Virus record (IMG/VR): IMGVR_UViG_3300044858_000658
Location: 1-38,961 of that record
Reading direction: 5' to 3' (one strand)
Length of the DNA: 38,961 bases
From: a virus
Within the stretch, counting starts at the first letter, position 1. Every line of letters begins with the position of its first letter. Both the position numbers and the translations under genes were made by a program. Below, in pieces: positions 1 through 38,961 of this stretch. Below the pieces are notes generated by a model. The model was not told the DNA's origin. It saw nothing but the letters and a program-made list of their open reading frames with translations, and did no database searches.

Positions 1-84
1 GACTGTCCCTCCGACTGTCCCTCCGACTGTCCCTCCGACTGTCCCTCCGACTGTCCCTCCGACTGTCCCTCCGACTGTCCCTCC
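1..84 (+). repeat. Seven tandem copies of a 12-bp unit (GACTGTCCCTCC)
   Basis: Bases 1-84 are seven exact copies of GACTGTCCCTCC, continuing leftwards beyond the window. In the coding frame they give repeated Thr-Val-Pro-Pro. The exactness at DNA level suggests recent expansion by slippage or recombination. Confidence 0.95.
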
Positions 85-568
85 GACTCCAACCGTTACT
101 CCGACCGTTACTCCGACCGTTACTCCGACCGTTACTCCGACCGTTACTCCGACCGTTACTCCGACCGTTTCAGTACGTGTTACTCCGCGCCCTACCGCTA
201 GGCCCGGTTCTGTTTCACTCCCGCAAGCGCAGGCCGTTGCGGCTGCTCTGGGCATCCCTGAACTTGCCAATGTGTTCTATTACGGCAAAGAGTTCGGCGG
301 TAAGAAGCAGAAGCTAACTAAAAAGGGTATGGTTAAAGAGGAAGAGTTCAAACCGCTGAGCGTTACCAAGCCCGGTGCTGCTGGTGAAATGATGGAAGAG
401 GCGGAACTTGCAGCCAAAGAAGAGCGTGAGGACGTTGCCCGTAGTGCCGATTCCGACGAAAATGAGTCTGTAGAAGCGGCTGCGGGCGGCTACCTTGATT
501 ACTTGTTGCGGCAAGGCGAAGCTCCAATGACGGAAGCCGAACTGCTTGAAATCATCCGAAAGGGTTGA
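1..568 (+). CDS. C-terminal part of a repeat-rich virion-module protein (5' end outside window)
   Basis: The reading frame is open from base 2 to the stop at 566-568, so the start lies outside the window. The visible 188 residues begin with low-complexity tetrapeptide repeats (TVPP, then TPTV) encoded by 12-bp tandem repeats. A short ordered segment follows (around SLPQAQAVAAALGIPEL), then a Lys- and Glu-rich tail ending in LLEIIRKG. I do not recognise a family. The Pro/Thr repeats look like an extended linker. The next gene starts 2 bases after the stop, so it belongs to the same late plus-strand operon. A virion-associated or tail-related role is inferred only from position. Confidence 0.75.
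   Translation, partial: TVPPTVPPTVPPTVPPTVPPTVPPTVPPTPTVTPTVTPTVTPTVTPTVTPTVTPTVSVRVTPRPTARPGSVSLPQAQAVAAALGIPELANVFYYGKEFGGKKQKLTKKGMVKEEEFKPLSVTKPGAAGEMMEEAELAAKEEREDVARSADSDENESVEAAAGGYLDYLLRQGEAPMTEAELLEIIRKG
85..168 (+). repeat. Seven tandem copies of a second 12-bp unit (TACTCCGACCGT)
   Basis: Bases 85-168 hold seven 12-bp units. The first is a variant (GACTCCAACCGT) and the other six are exact. They encode Thr-Pro-Thr-Val repeats in the same reading frame as the preceding array. The two arrays probably derive from one ancestral unit. Confidence 0.9.
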
Positions 569-569
569 T

Positions 570-1421
570 ATGTACGTATGGGACGAAGACAAACAGGACT
601 GGGTCGAAGACCCAGACTACACAAGTGAGTCCACCGGTTTGGCTGCGCCTACGTGGTGGGATCAGATCACTTCCGACATCAGCAACATTGGCTGGAAAGA
701 CATCGGCAAGTTTTTTGCCGGTAAGTCGCCGTTTGGTGTTGGCGGACAGCTTGCAGGTCTAGCCGGGGTCGCTGCGCTCATGAACCGTATGGGCGGTGGT
801 AGCGGCAGTAGTGGGTTTAGTGGGTACAAGGGTGGCATCCCTGAGTACAAGGCTACATACACCCAGACTCCAATTGCGCAGCAACGACCTGCAAACTACC
901 GCCCCGGCCAAGGCGGCATCACGTACTTCAACCCCATGCAGTACGCCTATCAAGGTCGGGATCTGGCTGCACCGACTGCGAGTACTTCTGGTGGTACGGG
1001 TGGTACGGGTGGTACGGGTGGTACGGGTGGTACGGGTGGTACGGGTGGTACAGGCAGCTCTGGTAGCGATACTGTTGGTGGTGGCTCTAACGACGATACA
1101 ACCATCAGAAACGCTACGGGTGGCTACATGCCCGGTGGTATCGCTATGTTGGCCGCAGGCGGTAACGGTGGTCGGTATCTGCGCGGCCCTGGCGACGGTG
1201 TATCTGACTCCATTCCTGCCAAATTTGAAGGCTCTGGCCGACCGGCTCGGCTCGCAGATGGTGAGTTTGTGATTGATGCTCGTACCGTGTCCGAGATTGG
1301 AAACGGCTCGTCTGAGGCTGGTGCCCGTAAGCTGTACGCCATGATGGAGCGCGTGCACAGTGCCCGCAAAAAAGCCAAGCGCGGCAAGCCGTCTGGCGCT
1401 GATAAATTCCTCCCCAAGTAA
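570..1421 (+). CDS. Gly-rich virion-module protein with conserved C-terminal segment
   Basis: The product has 283 residues and its role is unknown. The ATG at 570 is chosen over an upstream in-frame TTG because it follows the previous stop by one base and has GAAAGGG just upstream. The middle (residues about 141-161) is seven Gly-Gly-Thr triplets encoded by 9-bp repeats. The C-terminal 80 residues (GPGDGVSDSIPA, then ARLADGEFVIDARTV, GNGSSEAGARKLYAMM) match a pattern I know from hypothetical proteins in the structural modules of many environmental phages. The tail is very basic. It is probably a minor virion or tail-associated protein. Confidence 0.75.
   Translation: MYVWDEDKQDWVEDPDYTSESTGLAAPTWWDQITSDISNIGWKDIGKFFAGKSPFGVGGQLAGLAGVAALMNRMGGGSGSSGFSGYKGGIPEYKATYTQTPIAQQRPANYRPGQGGITYFNPMQYAYQGRDLAAPTASTSGGTGGTGGTGGTGGTGGTGGTGSSGSDTVGGGSNDDTTIRNATGGYMPGGIAMLAAGGNGGRYLRGPGDGVSDSIPAKFEGSGRPARLADGEFVIDARTVSEIGNGSSEAGARKLYAMMERVHSARKKAKRGKPSGADKFLPK
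990..1052 (+). repeat. Seven tandem copies of a 9-bp unit (GGTGGTACG)
   Basis: Seven in-frame 9-bp units encode Gly-Gly-Thr; the last is a variant (GGTGGTACA). A flexible linker within the Gly-rich protein is the likely effect, and the copy number is expected to vary between relatives. Confidence 0.9.
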
Positions 1422-1430
1422 GGAGCACGT

Positions 1431-2312
1431 ATGTCTAACGGTACGACTGGAACTACGACCGGTGTAAGAACAGGGTCATCGGCACTACCTGCTGTGGGTG
1501 GATCTTCCGCTTCTACCCTCTCTGAATGGGCTGGCCCGTATGTCACCGGTATGCTTGGCAAGGCACAAGCCCTGTCCGAACTGCCCTACCAGACGTATCA
1601 AGGTCCGCTGACCGCTGGTACCTCTGCGCTTCAGTCCAAGTACTTTCAAGGGCTTGGCAATCTGACGTTCCCCTCTCAATTAGGTCAGTCCTTTACCTCT
1701 ACAGGTGCGCCTACTCTGCCTACTGCTTCGGCTACGGGTACTGCTGCACCCGGCTCAACCCAACCTACGGGTATTGCGTCGCAGTACATGAACCCGTATT
1801 TGAACGCTGTGCTGCAACCTCAACTAGCCGAGCTAAACCGGCAAGCGCAGATCCAGCAGATGCAGAACGCCTCTCGTATGGCCAAAGCCGGTGCGTTTGG
1901 TGGTGGACGTCAAGCCATTATGGATGCGGAGTTGCAACGCAATCTTCTGACCAAAGCCAACGAGGCTATTGGTACCGGATACTCCACGGCCTACGACAAG
2001 GCTTTGCAACAGTTCAACGTCGAGCAAGGTCAAGCCAAGACGCTCGCCGATACGATGGCTCAGGCCGGTGCGCAGCAGCGGGCGATCGAACAAGAAGGTA
2101 TTACTGCGGACCTCAATGAGTTCTTGCAGCAGCGCGATTACCCGCTCAAGCAAGTTCAGTTTCTTCAGTCCATGCTTCAGGGTCTGCCTATCTCTACGGT
2201 TACCAATACACCTGCTCAGCAGAGCACGTTGGGTCAGTTGACTTCTACGGTTGGCGGTCTTGGTACGCTGCTTGAGAGCCTCAAGAAACTTGGTGTGGGC
2301 CTGGGGGGTTAA
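1431..2312 (+). CDS. Conserved virion-module protein, Gln/Ala-rich helical
   Basis: The product has 293 residues and starts at the ATG at 1431, with AAGGAG 6 bases upstream. The N-terminal third is Ser/Thr/Gly-rich. From about residue 118 (YMNPYLNAVLQPQLAELNRQ) it becomes a long Ala/Gln-rich helical segment containing RMAKAGAFGGGRQAIMDAEL and GYSTAYDKALQQFN. This is a recurrent pattern in hypothetical proteins encoded next to internal virion proteins in podovirus-like phages. No enzyme motif is visible. It is probably a structural or ejected virion protein. The next gene begins 3 bases after the stop. Confidence 0.75.
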   Translation: MSNGTTGTTTGVRTGSSALPAVGGSSASTLSEWAGPYVTGMLGKAQALSELPYQTYQGPLTAGTSALQSKYFQGLGNLTFPSQLGQSFTSTGAPTLPTASATGTAAPGSTQPTGIASQYMNPYLNAVLQPQLAELNRQAQIQQMQNASRMAKAGAFGGGRQAIMDAELQRNLLTKANEAIGTGYSTAYDKALQQFNVEQGQAKTLADTMAQAGAQQRAIEQEGITADLNEFLQQRDYPLKQVQFLQSMLQGLPISTVTNTPAQQSTLGQLTSTVGGLGTLLESLKKLGVGLGG

Positions 2313-2315
2313 TCC

Positions 2316-3686
2316 ATGAATCTGATTCAGATCGCCGAGCGGCTGAAAGGCATGCCGATGGAGGCCGTGATGGCTTACGCCAACGGCATGAACCCCGAGG
2401 TGCCACCCTATGTTGCGCTTGGGGAACTTGAACGACGTAAGCGTATGCAGGCAGGTGCACAGCCTGCCGTACCTCCAAGCAACACCGTCAAGGATGAGGT
2501 CGAACAGTCGGTCGGCGTCATGGAGATGGACAAGCAGCGCCGTGACCAAGCCATGAACCAACTCATGGGCGGTATTGCTGCAAACCCCGTGCCCCAACAG
2601 ATGTTCTCTGCGGCGGGTGGTGGTCTGGTGTCGTTTGCTACGGGTGATGAGGTTGAAGACTTTGATACCGAAGAAAGCGCCAAGGAGTTGTACAAGCGCG
2701 GACTAAAGCTGCTTGATCAAAGACCAGAAGTGCCGAAGTCACCACTGGAGTTGGAAGAAGAACTGCGCAAAAAATACCCCGAGCGTCTCGGCATCCTCAA
2801 CAAGCCTATCGGACAGCAGGCACTTGCCGATCTGCAAGCACTTCAAACTAAGCAGGCTCAAGAGGATGCTCTTCAACAAAAAGGGCTCCGCGACCAGCGC
2901 AAGATGGAGTTCTTCAAGGCGCTGATTGATGCGGGTGAGGCAACCCGTGGACAGAAGGGTATTGGCGGACTCTTTGGCGGTTTTGGTCGCTCAATGATCG
3001 GTGCTGAAGAAGAACTCGGCAAACAAGAGACCGCGATCCGTGGTCGTAGCCTCAAGCGCGAAGCTGACATGATGGCCTTGCGTAGTGAGATTGAGAAGGC
3101 TCAGCGTGCTCGTGCCGAGGGCGATGTGCAAGGAGAAATGAAACACAAGCAAGCTGCTGCGGAGTTGGCCAACAAACTTGGCATTTCTCAGAACGCACTT
3201 CTGCGCGGTATGTTCCAAGGCATCACGACCCTTGCTGGTCGTGAGCGTACGGCTGAAGCTACTGAAGAAGCAGCAAAGTCTCGCGCAGCCGGTCGTGGTG
3301 GTGCGGGGCCGAAGACTACTGACTTCCAACGCAAGGTAGATGTGATTGCTGCTGACTACGAGCGTCAGGGTATGTCGCCTGAGGATGCACGTGCTAAAGC
3401 TACACGCGAAGTCATCGCCTCCGGCCCCGGCGTTACTTCAACCCAAGAGCGGGTAGATCAGGAACGGAAACAGTTGGCGGCTAAAGAAGCCGCTAGAGCA
3501 GCCGTACCGTTTTACGGTAAACCTGAATACGATAAAAAGTACGATGAGGCGTACGAACGCGCACTTGCGCGTCTCCGTCAAGGTCAAAGCCAAGGGCTCG
3601 GCTCACTGCCGCCCGGTGGTGCTCCTACTGGCGCTCCTGCCCCCGGTGCGCCTAAACTCCCGCCTGGATTCGTTCCTGTTAAATAA
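2316..3686 (+). CDS. Conserved virion-module protein of unknown function
   Basis: The product has 456 residues. It opens with a short segment (MNLIQIAERLKGMPMEAVMAYANG, PYVALGELERRKRM) that I recognise as a recurring start of phage hypothetical proteins in late modules. A hydrophobic Gly-rich stretch follows (FSAAGGGLVSFATGDEVE). Residues about 130-350 are charged and probably coiled coil. The C-terminus is Gly/Pro-rich. It sits 3 bases after the previous stop and 8 bases before the giant polyvalent protein gene, so it is probably made with it. An internal virion protein role is inferred from position. Confidence 0.7.
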   Translation: MNLIQIAERLKGMPMEAVMAYANGMNPEVPPYVALGELERRKRMQAGAQPAVPPSNTVKDEVEQSVGVMEMDKQRRDQAMNQLMGGIAANPVPQQMFSAAGGGLVSFATGDEVEDFDTEESAKELYKRGLKLLDQRPEVPKSPLELEEELRKKYPERLGILNKPIGQQALADLQALQTKQAQEDALQQKGLRDQRKMEFFKALIDAGEATRGQKGIGGLFGGFGRSMIGAEEELGKQETAIRGRSLKREADMMALRSEIEKAQRARAEGDVQGEMKHKQAAAELANKLGISQNALLRGMFQGITTLAGRERTAEATEEAAKSRAAGRGGAGPKTTDFQRKVDVIAADYERQGMSPEDARAKATREVIASGPGVTSTQERVDQERKQLAAKEAARAAVPFYGKPEYDKKYDEAYERALARLRQGQSQGLGSLPPGGAPTGAPAPGAPKLPPGFVPVK

Positions 3687-3694
3687 GGTAGCGT

Positions 3695-6600
3695 ATGCAG
3701 AAGGCTTATAACCCGGCCACCGGGGAGGTTCTATTCCTTGTCGGCGATCAGTGGGTAAAGCCTTCTCAAGTCGCCCAAAACCCCCAGACGGGCGAGTACG
3801 CTTACCTTGTTAACAACAACTGGGAGCTATTCAAGCCTCCTGCCGCCCCTGCACCTGCTGCACAACAACCCGTAGCCGACGAGACAGAGCGGCTGCTTCG
3901 CCGCTTCCCGGCACCCAAGGAAAGCGTATTTCGGCAAGTTGCTGACGTTCCGCTAGGTGTAGCCAAGGGGTTTACACAGGGCGTTCGCATGATGGCGAAC
4001 GTGTTTGGTGCGGGCTCAGATACGTCTAACACCATCAAGTCTGCGGAGGACTACCTCTCTGGGCTGATGTCCGCGCAGGCAAAGAACGACCGACAAGCAA
4101 TCGCCCGCATCATGAAGGATGCGGAAGATAAGGGCGTAGCCGACCAAGTCCTTGCAGGTGTTAAAGCGTTCTCTGTTGCGCCGGTAGATACGTTATCCAG
4201 TGCGTTTGGTACCGCTGGCCCCATCATCCTTAGTGCGCTGGGCGCAAAACTGTTGGGTGCGGGTGCGCTTGCTTCTACAGGTATCAGCGCACTGATGGGC
4301 GCAGGTATGGGTGCCGGTACGATCAAAGGCACCATCTACGAAGAGACAAAGAGAGCACTTATCGAAGCGGGTGCAGACCCAGCAGAGGCGGAAAAACGCG
4401 CTGAGTTGGCTCAGCGGTATGACGGCAAGAACCTAGATCAGATCCTGCTCGGCACTGTGATCGGTGGCGTGGCGGGCGTAGGCCCGTTGGAAAAAGGCGC
4501 TGCCAGTGCACTGGCGCGTAGGATTCTTGGGGCTACTACCGCAAAGGAAGTTGCAGAGACTGCGGCTGCACCTGTTGCGCAGAGCGCAATTCGTCAACGG
4601 GCGGTGGCAGGTGTAAAAGAAGCGGTGCCCGAGTTTGGTCAGGCGTTCCAAGAGCAAACCGCAGGGAACGTCGCGCAGCAGCGCGAAGGGTTCAACGTAC
4701 CTACTTTCCGTGGTGCAGTCGGCGCGGGTACGCTTGAAGGTCTTGCCGGTTTGAGCCTTGGTGCTCTTACAGGCGGTGCGCCCCCTGCCGAGCCCGCCCC
4801 CGCCCCCGAGCGTATTGAGCCTACCTTTGAGGCTCCTGCTCCCGCTCCGGCCCCTGCCACCGCCCCCGCTCCCGGACGTATTGAGCCTACCTTTGAGGCT
4901 CCGGCACCAGTCGCACCCCCTTCGCAGCCCCGTATCACTCCCGGTGCATCGGCACCGCTGAGTCCTGAGGAAATCGAAGCCAAGGTTGCCGACTACTCAC
5001 GGTTCATGCCTGAGGAAGACGCTCGGCGCGTGGTGTTGGAAGAACAGCAGAAAGCTGCTGAAGCGGCTGAAGCAGAGGCTACCGCTGCGGTAACTGCGCC
5101 CCCTGCACCTGCACCTGCACCCGAGCTTGATCCGGTATTGCAACGACTTAAAGATCTTACGCAAGAACGTATTGACGCGGGCGTTCCGCCACAGCAAGCT
5201 GCGCTTCAGGCTCTTGAGCAATTGCAACAGGAGCAGCAAGCAGATGAGGATGCGGCTAAGGCAGCGGCAGAAGGAGAACAACGTGTTGCAGAACCTGTCA
5301 CTCCCCCAAGTGGAGAAGGCATTGGCGTGGCTGGCGTCCCCAGTGAACAACCCCCCGCCGGAGGAGTTGCAGGAACTGAACGAACTGGAGTGGTTCCTAC
5401 TGAGGCGGATGTTGGACAGCCTCCTGCACGAGAAGGAGAACAGCCCAGTGCAGTGACGCCAAAAGTTGAAGAGACGCTTGAAGAAGCAGATGCTCGTTTT
5501 GCTGCGGAAGATGCTGCGTACCAAAAACAAGTTGATGAGGACAAGAGTACTGGACAGTTCCATGCGCAGACGGCTTTTGATCAGCGCGGGGCATACAAAG
5601 ATTTAGACGATGCGATTGATTCGTACCGTGAAAACTTGGCGGATACGCTGACCGAGCAAGGAATCACAGACCCCAACAGATTCAACGTAACGCTAGATGC
5701 GTTTAATGCGGAAGTAGCCAAACTCAAAGCCGCTGAAGCCCCTGCCGCCGCTCCTGCTCCTGCTTCCGTCGTTGAAGCCCCCAAAGGTAAGCGTGGCCGT
5801 AAGCCCCTGCCTCCTGAGCAGCAAGCCAAGAGCGAAGAGCGCCGCAAAGAGCAGCGCCGGGAAGCCAACGCCGCAGCGCGTGAGGTAGAGCGCCTGAAGG
5901 CTGAACTTGCCAAGGCTAAAGAAACTGTTGAGCCGGGCAACTACCCCAACGAGACTGAGTATTCTGAGGCAAAGATTTCTCAGGGCATGCGGCGCAAGCG
6001 TGCTCTTGCTGCCCTCTACGACTTCTCCCGCACCAACAGGAACAAGCCGGGACAGGAAGCCAAAGCTGTACTAGAGGCAGAAGCAAGCAAGCAAGAGATC
6101 GACGACATCGCCAAGGGGCATGCAGTCCGCAAGCAAGCCGCCAAGAAAGTTTCTCCGCAGCAGAAGGACGAGTCGCGCACTGCCGAGGCGGTCAACCCCA
6201 AACTCAAGGGCGTCACTACTGGCTTGCAGGCTATCGGTGTGTTGCTTCGTACGGGAACCATCTTCCAAAAGCTGATGGCCATGCGTATCCGTAACTCGGT
6301 GCGCAACGTAAAGGTGGTCATACTAGAGAAAGACGATCCGACTCCGTCTGCATTACTTACGGATGCCGTCCTCCCCTACTGGGAATCGGCCCGTGCTTTG
6401 TATGTGCACGACGACGCGACTGGTGCCGACACGGTCTACATCCGTGGAGAGAGTTTCGGGGCTGATCAGGGGCTAAACAACGTCACAGTACTGCACGAAC
6501 TCCTGCATGCGGCTACCGCCCAGAAGCTGCAACTCGCCCTGCGGCTGATGAAGAGGGGGCTCGACTCCGGCGCTCCGGTAGTCAAAGCAGCCAAAGACAT

Positions 6601-9600
6601 TCAGGAAACTATGCGTGCCGTAGCCGACGACTTCGTGCGGCAGAACAAAGCAGGCACGATCCCTCGCCACGTGGCTATGCTCTTCGCCAACACGGGCGGT
6701 GCGATCATCACTGACGTAAAAGAGTTTGTGGCCTACGGCCTGTCAGATCCCATATTCCAACGGTATCTGAACTCCATTACCGACGTTGTTGAGCCGAGCG
6801 AGACCTTCTTCAGCCGGTTTGTGGATGGCATCCGTGCGTTGTTCGGCATCCCCGAGGACATGCACACGGCCATGACCAATCTGGTCAACGCCACGGACAA
6901 GCTGATCTCCAGTCCCAAGACCGAGCGTATGCGCTTGCTTGAGGAGAAGGACAAGAAACTTGCCAAGGTGCTCGGTGAGAAGCAGCGGGTATCTCCGCAG
7001 ACTAAGGACAAGCGCACGCTTGATGAGATCGACAAGGAAGTCGATGAGGCGTTGCTGAAGTTCCAACAGTCCAAGACTGCCGAGGAAGCTGCCGAGAAGG
7101 TTGGCCTCCTGCACTCGCTGCGTCGGTGGGAGGATCTGAAGCGTTACTTCAATTCGCTCTACAACACGCTTGACGCCAAGCGCCTCGGCACTGTGTTGTC
7201 GATTGTGCCTACTGACGTAGTCTCAGACTGGGGCTCAGGCAAGGTGCCCTCACTCAAGGACACTAACGACCTGCTCGTTGACATGCGCAACATGCAGTAT
7301 CAGTTGGTCACGAGCGCGGCTGAAGTCAGCGAGAACATGGTGCGGGCTATCAAGAAAGACCCGAGCCTGTACGACAAGCTCGCTGAAGTAATGTCGGTGG
7401 CAACCGATGTGCGTGTTGATCCTGCGGTAGATAACCGCAACAAAAAACTCAGCGATCTGTATAACGACCTCGGTACTGAGGGCCAACGCATCTACAAGGA
7501 AGTGCGGGACTACTACACCCGCATGGTTGAGTTGTACTCGTCCTTGCTTGATGCACAGATCCAAGAGGCCAACCTCCCGCCTGATGCCAAGAAGGCGATC
7601 ATGGCTGAGATACGCCGCAAGTTTGAACTCGATAAGAAGATCGTTCCGTACTTCCCGTTTGTCCGTAACCGTGGCACCCACTGGCTGCGGGTAAAGCCAG
7701 ACCCAAAGAGCCCGTCTCAGTTTTACATGCTTGGCTCTATTGCTGAACGTGACGCAGTTGCGGCAGCTATTGCTGAGAAGCAGGGCAAGACGGTCAAAGA
7801 GTTGTTCGACGGCGGTGTGTTCAAGGCCGGAGACTCTATTGAGACTCTGAGGAAGATGGACGACACCGTCGGATTCAGCGAAAAGGTCAAGGACATCTTC
7901 AGTCAAATCGACAAAATGTCCAGCCTTGGCCCTAAAGATAAAGAGGCCGTAAAGAATTCAGTCTACGAGTTGTACCTAGCCACGGTGCCGGAACAATCTT
8001 TCCGCAAGGGCTTTATCGAGCGTAAGGACGTAGCCGGTTACAGCACGGATGTAGTCCGTGCCTTCTCCTCATCCTCTTTGCGCTTTGCCAGTCAGCTTCC
8101 GCGCATCAAGTACGGGCAGAAACTCCGCATGTCTTTGTTTGCGGGCCGGAAGTCTCTTGAGGGCAACCCCGACCAAGCCAAGTTGGAGCGGTTCGTTGGA
8201 GAGATGGAGACTCGCGTCGATCAGGAGTTGAACCCTGACATTCGCAAGGGGACGTGGGAATCGACAGTTGACTTTGTCACCCGACTCGCCTTCATCCATT
8301 ACCTCTCGGCTGCGGGTTCAGCAATCCTGCAAGGCGTAGGTATTCTGTACGGCGCGAGCACGATTGGCGCTCGGCACGGTTACGGTGCAACTGCCCTAGA
8401 GATGGGCAAGATGATGCGCATCTTCGGCGAGTACAGCATCATTAAGAAGAACACTGACGGCACTACATCCATCAAACCCCCAAGCGTGGCTACATCTAAG
8501 CGCGTAGCCACAAATCCGATGGAGCGTCGTGCCATCCGTGAAGTGTTCGGTTCAATCACCGAGCACACACTCTCCAGCGAAGTGCTTGGGCGCGGTCGTG
8601 TATCTACCGCCAAGTTTGAAGGTCGCGGCTCTATGGTCGGTCGCGGGCTCTCGACTGTCGTGGGTGGCCTGTTCCACACAACCGAGCGGCTAGTGCGCGA
8701 GACGCTGTTCATGACCTCCTTCCGTCTGTCGATGAAGGAAGGGCAGAAGAAGGGGCTGAAGGGCGACGAACTGTTTGACTACGCCAAGCGTCAGGCCGTC
8801 GCCGATGTGTACGACAGCGTCGGCAATATGCGGGAAGAGAATCGCCCGCCGATGTTCCGCAACGCTACTGGCCGCTTCCTGCTTCAGTTCCTGCACTACC
8901 CGATGTTCATCACGATCCGGTGGATGCAAGAGTTCAAACGCATGCTGCCGTTCATGGGTAACGAAGCAAAATTCCAGGCATTCAAAGAGTTTGCCGGGAT
9001 CATGGGCACCACATACTTGCTCGGCGGTGTGGTTGCGCTTCCGTTTGTCAAGGAGATGGCTGGCTTCATCGCCGCCGCCTTCGATGACTGGGATGAGGAA
9101 GACAAGCCCGCCGACATGCGCAACATGAGCTACTGGACTTGGTGGGCGAACGTGTGGCTCCCCGAGTACCTTGGGCAAGTTGGCATCTTCGGCAAGTCGC
9201 TCAACGATCTCACGGGTATGAGCGAGCAAGAGCTTGCGGCTGTGATTACTCGCGGCCCAGTAAACGCGCTCACGGGTCGGGACATCTCTAGCCGTGTCTC
9301 AATCAGCCCGACTGACATGCTGCTCGGTGGCCCCGATAAGGAAACTCGCACCACCCGCGAAGGTGCAATCGCGTTGGCTCTTGAGCGTGCTGGCCCTGCG
9401 GCAAATATGATGCTGTCGTACATGGATGCGTACGATGCTTGGCAGAACGGCGATATGCAGAAGACGATGGAGAAAATGCTTCCCGCTGTTGCACGCAACG
9501 TAGTCATCGCCGAGAAATACCGCAAGGAAGGCGTCAAAGACTACAAGGGCAACATTCTGATCGGCGAGGACTCCTTCACTAAGGGCGACTACCTGTATCA

Positions 9601-9967
9601 ATCTATTGGTTTGCGGCCCGACGATCTCGCCAATCACCAGAAGGTGCTGTTTGAAATGTCTCGGGGCGAGAACAAGATCCGCTTTGAGCGCGAGCGCATC
9701 ATCCGCAACACACGCGATGCCACTCTCAAGGGCGACACTAAGCGTCTGGAGAAGATGGCTCAGGAGCAGAGCAAGTTCAATGTGCGCTATCCAGAGTACG
9801 AGATAACCAAGGAAAACATCGACCGGTCGCTTGATATGTCGATTGAAGAACTCTTGGACTCATTCAAGGGATTCCGTCCCACGGACAAGAACATGCGTAT
9901 CTTTGCGCCGACTGCAATTGAGTCCGGTCGTGCGTTGGCTGAGAGCCGCGAAAAGAAGAAAGAATAA
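3695..9967 (+). CDS. Giant polyvalent internal virion protein with metallopeptidase-like motif and LPD38-like C-terminal region
   Basis: The product has 2090 residues. The ATG at 3695 has AAGGTAG upstream. Regions in order: a short N-terminal segment; hydrophobic Gly/Ala-rich helices (about 150-230, small-residue patterns typical of membrane insertion); Pro/Ala linkers with two copies of RIEPTFEAPAP (about 370-420); coiled coil (about 420-830); a domain with H934-E-L-L-H938, the zinc-peptidase HExxH signature; then a long helical part. Within the last part, about 1520-1760 contains FVTRLAFIHYLSAAGSAIL and FLLQFLHYPMFITIRWMQ, and I judge it to resemble the large polyvalent protein domain LPD38. 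Large proteins of this kind are thought to be packaged and ejected with the DNA. The zinc ligand beyond HExxH is not identified, so peptidase activity is a prediction. Confidence 0.8.
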   Translation: MQKAYNPATGEVLFLVGDQWVKPSQVAQNPQTGEYAYLVNNNWELFKPPAAPAPAAQQPVADETERLLRRFPAPKESVFRQVADVPLGVAKGFTQGVRMMANVFGAGSDTSNTIKSAEDYLSGLMSAQAKNDRQAIARIMKDAEDKGVADQVLAGVKAFSVAPVDTLSSAFGTAGPIILSALGAKLLGAGALASTGISALMGAGMGAGTIKGTIYEETKRALIEAGADPAEAEKRAELAQRYDGKNLDQILLGTVIGGVAGVGPLEKGAASALARRILGATTAKEVAETAAAPVAQSAIRQRAVAGVKEAVPEFGQAFQEQTAGNVAQQREGFNVPTFRGAVGAGTLEGLAGLSLGALTGGAPPAEPAPAPERIEPTFEAPAPAPAPATAPAPGRIEPTFEAPAPVAPPSQPRITPGASAPLSPEEIEAKVADYSRFMPEEDARRVVLEEQQKAAEAAEAEATAAVTAPPAPAPAPELDPVLQRLKDLTQERIDAGVPPQQAALQALEQLQQEQQADEDAAKAAAEGEQRVAEPVTPPSGEGIGVAGVPSEQPPAGGVAGTERTGVVPTEADVGQPPAREGEQPSAVTPKVEETLEEADARFAAEDAAYQKQVDEDKSTGQFHAQTAFDQRGAYKDLDDAIDSYRENLADTLTEQGITDPNRFNVTLDAFNAEVAKLKAAEAPAAAPAPASVVEAPKGKRGRKPLPPEQQAKSEERRKEQRREANAAAREVERLKAELAKAKETVEPGNYPNETEYSEAKISQGMRRKRALAALYDFSRTNRNKPGQEAKAVLEAEASKQEIDDIAKGHAVRKQAAKKVSPQQKDESRTAEAVNPKLKGVTTGLQAIGVLLRTGTIFQKLMAMRIRNSVRNVKVVILEKDDPTPSALLTDAVLPYWESARALYVHDDATGADTVYIRGESFGADQGLNNVTVLHELLHAATAQKLQLALRLMKRGLDSGAPVVKAAKDIQETMRAVADDFVRQNKAGTIPRHVAMLFANTGGAIITDVKEFVAYGLSDPIFQRYLNSITDVVEPSETFFSRFVDGIRALFGIPEDMHTAMTNLVNATDKLISSPKTERMRLLEEKDKKLAKVLGEKQRVSPQTKDKRTLDEIDKEVDEALLKFQQSKTAEEAAEKVGLLHSLRRWEDLKRYFNSLYNTLDAKRLGTVLSIVPTDVVSDWGSGKVPSLKDTNDLLVDMRNMQYQLVTSAAEVSENMVRAIKKDPSLYDKLAEVMSVATDVRVDPAVDNRNKKLSDLYNDLGTEGQRIYKEVRDYYTRMVELYSSLLDAQIQEANLPPDAKKAIMAEIRRKFELDKKIVPYFPFVRNRGTHWLRVKPDPKSPSQFYMLGSIAERDAVAAAIAEKQGKTVKELFDGGVFKAGDSIETLRKMDDTVGFSEKVKDIFSQIDKMSSLGPKDKEAVKNSVYELYLATVPEQSFRKGFIERKDVAGYSTDVVRAFSSSSLRFASQLPRIKYGQKLRMSLFAGRKSLEGNPDQAKLERFVGEMETRVDQELNPDIRKGTWESTVDFVTRLAFIHYLSAAGSAILQGVGILYGASTIGARHGYGATALEMGKMMRIFGEYSIIKKNTDGTTSIKPPSVATSKRVATNPMERRAIREVFGSITEHTLSSEVLGRGRVSTAKFEGRGSMVGRGLSTVVGGLFHTTERLVRETLFMTSFRLSMKEGQKKGLKGDELFDYAKRQAVADVYDSVGNMREENRPPMFRNATGRFLLQFLHYPMFITIRWMQEFKRMLPFMGNEAKFQAFKEFAGIMGTTYLLGGVVALPFVKEMAGFIAAAFDDWDEEDKPADMRNMSYWTWWANVWLPEYLGQVGIFGKSLNDLTGMSEQELAAVITRGPVNALTGRDISSRVSISPTDMLLGGPDKETRTTREGAIALALERAGPAANMMLSYMDAYDAWQNGDMQKTMEKMLPAVARNVVIAEKYRKEGVKDYKGNILIGEDSFTKGDYLYQSIGLRPDDLANHQKVLFEMSRGENKIRFERERIIRNTRDATLKGDTKRLEKMAQEQSKFNVRYPEYEITKENIDRSLDMSIEELLDSFKGFRPTDKNMRIFAPTAIESGRALAESREKKKE

Positions 9968-9993
9968 AAAAGCCCCGGCGCGATGCCGGGGCT
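9966..9993 (-). terminator. Rho-independent terminator ending the minus-strand replication transcript
   Basis: On the minus strand AGCCCCGGC and GCCGGGGCT (9 bp, 5-base loop; 9971-9993) are followed by a run of T from the A-tract at 9966-9971. On the plus strand the hairpin is followed by GAAGATGG with no T-run, so it mainly serves minus-strand transcripts. It lies at the meeting point of the convergent late and replication operons. Confidence 0.85.
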
Positions 9994-10061
9994 GAAGATG
10001 GAAGGAGCGAACTTCCAAAGGAGAAAGCAAGGCAACCATCCTTGCGCTCGCAAGTGTACGT

Positions 10062-10256
10062 CTACACACGCCACACCCGCAAGCCTTTTACCCCTTCGAC
10101 CACTACAACCTTAAAAATTAGCGTTAAGCCCAAACGCTCTGCTGCCTGCCGTAGCGTACGTCTAGCAGCCACGTGGTTGATGCAGGGTACAAAGAACGAG
10201 TACCCTTTGCGCATCTTCTTCCAGTTGATTGTGTAACTAACCGTCTCGATCTGCAT
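10062..10256 (-). CDS. Small basic conserved phage protein
   Basis: The product has 64 residues. The ATG lies inside the end of the primase-helicase gene (20-base overlap), which suggests translational coupling. The sequence (MQIETVSYTINWKKMRKGYSFFVPC, then LRQAAERLGL and a Val-rich end GLRVWRV) is basic with a compact alpha/beta look. Similar small proteins occur next to phage replication genes, but no function is known to me. It is the last gene before the terminator at 9966-9993. Confidence 0.65.
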   Translation of the reverse strand: MQIETVSYTINWKKMRKGYSFFVPCINHVAARRTLRQAAERLGLTLIFKVVVVEGVKGLRVWRV

Positions 10257-13071
10257 CGTCGGGCGAAGCGATGTACTCGTCCATCTTCAGGAACTCATCC
10301 TTGGTGGTGTCGAGTTCAACTGCACGCACAGCCGGGGCCACGATCTTCATGCCCTTGGACATACGCTTGTTGATCACGCCGACAAGGATGTCTTTCTTCT
10401 CGATCTGCTTGAGCCAGTCTTTGTAGCTGATCTGGCGCTCGGCGCAGTGGGCACGCAGGGAAGCCACCGTCACGAACATGCGCTTGGTATCCGGCTCGTA
10501 GCGGATGTGCAGTTCTCCCCTCGGTTCAAGGATGGGTGCGCTGTCAAGGTTGGTGCGTGCGTCGGCTCTGCCGTTGACGACCACGATGTTGTTGATGTGG
10601 CTGTTGATGAAGTCGCCGAGCATGTTGGTGACTTCCGTAGCGGGAGGGGCTATCTCCTCACGCATTGAACTGAGCATGCCCTTGAGCCATGTGTAGACGG
10701 CCTTCATGTCGTAGTCGTGCAGGCCGAGCTTCTTGGAGATCAAACCCCCGGTTATGTTGCACGCTGCAATGGCTGACCAGAAACGCTCCCGTGCGGTGAA
10801 CTGCACCTCGGCGTCGATCTTTGCCTGTACTTGGCGCAGGGTAGCGATGGCTTCTTCAAGGTTGTTGACCAGCCACTGCGCGTAGATGTCCCCGGCGTGG
10901 CCGTAGTTCTCCATCAACTGCTGATCGAACATCTGCTTGCCCTCGGCAGTGCCGATGACGCTCGTGGGTTCGATCTGATACTCAAACAAGCGCATCGATT
11001 CGCCGTCCGGGGAGTCCTTGGCCAGACGCAGCTTCTCGTAGAACGTAGCGTTAGCTGAGGTCAGGGTGATGCCCTGCCAACTCGTCAGGTTCACACGCTC
11101 TTCGTTGGAGGATGCCTTCATCCGGTTCTTGCCCCGGCCTTGGCTGATGCTGTACGCGAGGTCGGAAAACTCCAGAGGGCTTGTGTTCGTGATCTCGTCG
11201 ATGGTGTTGGCGAGGTTGTTGAGCACGCCCAGGCGATGCATCTTTGCGTTGTAGGTGTCTTTCCAGATTGAGGCCAACTGCTTGGGGTGCCCAACGATGC
11301 TGTTGCACATGTACAGCGTAGTGGACTTGCCAGTGCCAGACTTTGGATAAATCACGTTAATGATGGCACCACTAATACCCGTGAACTTGAGCAGCAGCGA
11401 TCCGAACCCAGTAAGAGCAGCAAATGCGTGCGGCTCCAAACCGGGACGAGAGTACATATTGAATGCCTCCTTCCACTTCTCAAACGAGCCAGTCGGCTTT
11501 ACGTGCTCCACGATGCTTTGCGTGGTGGTGGACGGTGGGCTGTAGAACGAGCCGTCCTTTGTGATCTCCCGATCACCGATGATGATCTTTGAGTCCTTAT
11601 CGACCCAACCAAACTGTGTGCGCATGATTTCTGCTCTGCCTGTTATTTGTAGGTTCTTTACTGAACTGATGAGGTAGTTCAGGATGTTCTTTGTCTGGGT
11701 TTCCCCTGCTGCAACACCCTGCTTGGCCAACGCTTCGCGCAGGCGCTCCTTCACCACGAGTTCCGACAGTGGTACGACAAACTCCTTGAGGCCGTCTCGT
11801 GGCAGGTGCAGGTGCATCAAAGCCGCTTCACCCGCAAACGGATCTTTCATCCGCTTGACTACGTACAAGTTGTTCTCGTACACGAGGGCCGGGGGTTCCT
11901 CTTCGCCGACTGTCATGTAGACCGCACCACTTTTAGCGCGGAAGTACGGGTCTGGCAAGGGTGGATATGTGACGCTAGCGGTAGCGTGCTCGCCCTCTTC
12001 GCCGTCACCGTCGTCGGGCACTTCTTCTCTGGCGATCTCCAGGCCGAGCATGATGGGCGACTTGAACTTGCCCTGGTTGGGGCACCCTTCGCAGCCACCG
12101 GGGTTCTCGTGCTCAAAGGTCGTGCAGAAGTGAGGGCCACCAATGTCAGCGGCTTTCTTCTCGGTCTCCCCTTCTGAGTAGCCGGGGTGATCCTTCGACA
12201 TCTTGTGGATGGCTTCGTCGCGGTCGATGCAGTGGGTCGCAATAGACAGGGCCGAGCGCCACAGGTTGTACTCAATGTCGGCTTGATTCTCGTAGCAGTA
12301 GAGCAACTGCTTGCAGCCTTCTCCTTTGGCTGACTTGATCATGATGGTGCTGAACCGCTTGACGCGATCCTCCAACATGGATTCCATCAGGGGGCTCATC
12401 CGACGAGGGATGTAGTCGCGCTCTTCCTCAGGCTCGGGCGCGTTGATCAGCGCCTTCCAGTCTTCGTAGCTGCGTACGTCGTACTGATCGTTGACGACGG
12501 TTACAACCTGAGGGTTCTGTCTGTCTTTGAAGTTGTACGTGCCGGGTTCTCGCAGCACGCGAGACGCCTCAAACACAGCCGTGTCCACGATCAGCTTTTC
12601 TTCCAACGCGAGGTCGCGCAGGCGCTTGGACAACGACTCCCACACGTTGCGGGGAAGGGTCTCGGACAGCACCCAATAGAAGTGCAGGCCGTAACCCGAG
12701 TCGATGATGATGGGGCGGGGGAGATTTAGTTTTCTACAGAAAGCCTTAACTGCTTCCAAACCAGTACGCTGGTCTATGTAGCCGCAGATCTTGCCCTTCT
12801 TGTTGGGGGCTGCTTTATCTGGGCCGCAGTCAATGTCCATCCACAGTGATCGGAAGAACTTGGCGTTGGAATGCTCTCTGTGTCCTGCATCTCCAAACTT
12901 GGCGCAGCCGAAGTACGCATCGAAGCCGTTATCTACGAGCCACTTAGTCTTCTTGTCAAGCTCTTCGCGTGTCTCGTGGAACGTCTGCTCTATGTATCTT
13001 CCCTTGCCCCATGAGCAGTACATACCCTCTGGAGGGAGTACTACGCTTAGCAAATCAAAGTTGCTTGTCAT
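10237..13071 (-). CDS. Primase-helicase: archaeo-eukaryotic primase fold fused to an AAA+ helicase
   Basis: The product has 944 residues. The N-terminal domain has prim-pol features: the acidic pair in MDID (D79, D81), SGYGLHFYW (125-133), and the conserved segment ASRVLREPGTYNFK (169-182). A Cys/His cluster (H314, C316, H321, C327, C330) lies between the domains and could bind metal. The C-terminal ATPase has Walker A SGTGKS (578-583) and a Walker B-like NTIDEI (622-627), in the style of DUF927 or D5-type phage helicases. It would prime and unwind DNA at the fork for the family A polymerase encoded upstream. No clear Shine-Dalgarno precedes the ATG, but the N-terminal sequence reads as genuine. 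Function by motif is fairly certain; the exact helicase family is not. Confidence 0.85.
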   Translation of the reverse strand: MTSNFDLLSVVLPPEGMYCSWGKGRYIEQTFHETREELDKKTKWLVDNGFDAYFGCAKFGDAGHREHSNAKFFRSLWMDIDCGPDKAAPNKKGKICGYIDQRTGLEAVKAFCRKLNLPRPIIIDSGYGLHFYWVLSETLPRNVWESLSKRLRDLALEEKLIVDTAVFEASRVLREPGTYNFKDRQNPQVVTVVNDQYDVRSYEDWKALINAPEPEEERDYIPRRMSPLMESMLEDRVKRFSTIMIKSAKGEGCKQLLYCYENQADIEYNLWRSALSIATHCIDRDEAIHKMSKDHPGYSEGETEKKAADIGGPHFCTTFEHENPGGCEGCPNQGKFKSPIMLGLEIAREEVPDDGDGEEGEHATASVTYPPLPDPYFRAKSGAVYMTVGEEEPPALVYENNLYVVKRMKDPFAGEAALMHLHLPRDGLKEFVVPLSELVVKERLREALAKQGVAAGETQTKNILNYLISSVKNLQITGRAEIMRTQFGWVDKDSKIIIGDREITKDGSFYSPPSTTTQSIVEHVKPTGSFEKWKEAFNMYSRPGLEPHAFAALTGFGSLLLKFTGISGAIINVIYPKSGTGKSTTLYMCNSIVGHPKQLASIWKDTYNAKMHRLGVLNNLANTIDEITNTSPLEFSDLAYSISQGRGKNRMKASSNEERVNLTSWQGITLTSANATFYEKLRLAKDSPDGESMRLFEYQIEPTSVIGTAEGKQMFDQQLMENYGHAGDIYAQWLVNNLEEAIATLRQVQAKIDAEVQFTARERFWSAIAACNITGGLISKKLGLHDYDMKAVYTWLKGMLSSMREEIAPPATEVTNMLGDFINSHINNIVVVNGRADARTNLDSAPILEPRGELHIRYEPDTKRMFVTVASLRAHCAERQISYKDWLKQIEKKDILVGVINKRMSKGMKIVAPAVRAVELDTTKDEFLKMDEYIASPDDADRDG

Positions 13072-13098
13072 TGGGTGTTGGATTGAAAGGGGGGAAGT

Positions 13099-13117
13099 GC
13101 GGGGCGCTTAGCCCCGC
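13099..13117 (-). other. GC-rich hairpin between the regulator and primase genes
   Basis: GCGGGGC and GCCCCGC form a 7-bp stem with a 5-base loop in the gap between two minus-strand genes. No T-run follows on either strand. It may be an attenuator or an RNA-processing site that sets relative expression of the primase. Confidence 0.4.
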
Positions 13118-13125
13118 TACCCGGA

Positions 13126-13362
13126 TTACTGCTTCGTCAGGCGTGCGAGGTAGGCTTCTACTTTCCGTATCAACTCCAGCTTCGGCCCGTGCTTCCCCTC
13201 AAACCAGTTGTACACGGTCTGACGGGAAACACCGAAAGCCTTGGCTACGTTTGATACGGGCACGTTTTTGGCAATGCAAGCACGGCCCAACGCTACGCCT
13301 AACAGACGCTTATCGGCGCTTTTGTTCGCCGCTACGGTTTGTTGGCTGTACCCGTATGTCAT
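13126..13362 (-). CDS. XRE/Cro-like HTH DNA-binding protein
   Basis: The product has 78 residues. A helix-turn-helix is visible around residues 34-60 (NVAKAFGVSRQTVYNWFEGKHG), with the AxxxGVSRxTVYxW pattern of XRE/Cro regulators. It starts 3 bases after the stop of the putative SSB gene. It is one of three small DNA-binding candidates in the window that could read the repeated operators found upstream. Its position late in the replication operon would suit feedback control, but its target is not shown by sequence. Confidence 0.8.
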   Translation of the reverse strand: MTYGYSQQTVAANKSADKRLLGVALGRACIAKNVPVSNVAKAFGVSRQTVYNWFEGKHGPKLELIRKVEAYLARLTKQ

Positions 13363-13365
13363 CTA

Positions 13366-14229
13366 TTAGTCCTCGTCGCTCCACGCAGAGACCACGTCGG
13401 CAAGGTTCTTCTTACCAGACGGAGCTTCCGGGTCGGCCTTCTTGCTTGCACGCTTGGTAGGCTCGGGCTCCTCGGCCTTGGGAGCAGCCAGAGCAGGCTG
13501 CTTCACAACGCCGTCGGCTTGGGAGGGAGTCATGGTGACAAGCGCCTTGGTCTGCTCGGTACCGGCAACCTTACCGACTGCCTCGTACTCCGTGCGGTTG
13601 ATGTAGCGCACAGGGTTGAACAGCACGGATTGATTGTCGTTCTCGTCGTTGAACGAGATGCGCGTGACCACGTAGTCGATGCTCTTGCCGTTGCTGCTGA
13701 GGTACTTGGTGTAGTTCTCAAACGTGAACGCATCGCCGACGTTGTCGCCGAACAGCGACTTGGAAGCGAGGTTCAGTTGGTACACCTGACCCTCAAGGGT
13801 GCTGCCGAAGTCCTGCTCAAGCAACACTGCAATGCGACGGCTGTAGCGGCACGCCTTGGACTGACCCTGACCCGAACCCTTGACGTTCTGGGGGCAGTCG
13901 TTGCAGTTGTGCGACTGACGGTTAACTGCCTTAGCGTCGGGCGTCATGCCGTCATTGCTGAAGCAGTCGGGAGCGGTCGGCTCGGCATCGGGGCTCCACG
14001 CCTTAGCGTAGAAGATGCGGCCCACCTTGGGTGCAGCGTTGACCACAATGGCGTTGAGATCGCCCTTGATCTTGCCCATCTCTTCGCCGCCGACGACGAG
14101 CTTGAACGTGCCGTTCTTGGGCACGATACGCTTAACGCCAGAGCGACCCGCAAGCTGCTTGGTCAGTTCGCTTACGCCTGCGGTTTGCAGGAAGTCGGGG
14201 AGGTCTTGGCTGAGGATGATGTTGCTCAT
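13366..14229 (-). CDS. Putative single-stranded DNA-binding protein with four-Cys motif and acidic tail
   Basis: The product has 287 residues and its ATG has AAGGAAAG upstream. Four Cys (C89, C109, C112, C127) in a C...CxxCP...KAC arrangement could bind zinc. A Lys/Ala/Pro-rich linker leads to an acidic C-terminus ending SAWSDED, typical of SSB tails that recruit replication partners. The family is common in phage replication modules and is often left as hypothetical. The position between the primase-helicase and helicase genes fits. The SSB assignment rests on the tail, the Cys cluster and context rather than a recognised OB fold. Confidence 0.55.
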   Translation of the reverse strand: MSNIILSQDLPDFLQTAGVSELTKQLAGRSGVKRIVPKNGTFKLVVGGEEMGKIKGDLNAIVVNAAPKVGRIFYAKAWSPDAEPTAPDCFSNDGMTPDAKAVNRQSHNCNDCPQNVKGSGQGQSKACRYSRRIAVLLEQDFGSTLEGQVYQLNLASKSLFGDNVGDAFTFENYTKYLSSNGKSIDYVVTRISFNDENDNQSVLFNPVRYINRTEYEAVGKVAGTEQTKALVTMTPSQADGVVKQPALAAPKAEEPEPTKRASKKADPEAPSGKKNLADVVSAWSDED

Positions 14230-14231
14230 TT

Positions 14232-14669
14232 CTAACTTTCCTTGGAACGTCTAACGACCACGGTGAATTCCCGCTCGACATTGAGCCCTGCGGGATGGCT
14301 ATTGGGATTCTCTTCAAGAAACTGCTTCATGTGGGTCTGATGAAGCCGCTTCTCCAACAGGGCGTATGCACGATGCTTCTCGATGAAGCTGTACATCGAA
14401 TCCCAATCATTCGTCCAGTACCGTGACTTGACTGAACGGATGATCGTCCCTGAGTTGGTCTTGATGCTGTTGGCGTCCACAGACTTGCAGATCTCCAACA
14501 TCTCGCCTTCGATGAGCTTGAGTTGGTTCTCCAACTCTTCGTCGGCACGCTCGTAGTTGCGCTTGAGATCAGTGCGTGCGTCACGGATACGGATGTACGT
14601 AGCCGTAAGCTGCTCAAGCGGCACGCCGCTGATCGTGGGGGTAGGTTGGTCTTGGACTTGGTCGTCCAC
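14232..14669 (-). CDS. Conserved phage protein, Gp157-like in outline
   Basis: The product has 145 residues. The GTG at 14669 is chosen because AAGGAG lies 7 bases upstream; an upstream TTG would run through the promoter. The N-terminal half is a helical coiled coil (IRDARTDLKRNYERADEELENQL). The C-terminal half contains GTIIRSVKSRYWTNDWDSMY, LLEKRLHQTHMKQFLEENP and a final VEREFTVVVRRSKES. This layout recalls the siphovirus Gp157 group and similar proteins next to phage SSB genes, but no activity is established. It is the first gene of the transcript from the promoter at 14701-14728. Confidence 0.65.
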   Translation of the reverse strand: MDDQVQDQPTPTISGVPLEQLTATYIRIRDARTDLKRNYERADEELENQLKLIEGEMLEICKSVDANSIKTNSGTIIRSVKSRYWTNDWDSMYSFIEKHRAYALLEKRLHQTHMKQFLEENPNSHPAGLNVEREFTVVVRRSKES

Positions 14670-14700
14670 GGTTCGCTCCTTCTTGGTTGTGATGGGTCTT

Positions 14701-14728
14701 ATTATGGAGGGCAACTTGACTTTGTCAA
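14701..14728 (-). promoter_or_regulatory. Sigma70-type promoter for the SSB/primase transcript
   Basis: On the minus strand -35 TTGACA (14723-14728) and -10 CATAAT (14701-14706) are separated by 16 bases. The first gene downstream starts at 14669. The -35 box is part of a CTTGAC-N3-GTCAAG palindrome, so a bound protein would block polymerase. The promoter overlaps the stop of the helicase gene upstream. Confidence 0.7.
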
Positions 14729-14729
14729 G
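14715..14729. promoter_or_regulatory. Palindromic operator CTTGAC-TTT-GTCAAG
   Basis: Perfect 6-bp arms with a 3-base centre overlap the -35 box of the promoter at 14701-14728. An almost identical site covers the promoter at 21579-21606, and a third lies at 29777-29791. Confidence 0.65.
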
Positions 14730-16122
14730 TACCTTCCGACAATTCTTGTTTGTAAAGCTCGATGATCTTCTCGTGGTTGGAGATGTTGCTGCGCAGCAGT
14801 TGGTACAGCCGAGCCTCGATGGGACTGCCCTTGATGTGCACCACTGTCATGGCGTTCTTCTGACCGGGGCGGTCGATGCGTGCGTTGGCTTGCAGGTAGG
14901 TCTCAACGCTAGTCACGGGAGCGTACCAAACGACGGTGTCGGCTGCGGTCAGGGTAAGTCCGTGGGATGCGGCCTGCGGCTGAATGATCAGCACGCGAGG
15001 GTTGTCTTGCTCTTGGAATTTCTTGACGAGTTCTGTACGCTTGTGTACGGGTACCTCGCCGTTGATCACGTCTGCTGTGATGCTTTGCTTGGTCAGGTGA
15101 TCGTGCACCTGCTTGATCGTGTGCGTGAACGGAACGAACACAAGCACTTTGTGAGAGGCTTCGTCGATGACTTCCTTGACTGCGTGTAAGCGATTACTTG
15201 CATCGAAATCCACGACCTCACCCGTGTCGGTGTAGACCGAGCCGCATGCTATCTGGAGCAGCTTGCTGAGCTTGACCGCTGCGTTGACTGCGCTGACCTC
15301 TTCACCCGCTGCCTCCATGAGCATGTCGGTCTTGAGCTTCTTGTAGTACTTGATCTGCTGCGGCGTCATCGGCGCGTCCCGGTCGGCGAACGTGACCTCC
15401 GGGAGATCAAGGCACTGCCGCTTTTCAAATCGGATGGCCGGTTGTAGTACACGATGCACGACCGACTGAGCCGCAGGCTTGGGTGCCCACCGATACTGCG
15501 TTACCGGATACATCACCTGATCACGGAACTGCCCGAAGAAGGGCGGCACTCCATCAGGGTTGACGAGCTTGGCCAGACCGTAGGCATCCACAGGCGACTG
15601 CGCGGCGGGGGTACCCGTGAGCATCCACAGACCCTTGACGTGCTTCATCACGTCGCGCAATGTCTTCCATCTATCGGTCTGTGCGTTCTTATAGGCAGAG
15701 GCTTCATCGACCACGATCAGATCGAATCCACCCGCGATGATCTCAGCTTTGCAGATAGACACGCCGTCGAAGTTGATGATGACGTACTCAGCACCAGCCT
15801 TGATGATCTCCTTGCGCTTAGTCGCGCTGCCATAAGCCACATCTACACGGCGGTGCACCGCAAACTTAAACAGGTCTTGCTGCCAAGCCGAGTGCATGAT
15901 GGACAGAGGGCAGACGATCAGCACGCGCCGGATCAACCCCATCTTCATGAGGTAGTCGGTTGCCCAGATCACCGAGGCCGTTTTACCCGTACCCTGCTCG
16001 TTAAAGCAGAAGGCTTTGCGCTGACCAGACAGAAACGCCGCCGTCTCCTTCTGATGCAGGAAGGGGGACAGCCCCGGAGGGCATGGCCAGTTGTAGCCGG
16101 GGAGAAAGTCCTGCTGTTCCAT
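14725..16122 (-). CDS. SNF2-type superfamily 2 helicase/ATPase
   Basis: The product has 465 residues. The start is the ATG at 16122, overlapping the previous stop as TAATG; an upstream in-frame ATG lies inside the preceding gene. Motifs: Walker A EQGTGKT (42-48), DEAS (139-142), LTGTP (168-172), and motif VI QANARIDRPGQ (411-421). The last is the hallmark of SNF2/Swi2-like ATPases. Such proteins in phages are thought to remodel DNA-protein complexes or branch structures during replication and recombination. The neighbours are nuclease and polymerase genes, which fits. Confidence 0.9.
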   Translation of the reverse strand: MEQQDFLPGYNWPCPPGLSPFLHQKETAAFLSGQRKAFCFNEQGTGKTASVIWATDYLMKMGLIRRVLIVCPLSIMHSAWQQDLFKFAVHRRVDVAYGSATKRKEIIKAGAEYVIINFDGVSICKAEIIAGGFDLIVVDEASAYKNAQTDRWKTLRDVMKHVKGLWMLTGTPAAQSPVDAYGLAKLVNPDGVPPFFGQFRDQVMYPVTQYRWAPKPAAQSVVHRVLQPAIRFEKRQCLDLPEVTFADRDAPMTPQQIKYYKKLKTDMLMEAAGEEVSAVNAAVKLSKLLQIACGSVYTDTGEVVDFDASNRLHAVKEVIDEASHKVLVFVPFTHTIKQVHDHLTKQSITADVINGEVPVHKRTELVKKFQEQDNPRVLIIQPQAASHGLTLTAADTVVWYAPVTSVETYLQANARIDRPGQKNAMTVVHIKGSPIEARLYQLLRSNISNHEKIIELYKQELSEGT

Positions 16123-16379
16123 TAGTTTTTCTTGGTGTTGCTCTTGGCTTCTACCCGCTTCCAAATTGCTTCAGCATCTTCGGGCGGCACTTCGGTTGAG
16201 TTCTCAAACAGCGTGCCGTTCTCCATCATCTGCTTGATGGCAGCGATCATCTCGTCGAGTTCTTCCTGCGTGCCCTCAAAGTCGTCGAAGCACCCGGGTG
16301 CGAACTCAATTTTGGTGTCTTTGTTGGTGTTGTCCATGAAGGATTTGAGTTTTTGATTTGCGTTGTGGTCGCCACTCAT
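16122..16379 (-). CDS. Small acidic conserved phage protein
   Basis: The product has 85 residues. The core (KIEFAPGCFDDFEGTQEELDE, then MIAAIKQMMENG) is a pattern I know from small hypothetical proteins in many phage replication operons. The protein is acidic with a basic tail. The start overlaps the preceding stop (ATGA) and the stop overlaps the helicase start (TAATG), so it is translationally coupled on both sides. A second possible start (MDNTNKDT) lies 14 codons in. Function unknown. Confidence 0.7.
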   Translation of the reverse strand: MSGDHNANQKLKSFMDNTNKDTKIEFAPGCFDDFEGTQEELDEMIAAIKQMMENGTLFENSTEVPPEDAEAIWKRVEAKSNTKKN

Positions 16380-17020
16380 TGCTGCATCACCTTAATAAGC
16401 TGTTGGAACTGACGCAGCAGGGCGGTGTCCTTCTCGATCTTCTCCATCTGCTCCTCGACCTCGATAGCCGTAGCTTCAATGTCGGCAGCAAGTTGGTGCA
16501 TGCTCTGAATGATGGTCAGGACTTGCTGAGACAAACCGCCGATGCGTTCAAGCGGAGTCACGTCGGATGCAGCCTTCTGCGGGGCGGGTTGTGTATTGAT
16601 CGGGGGCATTTCGGGTTCCTTGGTTTCCTTGACGGGCGGTTCAAACTCGGCGTTGGCGACTGCTACTTTGACTTGGGGTACCTTGGCTCGGACTTCTATA
16701 CGGGCCCAAGTGTTGTTCGGGAGTTCTCGCACTAGCCCTGCGCTCTTGAGTGAGTTCAGGCAACCGGAGACGATGCGGTGATCCCGCTGCCCCGTAGTGC
16801 GTGCCAACTCGGCCATGATCTGTGCAACAGACCAAGAATCCTCTATCGGTACTGCGTGGTAGACCTTCTTTGCTTGCTCGCTAATTCCTCTGAAGATGGA
16901 ATTAAATTTGTTCTCGGTCATTGGTGGCTCCTTCGTAGCTCCTTCATTGGCTGCTTGTACTCCGTCATAGAACCCGCGCCCGTAGACGCGGTTTAGTTTT
17001 TGGCGAATGTTCTCATCCAT
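16376..17020 (-). CDS. Hypothetical protein with winged-helix-like N-terminal part and C-terminal coiled coil
   Basis: The product has 214 residues. Residues about 48-95 (AKKVYHAVPIEDSWSVAQIMAEL, HRIVSGCLNSLKSAGLVRE) look like a winged-helix domain. A Pro-rich linker and a C-terminal coiled coil (about 165-214, ending LLRQFQQLIKVMQQ) follow. This could be a DNA-binding oligomer. A GAGAG stretch lies 8 bases before the ATG, and the stop overlaps the next start. No named family recognised. Confidence 0.65.
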   Translation of the reverse strand: MDENIRQKLNRVYGRGFYDGVQAANEGATKEPPMTENKFNSIFRGISEQAKKVYHAVPIEDSWSVAQIMAELARTTGQRDHRIVSGCLNSLKSAGLVRELPNNTWARIEVRAKVPQVKVAVANAEFEPPVKETKEPEMPPINTQPAPQKAASDVTPLERIGGLSQQVLTIIQSMHQLAADIEATAIEVEEQMEKIEKDTALLRQFQQLIKVMQQ

Positions 17021-17035
17021 GACGGTGCTCTCTGG

Positions 17036-17344
17036 TTACTTCTTCTCGCGCTTGCTCGTCTCGGACACGACCTTGTGGTTCGATGCACGCTTGAACGAAC
17101 GGTTGGCACTTGGCGCTTGCAACTTGACACCCTGCTTGTTTGTGCCACCTTTGCTCAGTGCGACCTTGTGGGCTAGGTCTTTACCCTCTCTAGCATCAGC
17201 AGCACCGTTTCCGTTGCGGTCGGCTTTGCCTTTGTCGAACGACTCGCGTGCACGCTGACGCTCCAGGCGTTCGTCTGCTTCGCCCCGAGCCAACTGCTGT
17301 TGGTACTCTTTCTTGTAGGGGCGGGGTTTATTCACGTACGGCAT
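17036..17344 (-). CDS. Small basic protein resembling HNH-type proteins but lacking the full motif
   Basis: The product has 102 residues. The ATG at 17344 is chosen because GGAGG lies 5 bases upstream. It is strongly basic. The C-terminal part (GKDLAHKVALSKGGTNKQGVKLQ, then SANRSFKR) follows the layout of small phage HNH proteins (DHK, GG, N-L, NRS). The first acidic-His pair reads DLAHK instead of DVDHK, so nuclease activity is doubtful. It may be a DNA-binding relic or a diverged relative. It overlaps the end of the preceding gene by 17 bases. Confidence 0.6.
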   Translation of the reverse strand: MPYVNKPRPYKKEYQQQLARGEADERLERQRARESFDKGKADRNGNGAADAREGKDLAHKVALSKGGTNKQGVKLQAPSANRSFKRASNHKVVSETSKREKK

Positions 17345-17600
17345 TTTTGCCTCCTTCAAACTGTTTCAGTGCTTCGGGGCCCGTGACCCACAGAGGCTCA
17401 CGACCTTCCTTTTCTATGTCCTGCAACATCTTGCCAACCGAGACGCTGATCTCTAGCAGCATGTTGTTCTTCGATCTAACGAACTCTCGTTGAACGATCT
17501 CTTTGACCTGGGCGTCAAGAATGTCCCCAACCACTTCACGCACACGGCGCTTCAATTCAGCCTCAAGGATCAGTGCGGTATCGGTTTCTTCGTTGGTCAT
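17328..17600 (-). CDS. Hypothetical small helical protein
   Basis: The product has 90 residues and starts at an ATG with GCGGAGA upstream, overlapping the previous stop (ATGA). It is predicted helical throughout (AELKRRVREVVGDILDAQVKEIV, ISVSVGKMLQDIEKEG) with mixed charge. No family recognised. It lies within the tightly packed replication operon. Confidence 0.6.
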   Translation of the reverse strand: MTNEETDTALILEAELKRRVREVVGDILDAQVKEIVQREFVRSKNNMLLEISVSVGKMLQDIEKEGREPLWVTGPEALKQFEGGKNAVRE

Positions 17601-17980
17601 TGTTTCTCCGCTTTAATAGATCGAATGTTGAAGTATGCGTTGGGTGTGTGTTTGTGCAACCGCTTCATCTCGTAGCCCAGATAAAGCGCAGCGCAGATGA
17701 ACTCCCCGTTGCTGACGTATTGATCTTTAGCTTTCTCTACAACATGCTTAAAGCCGTAACTAGAGCAGGCAAAGTTGATTGTCTTTCTGCGGTCAAAGGC
17801 GTCATGCTCAAGCAACCATTCAACGCATACCTCGGTGCCTTCTATCGTTGGTGGAACCTTAGATGGCGGTTTCGTACCAGTCCGCTTGTAGTGCAACAGT
17901 CGCATCAGGTCTGTGTCGAATCCGTTTGCCGTCAGGTCTTTATGCTTAGTTAGCACCTTGTTGAATCTTTCAACGTCCAC
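17597..17980 (-). CDS. Hypothetical protein of replication operon
   Basis: The product has 127 residues. The GTG at 17980 is chosen because AGGAG lies 6 bases upstream and it follows the nuclease stop closely. A longer form from an ATG at 18004 would overlap the nuclease gene by 22 bases. The protein is basic with two Cys and several His and aromatic residues (VCVEWLLEHDAFDRRKTINFAC, FICAALYLGYEMKRLHKH). No known motif seen. Its stop overlaps the next start as ATGA. Confidence 0.6.
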   Translation of the reverse strand: MDVERFNKVLTKHKDLTANGFDTDLMRLLHYKRTGTKPPSKVPPTIEGTEVCVEWLLEHDAFDRRKTINFACSSYGFKHVVEKAKDQYVSNGEFICAALYLGYEMKRLHKHTPNAYFNIRSIKAEKQ

Positions 17981-17982
17981 AG

Positions 17983-18645
17983 TTAGCTCCTGTTGTGTTC
18001 GCATGACTTCACCGGACAGAATCGGCACAGCGGCCCGGTGACTGGGTTCCACACGTCGTGCTCAAGCGACCGCTCCAGTTGCTTGATTGTGGGCATGACG
18101 CCGCCGATGTATTCCTTGCGCTTGCCCACGTTGTGTTCTTTGCGGACGAACTCGTTGCTCACCACGAACAGCAGGGCCGACTTGATCTTATGCACGTCGG
18201 GGAAGTGGGCGAACACGGCGGTAGCCATCAGGTCAAGCTGCTTGGTGTCAGCATAGCGTGCGCTCTTGCTCGTCTTGTAGTCAACCATGTGGGCCAAGCC
18301 CTTGTTCTGATCCACGATCAGCAGGTCAACGATGCCGTGCCACCACACGTCCGGTGCCTTGAACGCGCAAGGTTGTAGATCTTTGGTCAGCCCAAGCTCC
18401 AGTTCGCAGTACTTGTCGCCGGGGATCTTCTTCAGCGCGTCAAGGATCGGCTCCATGTACGAGTACTTTTTCGGCATGGGCTTGCCGTCACGCACGTGTT
18501 CCTCTGCGGCTTTATGCACGTCACTCCCGTACAGCGCCGCCTCATGCGGAACGTCCTTAACGTCCTTGGCTATCTTGAGGTGGTAGTACTTCTTCGGGCA
18601 CTGCTCAAAGGTCTTGAGACTGCTGTACGACCAGACGATATTCAT
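17983..18645 (-). CDS. Cas4/RecB-like PD-(D/E)XK exonuclease with four-Cys iron-sulfur motif
   Basis: The product has 220 residues. Nuclease motifs: H44, E81, D107 in GIVDLL, and D122-Y-K124 (VDYKTSK). One Cys near the start (C16 in EQCPKKY) and three near the end (C207, C210, C215 in CRFCPVKSC) give the one-plus-three arrangement known from Cas4 and AddB, where they hold a 4Fe-4S cluster. Phage versions are thought to process DNA ends in replication or recombination. No cas1, cas2 or repeat array is nearby, so a CRISPR role is not supported. The start overlaps the preceding stop as ATGA. Confidence 0.88.
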   Translation of the reverse strand: MNIVWSYSSLKTFEQCPKKYYHLKIAKDVKDVPHEAALYGSDVHKAAEEHVRDGKPMPKKYSYMEPILDALKKIPGDKYCELELGLTKDLQPCAFKAPDVWWHGIVDLLIVDQNKGLAHMVDYKTSKSARYADTKQLDLMATAVFAHFPDVHKIKSALLFVVSNEFVRKEHNVGKRKEYIGGVMPTIKQLERSLEHDVWNPVTGPLCRFCPVKSCEHNRS

Positions 18646-18914
18646 TCCTCAACCCTTTCGTACGTCACCTCAAAAATGTCAGGCTTGCAGGGGTAGTGCT
18701 CACCCTTCACGCCAGTGATGATCCAGTCGCCGGGGGTGACGTAGTGAAGCCCCTCCAAGGTGTCGATCATTCCGAGGTCGGCAGAGTCAACTCCAACCTG
18801 CTCGGCATACCAAGTCTCGACCCCTTTTGATACTGCCGGATACACCGCAGGATGATCCCCATGCTTGAACCACTGCGTAGCCTCAATGATCACGGGCTTC
18901 TTCCTGAATTTCAT
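18642..18914 (-). CDS. Conserved phage protein (MKFRKKPVIIEA type)
   Basis: The product has 90 residues. The pattern MKFRKKPVIIEATQWFK, TLEGLHYVTPGDWIITGVKGE, YPCKPDIFEVTYE is widely shared among phages and some prophages. It looks like a small beta-rich fold. The function is not known to me. It overlaps both neighbours by a few bases (TAATG at its start, ATGA at its end), so it is coupled in the operon. Confidence 0.75.
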   Translation of the reverse strand: MKFRKKPVIIEATQWFKHGDHPAVYPAVSKGVETWYAEQVGVDSADLGMIDTLEGLHYVTPGDWIITGVKGEHYPCKPDIFEVTYERVEE

Positions 18915-19102
18915 TACTTATCCTTCTGCTGCATTACCTTCAAGGCGGCATGCGTCTCCGCTGCCCAGCGAATAGTCTGTAGTGCTTGCTCTAGTGCTTC
19001 GTACCAATTCTTCGCAAGCGCCGCCTCATGCAGCGCCCTCAGTGCGGCCTCCGCTTTCATAGCGGGGTAAGCGTAATCAACAATCTCCGTAGGTTTGTCC
19101 AT
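18914..19102 (-). CDS. Small Ala-rich helical protein
   Basis: The product has 62 residues. The ATG at 19102 has GAGG 6 bases upstream; a GTG 12 bases earlier is a weaker alternative. The gene overlaps the end of the polymerase gene by 26 bases. The sequence (AMKAEAALRALHEAALAKNWYEALEQ) is amphipathic helix. No function recognised. Confidence 0.6.
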   Translation of the reverse strand: MDKPTEIVDYAYPAMKAEAALRALHEAALAKNWYEALEQALQTIRWAAETHAALKVMQQKDK

Positions 19103-20912
19103 GTCCAGCCTCACAGTTCAAAGGTAAATCAGGTGCCCACGACGGGCGCAGGCGCATACAAATCTCAACGAACTCCTGTCCACGCTCGGCTTCGTCTTCA
19201 GGGATCAGGCACGCGATGGCGTCATGCACCGTCATCACGACTCGGTACTTCTTGGCGATCATCAGCATCTGCTCACCGATGACGATACGGGCCAATGCCT
19301 GACAGATGTTCTCCACCACTTTACCGCCGTAGATGCGGTTTGGCACCACGGTTTTCCCCTTCTTGGTGTCGTATACGTATTCGTATTTGCCACTCTCGGG
19401 GTCTTGGCGTTTGCGAAGGTTGGGGTACTTCAGATACATCCCGTTGGGCAGACGGATGCCCCGCTTGCCCTCGACTTTCAGCAGACCGTCTCGGCCCAAC
19501 TCTCCAGTCTGGTCGGCAGCGATCCAGTCCAGAACTTCGTGGGACTTGCGCCAGAACTCAGTGATCTTGTGGTTAGCTGCGCGGTAGGTATTGATGATGT
19601 GTTGGGCTTCCTCCAACTCCACAACCACGGGCTTCTGACCGTTCTTCAGCGCCACCTGAAACTTCTTAGCCCCCATGCCATAGCCGCACCCAAGGATCGT
19701 GGTCTTGCCCACGAACCGTTCCATCTCATCCCTCTTGGTGATCGTCCTGCCGTAGATGGCTGAGGCCATGATGCAATACACATCCTGCCCCTTCTCAAAG
19801 GCTTCAACCAAATCGTCCTGCTCGGCAACCCATGCGAGCGTACGTGCTTCGATCTGCGATGAGTCGGAGTCACAGATCACATAGCCCACCGGGGCAACGA
19901 TGGCCATCTTCAACGGAGAAGAGCGCGGCAGGTTCTGGAGGTTGAGCTTGTCGTCCCCGCCCCACCGCCCGGTGTGGGCTGCGTAGTAGCGCAGGGGCAC
20001 GGGCATCGTGCCTCGCCCAGAAATCTCAATGAACCGCTGCGTGCGGGTCTCCTCAATGGTGGACTTCACCCCAAGCCGAGCAGAGACGATGGCCTGTATC
20101 TTCGGATCTGGATGCTCAAGCAACGCCTTGAACGCTTCATCGGACTTGGAGAAAGCGTACGTCTCCTTGCCCGTGGTCGGGCTGATCTTCATCGGCGGCT
20201 CGACGTTGAGTATCTTGAGCGTTGCAGCGAGCTTGTGGTTGGACATGAGCTGATCTTTGTCCACCATCGTCACGGCGTCGAGTAGCTCTTTCTTTGCTAC
20301 CTGCACGTCATGGATGTGGTCGAGCAGCAGGTTCGTGTCCAAGTACAGCGTCGGCTCCGAGAACATGCGGATCGTCAAGTCGATTAGGCGAAGCTCAGAC
20401 TTCGGGAAGTCGGCGGCGAGGTGTTGGAACAAGTCGTAGGTCAGCGCCACGTCGTTGCAGCAGTATTCACCGTATCGGGCTAGGGCCGTTGGCTGAAAAT
20501 CTACTCGGCGCAACCCCTTGGCCGCGATGACCTCTTCGCCCTTGACGCCGATTGCATAGTGCTGAGCTAGGGTAGCAAGGCTCCCGCCAACTTCCGTGCC
20601 ATGAACAGCACGAGCCATGCTGAGAGTATCAAGCCAACCCCGAGGGCAAATACCAAAATGCCAATGAAGAATAGCGGCATCAAACATAGCGTTATGAGCC
20701 AACGCCAGATGAGAAGGAAAGTCATAGCCCTCAAGGAATTGTTTGATCTCTTTGCGAGTTCCGGTGAACCACTTGGGCTCACCATCGCCCTCCTGCACCG
20801 CCACGCCGATAACTTCAAACTTCTCGTCACGGATGTACTCCTCGGTCGTCAGCTTCGTCAGGCTGAACTCTTGGTCGTAGTACGTTTCAAAGTCGATGGT
20901 TAGGATGTTCAT
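19077..20912 (-). CDS. Family A DNA polymerase with 3'-5' exonuclease, Leu762 type
   Basis: The product has 611 residues. Exonuclease motifs are complete: D7-F-E9, H73-N-x3-D78, and Y150-x3-D154. Polymerase motif A is D350-SSQIEAR. Motif B has K403, L407 and Y411-G; L407 corresponds to position 762 of E. coli Pol I, where Phe or Tyr is usual in other groups. Motif C reads H563-D-A565, with Ala in place of the common Glu. There is no 5' nuclease domain, as in most phage polymerases. It is the replicative polymerase of this phage. The start overlaps the VRR-NUC stop as ATGA. Confidence 0.95.
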   Translation of the reverse strand: MNILTIDFETYYDQEFSLTKLTTEEYIRDEKFEVIGVAVQEGDGEPKWFTGTRKEIKQFLEGYDFPSHLALAHNAMFDAAILHWHFGICPRGWLDTLSMARAVHGTEVGGSLATLAQHYAIGVKGEEVIAAKGLRRVDFQPTALARYGEYCCNDVALTYDLFQHLAADFPKSELRLIDLTIRMFSEPTLYLDTNLLLDHIHDVQVAKKELLDAVTMVDKDQLMSNHKLAATLKILNVEPPMKISPTTGKETYAFSKSDEAFKALLEHPDPKIQAIVSARLGVKSTIEETRTQRFIEISGRGTMPVPLRYYAAHTGRWGGDDKLNLQNLPRSSPLKMAIVAPVGYVICDSDSSQIEARTLAWVAEQDDLVEAFEKGQDVYCIMASAIYGRTITKRDEMERFVGKTTILGCGYGMGAKKFQVALKNGQKPVVVELEEAQHIINTYRAANHKITEFWRKSHEVLDWIAADQTGELGRDGLLKVEGKRGIRLPNGMYLKYPNLRKRQDPESGKYEYVYDTKKGKTVVPNRIYGGKVVENICQALARIVIGEQMLMIAKKYRVVMTVHDAIACLIPEDEAERGQEFVEICMRLRPSWAPDLPLNCEAGHGQTYGDC

Positions 20913-21205
20913 CCGTTGAGTGCATTGAGTAGGTTATCGAGGTCTTCAAGGTTCGTCTCGTTGACCACCATTGCCGTGCCGCCCTGCGCTCCGATCTGAG
21001 CGAGGTGCTTGTCTTGCAGGGCCGTCGTCTTGCCTTTGCCTGCCTTGGCTTCGATGGCGAGGAAGTGCCCTGCCACGCAACACAGGAAGTCAGGCACGCC
21101 GCTGTTGCCGTAGCCCGTGCCGATAGGCATGGCGTAGTAGATGCCGTGCTTCTTCAGAATGGCCTTGATCTTGTCCTTGACCTTGGACTCTGGAGTTGCT
21201 GCCAT
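20909..21205 (-). CDS. VRR-NUC domain nuclease
   Basis: The product has 98 residues. The ATG at 21205 overlaps the previous stop as TAATG. Catalytic pattern of the PD-(D/E)XK fold: VPDF (D39), then LAIEAK (E52, K54), with Q64 downstream. This is the stand-alone VRR-NUC form common in phages; family members act as structure-specific nucleases, including Holliday junction cleavage. Its position directly before the polymerase gene suggests a role in resolving replication intermediates. Confidence 0.88.
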   Translation of the reverse strand: MAATPESKVKDKIKAILKKHGIYYAMPIGTGYGNSGVPDFLCCVAGHFLAIEAKAGKGKTTALQDKHLAQIGAQGGTAMVVNETNLEDLDNLLNALNG

Positions 21206-21552
21206 TACTTGACCCACTCCATGAACGTGACGCCTTTGTGTTGGTAGATCGCTAAACGGAAGGGCTCAGCACCTGCGTTCTCCCCGTACTCATCATTGGG
21301 CATGTTGCAGTGCTCGCACCAGAACTCAAGGATGAGGCCGTTGCGGTCTCTGCTTGGGTTGGCCGAGTCTGCGCGTGGGAAGTCGGTGATCGTTACCTCG
21401 CGGCCATCTTGCGCAATCACGCGAACCCAGTTGGGCTTGTCGGCGTATTCGTAGATGGTTGCGTTGCCTTGGTGCAGGTAGTTCTCTCCGCAGTGCAGGC
21501 ATTCAAGGTCACCGCCCTCGCTAAGCCTCGCAGGGTGTCGCTCTTTCCACAT
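21205..21552 (-). CDS. Zinc-ribbon-like hypothetical protein
   Basis: The product has 115 residues. The ATG at 21552 has GGAGC at a good distance; longer forms would cross the promoter. Two Cys pairs (ECLHCG near residue 18, and FWCEHC near 77) could make a zinc ribbon. It ends FMEWVK. It is the first gene behind the promoter at 21579-21606. No function recognised. Confidence 0.7.
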   Translation of the reverse strand: MWKERHPARLSEGGDLECLHCGENYLHQGNATIYEYADKPNWVRVIAQDGREVTITDFPRADSANPSRDRNGLILEFWCEHCNMPNDEYGENAGAEPFRLAIYQHKGVTFMEWVK

Positions 21553-21578
21553 GGGTCGCTCCGTGTTGTTATGCGCCC

Positions 21579-21606
21579 ATCGTAGCACCCTCCTTGACTT
21601 TGTCAA
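21579..21606 (-). promoter_or_regulatory. Sigma70-type promoter for the polymerase/nuclease/helicase transcript
   Basis: On the minus strand -35 TTGACA (21601-21606) and -10 TACGAT (21579-21584) are 16 bases apart. The first gene downstream starts at 21552. As at 14.7 kb, the -35 box lies in a CTTGAC-N3-GTCAAG palindrome, so both replication transcripts appear to share one control. Confidence 0.7.
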
Positions 21607-21607
21607 G
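21593..21607. promoter_or_regulatory. Palindromic operator CTTGAC-TTT-GTCAAG
   Basis: Identical to the site at 14715-14729, including its centre and the following TAC, and in the same position relative to the -35 box. The match outside the promoter hexamers argues for a protein-binding site rather than chance. Confidence 0.65.
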
Positions 21608-21625
21608 TACCCCAGACCTCTTAGG

Positions 21626-21636
21626 GAACTGGTGCA
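21626..21636 (+). repeat. GAACTGGTGCA element, shared with the 30.1 kb repeats
   Basis: The same 11 bases end both copies of the 32-bp repeat at 30074-30105 and 30132-30163. Here too it sits next to a CCTAAC-N4-GTTAGG palindrome in a gene-free gap. Confidence 0.5.
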
Positions 21637-21643
21637 TACCCGA

Positions 21644-21659
21644 CCTAACAAAAGTTAGG
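21644..21659. promoter_or_regulatory. CCTAAC-N4-GTTAGG palindrome, site 1
   Basis: Perfect 16-bp form (centre AAAA). It lies between the terminator at 21669-21691 and the promoter at 21579-21606, about 38 bases upstream of the -35 box. Confidence 0.75.
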
Positions 21660-21668
21660 CACGGGCGT

Positions 21669-21691
21669 AAAAAAGCCCCGCAGCGCGGGGC
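21669..21691 (-). terminator. Rho-independent terminator after the HTH-DUF3310 gene
   Basis: On the minus strand GCCCCGC-GCT-GCGGGGC (7-bp stem, 3-base loop) is followed by six T. It ends the transcript that comes from the 27.7 kb promoter and separates it from the replication transcript. Confidence 0.85.
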
Positions 21692-21736
21692 ATGCGGGGC
21701 AGTTGGGGTGTTATCCCCCTGGAGAGACAAATGCAC

Positions 21737-22252
21737 TCATGCCGTGGTGTTCAGCACATCACGCAGCTTCATAGCGTACCAAGCCATCTTGCCAGCGTCA
21801 ACTTCGGCTTCGCCTTTCTTGCCTACACGGGAGGCGTACTTCAAGGCGCTACCCTTGAGGTAACCAATGAACTCCTCCTTGGTCAGCTTGGCCTGGATGA
21901 AGTCGATGGTCTCGATCCCACCTGCCTTGTAGTGGGCCGGGTGGTTGACCAAGTCGTCCTTCGGGTTGTGCGCCAGTCGGGTCACATCCTCGTGGAACTT
22001 GGCCTTGGGAAACAACTCTTGTTGCACTGCGGGAGGCACGGGCACAGTCACGCTGAACGTGTTGTTGTGCACCGCATCAATGTTGACTTCCTTCAACGTC
22101 GGGCTCGGTGCCTTGGGCTTCTTGTACTTGATTGCATACACCAAACTAACCTTTACGCCCAGTGCTGCGGCCACCTCTCGGGCCTTGGCCTGAGGGTTCT
22201 TAGCCAGATAGCGGCGGATGTGTTCACTCATTGACAGTTTCTTGCGACCCAT
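21737..22252 (-). CDS. HTH-DUF3310 fusion protein
   Basis: The product has 171 residues; the ATG has AAGGAG 7 bases upstream. Residues about 8-45 (SEHIRRYLAKNPQAKAREVAAAL, GVKVSLVYAIKYKK) look like a DNA-binding helix-turn-helix. Residues 102-168 (VNHPAHYKAGGIETIDFI, YLKGSALKYASR, KMAWYAMKL) are the DUF3310 domain, related to the T7 gp1.7 nucleotide kinase group. The fusion could join a regulator to a nucleotide-sensing or kinase part. It is the last gene before the terminator at 21669-21691. Confidence 0.8.
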   Translation of the reverse strand: MGRKKLSMSEHIRRYLAKNPQAKAREVAAALGVKVSLVYAIKYKKPKAPSPTLKEVNIDAVHNNTFSVTVPVPPAVQQELFPKAKFHEDVTRLAHNPKDDLVNHPAHYKAGGIETIDFIQAKLTKEEFIGYLKGSALKYASRVGKKGEAEVDAGKMAWYAMKLRDVLNTTA

Positions 22253-22454
22253 TTTGGGGCTCCTTCAGTTTCAGTTCGTCTCTAACATACTCGGTAAGAA
22301 CAGCACGCATCTGCGCTTGCTTGTCATCGGGGTGGTACTTGTTGAAGTACTCCATGACCTCTTGGCTTAGACGTATGCTCGTACAGAAAAGGGCGGGTTT
22401 CTTACCAGGGCCGCGCCCCTTACGCTTTGGTTGCTCAGCTATCTCCTCTAGCAT
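22224..22454 (-). CDS. Ribbon-helix-helix-like small regulator
   Basis: The product has 76 residues. The ATG at 22454 has AAGGAG 5 bases upstream and overlaps the previous stop as TAATG. A basic N-terminus (KRKGRGPGKK) precedes a segment with ribbon-helix-helix features (LFCTSIRLSQEVMEYFNKY, then MRAVLTEYVRDEL), similar to BrnA/CopG-type repressors. No toxin gene accompanies it, so a plain regulator is more likely than an antitoxin. It is a good candidate for binding one of the palindrome families nearby. Confidence 0.65.
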   Translation of the reverse strand: MLEEIAEQPKRKGRGPGKKPALFCTSIRLSQEVMEYFNKYHPDDKQAQMRAVLTEYVRDELKLKEPQNGSQETVNE

Positions 22455-22684
22455 TAACACTCCTTTGGTTGAAACAATCTTCCTTCGGCCTTGCACGGGC
22501 CTCGGGTTCGGTTATCGATGCAGGTGCCGATCCCTTTGCTTGCTTTGAAGGGGTTGGCGGCACAGCGCATAACCAAGTTGCCCGAGTAGACGCTAGGACT
22601 ATCCTCGCTCGGTCGGTAATGCTTGCATCGTTTGCACAGTTCACGTTGGGTTCCCCATTCATACTTCGGTAGGGTGAAAGGCAT
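22454..22684 (-). CDS. Small Cys-rich, probably zinc-binding protein
   Basis: The product has 76 residues. Cysteines are placed as LCKRCKHY (two), MRCAANPF, GTCIDN, GPCKAEG and a final PKEC, suggesting one or two metal sites. The ATG has no strong Shine-Dalgarno. The stop overlaps the next start as TAATG. Function unknown. Confidence 0.6.
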   Translation of the reverse strand: MPFTLPKYEWGTQRELCKRCKHYRPSEDSPSVYSGNLVMRCAANPFKASKGIGTCIDNRTRGPCKAEGRLFQPKEC

Positions 22685-22690
22685 GTTGCT

Positions 22691-22810
22691 TCAATAGATT
22701 GCAAAACCTATCAGCATAACCACAAGCAACACGGCACATACCACCAGGGATAAGACCAATCGCCCCACTAACTCAAACGCTTTGTCCATCTCCTCCGTCT
22801 GCCTGTCCAT
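22691..22810 (-). CDS. 39-residue single-pass membrane protein
   Basis: The ATG at 22810 has AAGGAG 8 bases upstream, within the end of the preceding gene. The first 17 residues (MDRQTEEMDKAFELVGR) are polar. The other 22 (LVLSLVVCAVLLVVMLIGFAIY) are one hydrophobic helix reaching the C-terminus. This is typical of tail-anchored small phage membrane proteins. Possible roles are holin-like, membrane anchoring or host modulation; none is proven. Confidence 0.6.
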   Translation of the reverse strand: MDRQTEEMDKAFELVGRLVLSLVVCAVLLVVMLIGFAIY

Positions 22811-22958
22811 CTCGCTTACTCCTTTCCTGCATCATGGCCTCGGCTACATCGAACGCAATCTCAGCGATGCTCTCGGGGTTGGAGGGGGCAGCACCCGCGC
22901 TGACCCATCCAAGCATCGCCAATCCTGCGTAGAAATCTCTGAGGTGTTTGTCATCCAT
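22773..22958 (-). CDS. Small conserved phage protein (AGLAMLGW type)
   Basis: The product has 61 residues from the ATG at 22958; an upstream in-frame ATG at 22973 lies inside the CTAAC palindrome and would give 66. The pattern DFYAGLAMLGW, ESIAEIAFDVAEAMMQER is common in small phage proteins of unknown role. The C-terminus is Gly/Asp-rich. Its end overlaps the start of the 39-residue membrane protein gene. Confidence 0.65.
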   Translation of the reverse strand: MDDKHLRDFYAGLAMLGWVSAGAAPSNPESIAEIAFDVAEAMMQERSKRDGQADGGDGQSV

Positions 22959-22966
22959 CAGTACAC

Positions 22967-22980
22967 CTAACATTTGTTAG
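22967..22980. promoter_or_regulatory. CTAAC-N4-GTTAG palindrome, site 2, over a stop-start junction
   Basis: 14-bp palindrome (centre ATTT on the plus strand). On the minus strand it holds the TAA stop of the gene upstream (22977-22979) and an ATG (22971-22973) in frame with the next gene. Confidence 0.7.
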
Positions 22981-23132
22981 AGCAACGCCTCAGGTGCGCC
23001 CTCGGTGGGGTCTACCTTCTTCTTGCGTTGTCGTGGTTGTTTGTATGGCTGACCCTTCCATGTCGGGAAGGGCCAGACCTTCGGTGGCGGGTCTAGCGCG
23101 TCCGCTTTTCGACGGGTTTTGCCAGTAGCCAT
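22977..23132 (-). CDS. Small basic Pro-rich protein
   Basis: The product would have 51 residues: a Lys/Arg-rich start (MATGKTRRKADAL), a Pro/Trp-rich middle (DPPPKVWPFPTWKGQ) and a basic tail. It fills an otherwise empty gap between two small genes, overlaps the previous gene by 40 bases and ends in the palindrome. No strong Shine-Dalgarno is present. Plausible but not certain. Confidence 0.45.
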   Translation of the reverse strand: MATGKTRRKADALDPPPKVWPFPTWKGQPYKQPRQRKKKVDPTEGAPEALL

Positions 23133-23251
23133 CGGTCACCCAATCTACGCACGGACTTCACCCATTGCCGTTGGTTGTGCCTCTGCGTGTGGATAGGCAC
23201 GTAATCAACAGCGAACAGTTCGCGCACCATCTTCAATGCTTTGGTGTTCAT
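23093..23251 (-). CDS. Small basic conserved phage protein
   Basis: The product has 52 residues from the ATG at 23251, which has AAGGAG 5 bases upstream; a second ATG just before it overlaps the previous stop. The sequence (MNTKALKMVRELFAVDYV, then QRHNQRQWVKSVRRLGDRWLLA) is basic, with a pattern I recognise from other environmental phages. It is a possible nucleic acid-binding protein. Function unknown. Confidence 0.6.
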   Translation of the reverse strand: MNTKALKMVRELFAVDYVPIHTQRHNQRQWVKSVRRLGDRWLLAKPVEKRTR

Positions 23252-24108
23252 CATTGCTCCTTCACTTCCGGCGTGATCACGAATGCGTCGGCTTTGACAC
23301 GGCAACCCACATCTCGAACCATCTGGTGATCTTCCACCAGCTTGAGCATGCCGATCTTCTCTCGCATGTAGTAGGGCAAGGTATCGTTCGTGTATGTCTG
23401 TGGTTCGCCTTTGCCCTGCACCACGATGTAGCGATCACTTTCCAATACTACGACAAGCGCCTCGCCTTTGTCAAACAGATCCTTGACATTGTCAATGATC
23501 ATGCAAACTTCCATGATCTCGTCGTACTTGTCTTTGTACTGGGCTCGATTCGGGAACTCAGCAAGGTACTGATCCATGTGGTTGGCTGTGAACTGATCTG
23601 AATTCTCCATAAGCTCCGCACGCCTACGATTCACATCCCAACTGATGTTAGATCTAGCACGGCCAAGAACTGCCTCGGCTTCCTCGCGTACCTTGTCGAG
23701 ACGCTCACTCGTACCCAGTCGGTAGAAGTGCTTGCGTATGGCGAGCAGTGCCTTCTCGGAGCTTTCAGTCCTGTAGCCACTACCGCGCTCACGCTTGGCG
23801 TCGATGCGCTCGTTCTTCACGACCAACTTGTAACCTGATCGGCAGTACTCGACGCCGATAGAGCCTAGCATCTCCCCACCCTCGGAGATGGTGACCTTAG
23901 TAGCTATGGCTTCGGTGCTCCAGATTCCGTGGTCGGCCACCGTGAAGATCCAGTTGGGCTTAGCCAACACCAGAGGGAACAGAGTGTCGTGAAGGTACTT
24001 GTTGATCTTGCGCTTGGGTTGCTCGACCGATTCAAATTCCTTGTTAAGGCGCACGTTGGGTTGAGTGAGCATTGCGCCTGTCTGCTCGGCTATGTTTGGA
24101 GTGATCAT
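23251..24108 (-). CDS. Hypothetical early protein, 285 residues
   Basis: The ATG at 24108 (MITPNIAEQTGAML) is chosen because the upstream extension has low-complexity sequence and crosses a palindrome. No strong Shine-Dalgarno is present. It shows a mixed alpha/beta N-terminal half (FTVADHGIWSTEAIATKVTI, GSIGVEYCRSGYKLVV) and a helical middle with many charged residues. No known domain recognised. It lies in the same transcript as the AAA/VWA pair, directly after the gene at 24159, so a shared process is possible. Confidence 0.65.
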   Translation of the reverse strand: MITPNIAEQTGAMLTQPNVRLNKEFESVEQPKRKINKYLHDTLFPLVLAKPNWIFTVADHGIWSTEAIATKVTISEGGEMLGSIGVEYCRSGYKLVVKNERIDAKRERGSGYRTESSEKALLAIRKHFYRLGTSERLDKVREEAEAVLGRARSNISWDVNRRRAELMENSDQFTANHMDQYLAEFPNRAQYKDKYDEIMEVCMIIDNVKDLFDKGEALVVVLESDRYIVVQGKGEPQTYTNDTLPYYMREKIGMLKLVEDHQMVRDVGCRVKADAFVITPEVKEQ

Positions 24109-24133
24109 TGCTTTCTCGCTTTCTTGGTTGTTA

Positions 24134-24147
24134 CTAACAGTTGTTAG
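24134..24147. promoter_or_regulatory. CTAAC-N4-GTTAG palindrome, site 3
   Basis: Centre AGTT on the plus strand. It lies in the gap between two minus-strand genes, about 26 bases upstream of the ATG at 24108. Confidence 0.7.
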
Positions 24148-24158
24148 GGTCGGCTGTG

Positions 24159-25025
24159 TTACCAGTCGAACTTGCTCAGGATGGTGTCCACCCGAGACTT
24201 CATGGTCTCCCGCACGATGGGGGATTCCTTGATCGCTTCGATGTCTGCGCCCACCATTGCTTGCTCCAACTGACGGCGGGCTTCTTCCAACTTCGGATCT
24301 CCGGTTACGTTGAGCTTGGTAAGCAACGCGCACAGATCGGTGGCGTTGGTAACCAGAGTCTCGTGGTAACGCTTCTTGGGTTTGTCGTCGTTGCTCGTGC
24401 TCGGCTCATCGGTCAGCTTCTCGCTCATCGCCGTCAGCGTGGCATGCAGTCGCTCCCACGGCTCACGCATAGCCTCGGCCAAGCGCAGGTCATAGTCGGC
24501 TGCGTACTTCTGCTGTAGCTCCTGCAACTCTTCGTTGGCTACATCCAGTCGGAAGTCACCCGCCTCAGGCAGAGGGGAGATGACATAGCGGAACCCGAAC
24601 CGATCCCGCACCTCATCCAATGATGGGTAGTCCTCGGCCTTGTACAGCTTGCCCAGGTGCAGGGGTGCATCGTTGAGCAGTTGCGGGTACGCAAGGAAGA
24701 AGTTGTCGCAGAACATGTTGAACTTCTGCTCGGCCTCGTTGATGAACGCCTTGTAGTCAAGGAACATCGAAGTAGGCAACAGACGCTCGCCCTTGTCTGC
24801 CCACGGCAGGGTCATACGCAGGTGCTTGACACGGCAATGCGCCGCGTACTTCTCAATGTCTTTGCGCAGGCTAGTACCCGCAAACAGATCCTTCATGAAC
24901 TTGCCTGCGTTGATACTCGCGTTGGCGTTGGTGTTGACTGCGTCGGTTACTTCGCGGTCGAGCTTGGATGCGGGCCACACGCTGATGTTGAGTGAGGCAA
25001 GAACGGCTGATGATGAGATGGACAT
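24159..25025 (-). CDS. Helical hypothetical protein, possibly DUF3150-like
   Basis: The product has 288 residues; AGGAG lies 6 bases before the ATG. The N-terminal part contains SISSSAVLASLNISVWPASKLD and LPTSMFLDYKAFINEAEQKFNMFCDNFFLAYP; the rest is helical with a charged linker. The layout recalls DUF3150 proteins, which I recall near MoxR/VWA pairs in phages, but I cannot confirm that without a search. Its place in the AAA/VWA transcript makes it a candidate partner or substrate of that pair. Confidence 0.6.
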   Translation of the reverse strand: MSISSSAVLASLNISVWPASKLDREVTDAVNTNANASINAGKFMKDLFAGTSLRKDIEKYAAHCRVKHLRMTLPWADKGERLLPTSMFLDYKAFINEAEQKFNMFCDNFFLAYPQLLNDAPLHLGKLYKAEDYPSLDEVRDRFGFRYVISPLPEAGDFRLDVANEELQELQQKYAADYDLRLAEAMREPWERLHATLTAMSEKLTDEPSTSNDDKPKKRYHETLVTNATDLCALLTKLNVTGDPKLEEARRQLEQAMVGADIEAIKESPIVRETMKSRVDTILSKFDW

Positions 25026-25052
25026 GGTTCGCTCCTATGTTTTACGGTTGCT

Positions 25053-25066
25053 CTAACAATTGTTAG
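25053..25066. promoter_or_regulatory. CTAAC-N4-GTTAG palindrome, site 4
   Basis: Centre AATT, so the whole 14 bp is a perfect palindrome. It lies in the gap just upstream of the Shine-Dalgarno of the gene starting at 25025. Confidence 0.7.
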
Positions 25067-25070
25067 GTGG

Positions 25071-25310
25071 TTAGGACTTCTCAGGTTTACCCGCCAACTT
25101 CGCCATGTTGTACAGGTCGGTGCCGAGTAGCCTGAGGTTGCCGATGAAGTGGGTGTCGTTGCTGTAGATGTGGTGCGTGTTGGGCTCAGGGCTAGGCCGA
25201 TACTTCTCTTCGTACCTCTCTGCCTTACCCAACAGTTCAGCAACCGTAACTGCATCCTTGAGATCGAGGACGTAGTTGGTGTATTCAAGAGTGAGGATTG
25301 CCTTAGACAT
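25071..25310 (-). CDS. Hypothetical small protein next to the VWA gene
   Basis: The product has 79 residues. The ATG at 25310 has AAGGAG 6 bases upstream. The sequence (MSKAILTLEYTNYVLDLKDAV, VAELLGKAERYEEKY, then GNLRLLGTDLYNMAKL) suggests a small alpha/beta protein. No family recognised. It lies 10 bases after the VWA gene and probably works with it. Confidence 0.6.
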   Translation of the reverse strand: MSKAILTLEYTNYVLDLKDAVTVAELLGKAERYEEKYRPSPEPNTHHIYSNDTHFIGNLRLLGTDLYNMAKLAGKPEKS

Positions 25311-25320
25311 TGCTGCTCCT

Positions 25321-26535
25321 TTATTCCCAGTCAGTGACATGAACTGTTTTGCCATTGGGAGCGACAGTCGTGTTACCCCCAACGATGCACCAGAGGACGG
25401 GGCACGACCAAGCACCGCCCCAATCGTCGCCCACATAACCGTCCGTAAGGACGATGACGCACTCAGGTTCAATCTTCTTCTCCTTCATGTACTCAGTGAT
25501 ACAGGTAGGCGAGGTGCCACCACCGCCCACGGGTTTGGTTGACTGCACAAGCGAGTCCATAGACTCAGGGCCGTAGGTCTCGTGTGCCACTACGCTGCTA
25601 CCCCAGTACAGCAAGTCCACCATCTCAGGCCGCACCGTTTCAAAGATAGCCTTCGACTCGGACAGGAACGCATTGAGTTCAGACCCACCGATGGAGCCAG
25701 AGGTGTCGATGGCCAACACGATGTGACCCACCGTCTCGCTCACTAGCGTAGGCATATACACACCCGAGCCGATGAACCGCCGGTTGACCCTGCGCCATGT
25801 GGATACATCCTTACCTGCACACACGGACTTCACGAACTCACGGAGTACATCTCTCCAGTCGATCTTGGGTGCAAGCAAGTCGCCCAACTCACGCGCCAGT
25901 CCACTCGTGCCTGAGCCTTTGACTTTCTGCTCGGCCATGACACCCTGACGGATGGCTTGGTCGATCTCGCGCTCAAGCTCCTTCTTCTCCTCCTCGGTCA
26001 GTTCACGCGCACCGTCCCAGTCGTGGTCGTCGAAGCCTTCGTCTTCACCGTCCCCGCCACCGCCGCCATTCTTCTGCTCCTGCTTGAGAATGTCGAACAC
26101 CTGCTTGGCATTCAGGCCACGGAACCGCTCATCGATCAGACCCAACAGCTTGCCGTCCTTGTCCTTGGGCATGGCAATGTCCACCTCGTACGGGTCGAGG
26201 TCACGCAGTTGCAGGTTGATCACGAAGTCACACGCACAGTTAGCGAGGTGGCTGTCCTCATCATGCAGCTTGCGCCATGTGGTCAGGTGCCGATACATCT
26301 TGTGCATAGCCTCGTGCAACACAACGAAGGCAAGCTCCTTCTCGTTGAGCATCTTGATGAACCCCGTGCCGTAGGTCTCGTCGCGTCCGTTGGTACGGGC
26401 AGTCGGAGTCTTGTCGTCCACGAAGGTCTTGCCCACCATCAGGACGCCGGACATGAGTGCGAACTTAGGGTTACGCAAGAGACTGATCTTCACCCGTTGG
26501 AGCTTGCGCTCCGGGGTCATGGTTGCTACTAACAT
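25321..26535 (-). CDS. Metallopeptidase-VWA protein (DUF2201-like)
   Basis: The product has 404 residues. The start is taken as the ATG at 26535, with AAGGAG 7 bases upstream; this ATG is inside a CTAAC palindrome. The N-terminal part has the zinc-peptidase motif H74-EAM-H78. A Gly/Asp-rich linker (156-175) follows. The C-terminal VWA domain has the MIDAS pattern DTSGS (277-281), T341 and D365 (LTDGY). This order matches the putative metallopeptidase plus VWA-like pair known as DUF2201. Proteins of this type work with MoxR AAA ATPases, and one is encoded directly upstream. Substrate unknown. Confidence 0.85.
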   Translation of the reverse strand: MLVATMTPERKLQRVKISLLRNPKFALMSGVLMVGKTFVDDKTPTARTNGRDETYGTGFIKMLNEKELAFVVLHEAMHKMYRHLTTWRKLHDEDSHLANCACDFVINLQLRDLDPYEVDIAMPKDKDGKLLGLIDERFRGLNAKQVFDILKQEQKNGGGGGDGEDEGFDDHDWDGARELTEEEKKELEREIDQAIRQGVMAEQKVKGSGTSGLARELGDLLAPKIDWRDVLREFVKSVCAGKDVSTWRRVNRRFIGSGVYMPTLVSETVGHIVLAIDTSGSIGGSELNAFLSESKAIFETVRPEMVDLLYWGSSVVAHETYGPESMDSLVQSTKPVGGGGTSPTCITEYMKEKKIEPECVIVLTDGYVGDDWGGAWSCPVLWCIVGGNTTVAPNGKTVHVTDWE

Positions 26536-26542
26536 TTGTTAG
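26529..26542. promoter_or_regulatory. CTAAC-N4-GTTAG palindrome, site 5, over a start codon
   Basis: Centre ATTT on the plus strand. On the minus strand it lies between the AAGGAG and the rest of the VWA gene and supplies the ATG at 26535, so bound protein or an RNA hairpin here would affect initiation. Confidence 0.7.
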
Positions 26543-26554
26543 CTCCTTCTTTGT

Positions 26555-27625
26555 TTACAGCAGGTCTTGGTTGTCGGCGACCCACTTGCTGAAGTCACGG
26601 TTACCGAACGCGATGGACTGCTTGCTCGTGTTGCGTGCAATGTTGATTGCGAAGGTTGCTTGCCACTCGGCTTGGAACCGCTTGACATACTCCATGAACG
26701 CAGAGAAGTTGGACTTCTCCGATGCTGCGATCAGACCGTAGATCACCACAGCACACGCACCGGGTTGGTCGGGCACCTTGGCACTCTTGGGGTCGGCAAT
26801 GATCGACTCGCGTGTGGGCATCTGGTCGGCGTAGGCAATGAACGCTTGCATATCCCGTGCACCTGCCTCACCCAAAGTACCTGCAAGCGCGGCGATGAGG
26901 GAGTCGGAACTGAAGTGGGCTCGTTGCTTGACGATGTTGGATGCCAACTCCAATGTGCGGGGGCAGATGTACCCGTCCTGCTGAGCGCGGGGGTTGTAGA
27001 TGTACGGGTTGTCCTTCTGTGTGCCGTCCAGATAGGAAGCAAGCACCTGAGGGAATCGGTCAACATACGCACACACCTCGGGAGCAATGCCGTGAGGGAT
27101 AGCCCAAGGCAACCACTGTTCAGCGGTGGGTTTGAGCACGGTAACTTTTGTTAGGCGTGCGCTAGTGTGGGCTTTCATGTTGTCGCCCACACCATCGGAG
27201 GACAGATTGCCCGTGGTGAAGATGATTGAGTCGGGATGGATAGGGATGTCGCCCAGGCGTGGGTTGGCTACCTCAAGCATGGGGTGGAGCATGTTCATCA
27301 CCGGGGCAGGGGCCTTGGTGAACTCGTCCATCATGATTGCCACGGGCTTGCCCTCTTCCAACAGGAATCTAGCGTTGGGGTAGTAGCGGGTAGTCTTGGT
27401 GGCGTGATCCACGACAGGCATTGCAATGTCGCCCAAGTCCATGTTGGGGCAGTCGATGTACGCCACGGGCAGACCAGTGCGCTCGCCGATGCGCTTGAGC
27501 ATGGATGACTTGCCGATGCCCGGCTCGCCACGCAGGTGGAAGCGGTTGCGCCGCACATTCACAAGCAAGTCCTCGGCTTCCTTGAGGGAGACGGTCTTGC
27601 CAAAGTTGATTTCGGTTTTTGCCAT
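26555..27625 (-). CDS. MoxR-type AAA+ ATPase
   Basis: The product has 356 residues. Walker A is GEPGIGKS (33-40), Walker B IMMDEF (97-102), sensor 1 TTGN (137-140), and an arginine near 157 is a candidate finger. This matches the MoxR branch, whose members remodel partner proteins and are coupled to VWA proteins. The VWA-metallopeptidase gene follows 19 bases later. It is the first gene behind the perfect promoter at 27712-27740. Together they look like a phage-encoded chaperone-like machine; target unknown. Confidence 0.9.
   Translation of the reverse strand: MAKTEINFGKTVSLKEAEDLLVNVRRNRFHLRGEPGIGKSSMLKRIGERTGLPVAYIDCPNMDLGDIAMPVVDHATKTTRYYPNARFLLEEGKPVAIMMDEFTKAPAPVMNMLHPMLEVANPRLGDIPIHPDSIIFTTGNLSSDGVGDNMKAHTSARLTKVTVLKPTAEQWLPWAIPHGIAPEVCAYVDRFPQVLASYLDGTQKDNPYIYNPRAQQDGYICPRTLELASNIVKQRAHFSSDSLIAALAGTLGEAGARDMQAFIAYADQMPTRESIIADPKSAKVPDQPGACAVVIYGLIAASEKSNFSAFMEYVKRFQAEWQATFAINIARNTSKQSIAFGNRDFSKWVADNQDLL
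27142..27153. promoter_or_regulatory. TAAC-N4-GTTA palindrome core inside the MoxR gene
   Basis: 12-bp core of the CCTAAC family (centre TTTT) inside coding sequence, where it encodes Leu-Thr-Lys-Val. The right arm has the full GTTAGG; the left arm is imperfect. Confidence 0.4.
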
Positions 27626-27639
27626 TTGCTTTCTCCGTT

Positions 27640-27653
27640 CTAACTTCTGTTAG
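27640..27653. promoter_or_regulatory. CTAAC-N4-GTTAG palindrome, site 6
   Basis: Centre TTCT. It lies just upstream of the Shine-Dalgarno of the MoxR gene (start 27625) and downstream of its promoter. Confidence 0.7.
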
Positions 27654-27711
27654 GTTTGGTTGCGTCCGTGGTTGGTAGATAGTGGGTCGGACGAATTCCC
27701 ACTATCTTTAT

Positions 27712-27740
27712 ATTATAACACAATGTTATGTACATGTCAA
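27712..27740 (-). promoter_or_regulatory. Perfect-consensus sigma70 promoter of the AAA/VWA transcript
   Basis: On the minus strand TTGACA (27735-27740), 17 bases, TATAAT (27712-27717). It should start RNA near 27705, upstream of the MoxR gene. The spacer holds a TAACA-N3-TGTTA palindrome that reaches into the -10 box. It lies in the 157-bp gap at 27626-27782. Confidence 0.85.
27715..27729. promoter_or_regulatory. Operator-like palindrome ATAACA-CAA-TGTTAT
   Basis: Perfect 6-bp arms with a 3-base centre overlap the spacer and -10 of the promoter. The promoter at 29535-29563 has the same core in the same place. Confidence 0.6.
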
Positions 27741-27782
27741 GCGTTTCCCGTGGTACGGAGCTTGATTTGCACACCCAATCTT

Positions 27783-28937
27783 TCAGTCCTTGTCTCGCGT
27801 GACCCACTTGAGGTACTTCGCAGTCGGCACCGTCCCTTCCTTGGCGGGGGCGATCTCGATTACCTCGTCGCTGTGCCACTTGAAGATGATCTCGTCCATC
27901 GCACGGCTGATCTGCTTGGGGTCGAGGCTGAAGTTCTCCGGGCCCAGGAATCTGCGGTTGCCTTGTAGTGCAAAGTGGGACAGATACACGAACGCTTGGT
28001 AGAAGGACTCGGTCTCGTCCAGCGGGTTGCCGTCCTTGTCTACACCGCACCCCCTAACTTTTGTTAGGAACGCCTCAGTAGCTGCAACCCAAGCATCGTA
28101 CGGCTCACGGCTCTCCTTCTGCGCCCATGTGTCGTTGGCCTCGTCGCGCACATAGATGGATGTGTAGATAGCGGGCTTGTCGAGCGGGTTGCGCGTGAGG
28201 GTCGGATGCTCTTGGTCGAAGCGGAGTTCGGTACGCAGGGGCAGCTTGCGGCTGTGCGTGTTGGTTGTGGGTATCACCGCAATGATTTCCTCCTCGGCGA
28301 ATTCGATCCGGTCGTAGGTATCCACAACCTCCTCGTCGTTCTTGTAGTCGTAGTAGTTGTCGGTGTAGGTCTGCTTGCGCACCCCGATCATGCCCTTCAT
28401 GTAGCGGTAGAAGTCACCGTAGCGTGCGCGTACCTCGTTGGCCTTCTTGCGGTTGATCTTGGGCACATGGAGCGTGGGCACGGACTCGGGCAGGGGAGTG
28501 AGCGAGTTGGCCTTAGCGTCGTAAGTGAAGCGCATGCAGGTGTTGTGCGGCATCACGAACTTCTGCCCGTCCAGTGCCTCAAGCACTAGCCTGCCGTAGT
28601 CGGTGCGTGCGTCCTTGATGTAGCGCCCAAGAACCTCCACGATGAAGTAGCAGTCGCACGAACTCCACCGATACCTGCGGTTGGTTGCGGGGGTGCCAGG
28701 GGTGCCGATGGTCAAGGTGTCGTCGGCGTGGAAAGTAATCAGCGGCAGGTTGTAGAGGGAGAGGGTTACATCTCCGTTTCCTTCTCTACTGATACCGAAC
28801 TTGGTGGAGTCGGAGCGGCGACCCAATGGGAACCGCACAGGGACGCTTCCCCTGATCGGAGTGGTCTGGTTGAAGCGGCAGAGTGCCTCGGCGTGCGTAC
28901 TCAGGTACGGGAGGTGACGGTATGAGGTGTAGGACAT
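27783..28937 (-). CDS. Conserved phage protein, 384 residues, unknown function
   Basis: The start is MSYTSYRHLPYLSTHAEAL. The N-terminal half contains PIRGSVPVRFPLGRRSD and LYNLPLITFHADDTL, a pattern I have seen in hypothetical proteins of environmental phages. The middle has basic and acidic clusters; the C-terminus is mixed. No enzyme motif seen. There is no clear Shine-Dalgarno. Two CCTAAC palindromes are associated with it, one in its leader (28967) and one inside it (28053). Confidence 0.7.
   Translation of the reverse strand: MSYTSYRHLPYLSTHAEALCRFNQTTPIRGSVPVRFPLGRRSDSTKFGISREGNGDVTLSLYNLPLITFHADDTLTIGTPGTPATNRRYRWSSCDCYFIVEVLGRYIKDARTDYGRLVLEALDGQKFVMPHNTCMRFTYDAKANSLTPLPESVPTLHVPKINRKKANEVRARYGDFYRYMKGMIGVRKQTYTDNYYDYKNDEEVVDTYDRIEFAEEEIIAVIPTTNTHSRKLPLRTELRFDQEHPTLTRNPLDKPAIYTSIYVRDEANDTWAQKESREPYDAWVAATEAFLTKVRGCGVDKDGNPLDETESFYQAFVYLSHFALQGNRRFLGPENFSLDPKQISRAMDEIIFKWHSDEVIEIAPAKEGTVPTAKYLKWVTRDKD
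28053..28068. promoter_or_regulatory. CCTAAC-N4-GTTAGG palindrome, site 7, inside a gene
   Basis: Perfect 16-bp form (centre TTTT) inside the gene at 27783-28937. It encodes Leu-Thr-Lys-Val-Arg using CTA, ACA and AGG, codons that look uncommon beside the surrounding GC-rich choices. Confidence 0.65.
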
Positions 28938-28966
28938 TTTGGTTGCCTTTGTGGTTGCGTTGGTAT

Positions 28967-28982
28967 TCCTAACTATTGTTAG
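28967..28982. promoter_or_regulatory. CCTAAC-N4-GTTAGG palindrome, site 8
   Basis: Perfect 16-bp form (centre TATT), 30 bases upstream of the gene starting at 28937. A possible 12-codon reading frame on the minus strand (GTG at 29017) ends with a TAA at its edge. Confidence 0.75.
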
Positions 28983-29013
28983 GCGTTAGCTTTAGCTGTG
29001 TTCTTTGCGGTGT

Positions 29014-29091
29014 TCACAGTGCCTCCAATTCAATCAGCACCCACAGCAGGGCCAGCTTCACGAACACGAATAAAAGGTACCACTCCATCAT
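29014..29091 (-). CDS. 25-residue membrane peptide
   Basis: The ATG at 29091 overlaps the previous stop as ATGA; a second ATG follows at once, with TGGAGG just upstream. Almost all of it (MEWYLLFVFVKLALLWVLIELEAL) is one hydrophobic helix. It follows a gene for another small membrane protein. Very short, so only moderately certain. Confidence 0.45.
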   Translation of the reverse strand: MMEWYLLFVFVKLALLWVLIELEAL

Positions 29092-29231
29092 GGCCTCCAT
29101 ACGAACATATCCAGAAGCACGACCACCACGGCACAGCCGTAGACGGTTAGCCACACGAGCAGGTGCACGCCACCTGCCACTCTCTCCTGCACGCGCTTGG
29201 CGTACGCTTCCTCGATGCCTGTCTCGCTCAT
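29088..29231 (-). CDS. 47-residue single-pass membrane protein
   Basis: The ATG at 29231 overlaps the previous stop (ATGA) and has AAGGAGG 9 bases upstream. A charged N-terminus (MSETGIEEAYAKRVQERVAGG) leads to a hydrophobic helix (VHLLVWLTVYGCAVVVVLLDMFVW). A role at the inner membrane early in infection is a guess from position. Confidence 0.6.
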   Translation of the reverse strand: MSETGIEEAYAKRVQERVAGGVHLLVWLTVYGCAVVVVLLDMFVWRP

Positions 29232-29449
29232 TTGACTAGCCCTCCTTTGTTGTTGATGCCGATGAGGTCGGCGGGGTTGGTGAATAGCATGTAGTTGGAT
29301 TTGTGCATGGGGGCCACAGTCCAACTCTTTCTCTCCTCTCGGGCAATGTCATCACCGCAGGGGAGGCAGTAGCGGTAGCCCAGTTGGGCACGCTCGGTGG
29401 GGTAGTCGTCGCCGCACACACAGCAGGATCGCCAGTCGTGGTCAGTCAT
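29228..29449 (-). CDS. Small zinc-finger-like protein
   Basis: The product has 73 residues. The ATG at 29449 has AAGGAG 6 bases upstream. Two Cys pairs (CCVCGDDYP and YCLPCGDD, near residues 9-33) look like one zinc-binding site in the style of small DksA/TraR-like or treble-clef proteins. It is the first gene behind the perfect promoter at 29535-29563. Could act on host transcription; not shown. Confidence 0.65.
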   Translation of the reverse strand: MTDHDWRSCCVCGDDYPTERAQLGYRYCLPCGDDIAREERKSWTVAPMHKSNYMLFTNPADLIGINNKGGLVK

Positions 29450-29460
29450 CGTCGCTCCTT

Positions 29461-29474
29461 CTAACAAAAGTTAG
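29461..29474. promoter_or_regulatory. CTAAC-N4-GTTAG palindrome, site 9
   Basis: Centre AAAA. It directly adjoins the AAGGAG of the gene starting at 29449 and lies downstream of the promoter at 29535-29563. Confidence 0.7.
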
Positions 29475-29534
29475 GTTTGGGGTTGGTTGCTCGGGTCGGG
29501 CTGCGTCTCTCCGGGCGCTTTTTCAGTATATTTA

Positions 29535-29563
29535 ATTATAACACAATGTTACGGGAATGTCAA
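29535..29563 (-). promoter_or_regulatory. Perfect-consensus sigma70 promoter of the small-gene transcript
   Basis: On the minus strand TTGACA (29558-29563), 17 bases, TATAAT (29535-29540). The RNA should start near 29528, ahead of the zinc-finger gene at 29449. The spacer contains TAACA-N3-TGTTA (29539-29551), as at 27.7 kb. Confidence 0.85.
29539..29551. promoter_or_regulatory. Operator-like palindrome TAACA-CAA-TGTTA
   Basis: Lies across the spacer and -10 box of the promoter at 29535-29563 in the same register as the one at 27715-27729. The two spacers agree over the last 11 bases before the -10 box. Confidence 0.6.
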
Positions 29564-29776
29564 GTTTTTGGCTGAGCAGGTGGCTGAGAGGCAAGCGGGG
29601 TGTTTGGGGGGGGTGCGGAGCGGGTGTTGTTACGAGAAATGGGGAAGTTATAACTTTGGCAGTTGAGGCGTAACACAATTTTGGGCTGTAAGTTGTTGAT
29701 TTTGAAAAGGAAAGTTAGATAGTTAGATAGAATGTTATAATGTTAAATGAAAAAAAAAAAAATAACCTCGTAGAGG

Positions 29777-29791
29777 CTTGACAATGTCAAG
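29777..29791. promoter_or_regulatory. Palindromic operator CTTGAC-AAT-GTCAAG
   Basis: Third member of the CTTGAC-N3-GTCAAG family. It contains a TTGACA on each strand, but no good -10 box lies at 16-18 bases on either side, so here it may be a bare binding site. Confidence 0.5.
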
Positions 29792-29856
29792 AGTGGGCTT
29801 GCACTTGCCGTATGCCTCATTGTCAAGTCTCTACACAGATATACTCTTTTTTGGGC

Positions 29857-29869
29857 GTAACATTGTAAC
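29857..29869 (+). repeat. 13-bp repeat GTAACATTGTAAC, copy 1
   Basis: Identical to 30029-30041. It shares TAACATTGT with the operators in the two perfect promoters. Confidence 0.6.
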
Positions 29870-30021
29870 ATTAGGAAAATGTTGTTTAGAATCAAGCACT
29901 TAGGAGTGTTATGCTCGTAACAATACCCAATAACAACCTCTTTTTTTATCACTTCGTAGTACAGGGTTAACCCGCGATTTCAGTCCTTACGGTTACTAGA
30001 GTAAAAACCAAGGGTAAACCC

Positions 30022-30049
30022 TTTACCTGTAACATTGTAACAATATAAC
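30022..30049 (+). promoter_or_regulatory. Possible plus-strand promoter in the control region
   Basis: TTTACC (30022-30027), 16 bases, TATAAC (30044-30049): four and five matches to the consensus. The spacer holds GTAACATTGTAAC, and the -10 runs into a CTAAC-family palindrome. A terminator follows about 75 bases later with no gene between. Confidence 0.4.
30029..30041 (+). repeat. 13-bp repeat GTAACATTGTAAC, copy 2
   Basis: Identical to 29857-29869. It lies inside the spacer of the possible plus-strand promoter at 30022-30049. Confidence 0.6.
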
Positions 30050-30057
30050 ATTTGTTA
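30046..30057. promoter_or_regulatory. TAAC-N4-GTTA palindrome, site 10
   Basis: 12-bp core of the CCTAAC family (centre ATTT) with a full right arm GTTAGG. It overlaps the -10 box and likely start of the possible plus-strand promoter. Confidence 0.55.
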
Positions 30058-30073
30058 GGTCGGGCCCGATTCG

Positions 30074-30105
30074 CGTGGGCTACAGCCCCTCAGAGAACTG
30101 GTGCA
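30074..30105 (+). repeat. 32-bp direct repeat, copy 1
   Basis: Matches 30132-30163 at 30 of 32 positions. It starts CGTGGGCTACAGCC and ends AGAGAACTGGTGCA. The two copies flank a plus-strand terminator. Confidence 0.75.
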
Positions 30106-30108
30106 GGT

Positions 30109-30131
30109 AGCACGAACGGTCGTGCTTTTTT
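30109..30131 (+). terminator. Plus-strand rho-independent terminator with no gene upstream
   Basis: AGCACGA-ACGG-TCGTGCT (7-bp stem, 4-base loop) is followed by five more T. There is no plus-strand gene before it, which points to a short non-coding transcript. Confidence 0.75.
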
Positions 30132-30163
30132 CGTGGGCTACAGCCGCGCAGAGAACTGGTGCA
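30132..30163 (+). repeat. 32-bp direct repeat, copy 2
   Basis: See copy 1 at 30074-30105; two mismatches, both in the centre. The last 11 bases recur at 21626-21636. Confidence 0.75.
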
Positions 30164-30182
30164 TTCCGCAAACTCAGCTAGT

Positions 30183-30198
30183 CCTAACAAATGTTAGG
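30183..30198. promoter_or_regulatory. CCTAAC-N4-GTTAGG palindrome, site 11
   Basis: Perfect 16-bp form (centre AAAT). It lies just beyond the minus-strand terminator at 30222-30245, the same arrangement as site 1. Confidence 0.75.
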
Positions 30199-30221
30199 AA
30201 ACACTGACAAAGCGTGAACGC

Positions 30222-30245
30222 AAAAAAGCCCGCACTAGGCGGGCT
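30222..30245 (-). terminator. Rho-independent terminator after the 30.3 kb gene
   Basis: On the minus strand AGCCCGC and GCGGGCT (7 bp, 5-base loop) are followed by a T-run. It ends the transcript of the two genes at 30265-31037. Confidence 0.85.
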
Positions 30246-30264
30246 GTAGGTAGCAGGGAAAGGG

Positions 30265-30486
30265 TTAGCGGTGCAGATTGTTGTCGGTATCACCGTCCAA
30301 CCACCACGCTACATATTCGGTGATGCCGTGGGTACGGTGGCCATCGAACCCGAACACGGGCGGCTCGGACTCCTCATTCGGTGGTGCAACGAAGAATTCC
30401 AGGGCCCTTTCAAAGCGGTGTTGCAGGGCTCGCTCGAACCTTTCGGCGGTGATGATACCGGGGAGGGTCAATTGCTTTGGGGTCAT
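30265..30486 (-). CDS. Hypothetical small protein
   Basis: The product has 73 residues. The ATG at 30486 has TTAGGAG 7 bases upstream, and the TTAGG part is the arm of a palindrome. The sequence is MTPKQLTLPGIITAERFERAL, then an acidic stretch (PPNEESEPPVFGFDG) and YVAWWLDGDTDNNL. No family recognised. It is the last gene before the terminator at 30222-30245. Confidence 0.65.
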   Translation of the reverse strand: MTPKQLTLPGIITAERFERALQHRFERALEFFVAPPNEESEPPVFGFDGHRTHGITEYVAWWLDGDTDNNLHR

Positions 30487-30495
30487 TTCAGTGCT

Positions 30496-30511
30496 CCTAA
30501 CATTTGTTAGG
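30496..30511. promoter_or_regulatory. CCTAAC-N4-GTTAGG palindrome, site 12, over a ribosome-binding site
   Basis: Perfect 16-bp form (centre ATTT on the plus strand). On the minus strand its right arm runs into TTAGGAG, the Shine-Dalgarno of the gene starting at 30486. Confidence 0.75.
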
Positions 30512-30536
30512 AAGGGGGTTTCCCCCCTTCCCGTGG

Positions 30537-31037
30537 TCAGCCCAACTTCTCCACATCACCGCCCATGCGGCCGAACACATCCATCAGCACGGCCTTCTCA
30601 TCCGACCAGTCGGTTTCCTTGCCGTCCTCCTCCATCTTAAAGATCCGGTTAATCAGGGTTTTCAGGTCGGCGAGGTTCAGCGCCGCAGGGTCAGAGTCAC
30701 CAGACACTCGGTTTTGAGTTTTAATCCGACCCGCCGCATCTTTGACCCGCGACCAGTAAACATCGATGGTTCCCTGCTCGAAGCCTTTAGCCTTGAACGC
30801 TTCGACAAACTTGGTGCGCTCAGCTTTGATAGGGGCGGCGAGCTTGCCCTTAAGATCAAACCACTTGGTTGTCACCTTGCCATCAGCGCCGAGCAGGTCA
30901 AACGATTGATTCAGCGCCGTGGCGTAGGTCGACAACACTTCACCAGTCTTGCCTGCAATTTCCACTACAGCGGCGCGAGCCGAATCCAGGGAAACAACGG
31001 TGGCCGTGTTGGCCGGGGTCACAAGGGTAGCACTCAT
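30537..31037 (-). CDS. Hypothetical early protein, 166 residues
   Basis: The ATG at 31037 has GGAGA 8 bases upstream. The protein is helical, with an Ala/Val-rich start (SATLVTPANTATVVSLDSARAAVVEIAG), a Lys-rich middle (KGKLAAPIKAERTKFVEAFKAKG) and an acidic C-terminus. TIDVYWSRVKDAAGRIK could be a DNA-contact segment. No known family. It is the first minus-strand gene after the divergent late operon, so it could be among the earliest expressed. Confidence 0.65.
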   Translation of the reverse strand: MSATLVTPANTATVVSLDSARAAVVEIAGKTGEVLSTYATALNQSFDLLGADGKVTTKWFDLKGKLAAPIKAERTKFVEAFKAKGFEQGTIDVYWSRVKDAAGRIKTQNRVSGDSDPAALNLADLKTLINRIFKMEEDGKETDWSDEKAVLMDVFGRMGGDVEKLG

Positions 31038-31108
31038 GCTAGGTTCTCCAAACTACCTGGAATCTGCCAGGGATCAGATCGATCAGGACAGCCCCAATCG
31101 ATAAATCC

Positions 31109-31137
31109 ATATTCTCATATTTTGTGGTGCAAATCAA
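31109..31137 (-). promoter_or_regulatory. Weak candidate promoter for the 31.0 kb gene
   Basis: On the minus strand TTGATT (31132-31137), 17 bases, GAATAT (31109-31114). It is far from consensus compared with the other promoters, but is the best placed candidate for this transcript. Confidence 0.3.
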
Positions 31138-31173
31138 ATCTACAGTGAACATTAATTCGTGGTACAGCCTGAC

Positions 31174-31187
31174 CTAACAAATGTTAG
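31174..31187. promoter_or_regulatory. CTAAC-N4-GTTAG palindrome, site 13
   Basis: Centre AAAT; left arm complete (CCTAAC). It lies upstream of the weak candidate promoter for the gene starting at 31037. This is the rightmost member of the family. Confidence 0.7.
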
Positions 31188-31431
31188 AAAAGCTGGAAAA
31201 CCGAGACCCCACCACACCCCCACCCCCCAAGGCCAGGAGAAGGAGTCCCAGACAACGCATAAACTGTGATCTGCACAACCAATGTTGTGTTTTAATTTTT
31301 TATATTTTTCTGTACCACAAGACCCCACCCCCCTCTTTTTAGGGAACACCCCCCGTCAGGAGTCCCAACCTCCTTTACAACCCCACCTATATCTATTACA
31401 GTCGGCCCAATTTCGTTGGTGCTCATTCCCG

Positions 31432-32055
31432 ATGATTGAACTAAACCCGACGGGGGGCCATCCGGTGCCCTTTGATCTGTCTGATGAGGTGCCTGAAACT
31501 CATCGAGACAGCATCGCCATCGCAGCCAACACTGCAAACCTCATTGAAGAGCTTGGCGGAAGTATTGATTACTCCGACCAAGACCTGCACACAGCCGCAA
31601 ACCTCATCAGTGGGGTCGATAAGCCGACCGTTCCTCGCCACGTAACCAACCCGTCAGAGGCCCGTGCAGTCTCCGAGTTGGTAAATCGTTTCGATTTCCA
31701 GGCATTTGCGGATGCTCAGCAGGCCCGCAACTACATCACCAACAAGCTGCTCCAGATTTCGGACTGCGGCGACCCCAAGTTGGAGCTAAAAGCCCTGGAA
31801 CTGCTCGGCAAACACAGCGATATTGGCTTGTTTACTGAGCGCAGCGAGATTACCGTCCATCACAAGAACTCCGAAGACCTTGAAAACAGCATCAAGGAGC
31901 GTATCAAGCGCCTGCTCAATGCGGATGTGGTCGATGTGGAGCCTCTGATCAGTGAATTAGAGGACGAACCTGTACAAAAAACCGAAGAAATTGAACAGGT
32001 CGAAGGTGACGTGCATAAAAACTCGACAGATGAGGGGCTAGATGGGGGCTCTTGA
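31432..32055 (+). CDS. terS: Terminase small subunit
   Basis: The product has 207 residues. The ATG at 31432 (MIELNPTGGHPVPFDLSDE) is chosen; an in-frame extension upstream is C-rich intergenic sequence. The middle (EARAVSELVNRFDFQAFADAQQARNYITNKLLQI, DPKLELKALELLGKHSDIGLF) is helical and resembles small terminases; the C-terminus is acidic. The identification rests mainly on its place directly before, and overlapping by 14 bases, the large terminase. It would recognise phage DNA for packaging. No clear Shine-Dalgarno seen. Confidence 0.7.
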   Translation: MIELNPTGGHPVPFDLSDEVPETHRDSIAIAANTANLIEELGGSIDYSDQDLHTAANLISGVDKPTVPRHVTNPSEARAVSELVNRFDFQAFADAQQARNYITNKLLQISDCGDPKLELKALELLGKHSDIGLFTERSEITVHHKNSEDLENSIKERIKRLLNADVVDVEPLISELEDEPVQKTEEIEQVEGDVHKNSTDEGLDGGS

Positions 32056-33559
32056 CGCAGTCTCGCTGAAAGACCTGCCCAAAATTATCGACAAGCTGTC
32101 GGATACAGACCTGCGCGTGCTCGAAGCGCAGTTGGTGCGCCTGGAAAAGCTCAAAAAGCAGGAGCTTTCTCAGGGAAAGTTCATCAAGTTTGTGGAAACG
32201 GTGTGGCCTACCTTCATTTCCGGTCGGCACCACAAGATCATGGCCAACGCATTTGAGCGAGTGGCCCGTGGTGAGCTAAAACGACTCATCATCAACATGC
32301 CGCCCCGGCATACCAAGTCAGAGTTCGCTTCTTATCTACTCCCTGCGTGGTTTCTGGGAAAGTACCCGCACAAGAAAGTGATTCAGACCTCGCACACTGC
32401 TGAATTGGCGGTGGGCTTCGGTCGAAAAGTGCGAAATTTGGTGGATTCCGACATTTACCACAGCATTTTCCCCAACCTGTCTCTCCAAGCCGACTCTAAA
32501 GCAGCCGGACGGTGGAATACATCCAAGGGTGGTGACTACTTCGCTATCGGTGTGGGCGGTGCGGTGACCGGTAAGGGTGCCGACCTGCTCATTATTGACG
32601 ACCCACACTCTGAACAAGAGGCTGCACTTGCAGCCACCTCACCTGAGATATACGATAAGGTATACGAGTGGTATACCTCGGGCCCACGGCAGCGTCTCCA
32701 GCCGGGGGGAGCTATTGTCATCGTGATGACCCGTTGGGCTCAGCGCGACCTCACCGGGCAGGTAATCAAAGCCAGTGCGCAGCGAGGTGGTGAGGAGTGG
32801 GAGGTCATTGAGTTCCCGGCCATCATGCCCTCGGGCAACCCGCTGTGGCCGGAGTTCTGGAGTCTTGAAGAACTCTCCGCACTCCAAGAAGAACTGCCCA
32901 ACGCCAAGTGGCAGGCACAGTACCAGCAGAACCCGGTAGGCAACGAAGCTGCCATCGTCAAGCGCGACTGGTGGCAGTGGTGGGAGAAAGAGGATCCGCC
33001 TCCGTGCGAGTACATCCTCCAGACCTGGGACACGGCGTTCGAGAAGCATCAGCGTGCGGACTTCTCCGCAGGCACTACTTGGGGTGTGTTCAAGAACCCC
33101 GAGGACCACGACCAGCCCAACATCATCCTGCTCAACACATATAAGAAGCGTGTGGAGTGGGTGGACTTGAAGCGTGACGTACTGCGTGAGTACAACGAGT
33201 GGGAACCGGACGGTCTGTTGATCGAAAAGAAGGCTACCGGCGCTCCGTTGATCTACGAACTGCGGGCTATGGGTATACCCGTGCAGGAATACACGCCCTC
33301 AAAAGGCCAGGACAAGATTGCCCGTTTGAACTCCGTCAGCGACATAATCGCCTCAGGTAAGGTGTGGGTACCACGTACGCGCTGGGCTGAGGAGTTGGTT
33401 GATGAAATCGCAGCTTTCCCAGCGGGCGATAACGACGACTTGGTTGACGCCACCACACTGGCCCTAATGCGATTCAGACAAGGGGGGTTCCTTCGTTTGC
33501 CGTCCGATGAGCGCGAGGAGCCTAAGTTTTTCCGCCGCCGCAGTGGCGGGTTCTATTAA
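32042..33559 (+). CDS. terL: Terminase large subunit
   Basis: The product has 505 residues. ATPase: Walker A PPRHTKSE (87-94), Walker B LLIIDD (182-187), coupling segment IVMTRW (227-232). Nuclease: D330 in TWDTAF, E395 in LIEKK, and D466/D469 in DDLVDA, matching the RNase H-like terminase nuclease. It cuts and pumps DNA into the prohead through the portal encoded next. It overlaps the small subunit gene by 14 bases, indicating coupled synthesis. Confidence 0.95.
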   Translation: MGALDAVSLKDLPKIIDKLSDTDLRVLEAQLVRLEKLKKQELSQGKFIKFVETVWPTFISGRHHKIMANAFERVARGELKRLIINMPPRHTKSEFASYLLPAWFLGKYPHKKVIQTSHTAELAVGFGRKVRNLVDSDIYHSIFPNLSLQADSKAAGRWNTSKGGDYFAIGVGGAVTGKGADLLIIDDPHSEQEAALAATSPEIYDKVYEWYTSGPRQRLQPGGAIVIVMTRWAQRDLTGQVIKASAQRGGEEWEVIEFPAIMPSGNPLWPEFWSLEELSALQEELPNAKWQAQYQQNPVGNEAAIVKRDWWQWWEKEDPPPCEYILQTWDTAFEKHQRADFSAGTTWGVFKNPEDHDQPNIILLNTYKKRVEWVDLKRDVLREYNEWEPDGLLIEKKATGAPLIYELRAMGIPVQEYTPSKGQDKIARLNSVSDIIASGKVWVPRTRWAEELVDEIAAFPAGDNDDLVDATTLALMRFRQGGFLRLPSDEREEPKFFRRRSGGFY

Positions 33560-33569
33560 GGGTTAGGTT

Positions 33570-35906
33570 ATGGCCACGAATTCTATGGTCCCCGGTCTGG
33601 CGGAACTGCCAGTTGATCTGATGGAGATGGCTGGCGCAGACATGCCAGCAATTGAAATTGAGGTTGAGAACCCCGAGAGCATGAGTATCTCTATGGGCGG
33701 GGTGGAGATTGAGCTTGAGCCCGGTGGAGAGGGTGAAGGGGCTGAAGACTTTGACGCCAACCTTGCTGACCACATGGACGAGGGCGAGTTGCAGTCACTT
33801 GCCTCCGATCTGATGGGCGACGTGGACGGTGACATTGCCAGTCGCAAAGACTGGGTTGAGATGTTCGTCAAAGGGCTGGAAGTCCTGGGCATGAAGTATG
33901 AGGAGCGCACCGAGCCGTGGAACGGCGCGTGTGGCGTGTACTCCACCATTCTGACTGAAGCGGCTGTGCGCTTTCAGTCCGACACCATCATCGAGACGTT
34001 CCCTGCAATGGGGCCGGTGAAGACCGAGATCATCGGTGCCATCGACCGCCTGAAGGAAGAAGCTGCTGAGCGAGTTCGTGACGACATGAACTACAAGCTC
34101 ACTGAGGAGATGCCTGAGTACCGCCCGGAGCATGAGCGACTGCTGTATTCGCTGGGCTTAGCAGGGGCTGCGTTCAAGAAGGTGTACTACGACCCGAGCT
34201 TGGGGCGGCAGGTGGCGATGTTCATTCCCGCCGAAGACATCATCATGCCCTATGGTGCGTCGAGCATCATCAGTGCCGAGCGCGTGACACACATCATGCG
34301 CAAGACCAAGAACGACGTGCGCAAGTTGCAGGTCGAAGGGTTCTACCGCGACATTGACCTGGGCGACCCGGTCAACATCCACACGGACGTTGAGAAGAAG
34401 AAAGCCGAGGAGCAGGGGTACAACCTGACCGACGACGACCGCTACCAAGTGTGCGAGATCCACGTTGATCGGTATATTGAAAGTGATCCTTTCAAGGACG
34501 AAAATGAGATTGCGTTGCCCTACGTAATCACCATTGAGAGGGGGACCAATCATGTCCTTGCCATCCGACGCAATTGGAACGACGACGACCCCAAACGACT
34601 CAAGCGACAGCACTTCGTTCAGTACACTTATATCCCTGGCTTTGGTGCTTATGGCCTCGGTCTTATTCATCTTATTGGTGGTTACGCTCGTGCTGGTACC
34701 TCCCTTATTCGCCAGTTGGTTGACGCAGGCACGCTCAGTAACCTCCCCGGCGGTCTCAAGTCCCGTGGACTCCGCATCAAAGGTGACGACACCCCCATTG
34801 CCCCCGGCGAGTTCCGCGATGTAGACGTGCCCTCGGGCAGTGTGCGTGACAACATCATGCCGCTGCCGTACAAGGAGCCAAGCCAGACTCTGCTTGCTCT
34901 GCTTAATCAGATTACGGAAGAAGGTCGCAGACTAGGTTCTATTTCTGAGATGAAAGTCTCGGATATGTCTGCGCAAGCACCTGTAGGTACGACGCTGGCT
35001 CTCTTGGAGCGCCAGTTGAAGTTGATGAGTGCGGTGCAGGCTCGCGTGCACTTCGCCATGAAGCAGGAGTTCAAGCTCCTGAAGGCCATCATTCGGGACT
35101 ACACCCCGAGCGAGTATGACTACGACCCGGTGGATGGGTCGCGCAAGGCTAAGCAAGCTGACTACGACATGGTGGAGGTTATCCCCGTGTCGGACCCCAA
35201 CAGCAGCACGATGGCTCAGCGGATCATGCAGTATCAGGCTGCGATCCAGTTGGCTCAAGGCGCACCGCAGATCTACGACCTGCCGCAGTTGCACCGTCAG
35301 ATGCTTGAAGTCTTGGGCATCAAGAACGCCGACAAGCTCGTGCCGATTGAAGATGACATGACTCCGAAGGATCCCGTGTCTGAGAACATGGCGTTCCTCA
35401 AGGGCGAGCCAACCAAGGCGTTCATCTATCAGGATCACGACGCCCACATCGCTGCGCACATGATGTTTATGCAGAACCCGCAGATTGCGCAGATGATGGG
35501 TCAGTCGCCGATGGCTCAGCAAATGGGTGCAGCAGTCATGGCACACATTGCCGAGCACATGGGCTTCCAGTATCGCAAGCAGATCGAGGAGCAGCTTGGT
35601 GTTCCGCTGCCCCCGCCCAACGAGCCGCTGCCCGAGGACGTGGAGGTGCAGTTGTCGCGTCTGGTGGCTCAGGCCGCAGTGCAGCTTACTCAGCAAGCAC
35701 AGGCGATGGCGCAGCAGCAACAAGCTCAACAGGCCGCACAAGACCCGCTGGTTCAGATGCAGCAGGCCGAGTTGCAGATCAAGCAGCAGGAAGCCGCAAC
35801 CAAGGCCAAGAAGGTTGATGCAGACATCATGCTGAAACAAGAAGACTTGAAGCTGCGTGCGGCTGAAGTCATGGCCCGTGCGATGCGTGGAGGTGGTAGC
35901 CGGTGA
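33570..35906 (+). CDS. Portal protein, P22-like
   Basis: The product has 778 residues. The N-terminal 90 residues are acidic. The core (DWVEMFVKGLEVLGMKYEERTEPWNGACGVYSTILTEAA, VRFQSDTIIETFP, LGLAGAAFKKVYYDP, GRQVAMFIPAEDIIMPYGA) has the pattern of large podovirus portals. The C-terminal 150 residues are Gln/Ala-rich helices (QQQQAQQAAQDPLVQMQQAEL), consistent with a barrel. It forms the ring through which DNA enters and leaves. It starts 10 bases after the terminase stop. Confidence 0.85.
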   Translation: MATNSMVPGLAELPVDLMEMAGADMPAIEIEVENPESMSISMGGVEIELEPGGEGEGAEDFDANLADHMDEGELQSLASDLMGDVDGDIASRKDWVEMFVKGLEVLGMKYEERTEPWNGACGVYSTILTEAAVRFQSDTIIETFPAMGPVKTEIIGAIDRLKEEAAERVRDDMNYKLTEEMPEYRPEHERLLYSLGLAGAAFKKVYYDPSLGRQVAMFIPAEDIIMPYGASSIISAERVTHIMRKTKNDVRKLQVEGFYRDIDLGDPVNIHTDVEKKKAEEQGYNLTDDDRYQVCEIHVDRYIESDPFKDENEIALPYVITIERGTNHVLAIRRNWNDDDPKRLKRQHFVQYTYIPGFGAYGLGLIHLIGGYARAGTSLIRQLVDAGTLSNLPGGLKSRGLRIKGDDTPIAPGEFRDVDVPSGSVRDNIMPLPYKEPSQTLLALLNQITEEGRRLGSISEMKVSDMSAQAPVGTTLALLERQLKLMSAVQARVHFAMKQEFKLLKAIIRDYTPSEYDYDPVDGSRKAKQADYDMVEVIPVSDPNSSTMAQRIMQYQAAIQLAQGAPQIYDLPQLHRQMLEVLGIKNADKLVPIEDDMTPKDPVSENMAFLKGEPTKAFIYQDHDAHIAAHMMFMQNPQIAQMMGQSPMAQQMGAAVMAHIAEHMGFQYRKQIEEQLGVPLPPPNEPLPEDVEVQLSRLVAQAAVQLTQQAQAMAQQQQAQQAAQDPLVQMQQAELQIKQQEAATKAKKVDADIMLKQEDLKLRAAEVMARAMRGGGSR

Positions 35907-36850
35907 GCAAAATCTTCGTCAGCCTTGCGTCCTACTGCGACGCGCTTCTGAAAAACACCATTCAGAACGCATACGACAACGCTTGCTTCCCTGACCGTTT
36001 GGTCTTCGGTGTTGTCGAACAGGCCCCTAGCAGTTCAATTACTGAATTGCCTGAGCACATCCAGAAGCAGATCAAGTACGTTCTGTTGGACCCGGTTCAG
36101 TCTAGGGGCGTGTGTTGGGCGCGGTCCATCGTGCAGTCTCTGTACGCTGACGAAGATTGGTTCTTGCAGGTAGACGCGCATACGCTGTTTGATCCGCACT
36201 GGGACGTTCAGCTTATTGCTTCGTGGATGGACTGTCTGAAGCAAGCGCGTAAGCCGTTTATGTCGTCGTTCCTTCACTCGTTTGAAGTCGTCAACGGCGA
36301 GTTCAAGAAGAATAAGTACGATACTGACATCATCGCCAACACAGTCATGCGGGACGTTACGTTTGGCAAGACTTTGGCTGACTTGGCGTTCAACGCCGTG
36401 TTCACTGAGAGCCCGGTACCTGTGCGTGGCTTCCACGCCGCAGCGGGCTTTATCTTTGCTCCGGGTTCGTTCGTCTACGAGATTCCGTACGACCCGCACA
36501 TGTACTTCTACGGCGAGGAGCACTCTTTGTCCTTGCGTGCGTTTACGCATGGCTGGGACATTTTCCACCCGCGCAAACTGCCGCTGTATCACTACTATTA
36601 CAACCCCGACATGGAGATCAAGCGTCCACACCATTGGGGCGACTACGACGCTAAGCGTAGTGACAAGTGGTGGGAGTTGGACGAACGCGCAAAGCTGCGC
36701 TTTGAAAAGCTAGTTGCTGGCGCTTCCTTAGGCGTGTATGGGCTTGGGGACTCACGTACTGTTGAGGATTACGCCAAGTTCAGCGGCATCGACTACATCA
36801 ACCGCGCTATAGACCCCAAGGCTTACGTTGGCCCTTGGCATAAGGAGTAA
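35903..36850 (+). CDS. Glycosyltransferase, GlcNAc-transferase-like (PF11397 type)
   Basis: The product has 315 residues. The GTG at 35903 overlaps the portal stop (GTGA). The start KIFVSLASYCDALLKNTIQNAY and the metal-binding motif D91-A-H93 (QVDAHTLF), then GFHAAAGFIFAPGSF and FYGEEHSLSLRAFTHGW (E205/E206), fit the GT-A fold family related to hydroxyproline/Skp1 GlcNAc-transferases. Other phages also carry such genes. It could glycosylate a virion protein or a host surface structure; its place among head genes favours a virion target. Confidence 0.8.
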   Translation: MSKIFVSLASYCDALLKNTIQNAYDNACFPDRLVFGVVEQAPSSSITELPEHIQKQIKYVLLDPVQSRGVCWARSIVQSLYADEDWFLQVDAHTLFDPHWDVQLIASWMDCLKQARKPFMSSFLHSFEVVNGEFKKNKYDTDIIANTVMRDVTFGKTLADLAFNAVFTESPVPVRGFHAAAGFIFAPGSFVYEIPYDPHMYFYGEEHSLSLRAFTHGWDIFHPRKLPLYHYYYNPDMEIKRPHHWGDYDAKRSDKWWELDERAKLRFEKLVAGASLGVYGLGDSRTVEDYAKFSGIDYINRAIDPKAYVGPWHKE

Positions 36851-36852
36851 TC

Positions 36853-37050
36853 ATGGCAGCAACTGTCTTCTCCGTAATCCTCAAAGAGATAGAAGAAAAG
36901 CAGCGATCCCTTGCTGACGCTCTCGCTTCAGGCGGGGCTAAGGATCATGCGGAATACAAGTTCATGTGCGGCGAAATCCGGGGTCTTTCGTTCGCGCATT
37001 CTTATGTAACTGACCTCGTGCGACGAATGGAGCAAGACGACGATGAGTGA
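36853..37050 (+). CDS. Small conserved head-module protein
   Basis: The product has 65 residues. The ATG has AAGGAG 5 bases upstream. It is helical (FSVILKEIEEKQRSLADALASG, CGEIRGLSFAHSYVTDLVRRMEQ) with an acidic end. Similar short proteins sit between portal and capsid genes in other phages. Function unknown. It overlaps the next gene by 8 bases. Confidence 0.7.
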   Translation: MAATVFSVILKEIEEKQRSLADALASGGAKDHAEYKFMCGEIRGLSFAHSYVTDLVRRMEQDDDE

Positions 37051-37444
37051 AATCCTTGTAAGCCAGGACGGCGAAACTGCAACTACTCTGCCTGCTACGG
37101 CAGAAGAGAAGGCTCGCCAAGTTCCTGATCCCTCCACCTTCCACCTCCTGTGCGTTCTCCCGGAGATTGACGAACAGTACGAAAGCGGCCTCATGAAAGC
37201 GGGCCAGACGATGCACTTTGAAGAAGTGCTGTCGCCCGTTCTGTTTGTCGTCAAGATGGGCCCGGATGCTTACAAGGACGAGAAACGCTTCCCGAGCGGC
37301 CCCTCGTGTAAGGTGGGTGATTTTGTGTTGGTTCGCCCCAACACTGGCACCCGGATCAAGATTCACGGCAAAGAGTTTCGGATCATCAACGATGACTCCG
37401 TGGAAGCCGTGGTGCAAGACCCCCGTGGTATTACCCGTGCGTAA
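37043..37444 (+). CDS. GroES-like co-chaperonin
   Basis: The product has 133 residues against about 97 for GroES. A variable N-terminal extension of 32 residues precedes the fold. HLLCVLPEIDEQYESGLMKAG lines up with the first strand and mobile loop of GroES. VGDFVLVRPNTGTRIKIHGKEFRIINDDSVEAVV (91-124) matches the VGDxVLF..GTEVKIDG..YLI....ILA pattern. Phage co-chaperonins such as T4 gp31 replace GroES so that host GroEL can fold the capsid protein. The position just before scaffold and capsid genes agrees. No GroEL gene seen. Confidence 0.8.
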   Translation: MSEILVSQDGETATTLPATAEEKARQVPDPSTFHLLCVLPEIDEQYESGLMKAGQTMHFEEVLSPVLFVVKMGPDAYKDEKRFPSGPSCKVGDFVLVRPNTGTRIKIHGKEFRIINDDSVEAVVQDPRGITRA

Positions 37445-37454
37445 GGAGTAAGTT

Positions 37455-38390
37455 ATGCCGCTTGATAAAGAAGCATTCAAGTTCCCCGACGAGAAAGAGT
37501 CCGTCGAAGAAGAAAAGGTGGAGTTTTCCGTCGAGGACGACATTGAGGTCGTAGACGACACGCCCGAAGAGGATCGTGGCCGTGCCCCGATGAAAGAGCC
37601 CCCGAAAGACTTCGCCGACGATGAATTGGCTAAGTACGACGAGGGTGTCCGTAAGCGGATTAAGCACTTCACTAAGGGTTATCACGAAGAGCGCCGGGCA
37701 AAAGAAGCTGCTCTTCGGGAAAAAGAAGAGGCTATTCGCGCCGCTCAGACTATTGCTGAGGAGAACAAGAAACTCAAAGGTTCTCTCTCGCAAGGTCAGC
37801 AAGCTCTTCTTGAGCAGGCCAAAAAGGTGGTCGCCACTGAGGTGGAAGCCGCCAAGAAAAAATACAAGGAAGCGTACGAATCAGGTGATGCCGACGCCCT
37901 TGTAGCGGCCCAAGAAGAACTCACGACGGCCAAAATGAAGGCCGAGCGCGTGAACAATTTTAAGCCCGCCCCTGTACAAGAAGAAAAACCTGTTGTACAA
38001 ACTGAGCAAAATGTTGTCGCACCGCAGCCGGATACCCGTGCTTTGGAGTGGCAGCGCGAGAATCAGTGGTTTGGTTCAGACGAGGAGATGACTGGCTTTG
38101 CGCTTGCTCTGCATAACAAGCTGGTCAAATCTGGGGTAGACCCATCGTCTGATGAGTATTACGAGCGCGTCAACGCTCGAATGCGGCAAGTGTTTCCCGA
38201 TGTGTTTGAGTCGGAGAAACAGACGAATGCGCCCACTTCGTCCCGTAAATCAAACGTCGTCGCCCCGGCGACTCGTAGCACAGCGCCCAAGAAAATCGTG
38301 CTGACGAAGTCACAGGTCGAAATCGCCAAGCGGCTTGGTGTTCCTCTGGAACTCTATGCTCGTAAGGTTGCGGAAGGAATGAGGAAATAA
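37455..38390 (+). CDS. Scaffolding protein (probable)
   Basis: The product has 311 residues. The ATG has AAGGAG 7 bases upstream. The first 60 residues are highly acidic, followed by long coiled coil (about 80-170), a linker, and a helical basic C-terminus (KIVLTKSQVEIAKRLGVPLELYARKVAEGMRK). Acidic coiled coil plus a basic capsid-binding tail, located just before the capsid gene, is typical of scaffolds. The call is from composition and position. Confidence 0.7.
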   Translation: MPLDKEAFKFPDEKESVEEEKVEFSVEDDIEVVDDTPEEDRGRAPMKEPPKDFADDELAKYDEGVRKRIKHFTKGYHEERRAKEAALREKEEAIRAAQTIAEENKKLKGSLSQGQQALLEQAKKVVATEVEAAKKKYKEAYESGDADALVAAQEELTTAKMKAERVNNFKPAPVQEEKPVVQTEQNVVAPQPDTRALEWQRENQWFGSDEEMTGFALALHNKLVKSGVDPSSDEYYERVNARMRQVFPDVFESEKQTNAPTSSRKSNVVAPATRSTAPKKIVLTKSQVEIAKRLGVPLELYARKVAEGMRK

Positions 38391-38392
38391 TC

Positions 38393-38848
38393 ATGGCTGA
38401 ATCGAATCGTCTCACCCGAGAACTTGAAACCCGCGAACAAGCGGCTCGTCCCAAGTTGACTTGGACGCCGCCCCAACTGCTGCCCGATCCCGAGCCTGAG
38501 CAGGGATATGCCTTTCGTTGGATTCGTCTGAGTACTCTGAACAATCCCGATCCGTCTAATATTTCCGCAAAACTCCGCGAAGGCTGGGAGCCGGTGAAAG
38601 CTGCAACGCAGCCCAAACTGTTCGCCATGTCCAACCCCAATAGCCGTTTTCCTGACGGTATTGAGATTGGCGGGCTGCTCCTGTGCAAGACCCCGGTTGA
38701 GTTGACGGAACAGCGCAATACCTACTACCAACAGCAGGCTGACGCGCAGATGAACTCCGTCGACAACAACTTTATGCGCGAAAACGATCCTCGGATGCCC
38801 CTGTTCTCGGACAGGAAGTCTAAGGTGACTTTTGGCAAAGGCACTTAA
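38393..38848 (+). CDS. Conserved head-module protein
   Basis: The product has 151 residues. It reads RPKLTWTPPQLLPDPEPEQGYAFRWIRLS, REGWEPVKAATQPKLFAMSN and GIEIGGLLLCKTPVELTEQRN, a pattern I know from proteins next to capsid genes in environmental podovirus-like phages. It may be a capsid-associated or cement-type protein; not proven. It begins 3 bases after the scaffold stop. Confidence 0.7.
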   Translation: MAESNRLTRELETREQAARPKLTWTPPQLLPDPEPEQGYAFRWIRLSTLNNPDPSNISAKLREGWEPVKAATQPKLFAMSNPNSRFPDGIEIGGLLLCKTPVELTEQRNTYYQQQADAQMNSVDNNFMRENDPRMPLFSDRKSKVTFGKGT

Positions 38849-38863
38849 TCTTAGGAGTCCAAC

Positions 38864-38961
38864 ATGGCTTACCCCTCTGTTGACGCCGCATATGGTTTCA
38901 AGCCGATCAATGAACTGAACGGCCTACCCTATGCTGGTGCAATCCGCCAGATTCCGATTGA
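38864..38961 (+). CDS. Start of the major capsid protein (partial, runs off the window)
   Basis: Only the first 32 codons are in the window, with TTAGGAG upstream of the ATG. The sequence MAYPSVDAAYGFKPINELNG, then LPYAGAIRQIPI, has the usual opening of capsid proteins of this phage type (VDAPYGFKP). The call is supported by its position after scaffold. The rest lies outside. Confidence 0.65.
   Translation, partial: MAYPSVDAAYGFKPINELNGLPYAGAIRQIPI

Follow-up and report, generated by a model that had tools for sequence, protein, structure and literature searches.

The early region of the viral DNA analyzed here, a stretch of 38,961 nucleotides that we refer to as the window, contains a set of dispersed palindromes whose class, across relatives of the window, tracks the type of the first early gene, g166. 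That the motif class follows the first early gene suggests a new DNA-binding switch acting along the whole early operon. We consider it probable that g166 itself binds these double-stranded DNA sites as a dimer, and that the bound sites are roadblocks along the early operon that shut early transcription off. The physical binding, the dimer, the roadblock, and the role in timing are what we infer from the motif, its layout, its conservation, and the match between g166 and motif.

Palindromic sites and genes of the early block

A scan of the whole window revealed 12 exact copies of CTAAC-N4-GTTAG, all within 21,645-31,187, with none in the rest of the window and 0 occurrences in the window when the pattern was read backwards. 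Five of these have the full CCTAAC-N4-GTTAGG (21644, 28053, 28968, 30183, and 30496), as counted in a first-pass annotation of this DNA. Three further sites with one mismatch (23638, 27141, and 30045) are also inside 21,644-31,188. The 14 palindromes that the annotation placed in one 9.5-kb early region are real, and presumably comprise the 12 exact sites plus the TAAC-N4-GTTA cores at 27141 and 30045; the site at 23638, which could be a chance match, is added here. Allowing up to two mismatches gave 20 matches in the window against 9.25 ± 3.17 after shuffling, and the five that had two mismatches were scattered, so only sites with 0-1 mismatches were considered meaningful. The sites are as follows:

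Site 1, 21644..21659: full 16 bp; past a terminator-like hairpin, at the distal end of the block
Site 2, 22966..22981: 8 nt ahead of the ATG at 22958
Site 3, 23637..23652: one mismatch in the 10-base core; gene-internal; possibly chance
Site 4, 24133..24148: 25 nt ahead of the ATG at 24108
Site 5, 25052..25067: 27 nt ahead of the DUF3150-like gene
Site 6, 26528..26543: 8 nt ahead of the VWA gene (ATG 26520)
Site 7, 27140..27155: TAAC-N4-GTTA core; within the MoxR-like ATPase gene
Site 8, 27639..27654: 14 nt ahead of the MoxR-like ATPase gene; ~+53 from the 27740 promoter
Site 9, 28053..28068: full 16 bp; within the 384-aa gene
Site 10, 28968..28983: full 16 bp; 31 nt ahead of the 384-aa gene
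Site 11, 29460..29475: 11 nt ahead of a zinc-finger gene; ~+55 from the 29563 promoter
Site 12, 30044..30059: TAAC-N4-GTTA core; intergenic
Site 13, 30183..30198: full 16 bp; past a terminator-like hairpin
Site 14, 30496..30511: full 16 bp; downstream flank of g166; 10 nt ahead of the next ATG
Site 15, 31173..31188: upstream flank of g166

Eight sites (22967, 24134, 25053, 26529, 27640, 28969, 29461, and 30497) have an ATG on the minus strand 8-31 nt downstream, as read from the sequence. Four are in other gaps (21645, 30045, 30184, and 31174), with 21645 and 30184 each just past a terminator-like hairpin. The earlier description of sites at gene starts, stops, and gaps applies only in part; the remaining three sites are gene-internal (23638, 27141, and 28054). 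Its observation of constant arms around a variable four-base center was borne out, as the arms are fixed and the spacer sequence is free. The genes and predicted promoters of the block referred to below are:

30537..31037, minus strand: g166, first early gene, 166 aa; proposed site-binding protein
29535..29563, minus strand: sigma-70-like early promoter, 12/12; a TAAC-N5-GTTA core overlaps the -10
27783..28937, minus strand: 384-aa early gene (p384); one internal site
27712..27740, minus strand: sigma-70-like early promoter, 12/12; a TAAC-N5-GTTA core overlaps the -10
26555..27625, minus strand: MoxR-like ATPase; in relatives, bears the most conserved internal site
25321..26520, minus strand: VWA protein (DUF2201)
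24159..25025, minus strand: DUF3150-like gene, named from the annotation of one match; query for finding relatives
22224..22457, minus strand: ribbon-helix-helix-like protein (RHH), near the distal block end; tested as binder, unsupported
21737..22252, minus strand: HTH-DUF3310 protein; tested as binder, unsupported

N4-type hairpin promoters for a virion RNA polymerase were also considered and dropped, as the predicted promoters of the block look to be of the host sigma-70 type.

Motif class and g166 among relatives

Relatives were found in IMG/VR via the DUF3150-like gene; at least 566 were confirmed and 80 were kept. Many of the 74 motif loci are near-duplicate contigs, so locus counts are not independent. 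These uncultured phages have a dozen or more palindrome copies per genome, ~0.6-1 kb apart along the early genes, and the motif is genome-specific, having either identical arms at a spacer of 2, 3, 4, or 5 or altered arms. A single spacer class had two or more copies in 64 of the 74 loci; the other 10 were mixed, only between neighboring lengths.

The restriction of the sites to one region was largely retained. Among relatives of complete size, all 13 N3 sites of a 66.5-kb record and all 12 sites of a 64.5-kb record are in one ~10-kb block, and the block in relatives ends near the start of the replication genes. A 63.9-kb record has 9 sites at the two ends of the contig, a 35-kb record has 1 of 15 sites outside the block (19,439), and L049 has one outside (12,912). 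In three terminase-related phages (DSL-LC04, 023Pt_psg01, and HTVC027P; first 50 kb each), no repeated palindrome was found beyond a few A/T- or G/C-rich ones. The first-pass annotation had viewed the motif as particular to this region and had raised the prospect of positions conserved in relatives while the motif drifts; both largely held, the latter even at the codon level, with gene-internal copies occupying an identical codon in as many as 22 of 27 orthologs.

The association between g166 and motif class was analyzed in 42 genomes with g166, genomes without a class of at least three sites being left out. None of the 96 g166 pairs with at least 45% identity differed in motif class, a count to be read knowing that g166 evolves fast, which in itself reduces the number of high-identity pairs between classes. 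The top identity between classes was 43% for g166 versus 97% for MoxR, 100% for VWA (a fragment pair), 98% for the DUF3150-like protein, 97% for RHH, 95% for DUF3310, 88% for a 285-aa protein, 78% for the 384-aa protein, and 89% for the polymerase. With the set thinned to 27 genomes, g166 was again at 43% versus 65-89% for the other block proteins. For p384, 0 of 33 pairs were mixed at 80% identity, but 39 of 126 were at 45%. Nearest-neighbor agreement was 37 of 42 rather than complete.

Every one of the 11 motif-classed loci extending 7.5 kb or more upstream of MoxR has g166; its presence in a set of 28 blocks is no evidence, as these were chosen for carrying it. A site was found upstream of g166 in 40 of the 42 genomes and downstream in 38, and these flanking sites match the dominant class of their genome, with L012, L087, and L090 as exceptions. 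The latter two are mainly N4, with g166 flanked by one N3 and one N5 site, while L012 was classed N3 by count, yet its g166 is flanked by TGAC-N4 sites. Another exception is L016, which has an N4 motif and a g166 resembling the N3 types.

A natural swap is apparent between L077, L079, and L080 (N3) and L081 (N4), whose MoxR and DUF3150-like proteins are 97% identical but whose g166 proteins are only 17% identical. The DNA of L077 and L081 has 86-92% identity in the two longest aligned stretches, and at nine spots of their alignment an N3 core is opposite an N4 core. L081 lacks two of the N3 sites that lie within genes, one in MoxR and one in the DUF3150-like gene, owing to synonymous differences; a third such site, in p384, is opposite an imperfect N4 core. 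The stretch to the left of p384 has also diverged in this pair, so that the swapped segment exceeds g166 alone and a neighboring gene could be the real driver.

The size of that segment would suit a different binder, whether RHH, HTH-DUF3310, XRE, or an unrecognised gene near g166, a reading that we regard as unlikely. In favor of RHH is its position at the distal block end, where it is closely followed by a site in many genomes, and the distant relatives L036 and L045 have other small RHH-like genes with a site directly after. It was rejected because near-identical RHH proteins occur alongside spacers and arms that differ: of 225 pairs with at least 80% identity, 57 differ in motif class, and L103 and L105 have identical RHH proteins but different spacer use. 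The AF2 model of RHH was a two-helix monomer with no fold match. Also dropped were HTH-DUF3310 (8 of 77 pairs at 80% or above differ in class), the zinc-finger gene (84% identical across motif classes), and XRE (also present in relatives without this motif). Hence none of the binders named in the first-pass annotation, XRE, RHH, and HTH-DUF3310, is likely.

The model of g166 is all-alpha, and its helices at 64-83 and 88-101 look like a helix-turn-helix. Searches of Pfam, PDB, and BFVD gave no convincing match to g166, weak matches being scattered (best E 0.0076 in Pfam and 0.0032 in PHROGs), and its model had no match to known DNA-binding folds. A weak PDB sequence match was to RSC8 (E 0.0036).

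Promoter geometry and the reading of the sites as DNA or RNA

The sites were compared with 52 strong promoters, which are predicted, as are their starts, counting dominant-class sites (plus TGAC in L012). None of the 52 was overlapped by such a site at the -35, -10, or start, and in 39 of the 42 promoters having a next downstream site it was at +27 to +62 of the predicted start. When any TAAC-N2..7-GTTA core was counted, TAAC-N5-GTTA was over the -10 in 5 of the 52, both window promoters included, making direct repression of promoters a further possibility. In 10 of 10 genomes with a predicted promoter for the first gene, a site begins 34-60 bp upstream of its -35, and is therefore outside the first-gene transcript.

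These positions bear on whether the palindromes act in mRNA, as hairpins of 5-6 bp near the ribosome-binding site that serve a translational repressor or RNase, with g166 an RNA-binding protein. Such a role would suit the eight window sites ahead of an ATG, the predicted 5' leaders in which the relatives' sites lie, the palindromy that distant relatives retain while the sequence changes, the spacers of 3-5, which are also good loop sizes, and the A-rich bias of the sense-strand spacer (AAT 89, ATT 49). However, across 289 sites, G-U occurred 35 times versus 58 for A-C at the six inner pairs of the sense strand, which indicates no G-U preference; most were at the sixth pair (30 and 55), with only 5 and 3 at pairs 1-5. 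In L007, an asymmetric site is used in both orientations (7 and 3). These two results, and the promoter geometry, led us to reject the RNA hairpin, an alternative already raised in the first-pass annotation, as the main reading, and we regard it as distinctly unlikely. Also against it are the gene-internal sites, L031, whose palindrome lacks a spacer and pairs in two separate blocks, and L036, where 6 of 10 sites have T-T or A-A at one inner pair. Moreover, the stem sequence is fixed and the loop sequence free, and usual hairpin binders have the reverse pattern. A DNA-binding protein on a stoperator-like layout, as first suggested, is the best-supported fit.

Two readings of the sites without transcription control were also weighed. 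The sites could organize or mark DNA (in partition, packaging, condensation, or protection of incoming DNA), and their spacing is indeed even, with a CV of 0.26-0.70 versus ~0.90 at random (lower than the random mean in every one of 18 loci, with P < 0.05 in 13), and some are within genes. We consider this very unlikely given the tight link to promoters, the tie to the early operon with an end near the replication genes, and no ParA match in 7 records. That the palindromes are homogeneous repeats spread by copying, like REP elements, and have no regulatory function would account for copies that are alike within a genome and different between genomes. Yet the copies share the core alone and not their flanks, and internal copies keep their codon among orthologs or, where a genome has another motif class, are absent through synonymous differences, making this origin highly improbable.

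Proposed mechanism and comparison with known systems

In our hypothesis, a dimer of the g166 family recognizes the palindromes, in double-stranded DNA, as dispersed operators. The protein may read TAACA/TGTTA half-sites and prefer one spacer length, so that each protein type would have its own spacer class. It would first occupy the sites flanking its own gene, and next both the sites that closely follow strong early promoters and those at about every 0.6-1 kb inside the operon; the even spacing of the sites also favors this reading. Bound sites would impede transcription as roadblocks, perhaps with bridges between neighbors, and the early operon would be shut off as g166 accumulates, while the replication and late genes would stay mostly unaffected. 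For a rigid DNA-binding dimer, it is unusual that the spacer drifts by 1-3 bp while the arms stay fixed.

More speculatively, these apparently lytic phages may possess an immunity-like specificity system. Here, uncharacterised small all-alpha DNA-binding proteins, each with its own half-site spacing, would be exchanged whole, forcing a rewrite of the early-operon sites, even in conserved codons and often by single-base steps. Competition between co-infecting relatives could be the source of the diversity, with a resident g166 silencing the early operon of a same-class newcomer.

The design resembles that of stoperators, although it is not a member of the stoperator family. In PMC6550527, the stoperators of L5-like (Cluster A) mycobacteriophages are described as having many copies per genome, mostly off promoters, with a motif that varies with the repressor, and as stopping elongation. 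Similarly, the window has 12 exact sites, the strong promoters are free of dominant-class sites, the motif tracks a candidate binder between relatives, and a repressor role is probable. L5-like stoperators are asymmetric, 13 bp, oriented with transcription, and genome-wide, whereas the sites here are palindromic, almost wholly in the early block, also inside conserved codons, and in spacer-length classes. Unlike the temperate L5-like phages, which have an integrase or ParA, no tyrosine integrase was found in 12 records and no ParA in 7, some records being fragments, and the candidate binder is without a convincing Pfam or PDB family.

In SPbeta, the dispersed repeated element SPBRE is in promoter regions and is bound by one phage protein, MrpR, of the tyrosine-recombinase fold (PMC10516654). 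The likeness is in a dispersed repeat in one phage for which a single phage protein is the proposed binder; here, the majority of sites are away from promoters, and the proposed binder is modeled as a small all-alpha protein.

The start-associated sequences (SAS) of Cluster K phages are asymmetric repeats just ahead of start codons that overlap the ribosome-binding site. The sites described here are likewise ahead of start codons but are palindromic, and are also gene-internal and upstream of a promoter.

If the proposal is correct, it adds an uncharacterised DNA-binding protein family and whole-operon control at the level of elongation in phages, and the relatives are a natural record of joint specificity change in a regulator and its dispersed targets, of which there are at least a dozen. 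As close genomes of different spacer length also differ in g166, the specificity code is directly testable. The isolated phage Pag-Yong1 (OL906435) shares the gene module and has a palindrome of its own, GGTTCAG-N-CTGAACC, which differs from that of the window in arms and spacer, and a search for the window g166 in Pag-Yong1 gave no match. Its palindrome is ahead of many early start codons and flanks the first early gene, with a few copies outside the early genes, making this phage of the same design an entry point for experiments.

Distribution of the palindrome in the window and in related records

In the 38,961-base window, a virus record, we found 12 copies of CTAAC-N4-GTTAG, all between 21,645 and 31,187 and none elsewhere, as the first-pass annotation had stated in confining the palindromes to one early region. 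The full 16 bp is present in five of the 12, three additional sites have one mismatch (23638, 27141, and 30045; up to 15 sites in all), and the same pattern read backwards had no match in the window. Genes in the site-bearing region lie on the minus strand, in this order:

First part: g166 (166 aa, 30537..31037, -), small genes, 384-aa gene (27783..28937, -), MoxR-like ATPase, VWA protein, 83-aa gene
After the 83-aa gene: DUF3150-like gene, 285-aa gene, ribbon-helix-helix (RHH)-like protein, DUF3310

Beyond DUF3310, the nuclease, DNA polymerase A, and other replication genes are site-free in the window. Read from the sequence, eight sites lie 8–31 nt upstream of an ATG, four are in other gaps (two of these directly after terminator-like hairpins), and three are gene-internal; the earlier description of sites at gene starts, stops, and gaps is correct only in part. 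At ~985–1030 of relative L016, one site also serves as an intrinsic-terminator-like sequence, CCCCTAACAATTGTTAGGGGTTTTTT. In the window DUF3310 protein (21737–22252, -), DUF3310 is joined at its N-terminal side to a helix-turn-helix-like stretch, which is strongly variable among relatives.

The window is probably a fragment, since the longest related records are 60–68 kb. Its large terminase has 52–58% identity to those of DSL-LC04, 023Pt_psg01, and HTVC027P, and 50 kb from the beginning of all three terminase relatives showed no comparable palindrome. We sampled 41 loci via the ATPase and 80 via the DUF3150-like protein, with one locus common to both. The first-pass annotation expected the motif to be sparser outside early genes, and this was largely borne out: with all matches listed, 13 of 13 and 12 of 12 sites in two large records fell inside ~10 kb. 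In a third large record the nine sites are divided between the two ends of the contig and would form a single block in a circular or permuted genome. A 35-kb record has one of its 15 sites outside the block, and L049 also has one outside.

Conserved layout and changing motif

Relatives preserve the layout of sites while the motif changes. In the ATPase gene, 22 of 27 orthologs share a site at the codons for SNIV (TCT AAC ATT GTT), in keeping with the earlier expectation that motif positions would be kept. Likewise, internal sites at shared codons were found in 16/25 VWA, 10/22 384-aa, and 8/24 DUF3150-like orthologs, and weaker cores are counted in all four figures; the window is without these conserved gene-internal sites and has different ones. 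In L011 and L012, whose arms are altered (CTGAC-N4-GTCAG), the VWA codons are SDIC rather than the SNIV seen elsewhere, giving a TGAC version of the site. The coefficient of variation of inter-site distances was 0.26–0.70 vs. ~0.90 for random placement, under the random mean in 18/18 loci and with P < 0.05 for even spacing in 13/18 (the loci are not independent).

Among 74 loci with at least four TAAC-type sites, counting a spacer if it had at least two copies, spacer 3 alone was used in 39, spacer 4 in 21, and spacer 5 in four. The other 10 were mixed, in each case only between adjacent lengths ((3,4) in four, (4,5) in three, (3,4,5) in two, and (2,3) in one). L007 has CTAAT-N3-GTTAG, seven one way and three the other, plus one symmetric CTAAC-N3-GTTAG, and L065–L070 have GGAAC/GTTCC-type arms with N3. 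In more distant relatives, gaps of this kind are occupied by unrelated palindromes: L036 has GACAAAGTWAC-N5-GTWACTTTGTC, and L031 has GGAA...GCACGATATCGTGC...TTCC. Other arm variants were CTAAG-N4-CTTAG (L075), CTGAC-N5-GTCAG (L131, L133–L138, and L141), and GTGAC-N3-GTCAC (L132). L023 has two sites only, and in some MoxR relatives, L033 and L038 among them, a clear repeated palindrome was not found.

Site arms are nearly invariant and the spacer sequence is variable. The sites could in principle act in DNA or as an RNA hairpin, and pair substitutions argue for DNA: over the six inner pairs of 289 sites from 22 loci, read on the sense strand, non-Watson-Crick pairs included 35 G-U and 58 A-C, whereas an RNA stem would favor G-U. 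The sixth pair supplies most of these (30 G-U and 55 A-C), with just five and three in pairs 1–5. In L036, one inner pair is T-T or A-A in 6/10 sites. The central orientation is skewed (AAT 89 vs. ATT 49; AAAT 28 vs. ATTT 10); within the window block, the sense strand has a mild excess of A (0.251 vs. 0.201).

g166 as the candidate site binder

The RHH protein at the block end, one of the candidates put forward in the first-pass annotation, was our initial favorite as binder and was abandoned because near-identical copies of it accompany different spacers and arms. Pairwise identity was compared with motif class, the commonest motif class of each genome, across 42 genomes. At ≥80% identity, pairs of different class numbered 57/225 for RHH, which speaks against that proposal, 311/593 for MoxR, 81/296 for VWA, 229/600 for the DUF3150-like protein, 23/119 for the 285-aa protein, 8/77 for DUF3310, and 21/137 for the polymerase. 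The 384-aa protein had 0/33 at ≥80%, but 39/126 at 45%. The gene that tracks motif class is g166, the first of the block: none of its 96 pairs at ≥45% identity differed in class, and its nearest neighbor was of the same class in 37/42.

A natural swap is seen between L077/L079/L080 (N3) and L081 (N4). They are 97% identical in MoxR, 97% in the DUF3150-like protein, 93% in VWA, 93% in RHH, and 95% in DUF3310, and just 17% in g166. At nine aligned spots an L081 N4 core is opposite an L077 N3 core. The L077 sites within MoxR (TCT AAC ATT GTT AGG) and the DUF3150-like gene (CTA ACA ATG TTA) read AGC AAT ATC GTG CGG and TTG ACT ATG TTA in L081, with the amino acids unchanged.

Of the motif-classed loci that extend 7.5 kb or more beyond MoxR on its upstream side, 11/11 carry g166. 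The gene is flanked by an upstream site in 40/42 and by a downstream site in 38/42. These flanking sites belong to the dominant class, with L012, L087, and L090 as exceptions; L016, too, is not a clean fit. The g166 AlphaFold2 model (mean pLDDT 84) is all-alpha save one short strand, and the modeled helix pair 64–83 and 88–101 looks like a helix-turn-helix. A convincing match to model or sequence was not found in PDB, BFVD, Pfam, or PHROGs, and phage records gave no match even with E values as high as 1 allowed. We propose, as hypotheses for testing, that g166 binds the sites, that binding blocks elongation, and that the system has a role in timing. Small RHH-like genes with a palindrome directly after them occur in relatives with other motifs (L036:12521-12706 and L045:12751-12927).

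Promoter geometry, known systems, and lifestyle

Scanning 22 early blocks at ≥11/12 consensus bases gave 52 promoter-like sequences, none overlapping a dominant-class site. A downstream site was present for 42 and absent for 10, lying 27–62 bp past the predicted start in 39 of the 42 and 150–256 bp in three. When any TAAC-N2..7-GTTA core was counted, five of the 52 overlapped; in each case the genome was N4 and the core that lay across the -10 was N5. L005, L094, and L105 have such a core in one promoter each, and the other two are the window promoters:

29535-29563, -, 12-of-12 early promoter, palindrome TAACA-TTG-TGTTA over -10
27712-27740, -, 12-of-12 early promoter, palindrome TAACA-TTG-TGTTA over -10

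This core may be a second, promoter-level operator. Related GTTACAATGTTAC repeats occur at window ~29,850-30,045. A promoter (≥10/12) precedes g166 in 10/22 genomes, the window not among them, and in 10/10 of these a site begins 34–60 bp before the -35 of that promoter, in DNA that the transcript does not include. A different operator type is a TTGACAAAGTCAA palindrome that spans the -35 in promoter-like sequences close to where the replication genes begin (window ~21,591-21,606 and 14,727, -; also in L006 and L065).

The closest known design is that of the L5-like stoperators, for which PMC6550527 describes 20–30 sites, mostly away from promoters and oriented with transcription, and a repressor and motif that vary together. 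SPbeta likewise has a dispersed system, a repeated element bound by MrpR (PMC10516654). Both are from temperate phages, and site symmetry or position differs from that found here. The isolated phage Pag-Yong1 has GGTTCAG-N-CTGAACC ahead of many early start codons; copies at 26006, 29637, and 6491 of L060 are outside its main early run. Among the papers searched, none named Pag-Yong1 and none named DUF3150 with phage, and broader searches gave nothing on this palindrome system among the matches listed.

A lytic lifestyle is suggested because a tyrosine integrase was found in 0/12 records, ParA in 0/7, and just two confirmed DUF3150-like matches in bacterial and archaeal genomes (a pattern-based scan of limited reach). 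OQ594354, OL906435, and PP438419 are each exactly 65,014 bp, with identical match values and different names and cyanobacterial hosts; they are possibly one phage deposited three times, its host uncertain. The stretch of OL906435 examined is 67–69% GC. Elsewhere in the window, a 2,090-aa protein (3695-9967, +) has a HELLHA metallopeptidase-like motif, with no Pfam match to its first 702 residues, and a 291-aa gene (546-1421) contains a glycine-rich GGTGG-type repeat tract at ~950-1105.

Follow-up and report, generated by a model that had tools for sequence, protein, structure and literature searches.

A phage AAA+ ATPase, a zincin-VWA protein and a DUF3150-like protein constitute a three-gene unit shared with conjugative plasmids

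Introduction

Midasin (Rea1/MDN1), NorQ–NorD, RavA–ViaA and CobS–CobT share a common design, in which a ring of AAA+ subunits and a partner with a MIDAS-bearing VWA domain remodel a client, the clients being different in each case. In Midasin-type machines the client is held at an acidic residue by the MIDAS site while the ring pulls on it. To our knowledge, none of these four systems has a DUF3150 partner.

Pairs of this kind are also encoded by phages. The AAA+ protein gp24 and the vWFA protein gp25 belong to the 14 core genes of the N4-like phages and are produced in N4 from middle, not late, transcripts (PMC4193335). Iyer et al. (2021, PMC7824862) described the same kind of MoxR/metallopeptidase-vWA domain pair in the group 2.2 jumbo phages, as a pair, whereas the locus analyzed here has a trio of genes and a host-type promoter. 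The first-pass annotation of this locus noted pairs in some phages and no established function; two proposals published for them (PMC7824862 and PMC8651126) were missed. A DUF3150 partner is not described in the accessible sections of either paper, and no mention of DUF3150 was found in the literature searched. The VMAP/FtsH MoxR-vWA ternary conflict systems (PMC7159879) differ in their third component, which is DUF3150 in our case, and a Pfam search of six window genes revealed no VMAP, FtsH or iSTAND domain.

Similar genes are present on plasmids. The pCAR1 ORF101–DUF3150–ORF103 genes, with relatives in SXT/R391, R478, Rts1 and pRA1, bring together all three families that we describe below. 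The pCAR1 operon is reported to be conserved in R478, Rts1, SXT and R391 and to be transcribed strongly in a host-dependent manner (PMC2642839).

Results

Organization of the locus

The window, i.e., the whole analyzed stretch of viral DNA of 38,961 nucleotides, contains four minus-strand ORFs behind a consensus promoter, in the place and order in which they had been reported (Table 1). A plausible ribosome-binding site precedes each of them (356, 404, 79 and 288 aa). The trio of larger genes is situated in the non-structural half of the window, divergently from the terminase and portal genes, and the genes for an exonuclease, a DNA polymerase and an SNF2-type helicase lie farther along the same strand.

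Table 1. Features of the trio locus and its surroundings (coordinates of the window).
Feature	Position	Strand	Remarks or basis
Second 12/12 promoter	29563-29535		consensus scan
Sigma-70 promoter TTGACA-17-TATAAT	27712..27740	-	12/12, extended -10 (TG before -10)
Palindrome CTAAC-N4-GTTAG	27640..27653	.	5' leader of the AAA gene
AAA+ ATPase, AAA_5/Midasin-MoxR-CobS-like, 356 aa	26555..27625	-	Pfam, phrog, motifs
Palindrome	26529..26542	.	overlaps the VWA start codon
Zincin-like metallopeptidase (DUF2201_N) + VWA (DUF2201) fusion, 404 aa	25321..26535	-	Pfam, phrog, motifs
79-codon ORF, optional companion	25071..25310	-	ORF call, relatives' loci
Palindrome	25053..25066	.	upstream of the DUF3150 gene
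DUF3150-family protein (predicted), 288 aa, obligate third component, possible adaptor	24159..25025	-	family members, fold match, co-occurrence

The AAA+ and zincin-VWA proteins

The 356-aa protein matched PF07728 (AAA_5) in Pfam with 24.1 bits (cut-off 22) and was placed in phrog_1297 (E 2e-48). It carries Walker A (G33..GKS40), Walker B (D100 E101), the sensor N140 and the arginine R157, and residues G33, G36, G38, K39, D100, E101, N140 and R157 are invariant in 79 unique AAA relatives from viral contigs. Midasin was the best PDB relative of the AAA profile (E 9e-22), whereas AAA_3 (PF07726, MoxR proper) was not matched in Pfam at E<=1. The original label "MoxR-type" is loose; the broad Midasin/MoxR/NorQ/CobS-like class fits, as an intact AAA_5-type ATPase gene adjoins a gene for a MIDAS-bearing VWA protein.

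The 404-aa protein exceeded the Pfam cut-offs for both domains of the DUF2201-like metallopeptidase-VWA architecture ascribed to it before (PF13203 DUF2201_N, 82 bits against 23.2; PF09967 DUF2201, 55 bits against 26.4). It belongs to phrog_1314 (E 2e-84), the label of which, "HNH endonuclease", is repeated in many RefSeq phage records; despite this label, the DUF2201 domains were the only significant Pfam matches. The VWA model also matched the MIDAS domain of MDN1 and the VWA domain of NorD. Among 89 unique VWA relatives from viral contigs, the MIDAS residues D277, S279, S281, T341 and D365 are invariant. The zincin motif, HEAMH at positions 74–78 of the window protein, is kept as HExxH in 88 and accompanied by D103 in all 89, the sole exception (L049) having HDA followed by an alignment gap. 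With the Walker, HExxH and MIDAS residues essentially invariant in both sets of relatives, the loss of these residues, named earlier as a refuting condition, does not apply within this family.

Outside this family, HExxH is absent from the VWA proteins of two of eight Burkholderiales/Rhodovastum plasmids (L103 and L105) and is replaced by HQILH (HQxxH) in phage Atu_ph07, the MIDAS site being intact in all three; hence, MIDAS-based remodelling looks more central than the putative proteolysis. In pCAR1 and pRA1, the N-terminal part of the VWA protein contains HExxH, followed by an acidic residue close by. The idea of the peptidase as the indispensable core activity was rejected as stated, in view of the two plasmid trios that lack HExxH and retain MIDAS.

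The DUF3150-like protein as the third component

The window's 288-aa sequence by itself gave no PF11348 match in Pfam. PF11348 was matched at E<=1 by 10 of 33 members of its family, and two of them, both present in the alignment of the 288-aa protein, passed the cut-off of 24.9 (L094 with 27.0 and L042 with 26.0). The homologue in cyanophage MinM2 is annotated as DUF3150, and a DUF3150 protein was the best fold match in BFVD (E 9e-17). On these three grounds the 288-aa protein is predicted to be a divergent member of DUF3150 (PF11348). A single-sequence hhalign comparison of the 288-aa family with pCAR1 DUF3150 was not significant alone, but Pfam links both. The DUF3150 model had no significant fold match in the PDB.

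Relatives are encoded in at least 575 viral stretches. A profile search of all fetched loci detected the AAA, VWA and DUF3150 genes on one strand in all 74 distinct testable viral loci, from which a further 32 loci interrupted by contig ends had been left out. The 288-aa gene comes after the VWA gene in the relatives with the AAA–VWA–DUF3150 order (66 of 74), the remaining eight having DUF3150–AAA–VWA; a third order, AAA–DUF3150–VWA, was seen in MinM2. Of the first 100 loci, about 45, roughly half, have the ORF of 79 codons, and others lack it. The co-occurrence expected from the initial reading was therefore borne out in every testable locus, although the unit itself had to be redrawn: instead of a pair with companions, it is a trio with an obligate DUF3150 gene and an optional small ORF. 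The recurrence of the same three partners in shuffled order in unrelated elements argues for a joint function.

The N4-like (Schitoviridae) gp24 and gp25 are homologous to the AAA and DUF2201 zincin-VWA proteins of the window (about 22–32% identity) and are encoded adjacently, or nearly so, outside the late region. No DUF3150 gene was detected by profile search within 14–15 kb in N4-like G7C and DSS3phi2, nor within the 14–15 kb inspected in Mydo and inoa (Vequintavirinae), PA5oct and Atu_ph07, all with AAA and VWA genes. The N4-like phages, Vequintavirinae and jumbo phages appear to be systems with the AAA/VWA pair only.

A scan of genome contigs with a single DUF3150 peptide pattern, a weak test, found no relative, and the VWA scan of these contigs had one match, on a 4.4-kb contig from a planctomycete MAG. 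NCBIfam and PADLOC gave no matches for the window proteins; PADLOC catalogues defence and not counter-defence systems.

Promoter conservation

Of 46 distinct relatives, 25 have a sequence that agrees with the consensus at no fewer than 11 of 12 positions and lies no farther than 200 nt from the start of the AAA gene. This frequency exceeds chance, as shuffled sequences reach the threshold in 0.3% of cases and other ORFs (>=150 aa) of the same loci in 1.6%. At the threshold of >=10/12 it was found in 35 of 46, with backgrounds of 3.7% and 3.3%, respectively. No strong promoter preceded any of 69 DUF3150 starts or 60 VWA starts in the AAA-first loci. Where DUF3150 comes first, an 11/12 promoter lies 79 nt upstream of this gene in L042/L043 and a 12/12 promoter approximately 420–480 nt upstream in L094/096/097/098; L050 has a 10/12 site only and L039/041/051 have no strong promoter upstream of DUF3150. 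In most lineages, several DUF3150-first ones among them, the promoter thus stands ahead of whichever gene opens the trio and not at the internal starts, so that the trio behaves there as one transcription unit readable by the host RNA polymerase. The signature is absent from the plasmid trios.

The trio on plasmids and integrative elements

Tblastn searches of plasmids identified 44 records with a relative of the 288-aa protein, mostly from Burkholderiales. All ten plasmids inspected (eight of Burkholderiales/Rhodovastum, pCAR1 and pRA1) carry the trio in the order AAA–DUF3150–VWA. The eight regions have AAA, DUF3150-like and VWA-like genes on a single strand, with several small genes between AAA and the other two in the Simplicispira plasmid, and in four of them (L103, L188, L189, L190) the trio is located just ahead of type IV secretion genes. 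In general, the plasmid trios are often found near conjugation (T4SS) or ssb/bet/exo genes. The pCAR1 trio, the DUF3150 gene of which scored 307 bits, adjoins ssb-recT and a lambda-type exonuclease gene, and the order in pRA1 is AAA–hypothetical–bet–exo–DUF3150–VWA. Unlike in the window, the elements of the pCAR1/pRA1 system are not phages, the VWA protein has about 600 aa (annotated as NorD in pCAR1), the AAA protein has a CbbQ_C domain, and in pRA1 bet and exo are inserted within the trio.

In ICE SXT, deletion of bet, exo, s067, s068 or s070 lowers transfer at most 10-fold (PMC2791158). Judging by the gene order of pRA1, s067 and s068 are probably the DUF3150 and VWA homologues; if so, the module is dispensable for transfer into a laboratory recipient. 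The SXT gene s063, deletion of which reduces transfer 100-fold, was considered as the AAA gene and dropped, being divergent from the recombination operon.

Discussion

The motifs, the co-occurrence and the promoter support the original view that the locus encodes a remodelling machine of the MoxR/VWA kind and that a very strong promoter of the host type precedes it; the suggested remodelling of a host complex or neutralization of a defence is conjectural. We propose that the three proteins form a remodeller, read early by the host, which removes a block to the establishment of incoming DNA, a model that we find quite possible, if a little short of probable. The AAA+ protein would be the ring-forming ATP motor, and the zincin-VWA protein would dock on the ring, grip the client via its Mg2+ (MIDAS) site and possibly cut it. 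DUF3150, being obligate, may act as a dedicated adaptor or client-recognition subunit. A near-perfect sigma-70 promoter, open to the RNA polymerase of the host, suggests abundant expression of the trio, probably early in infection; the timing is deduced from this promoter. Most likely, the machine would dismantle or inactivate a complex that blocks the establishment of incoming DNA, an orientation suggested by the presence of the same trio in conjugative plasmids. As targets we would place the complexes of host takeover or defence first and the element's own replication/recombination complex second. The small effect of the SXT deletions, if the homologues are rightly assigned, and the missing promoter signature of the plasmid trios count against this model, and the trio could have one purpose in phages and another in plasmids.

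The main alternative is that the machine acts on the replication or recombination proteins of the element itself, e.g., loading or stripping SSB or a recombinase, and not on a host target. The trio stands beside ssb-recT and the lambda-type exonuclease gene in pCAR1 and bet/exo in pRA1, the SXT operon starting at s089 is a RecA-independent recombination system (PMC4344509), and the window has its own DNA-processing genes on the trio's strand. Several of the Burkholderiales plasmid trios adjoin T4SS genes instead. The early region of a mobile element brings together genes of many functions, which makes neighbourhood a poor guide, and we regard this alternative as possible but on balance unlikely.

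A role in virion assembly, suggested by Iyer et al. for the group 2.2 jumbo phages, with the AAA/VWA pair as a chaperone and protease that would fold or process the structural proteins, seems distinctly unlikely. This published proposal invokes an archaeal virus tail-assembly precedent (PMC7824862), the record of the PA5oct ATPase bears an ESI-MS/MS note, and in roseophages the gp24/gp25 homologues have structural genes in their vicinity (PMC4193335). However, conjugative plasmids have the trio and no virions, the N4 homologues are middle genes (PMC4193335), and the window genes are in the non-structural half under a host-type promoter. The plasmid occurrence and the early-type promoter therefore disfavour assembly as the general role; since plasmids need no capsid, the shared job is more likely DNA establishment.

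Two further explanations are highly improbable. A viral cobaltochelatase, with the AAA protein as CobS and the VWA protein as CobT hijacking the host CobN for cobalamin, was put forward for tailed viruses with a "cobST" cluster (PMC8651126) and agrees with a weak CobS profile match (4.9e-4), but the proteins matched AAA_5 and DUF2201, with no CobS or CobT at E<=1 (Pfam) or E<=0.01 (NCBIfam), they retain a zincin motif superfluous for a chelatase and have an obligate DUF3150 partner, and CobN was not found in 15 related phage records. The CobST reading was rejected on the family tests. Mosaic elements exchange blocks, and the presence of the trio in both phages and plasmids would fit three genes that merely co-travel through early-region exchange without a common function, but passive hitch-hiking is not expected to give three gene orders of the same families with full motif retention at 25–40% identity.

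Returning to the establishment model, its broadest form would make AAA, DUF3150 and zincin-VWA a general establishment machine of tailed phages, conjugative plasmids and ICEs, in which DUF3150 would deliver a defence or repair complex of the host to a remodeller, powered by ATP and perhaps proteolytic, on the entry of foreign DNA, and the pair-only N4-like and jumbo systems would use another adaptor; this extension is speculative and rather doubtful. Few phage genes that lack an established function are as widespread as the AAA/VWA pairs, with hundreds of records, N4-like core genes among them, often labelled "HNH endonuclease". The three-part unit, shared as it is with conjugative plasmids, narrows the function to a need of phages and plasmids alike and makes neither virion assembly nor vitamin B12 a likely general explanation. 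The trio could be tested in the cultured systems of pCAR1, the IncA/C plasmids, ICE SXT and the cyanophage.

An array of 14-bp palindromes encloses the trio, and these may be repressor sites or translation elements. The spacer and -10 region of the promoter at 27740-27712 includes TAACA-TTG-TGTTA.

Repeated Palindromes in the Window and in Related Lineages

The 14-bp palindrome CTAAC-N4-GTTAG was found 15 times against an expected 0.44 copies, all within a single region, with no copies elsewhere in the window. The majority of the sites lie directly 5' of genes, and at two of them, at 26535 and 22973, the palindrome overlaps the start codon. Both perfect (12/12) sigma-70 promoters have a -10 box that is overlapped by related half-sites, TAACA-N3-TGTTA. 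Altogether, the sites look like an element associated with gene starts or an array of the repressor/stoperator kind.

Most of the related lineages (loci L015 to L101) carry a repeated palindrome of their own, among them CTAACA-N1..3-TGTTAG, TTCCCAC-N-GTGGGAA, and TTCCTAC-N2-GTAGGAA. In MinM2 (a cyanophage) the motif is GTTCAG-N-CTGAAC, present in 14 copies, of which 12 are intergenic and eight are placed 22–23 nt upstream of the next start codon. Shuffle controls gave 1–2 copies. MinM2 is a cultured phage, hence its palindrome is open to testing there. In another promoter class of the relatives, TTGACA-N-TGTCAA palindromes span the -35 box (L067:10512, L092:981, and similar); these and an inverted repeat in the window possibly represent a second operator.

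Features of the window
Feature	Positions	Remarks
CTAAC-N4-GTTAG array	21645-31187	15 sites
Inverted repeat	29752-29852	TTGACAATG/CATTGTCAAG
12-bp tandem repeats	1-178	GACTGTCCCTCC / GACCGTTACTCC; contig end
9-bp repeats	970-1059	GGTGGTACG; inside an ORF
384-aa gene	27783-28937	upstream of the AAA gene
DUF2201 metallopeptidase-VWA gene	25321-26535	phrog_1314
1118-aa protein	6611-9967	phrog_10089, 2e-36
76-aa protein	22224-22454	phrog_4692, 7e-5

Other Genes and Annotation of the VWA Family

The family search with the 384-aa gene product gave no match; tblastn revealed relatives in approximately 25 loci (22–38% identity), usually positioned ahead of the AAA gene. Members of phrog_1314, like the window protein, are DUF2201 metallopeptidase-VWA proteins labeled "HNH endonuclease" in PHROG/RefSeq, which appears to be a propagated misannotation. 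Elsewhere, the 1118-aa protein matched the C-terminal portion of DarB-like antirestriction proteins, and the 76-aa protein weakly matched a phage antitoxin family.
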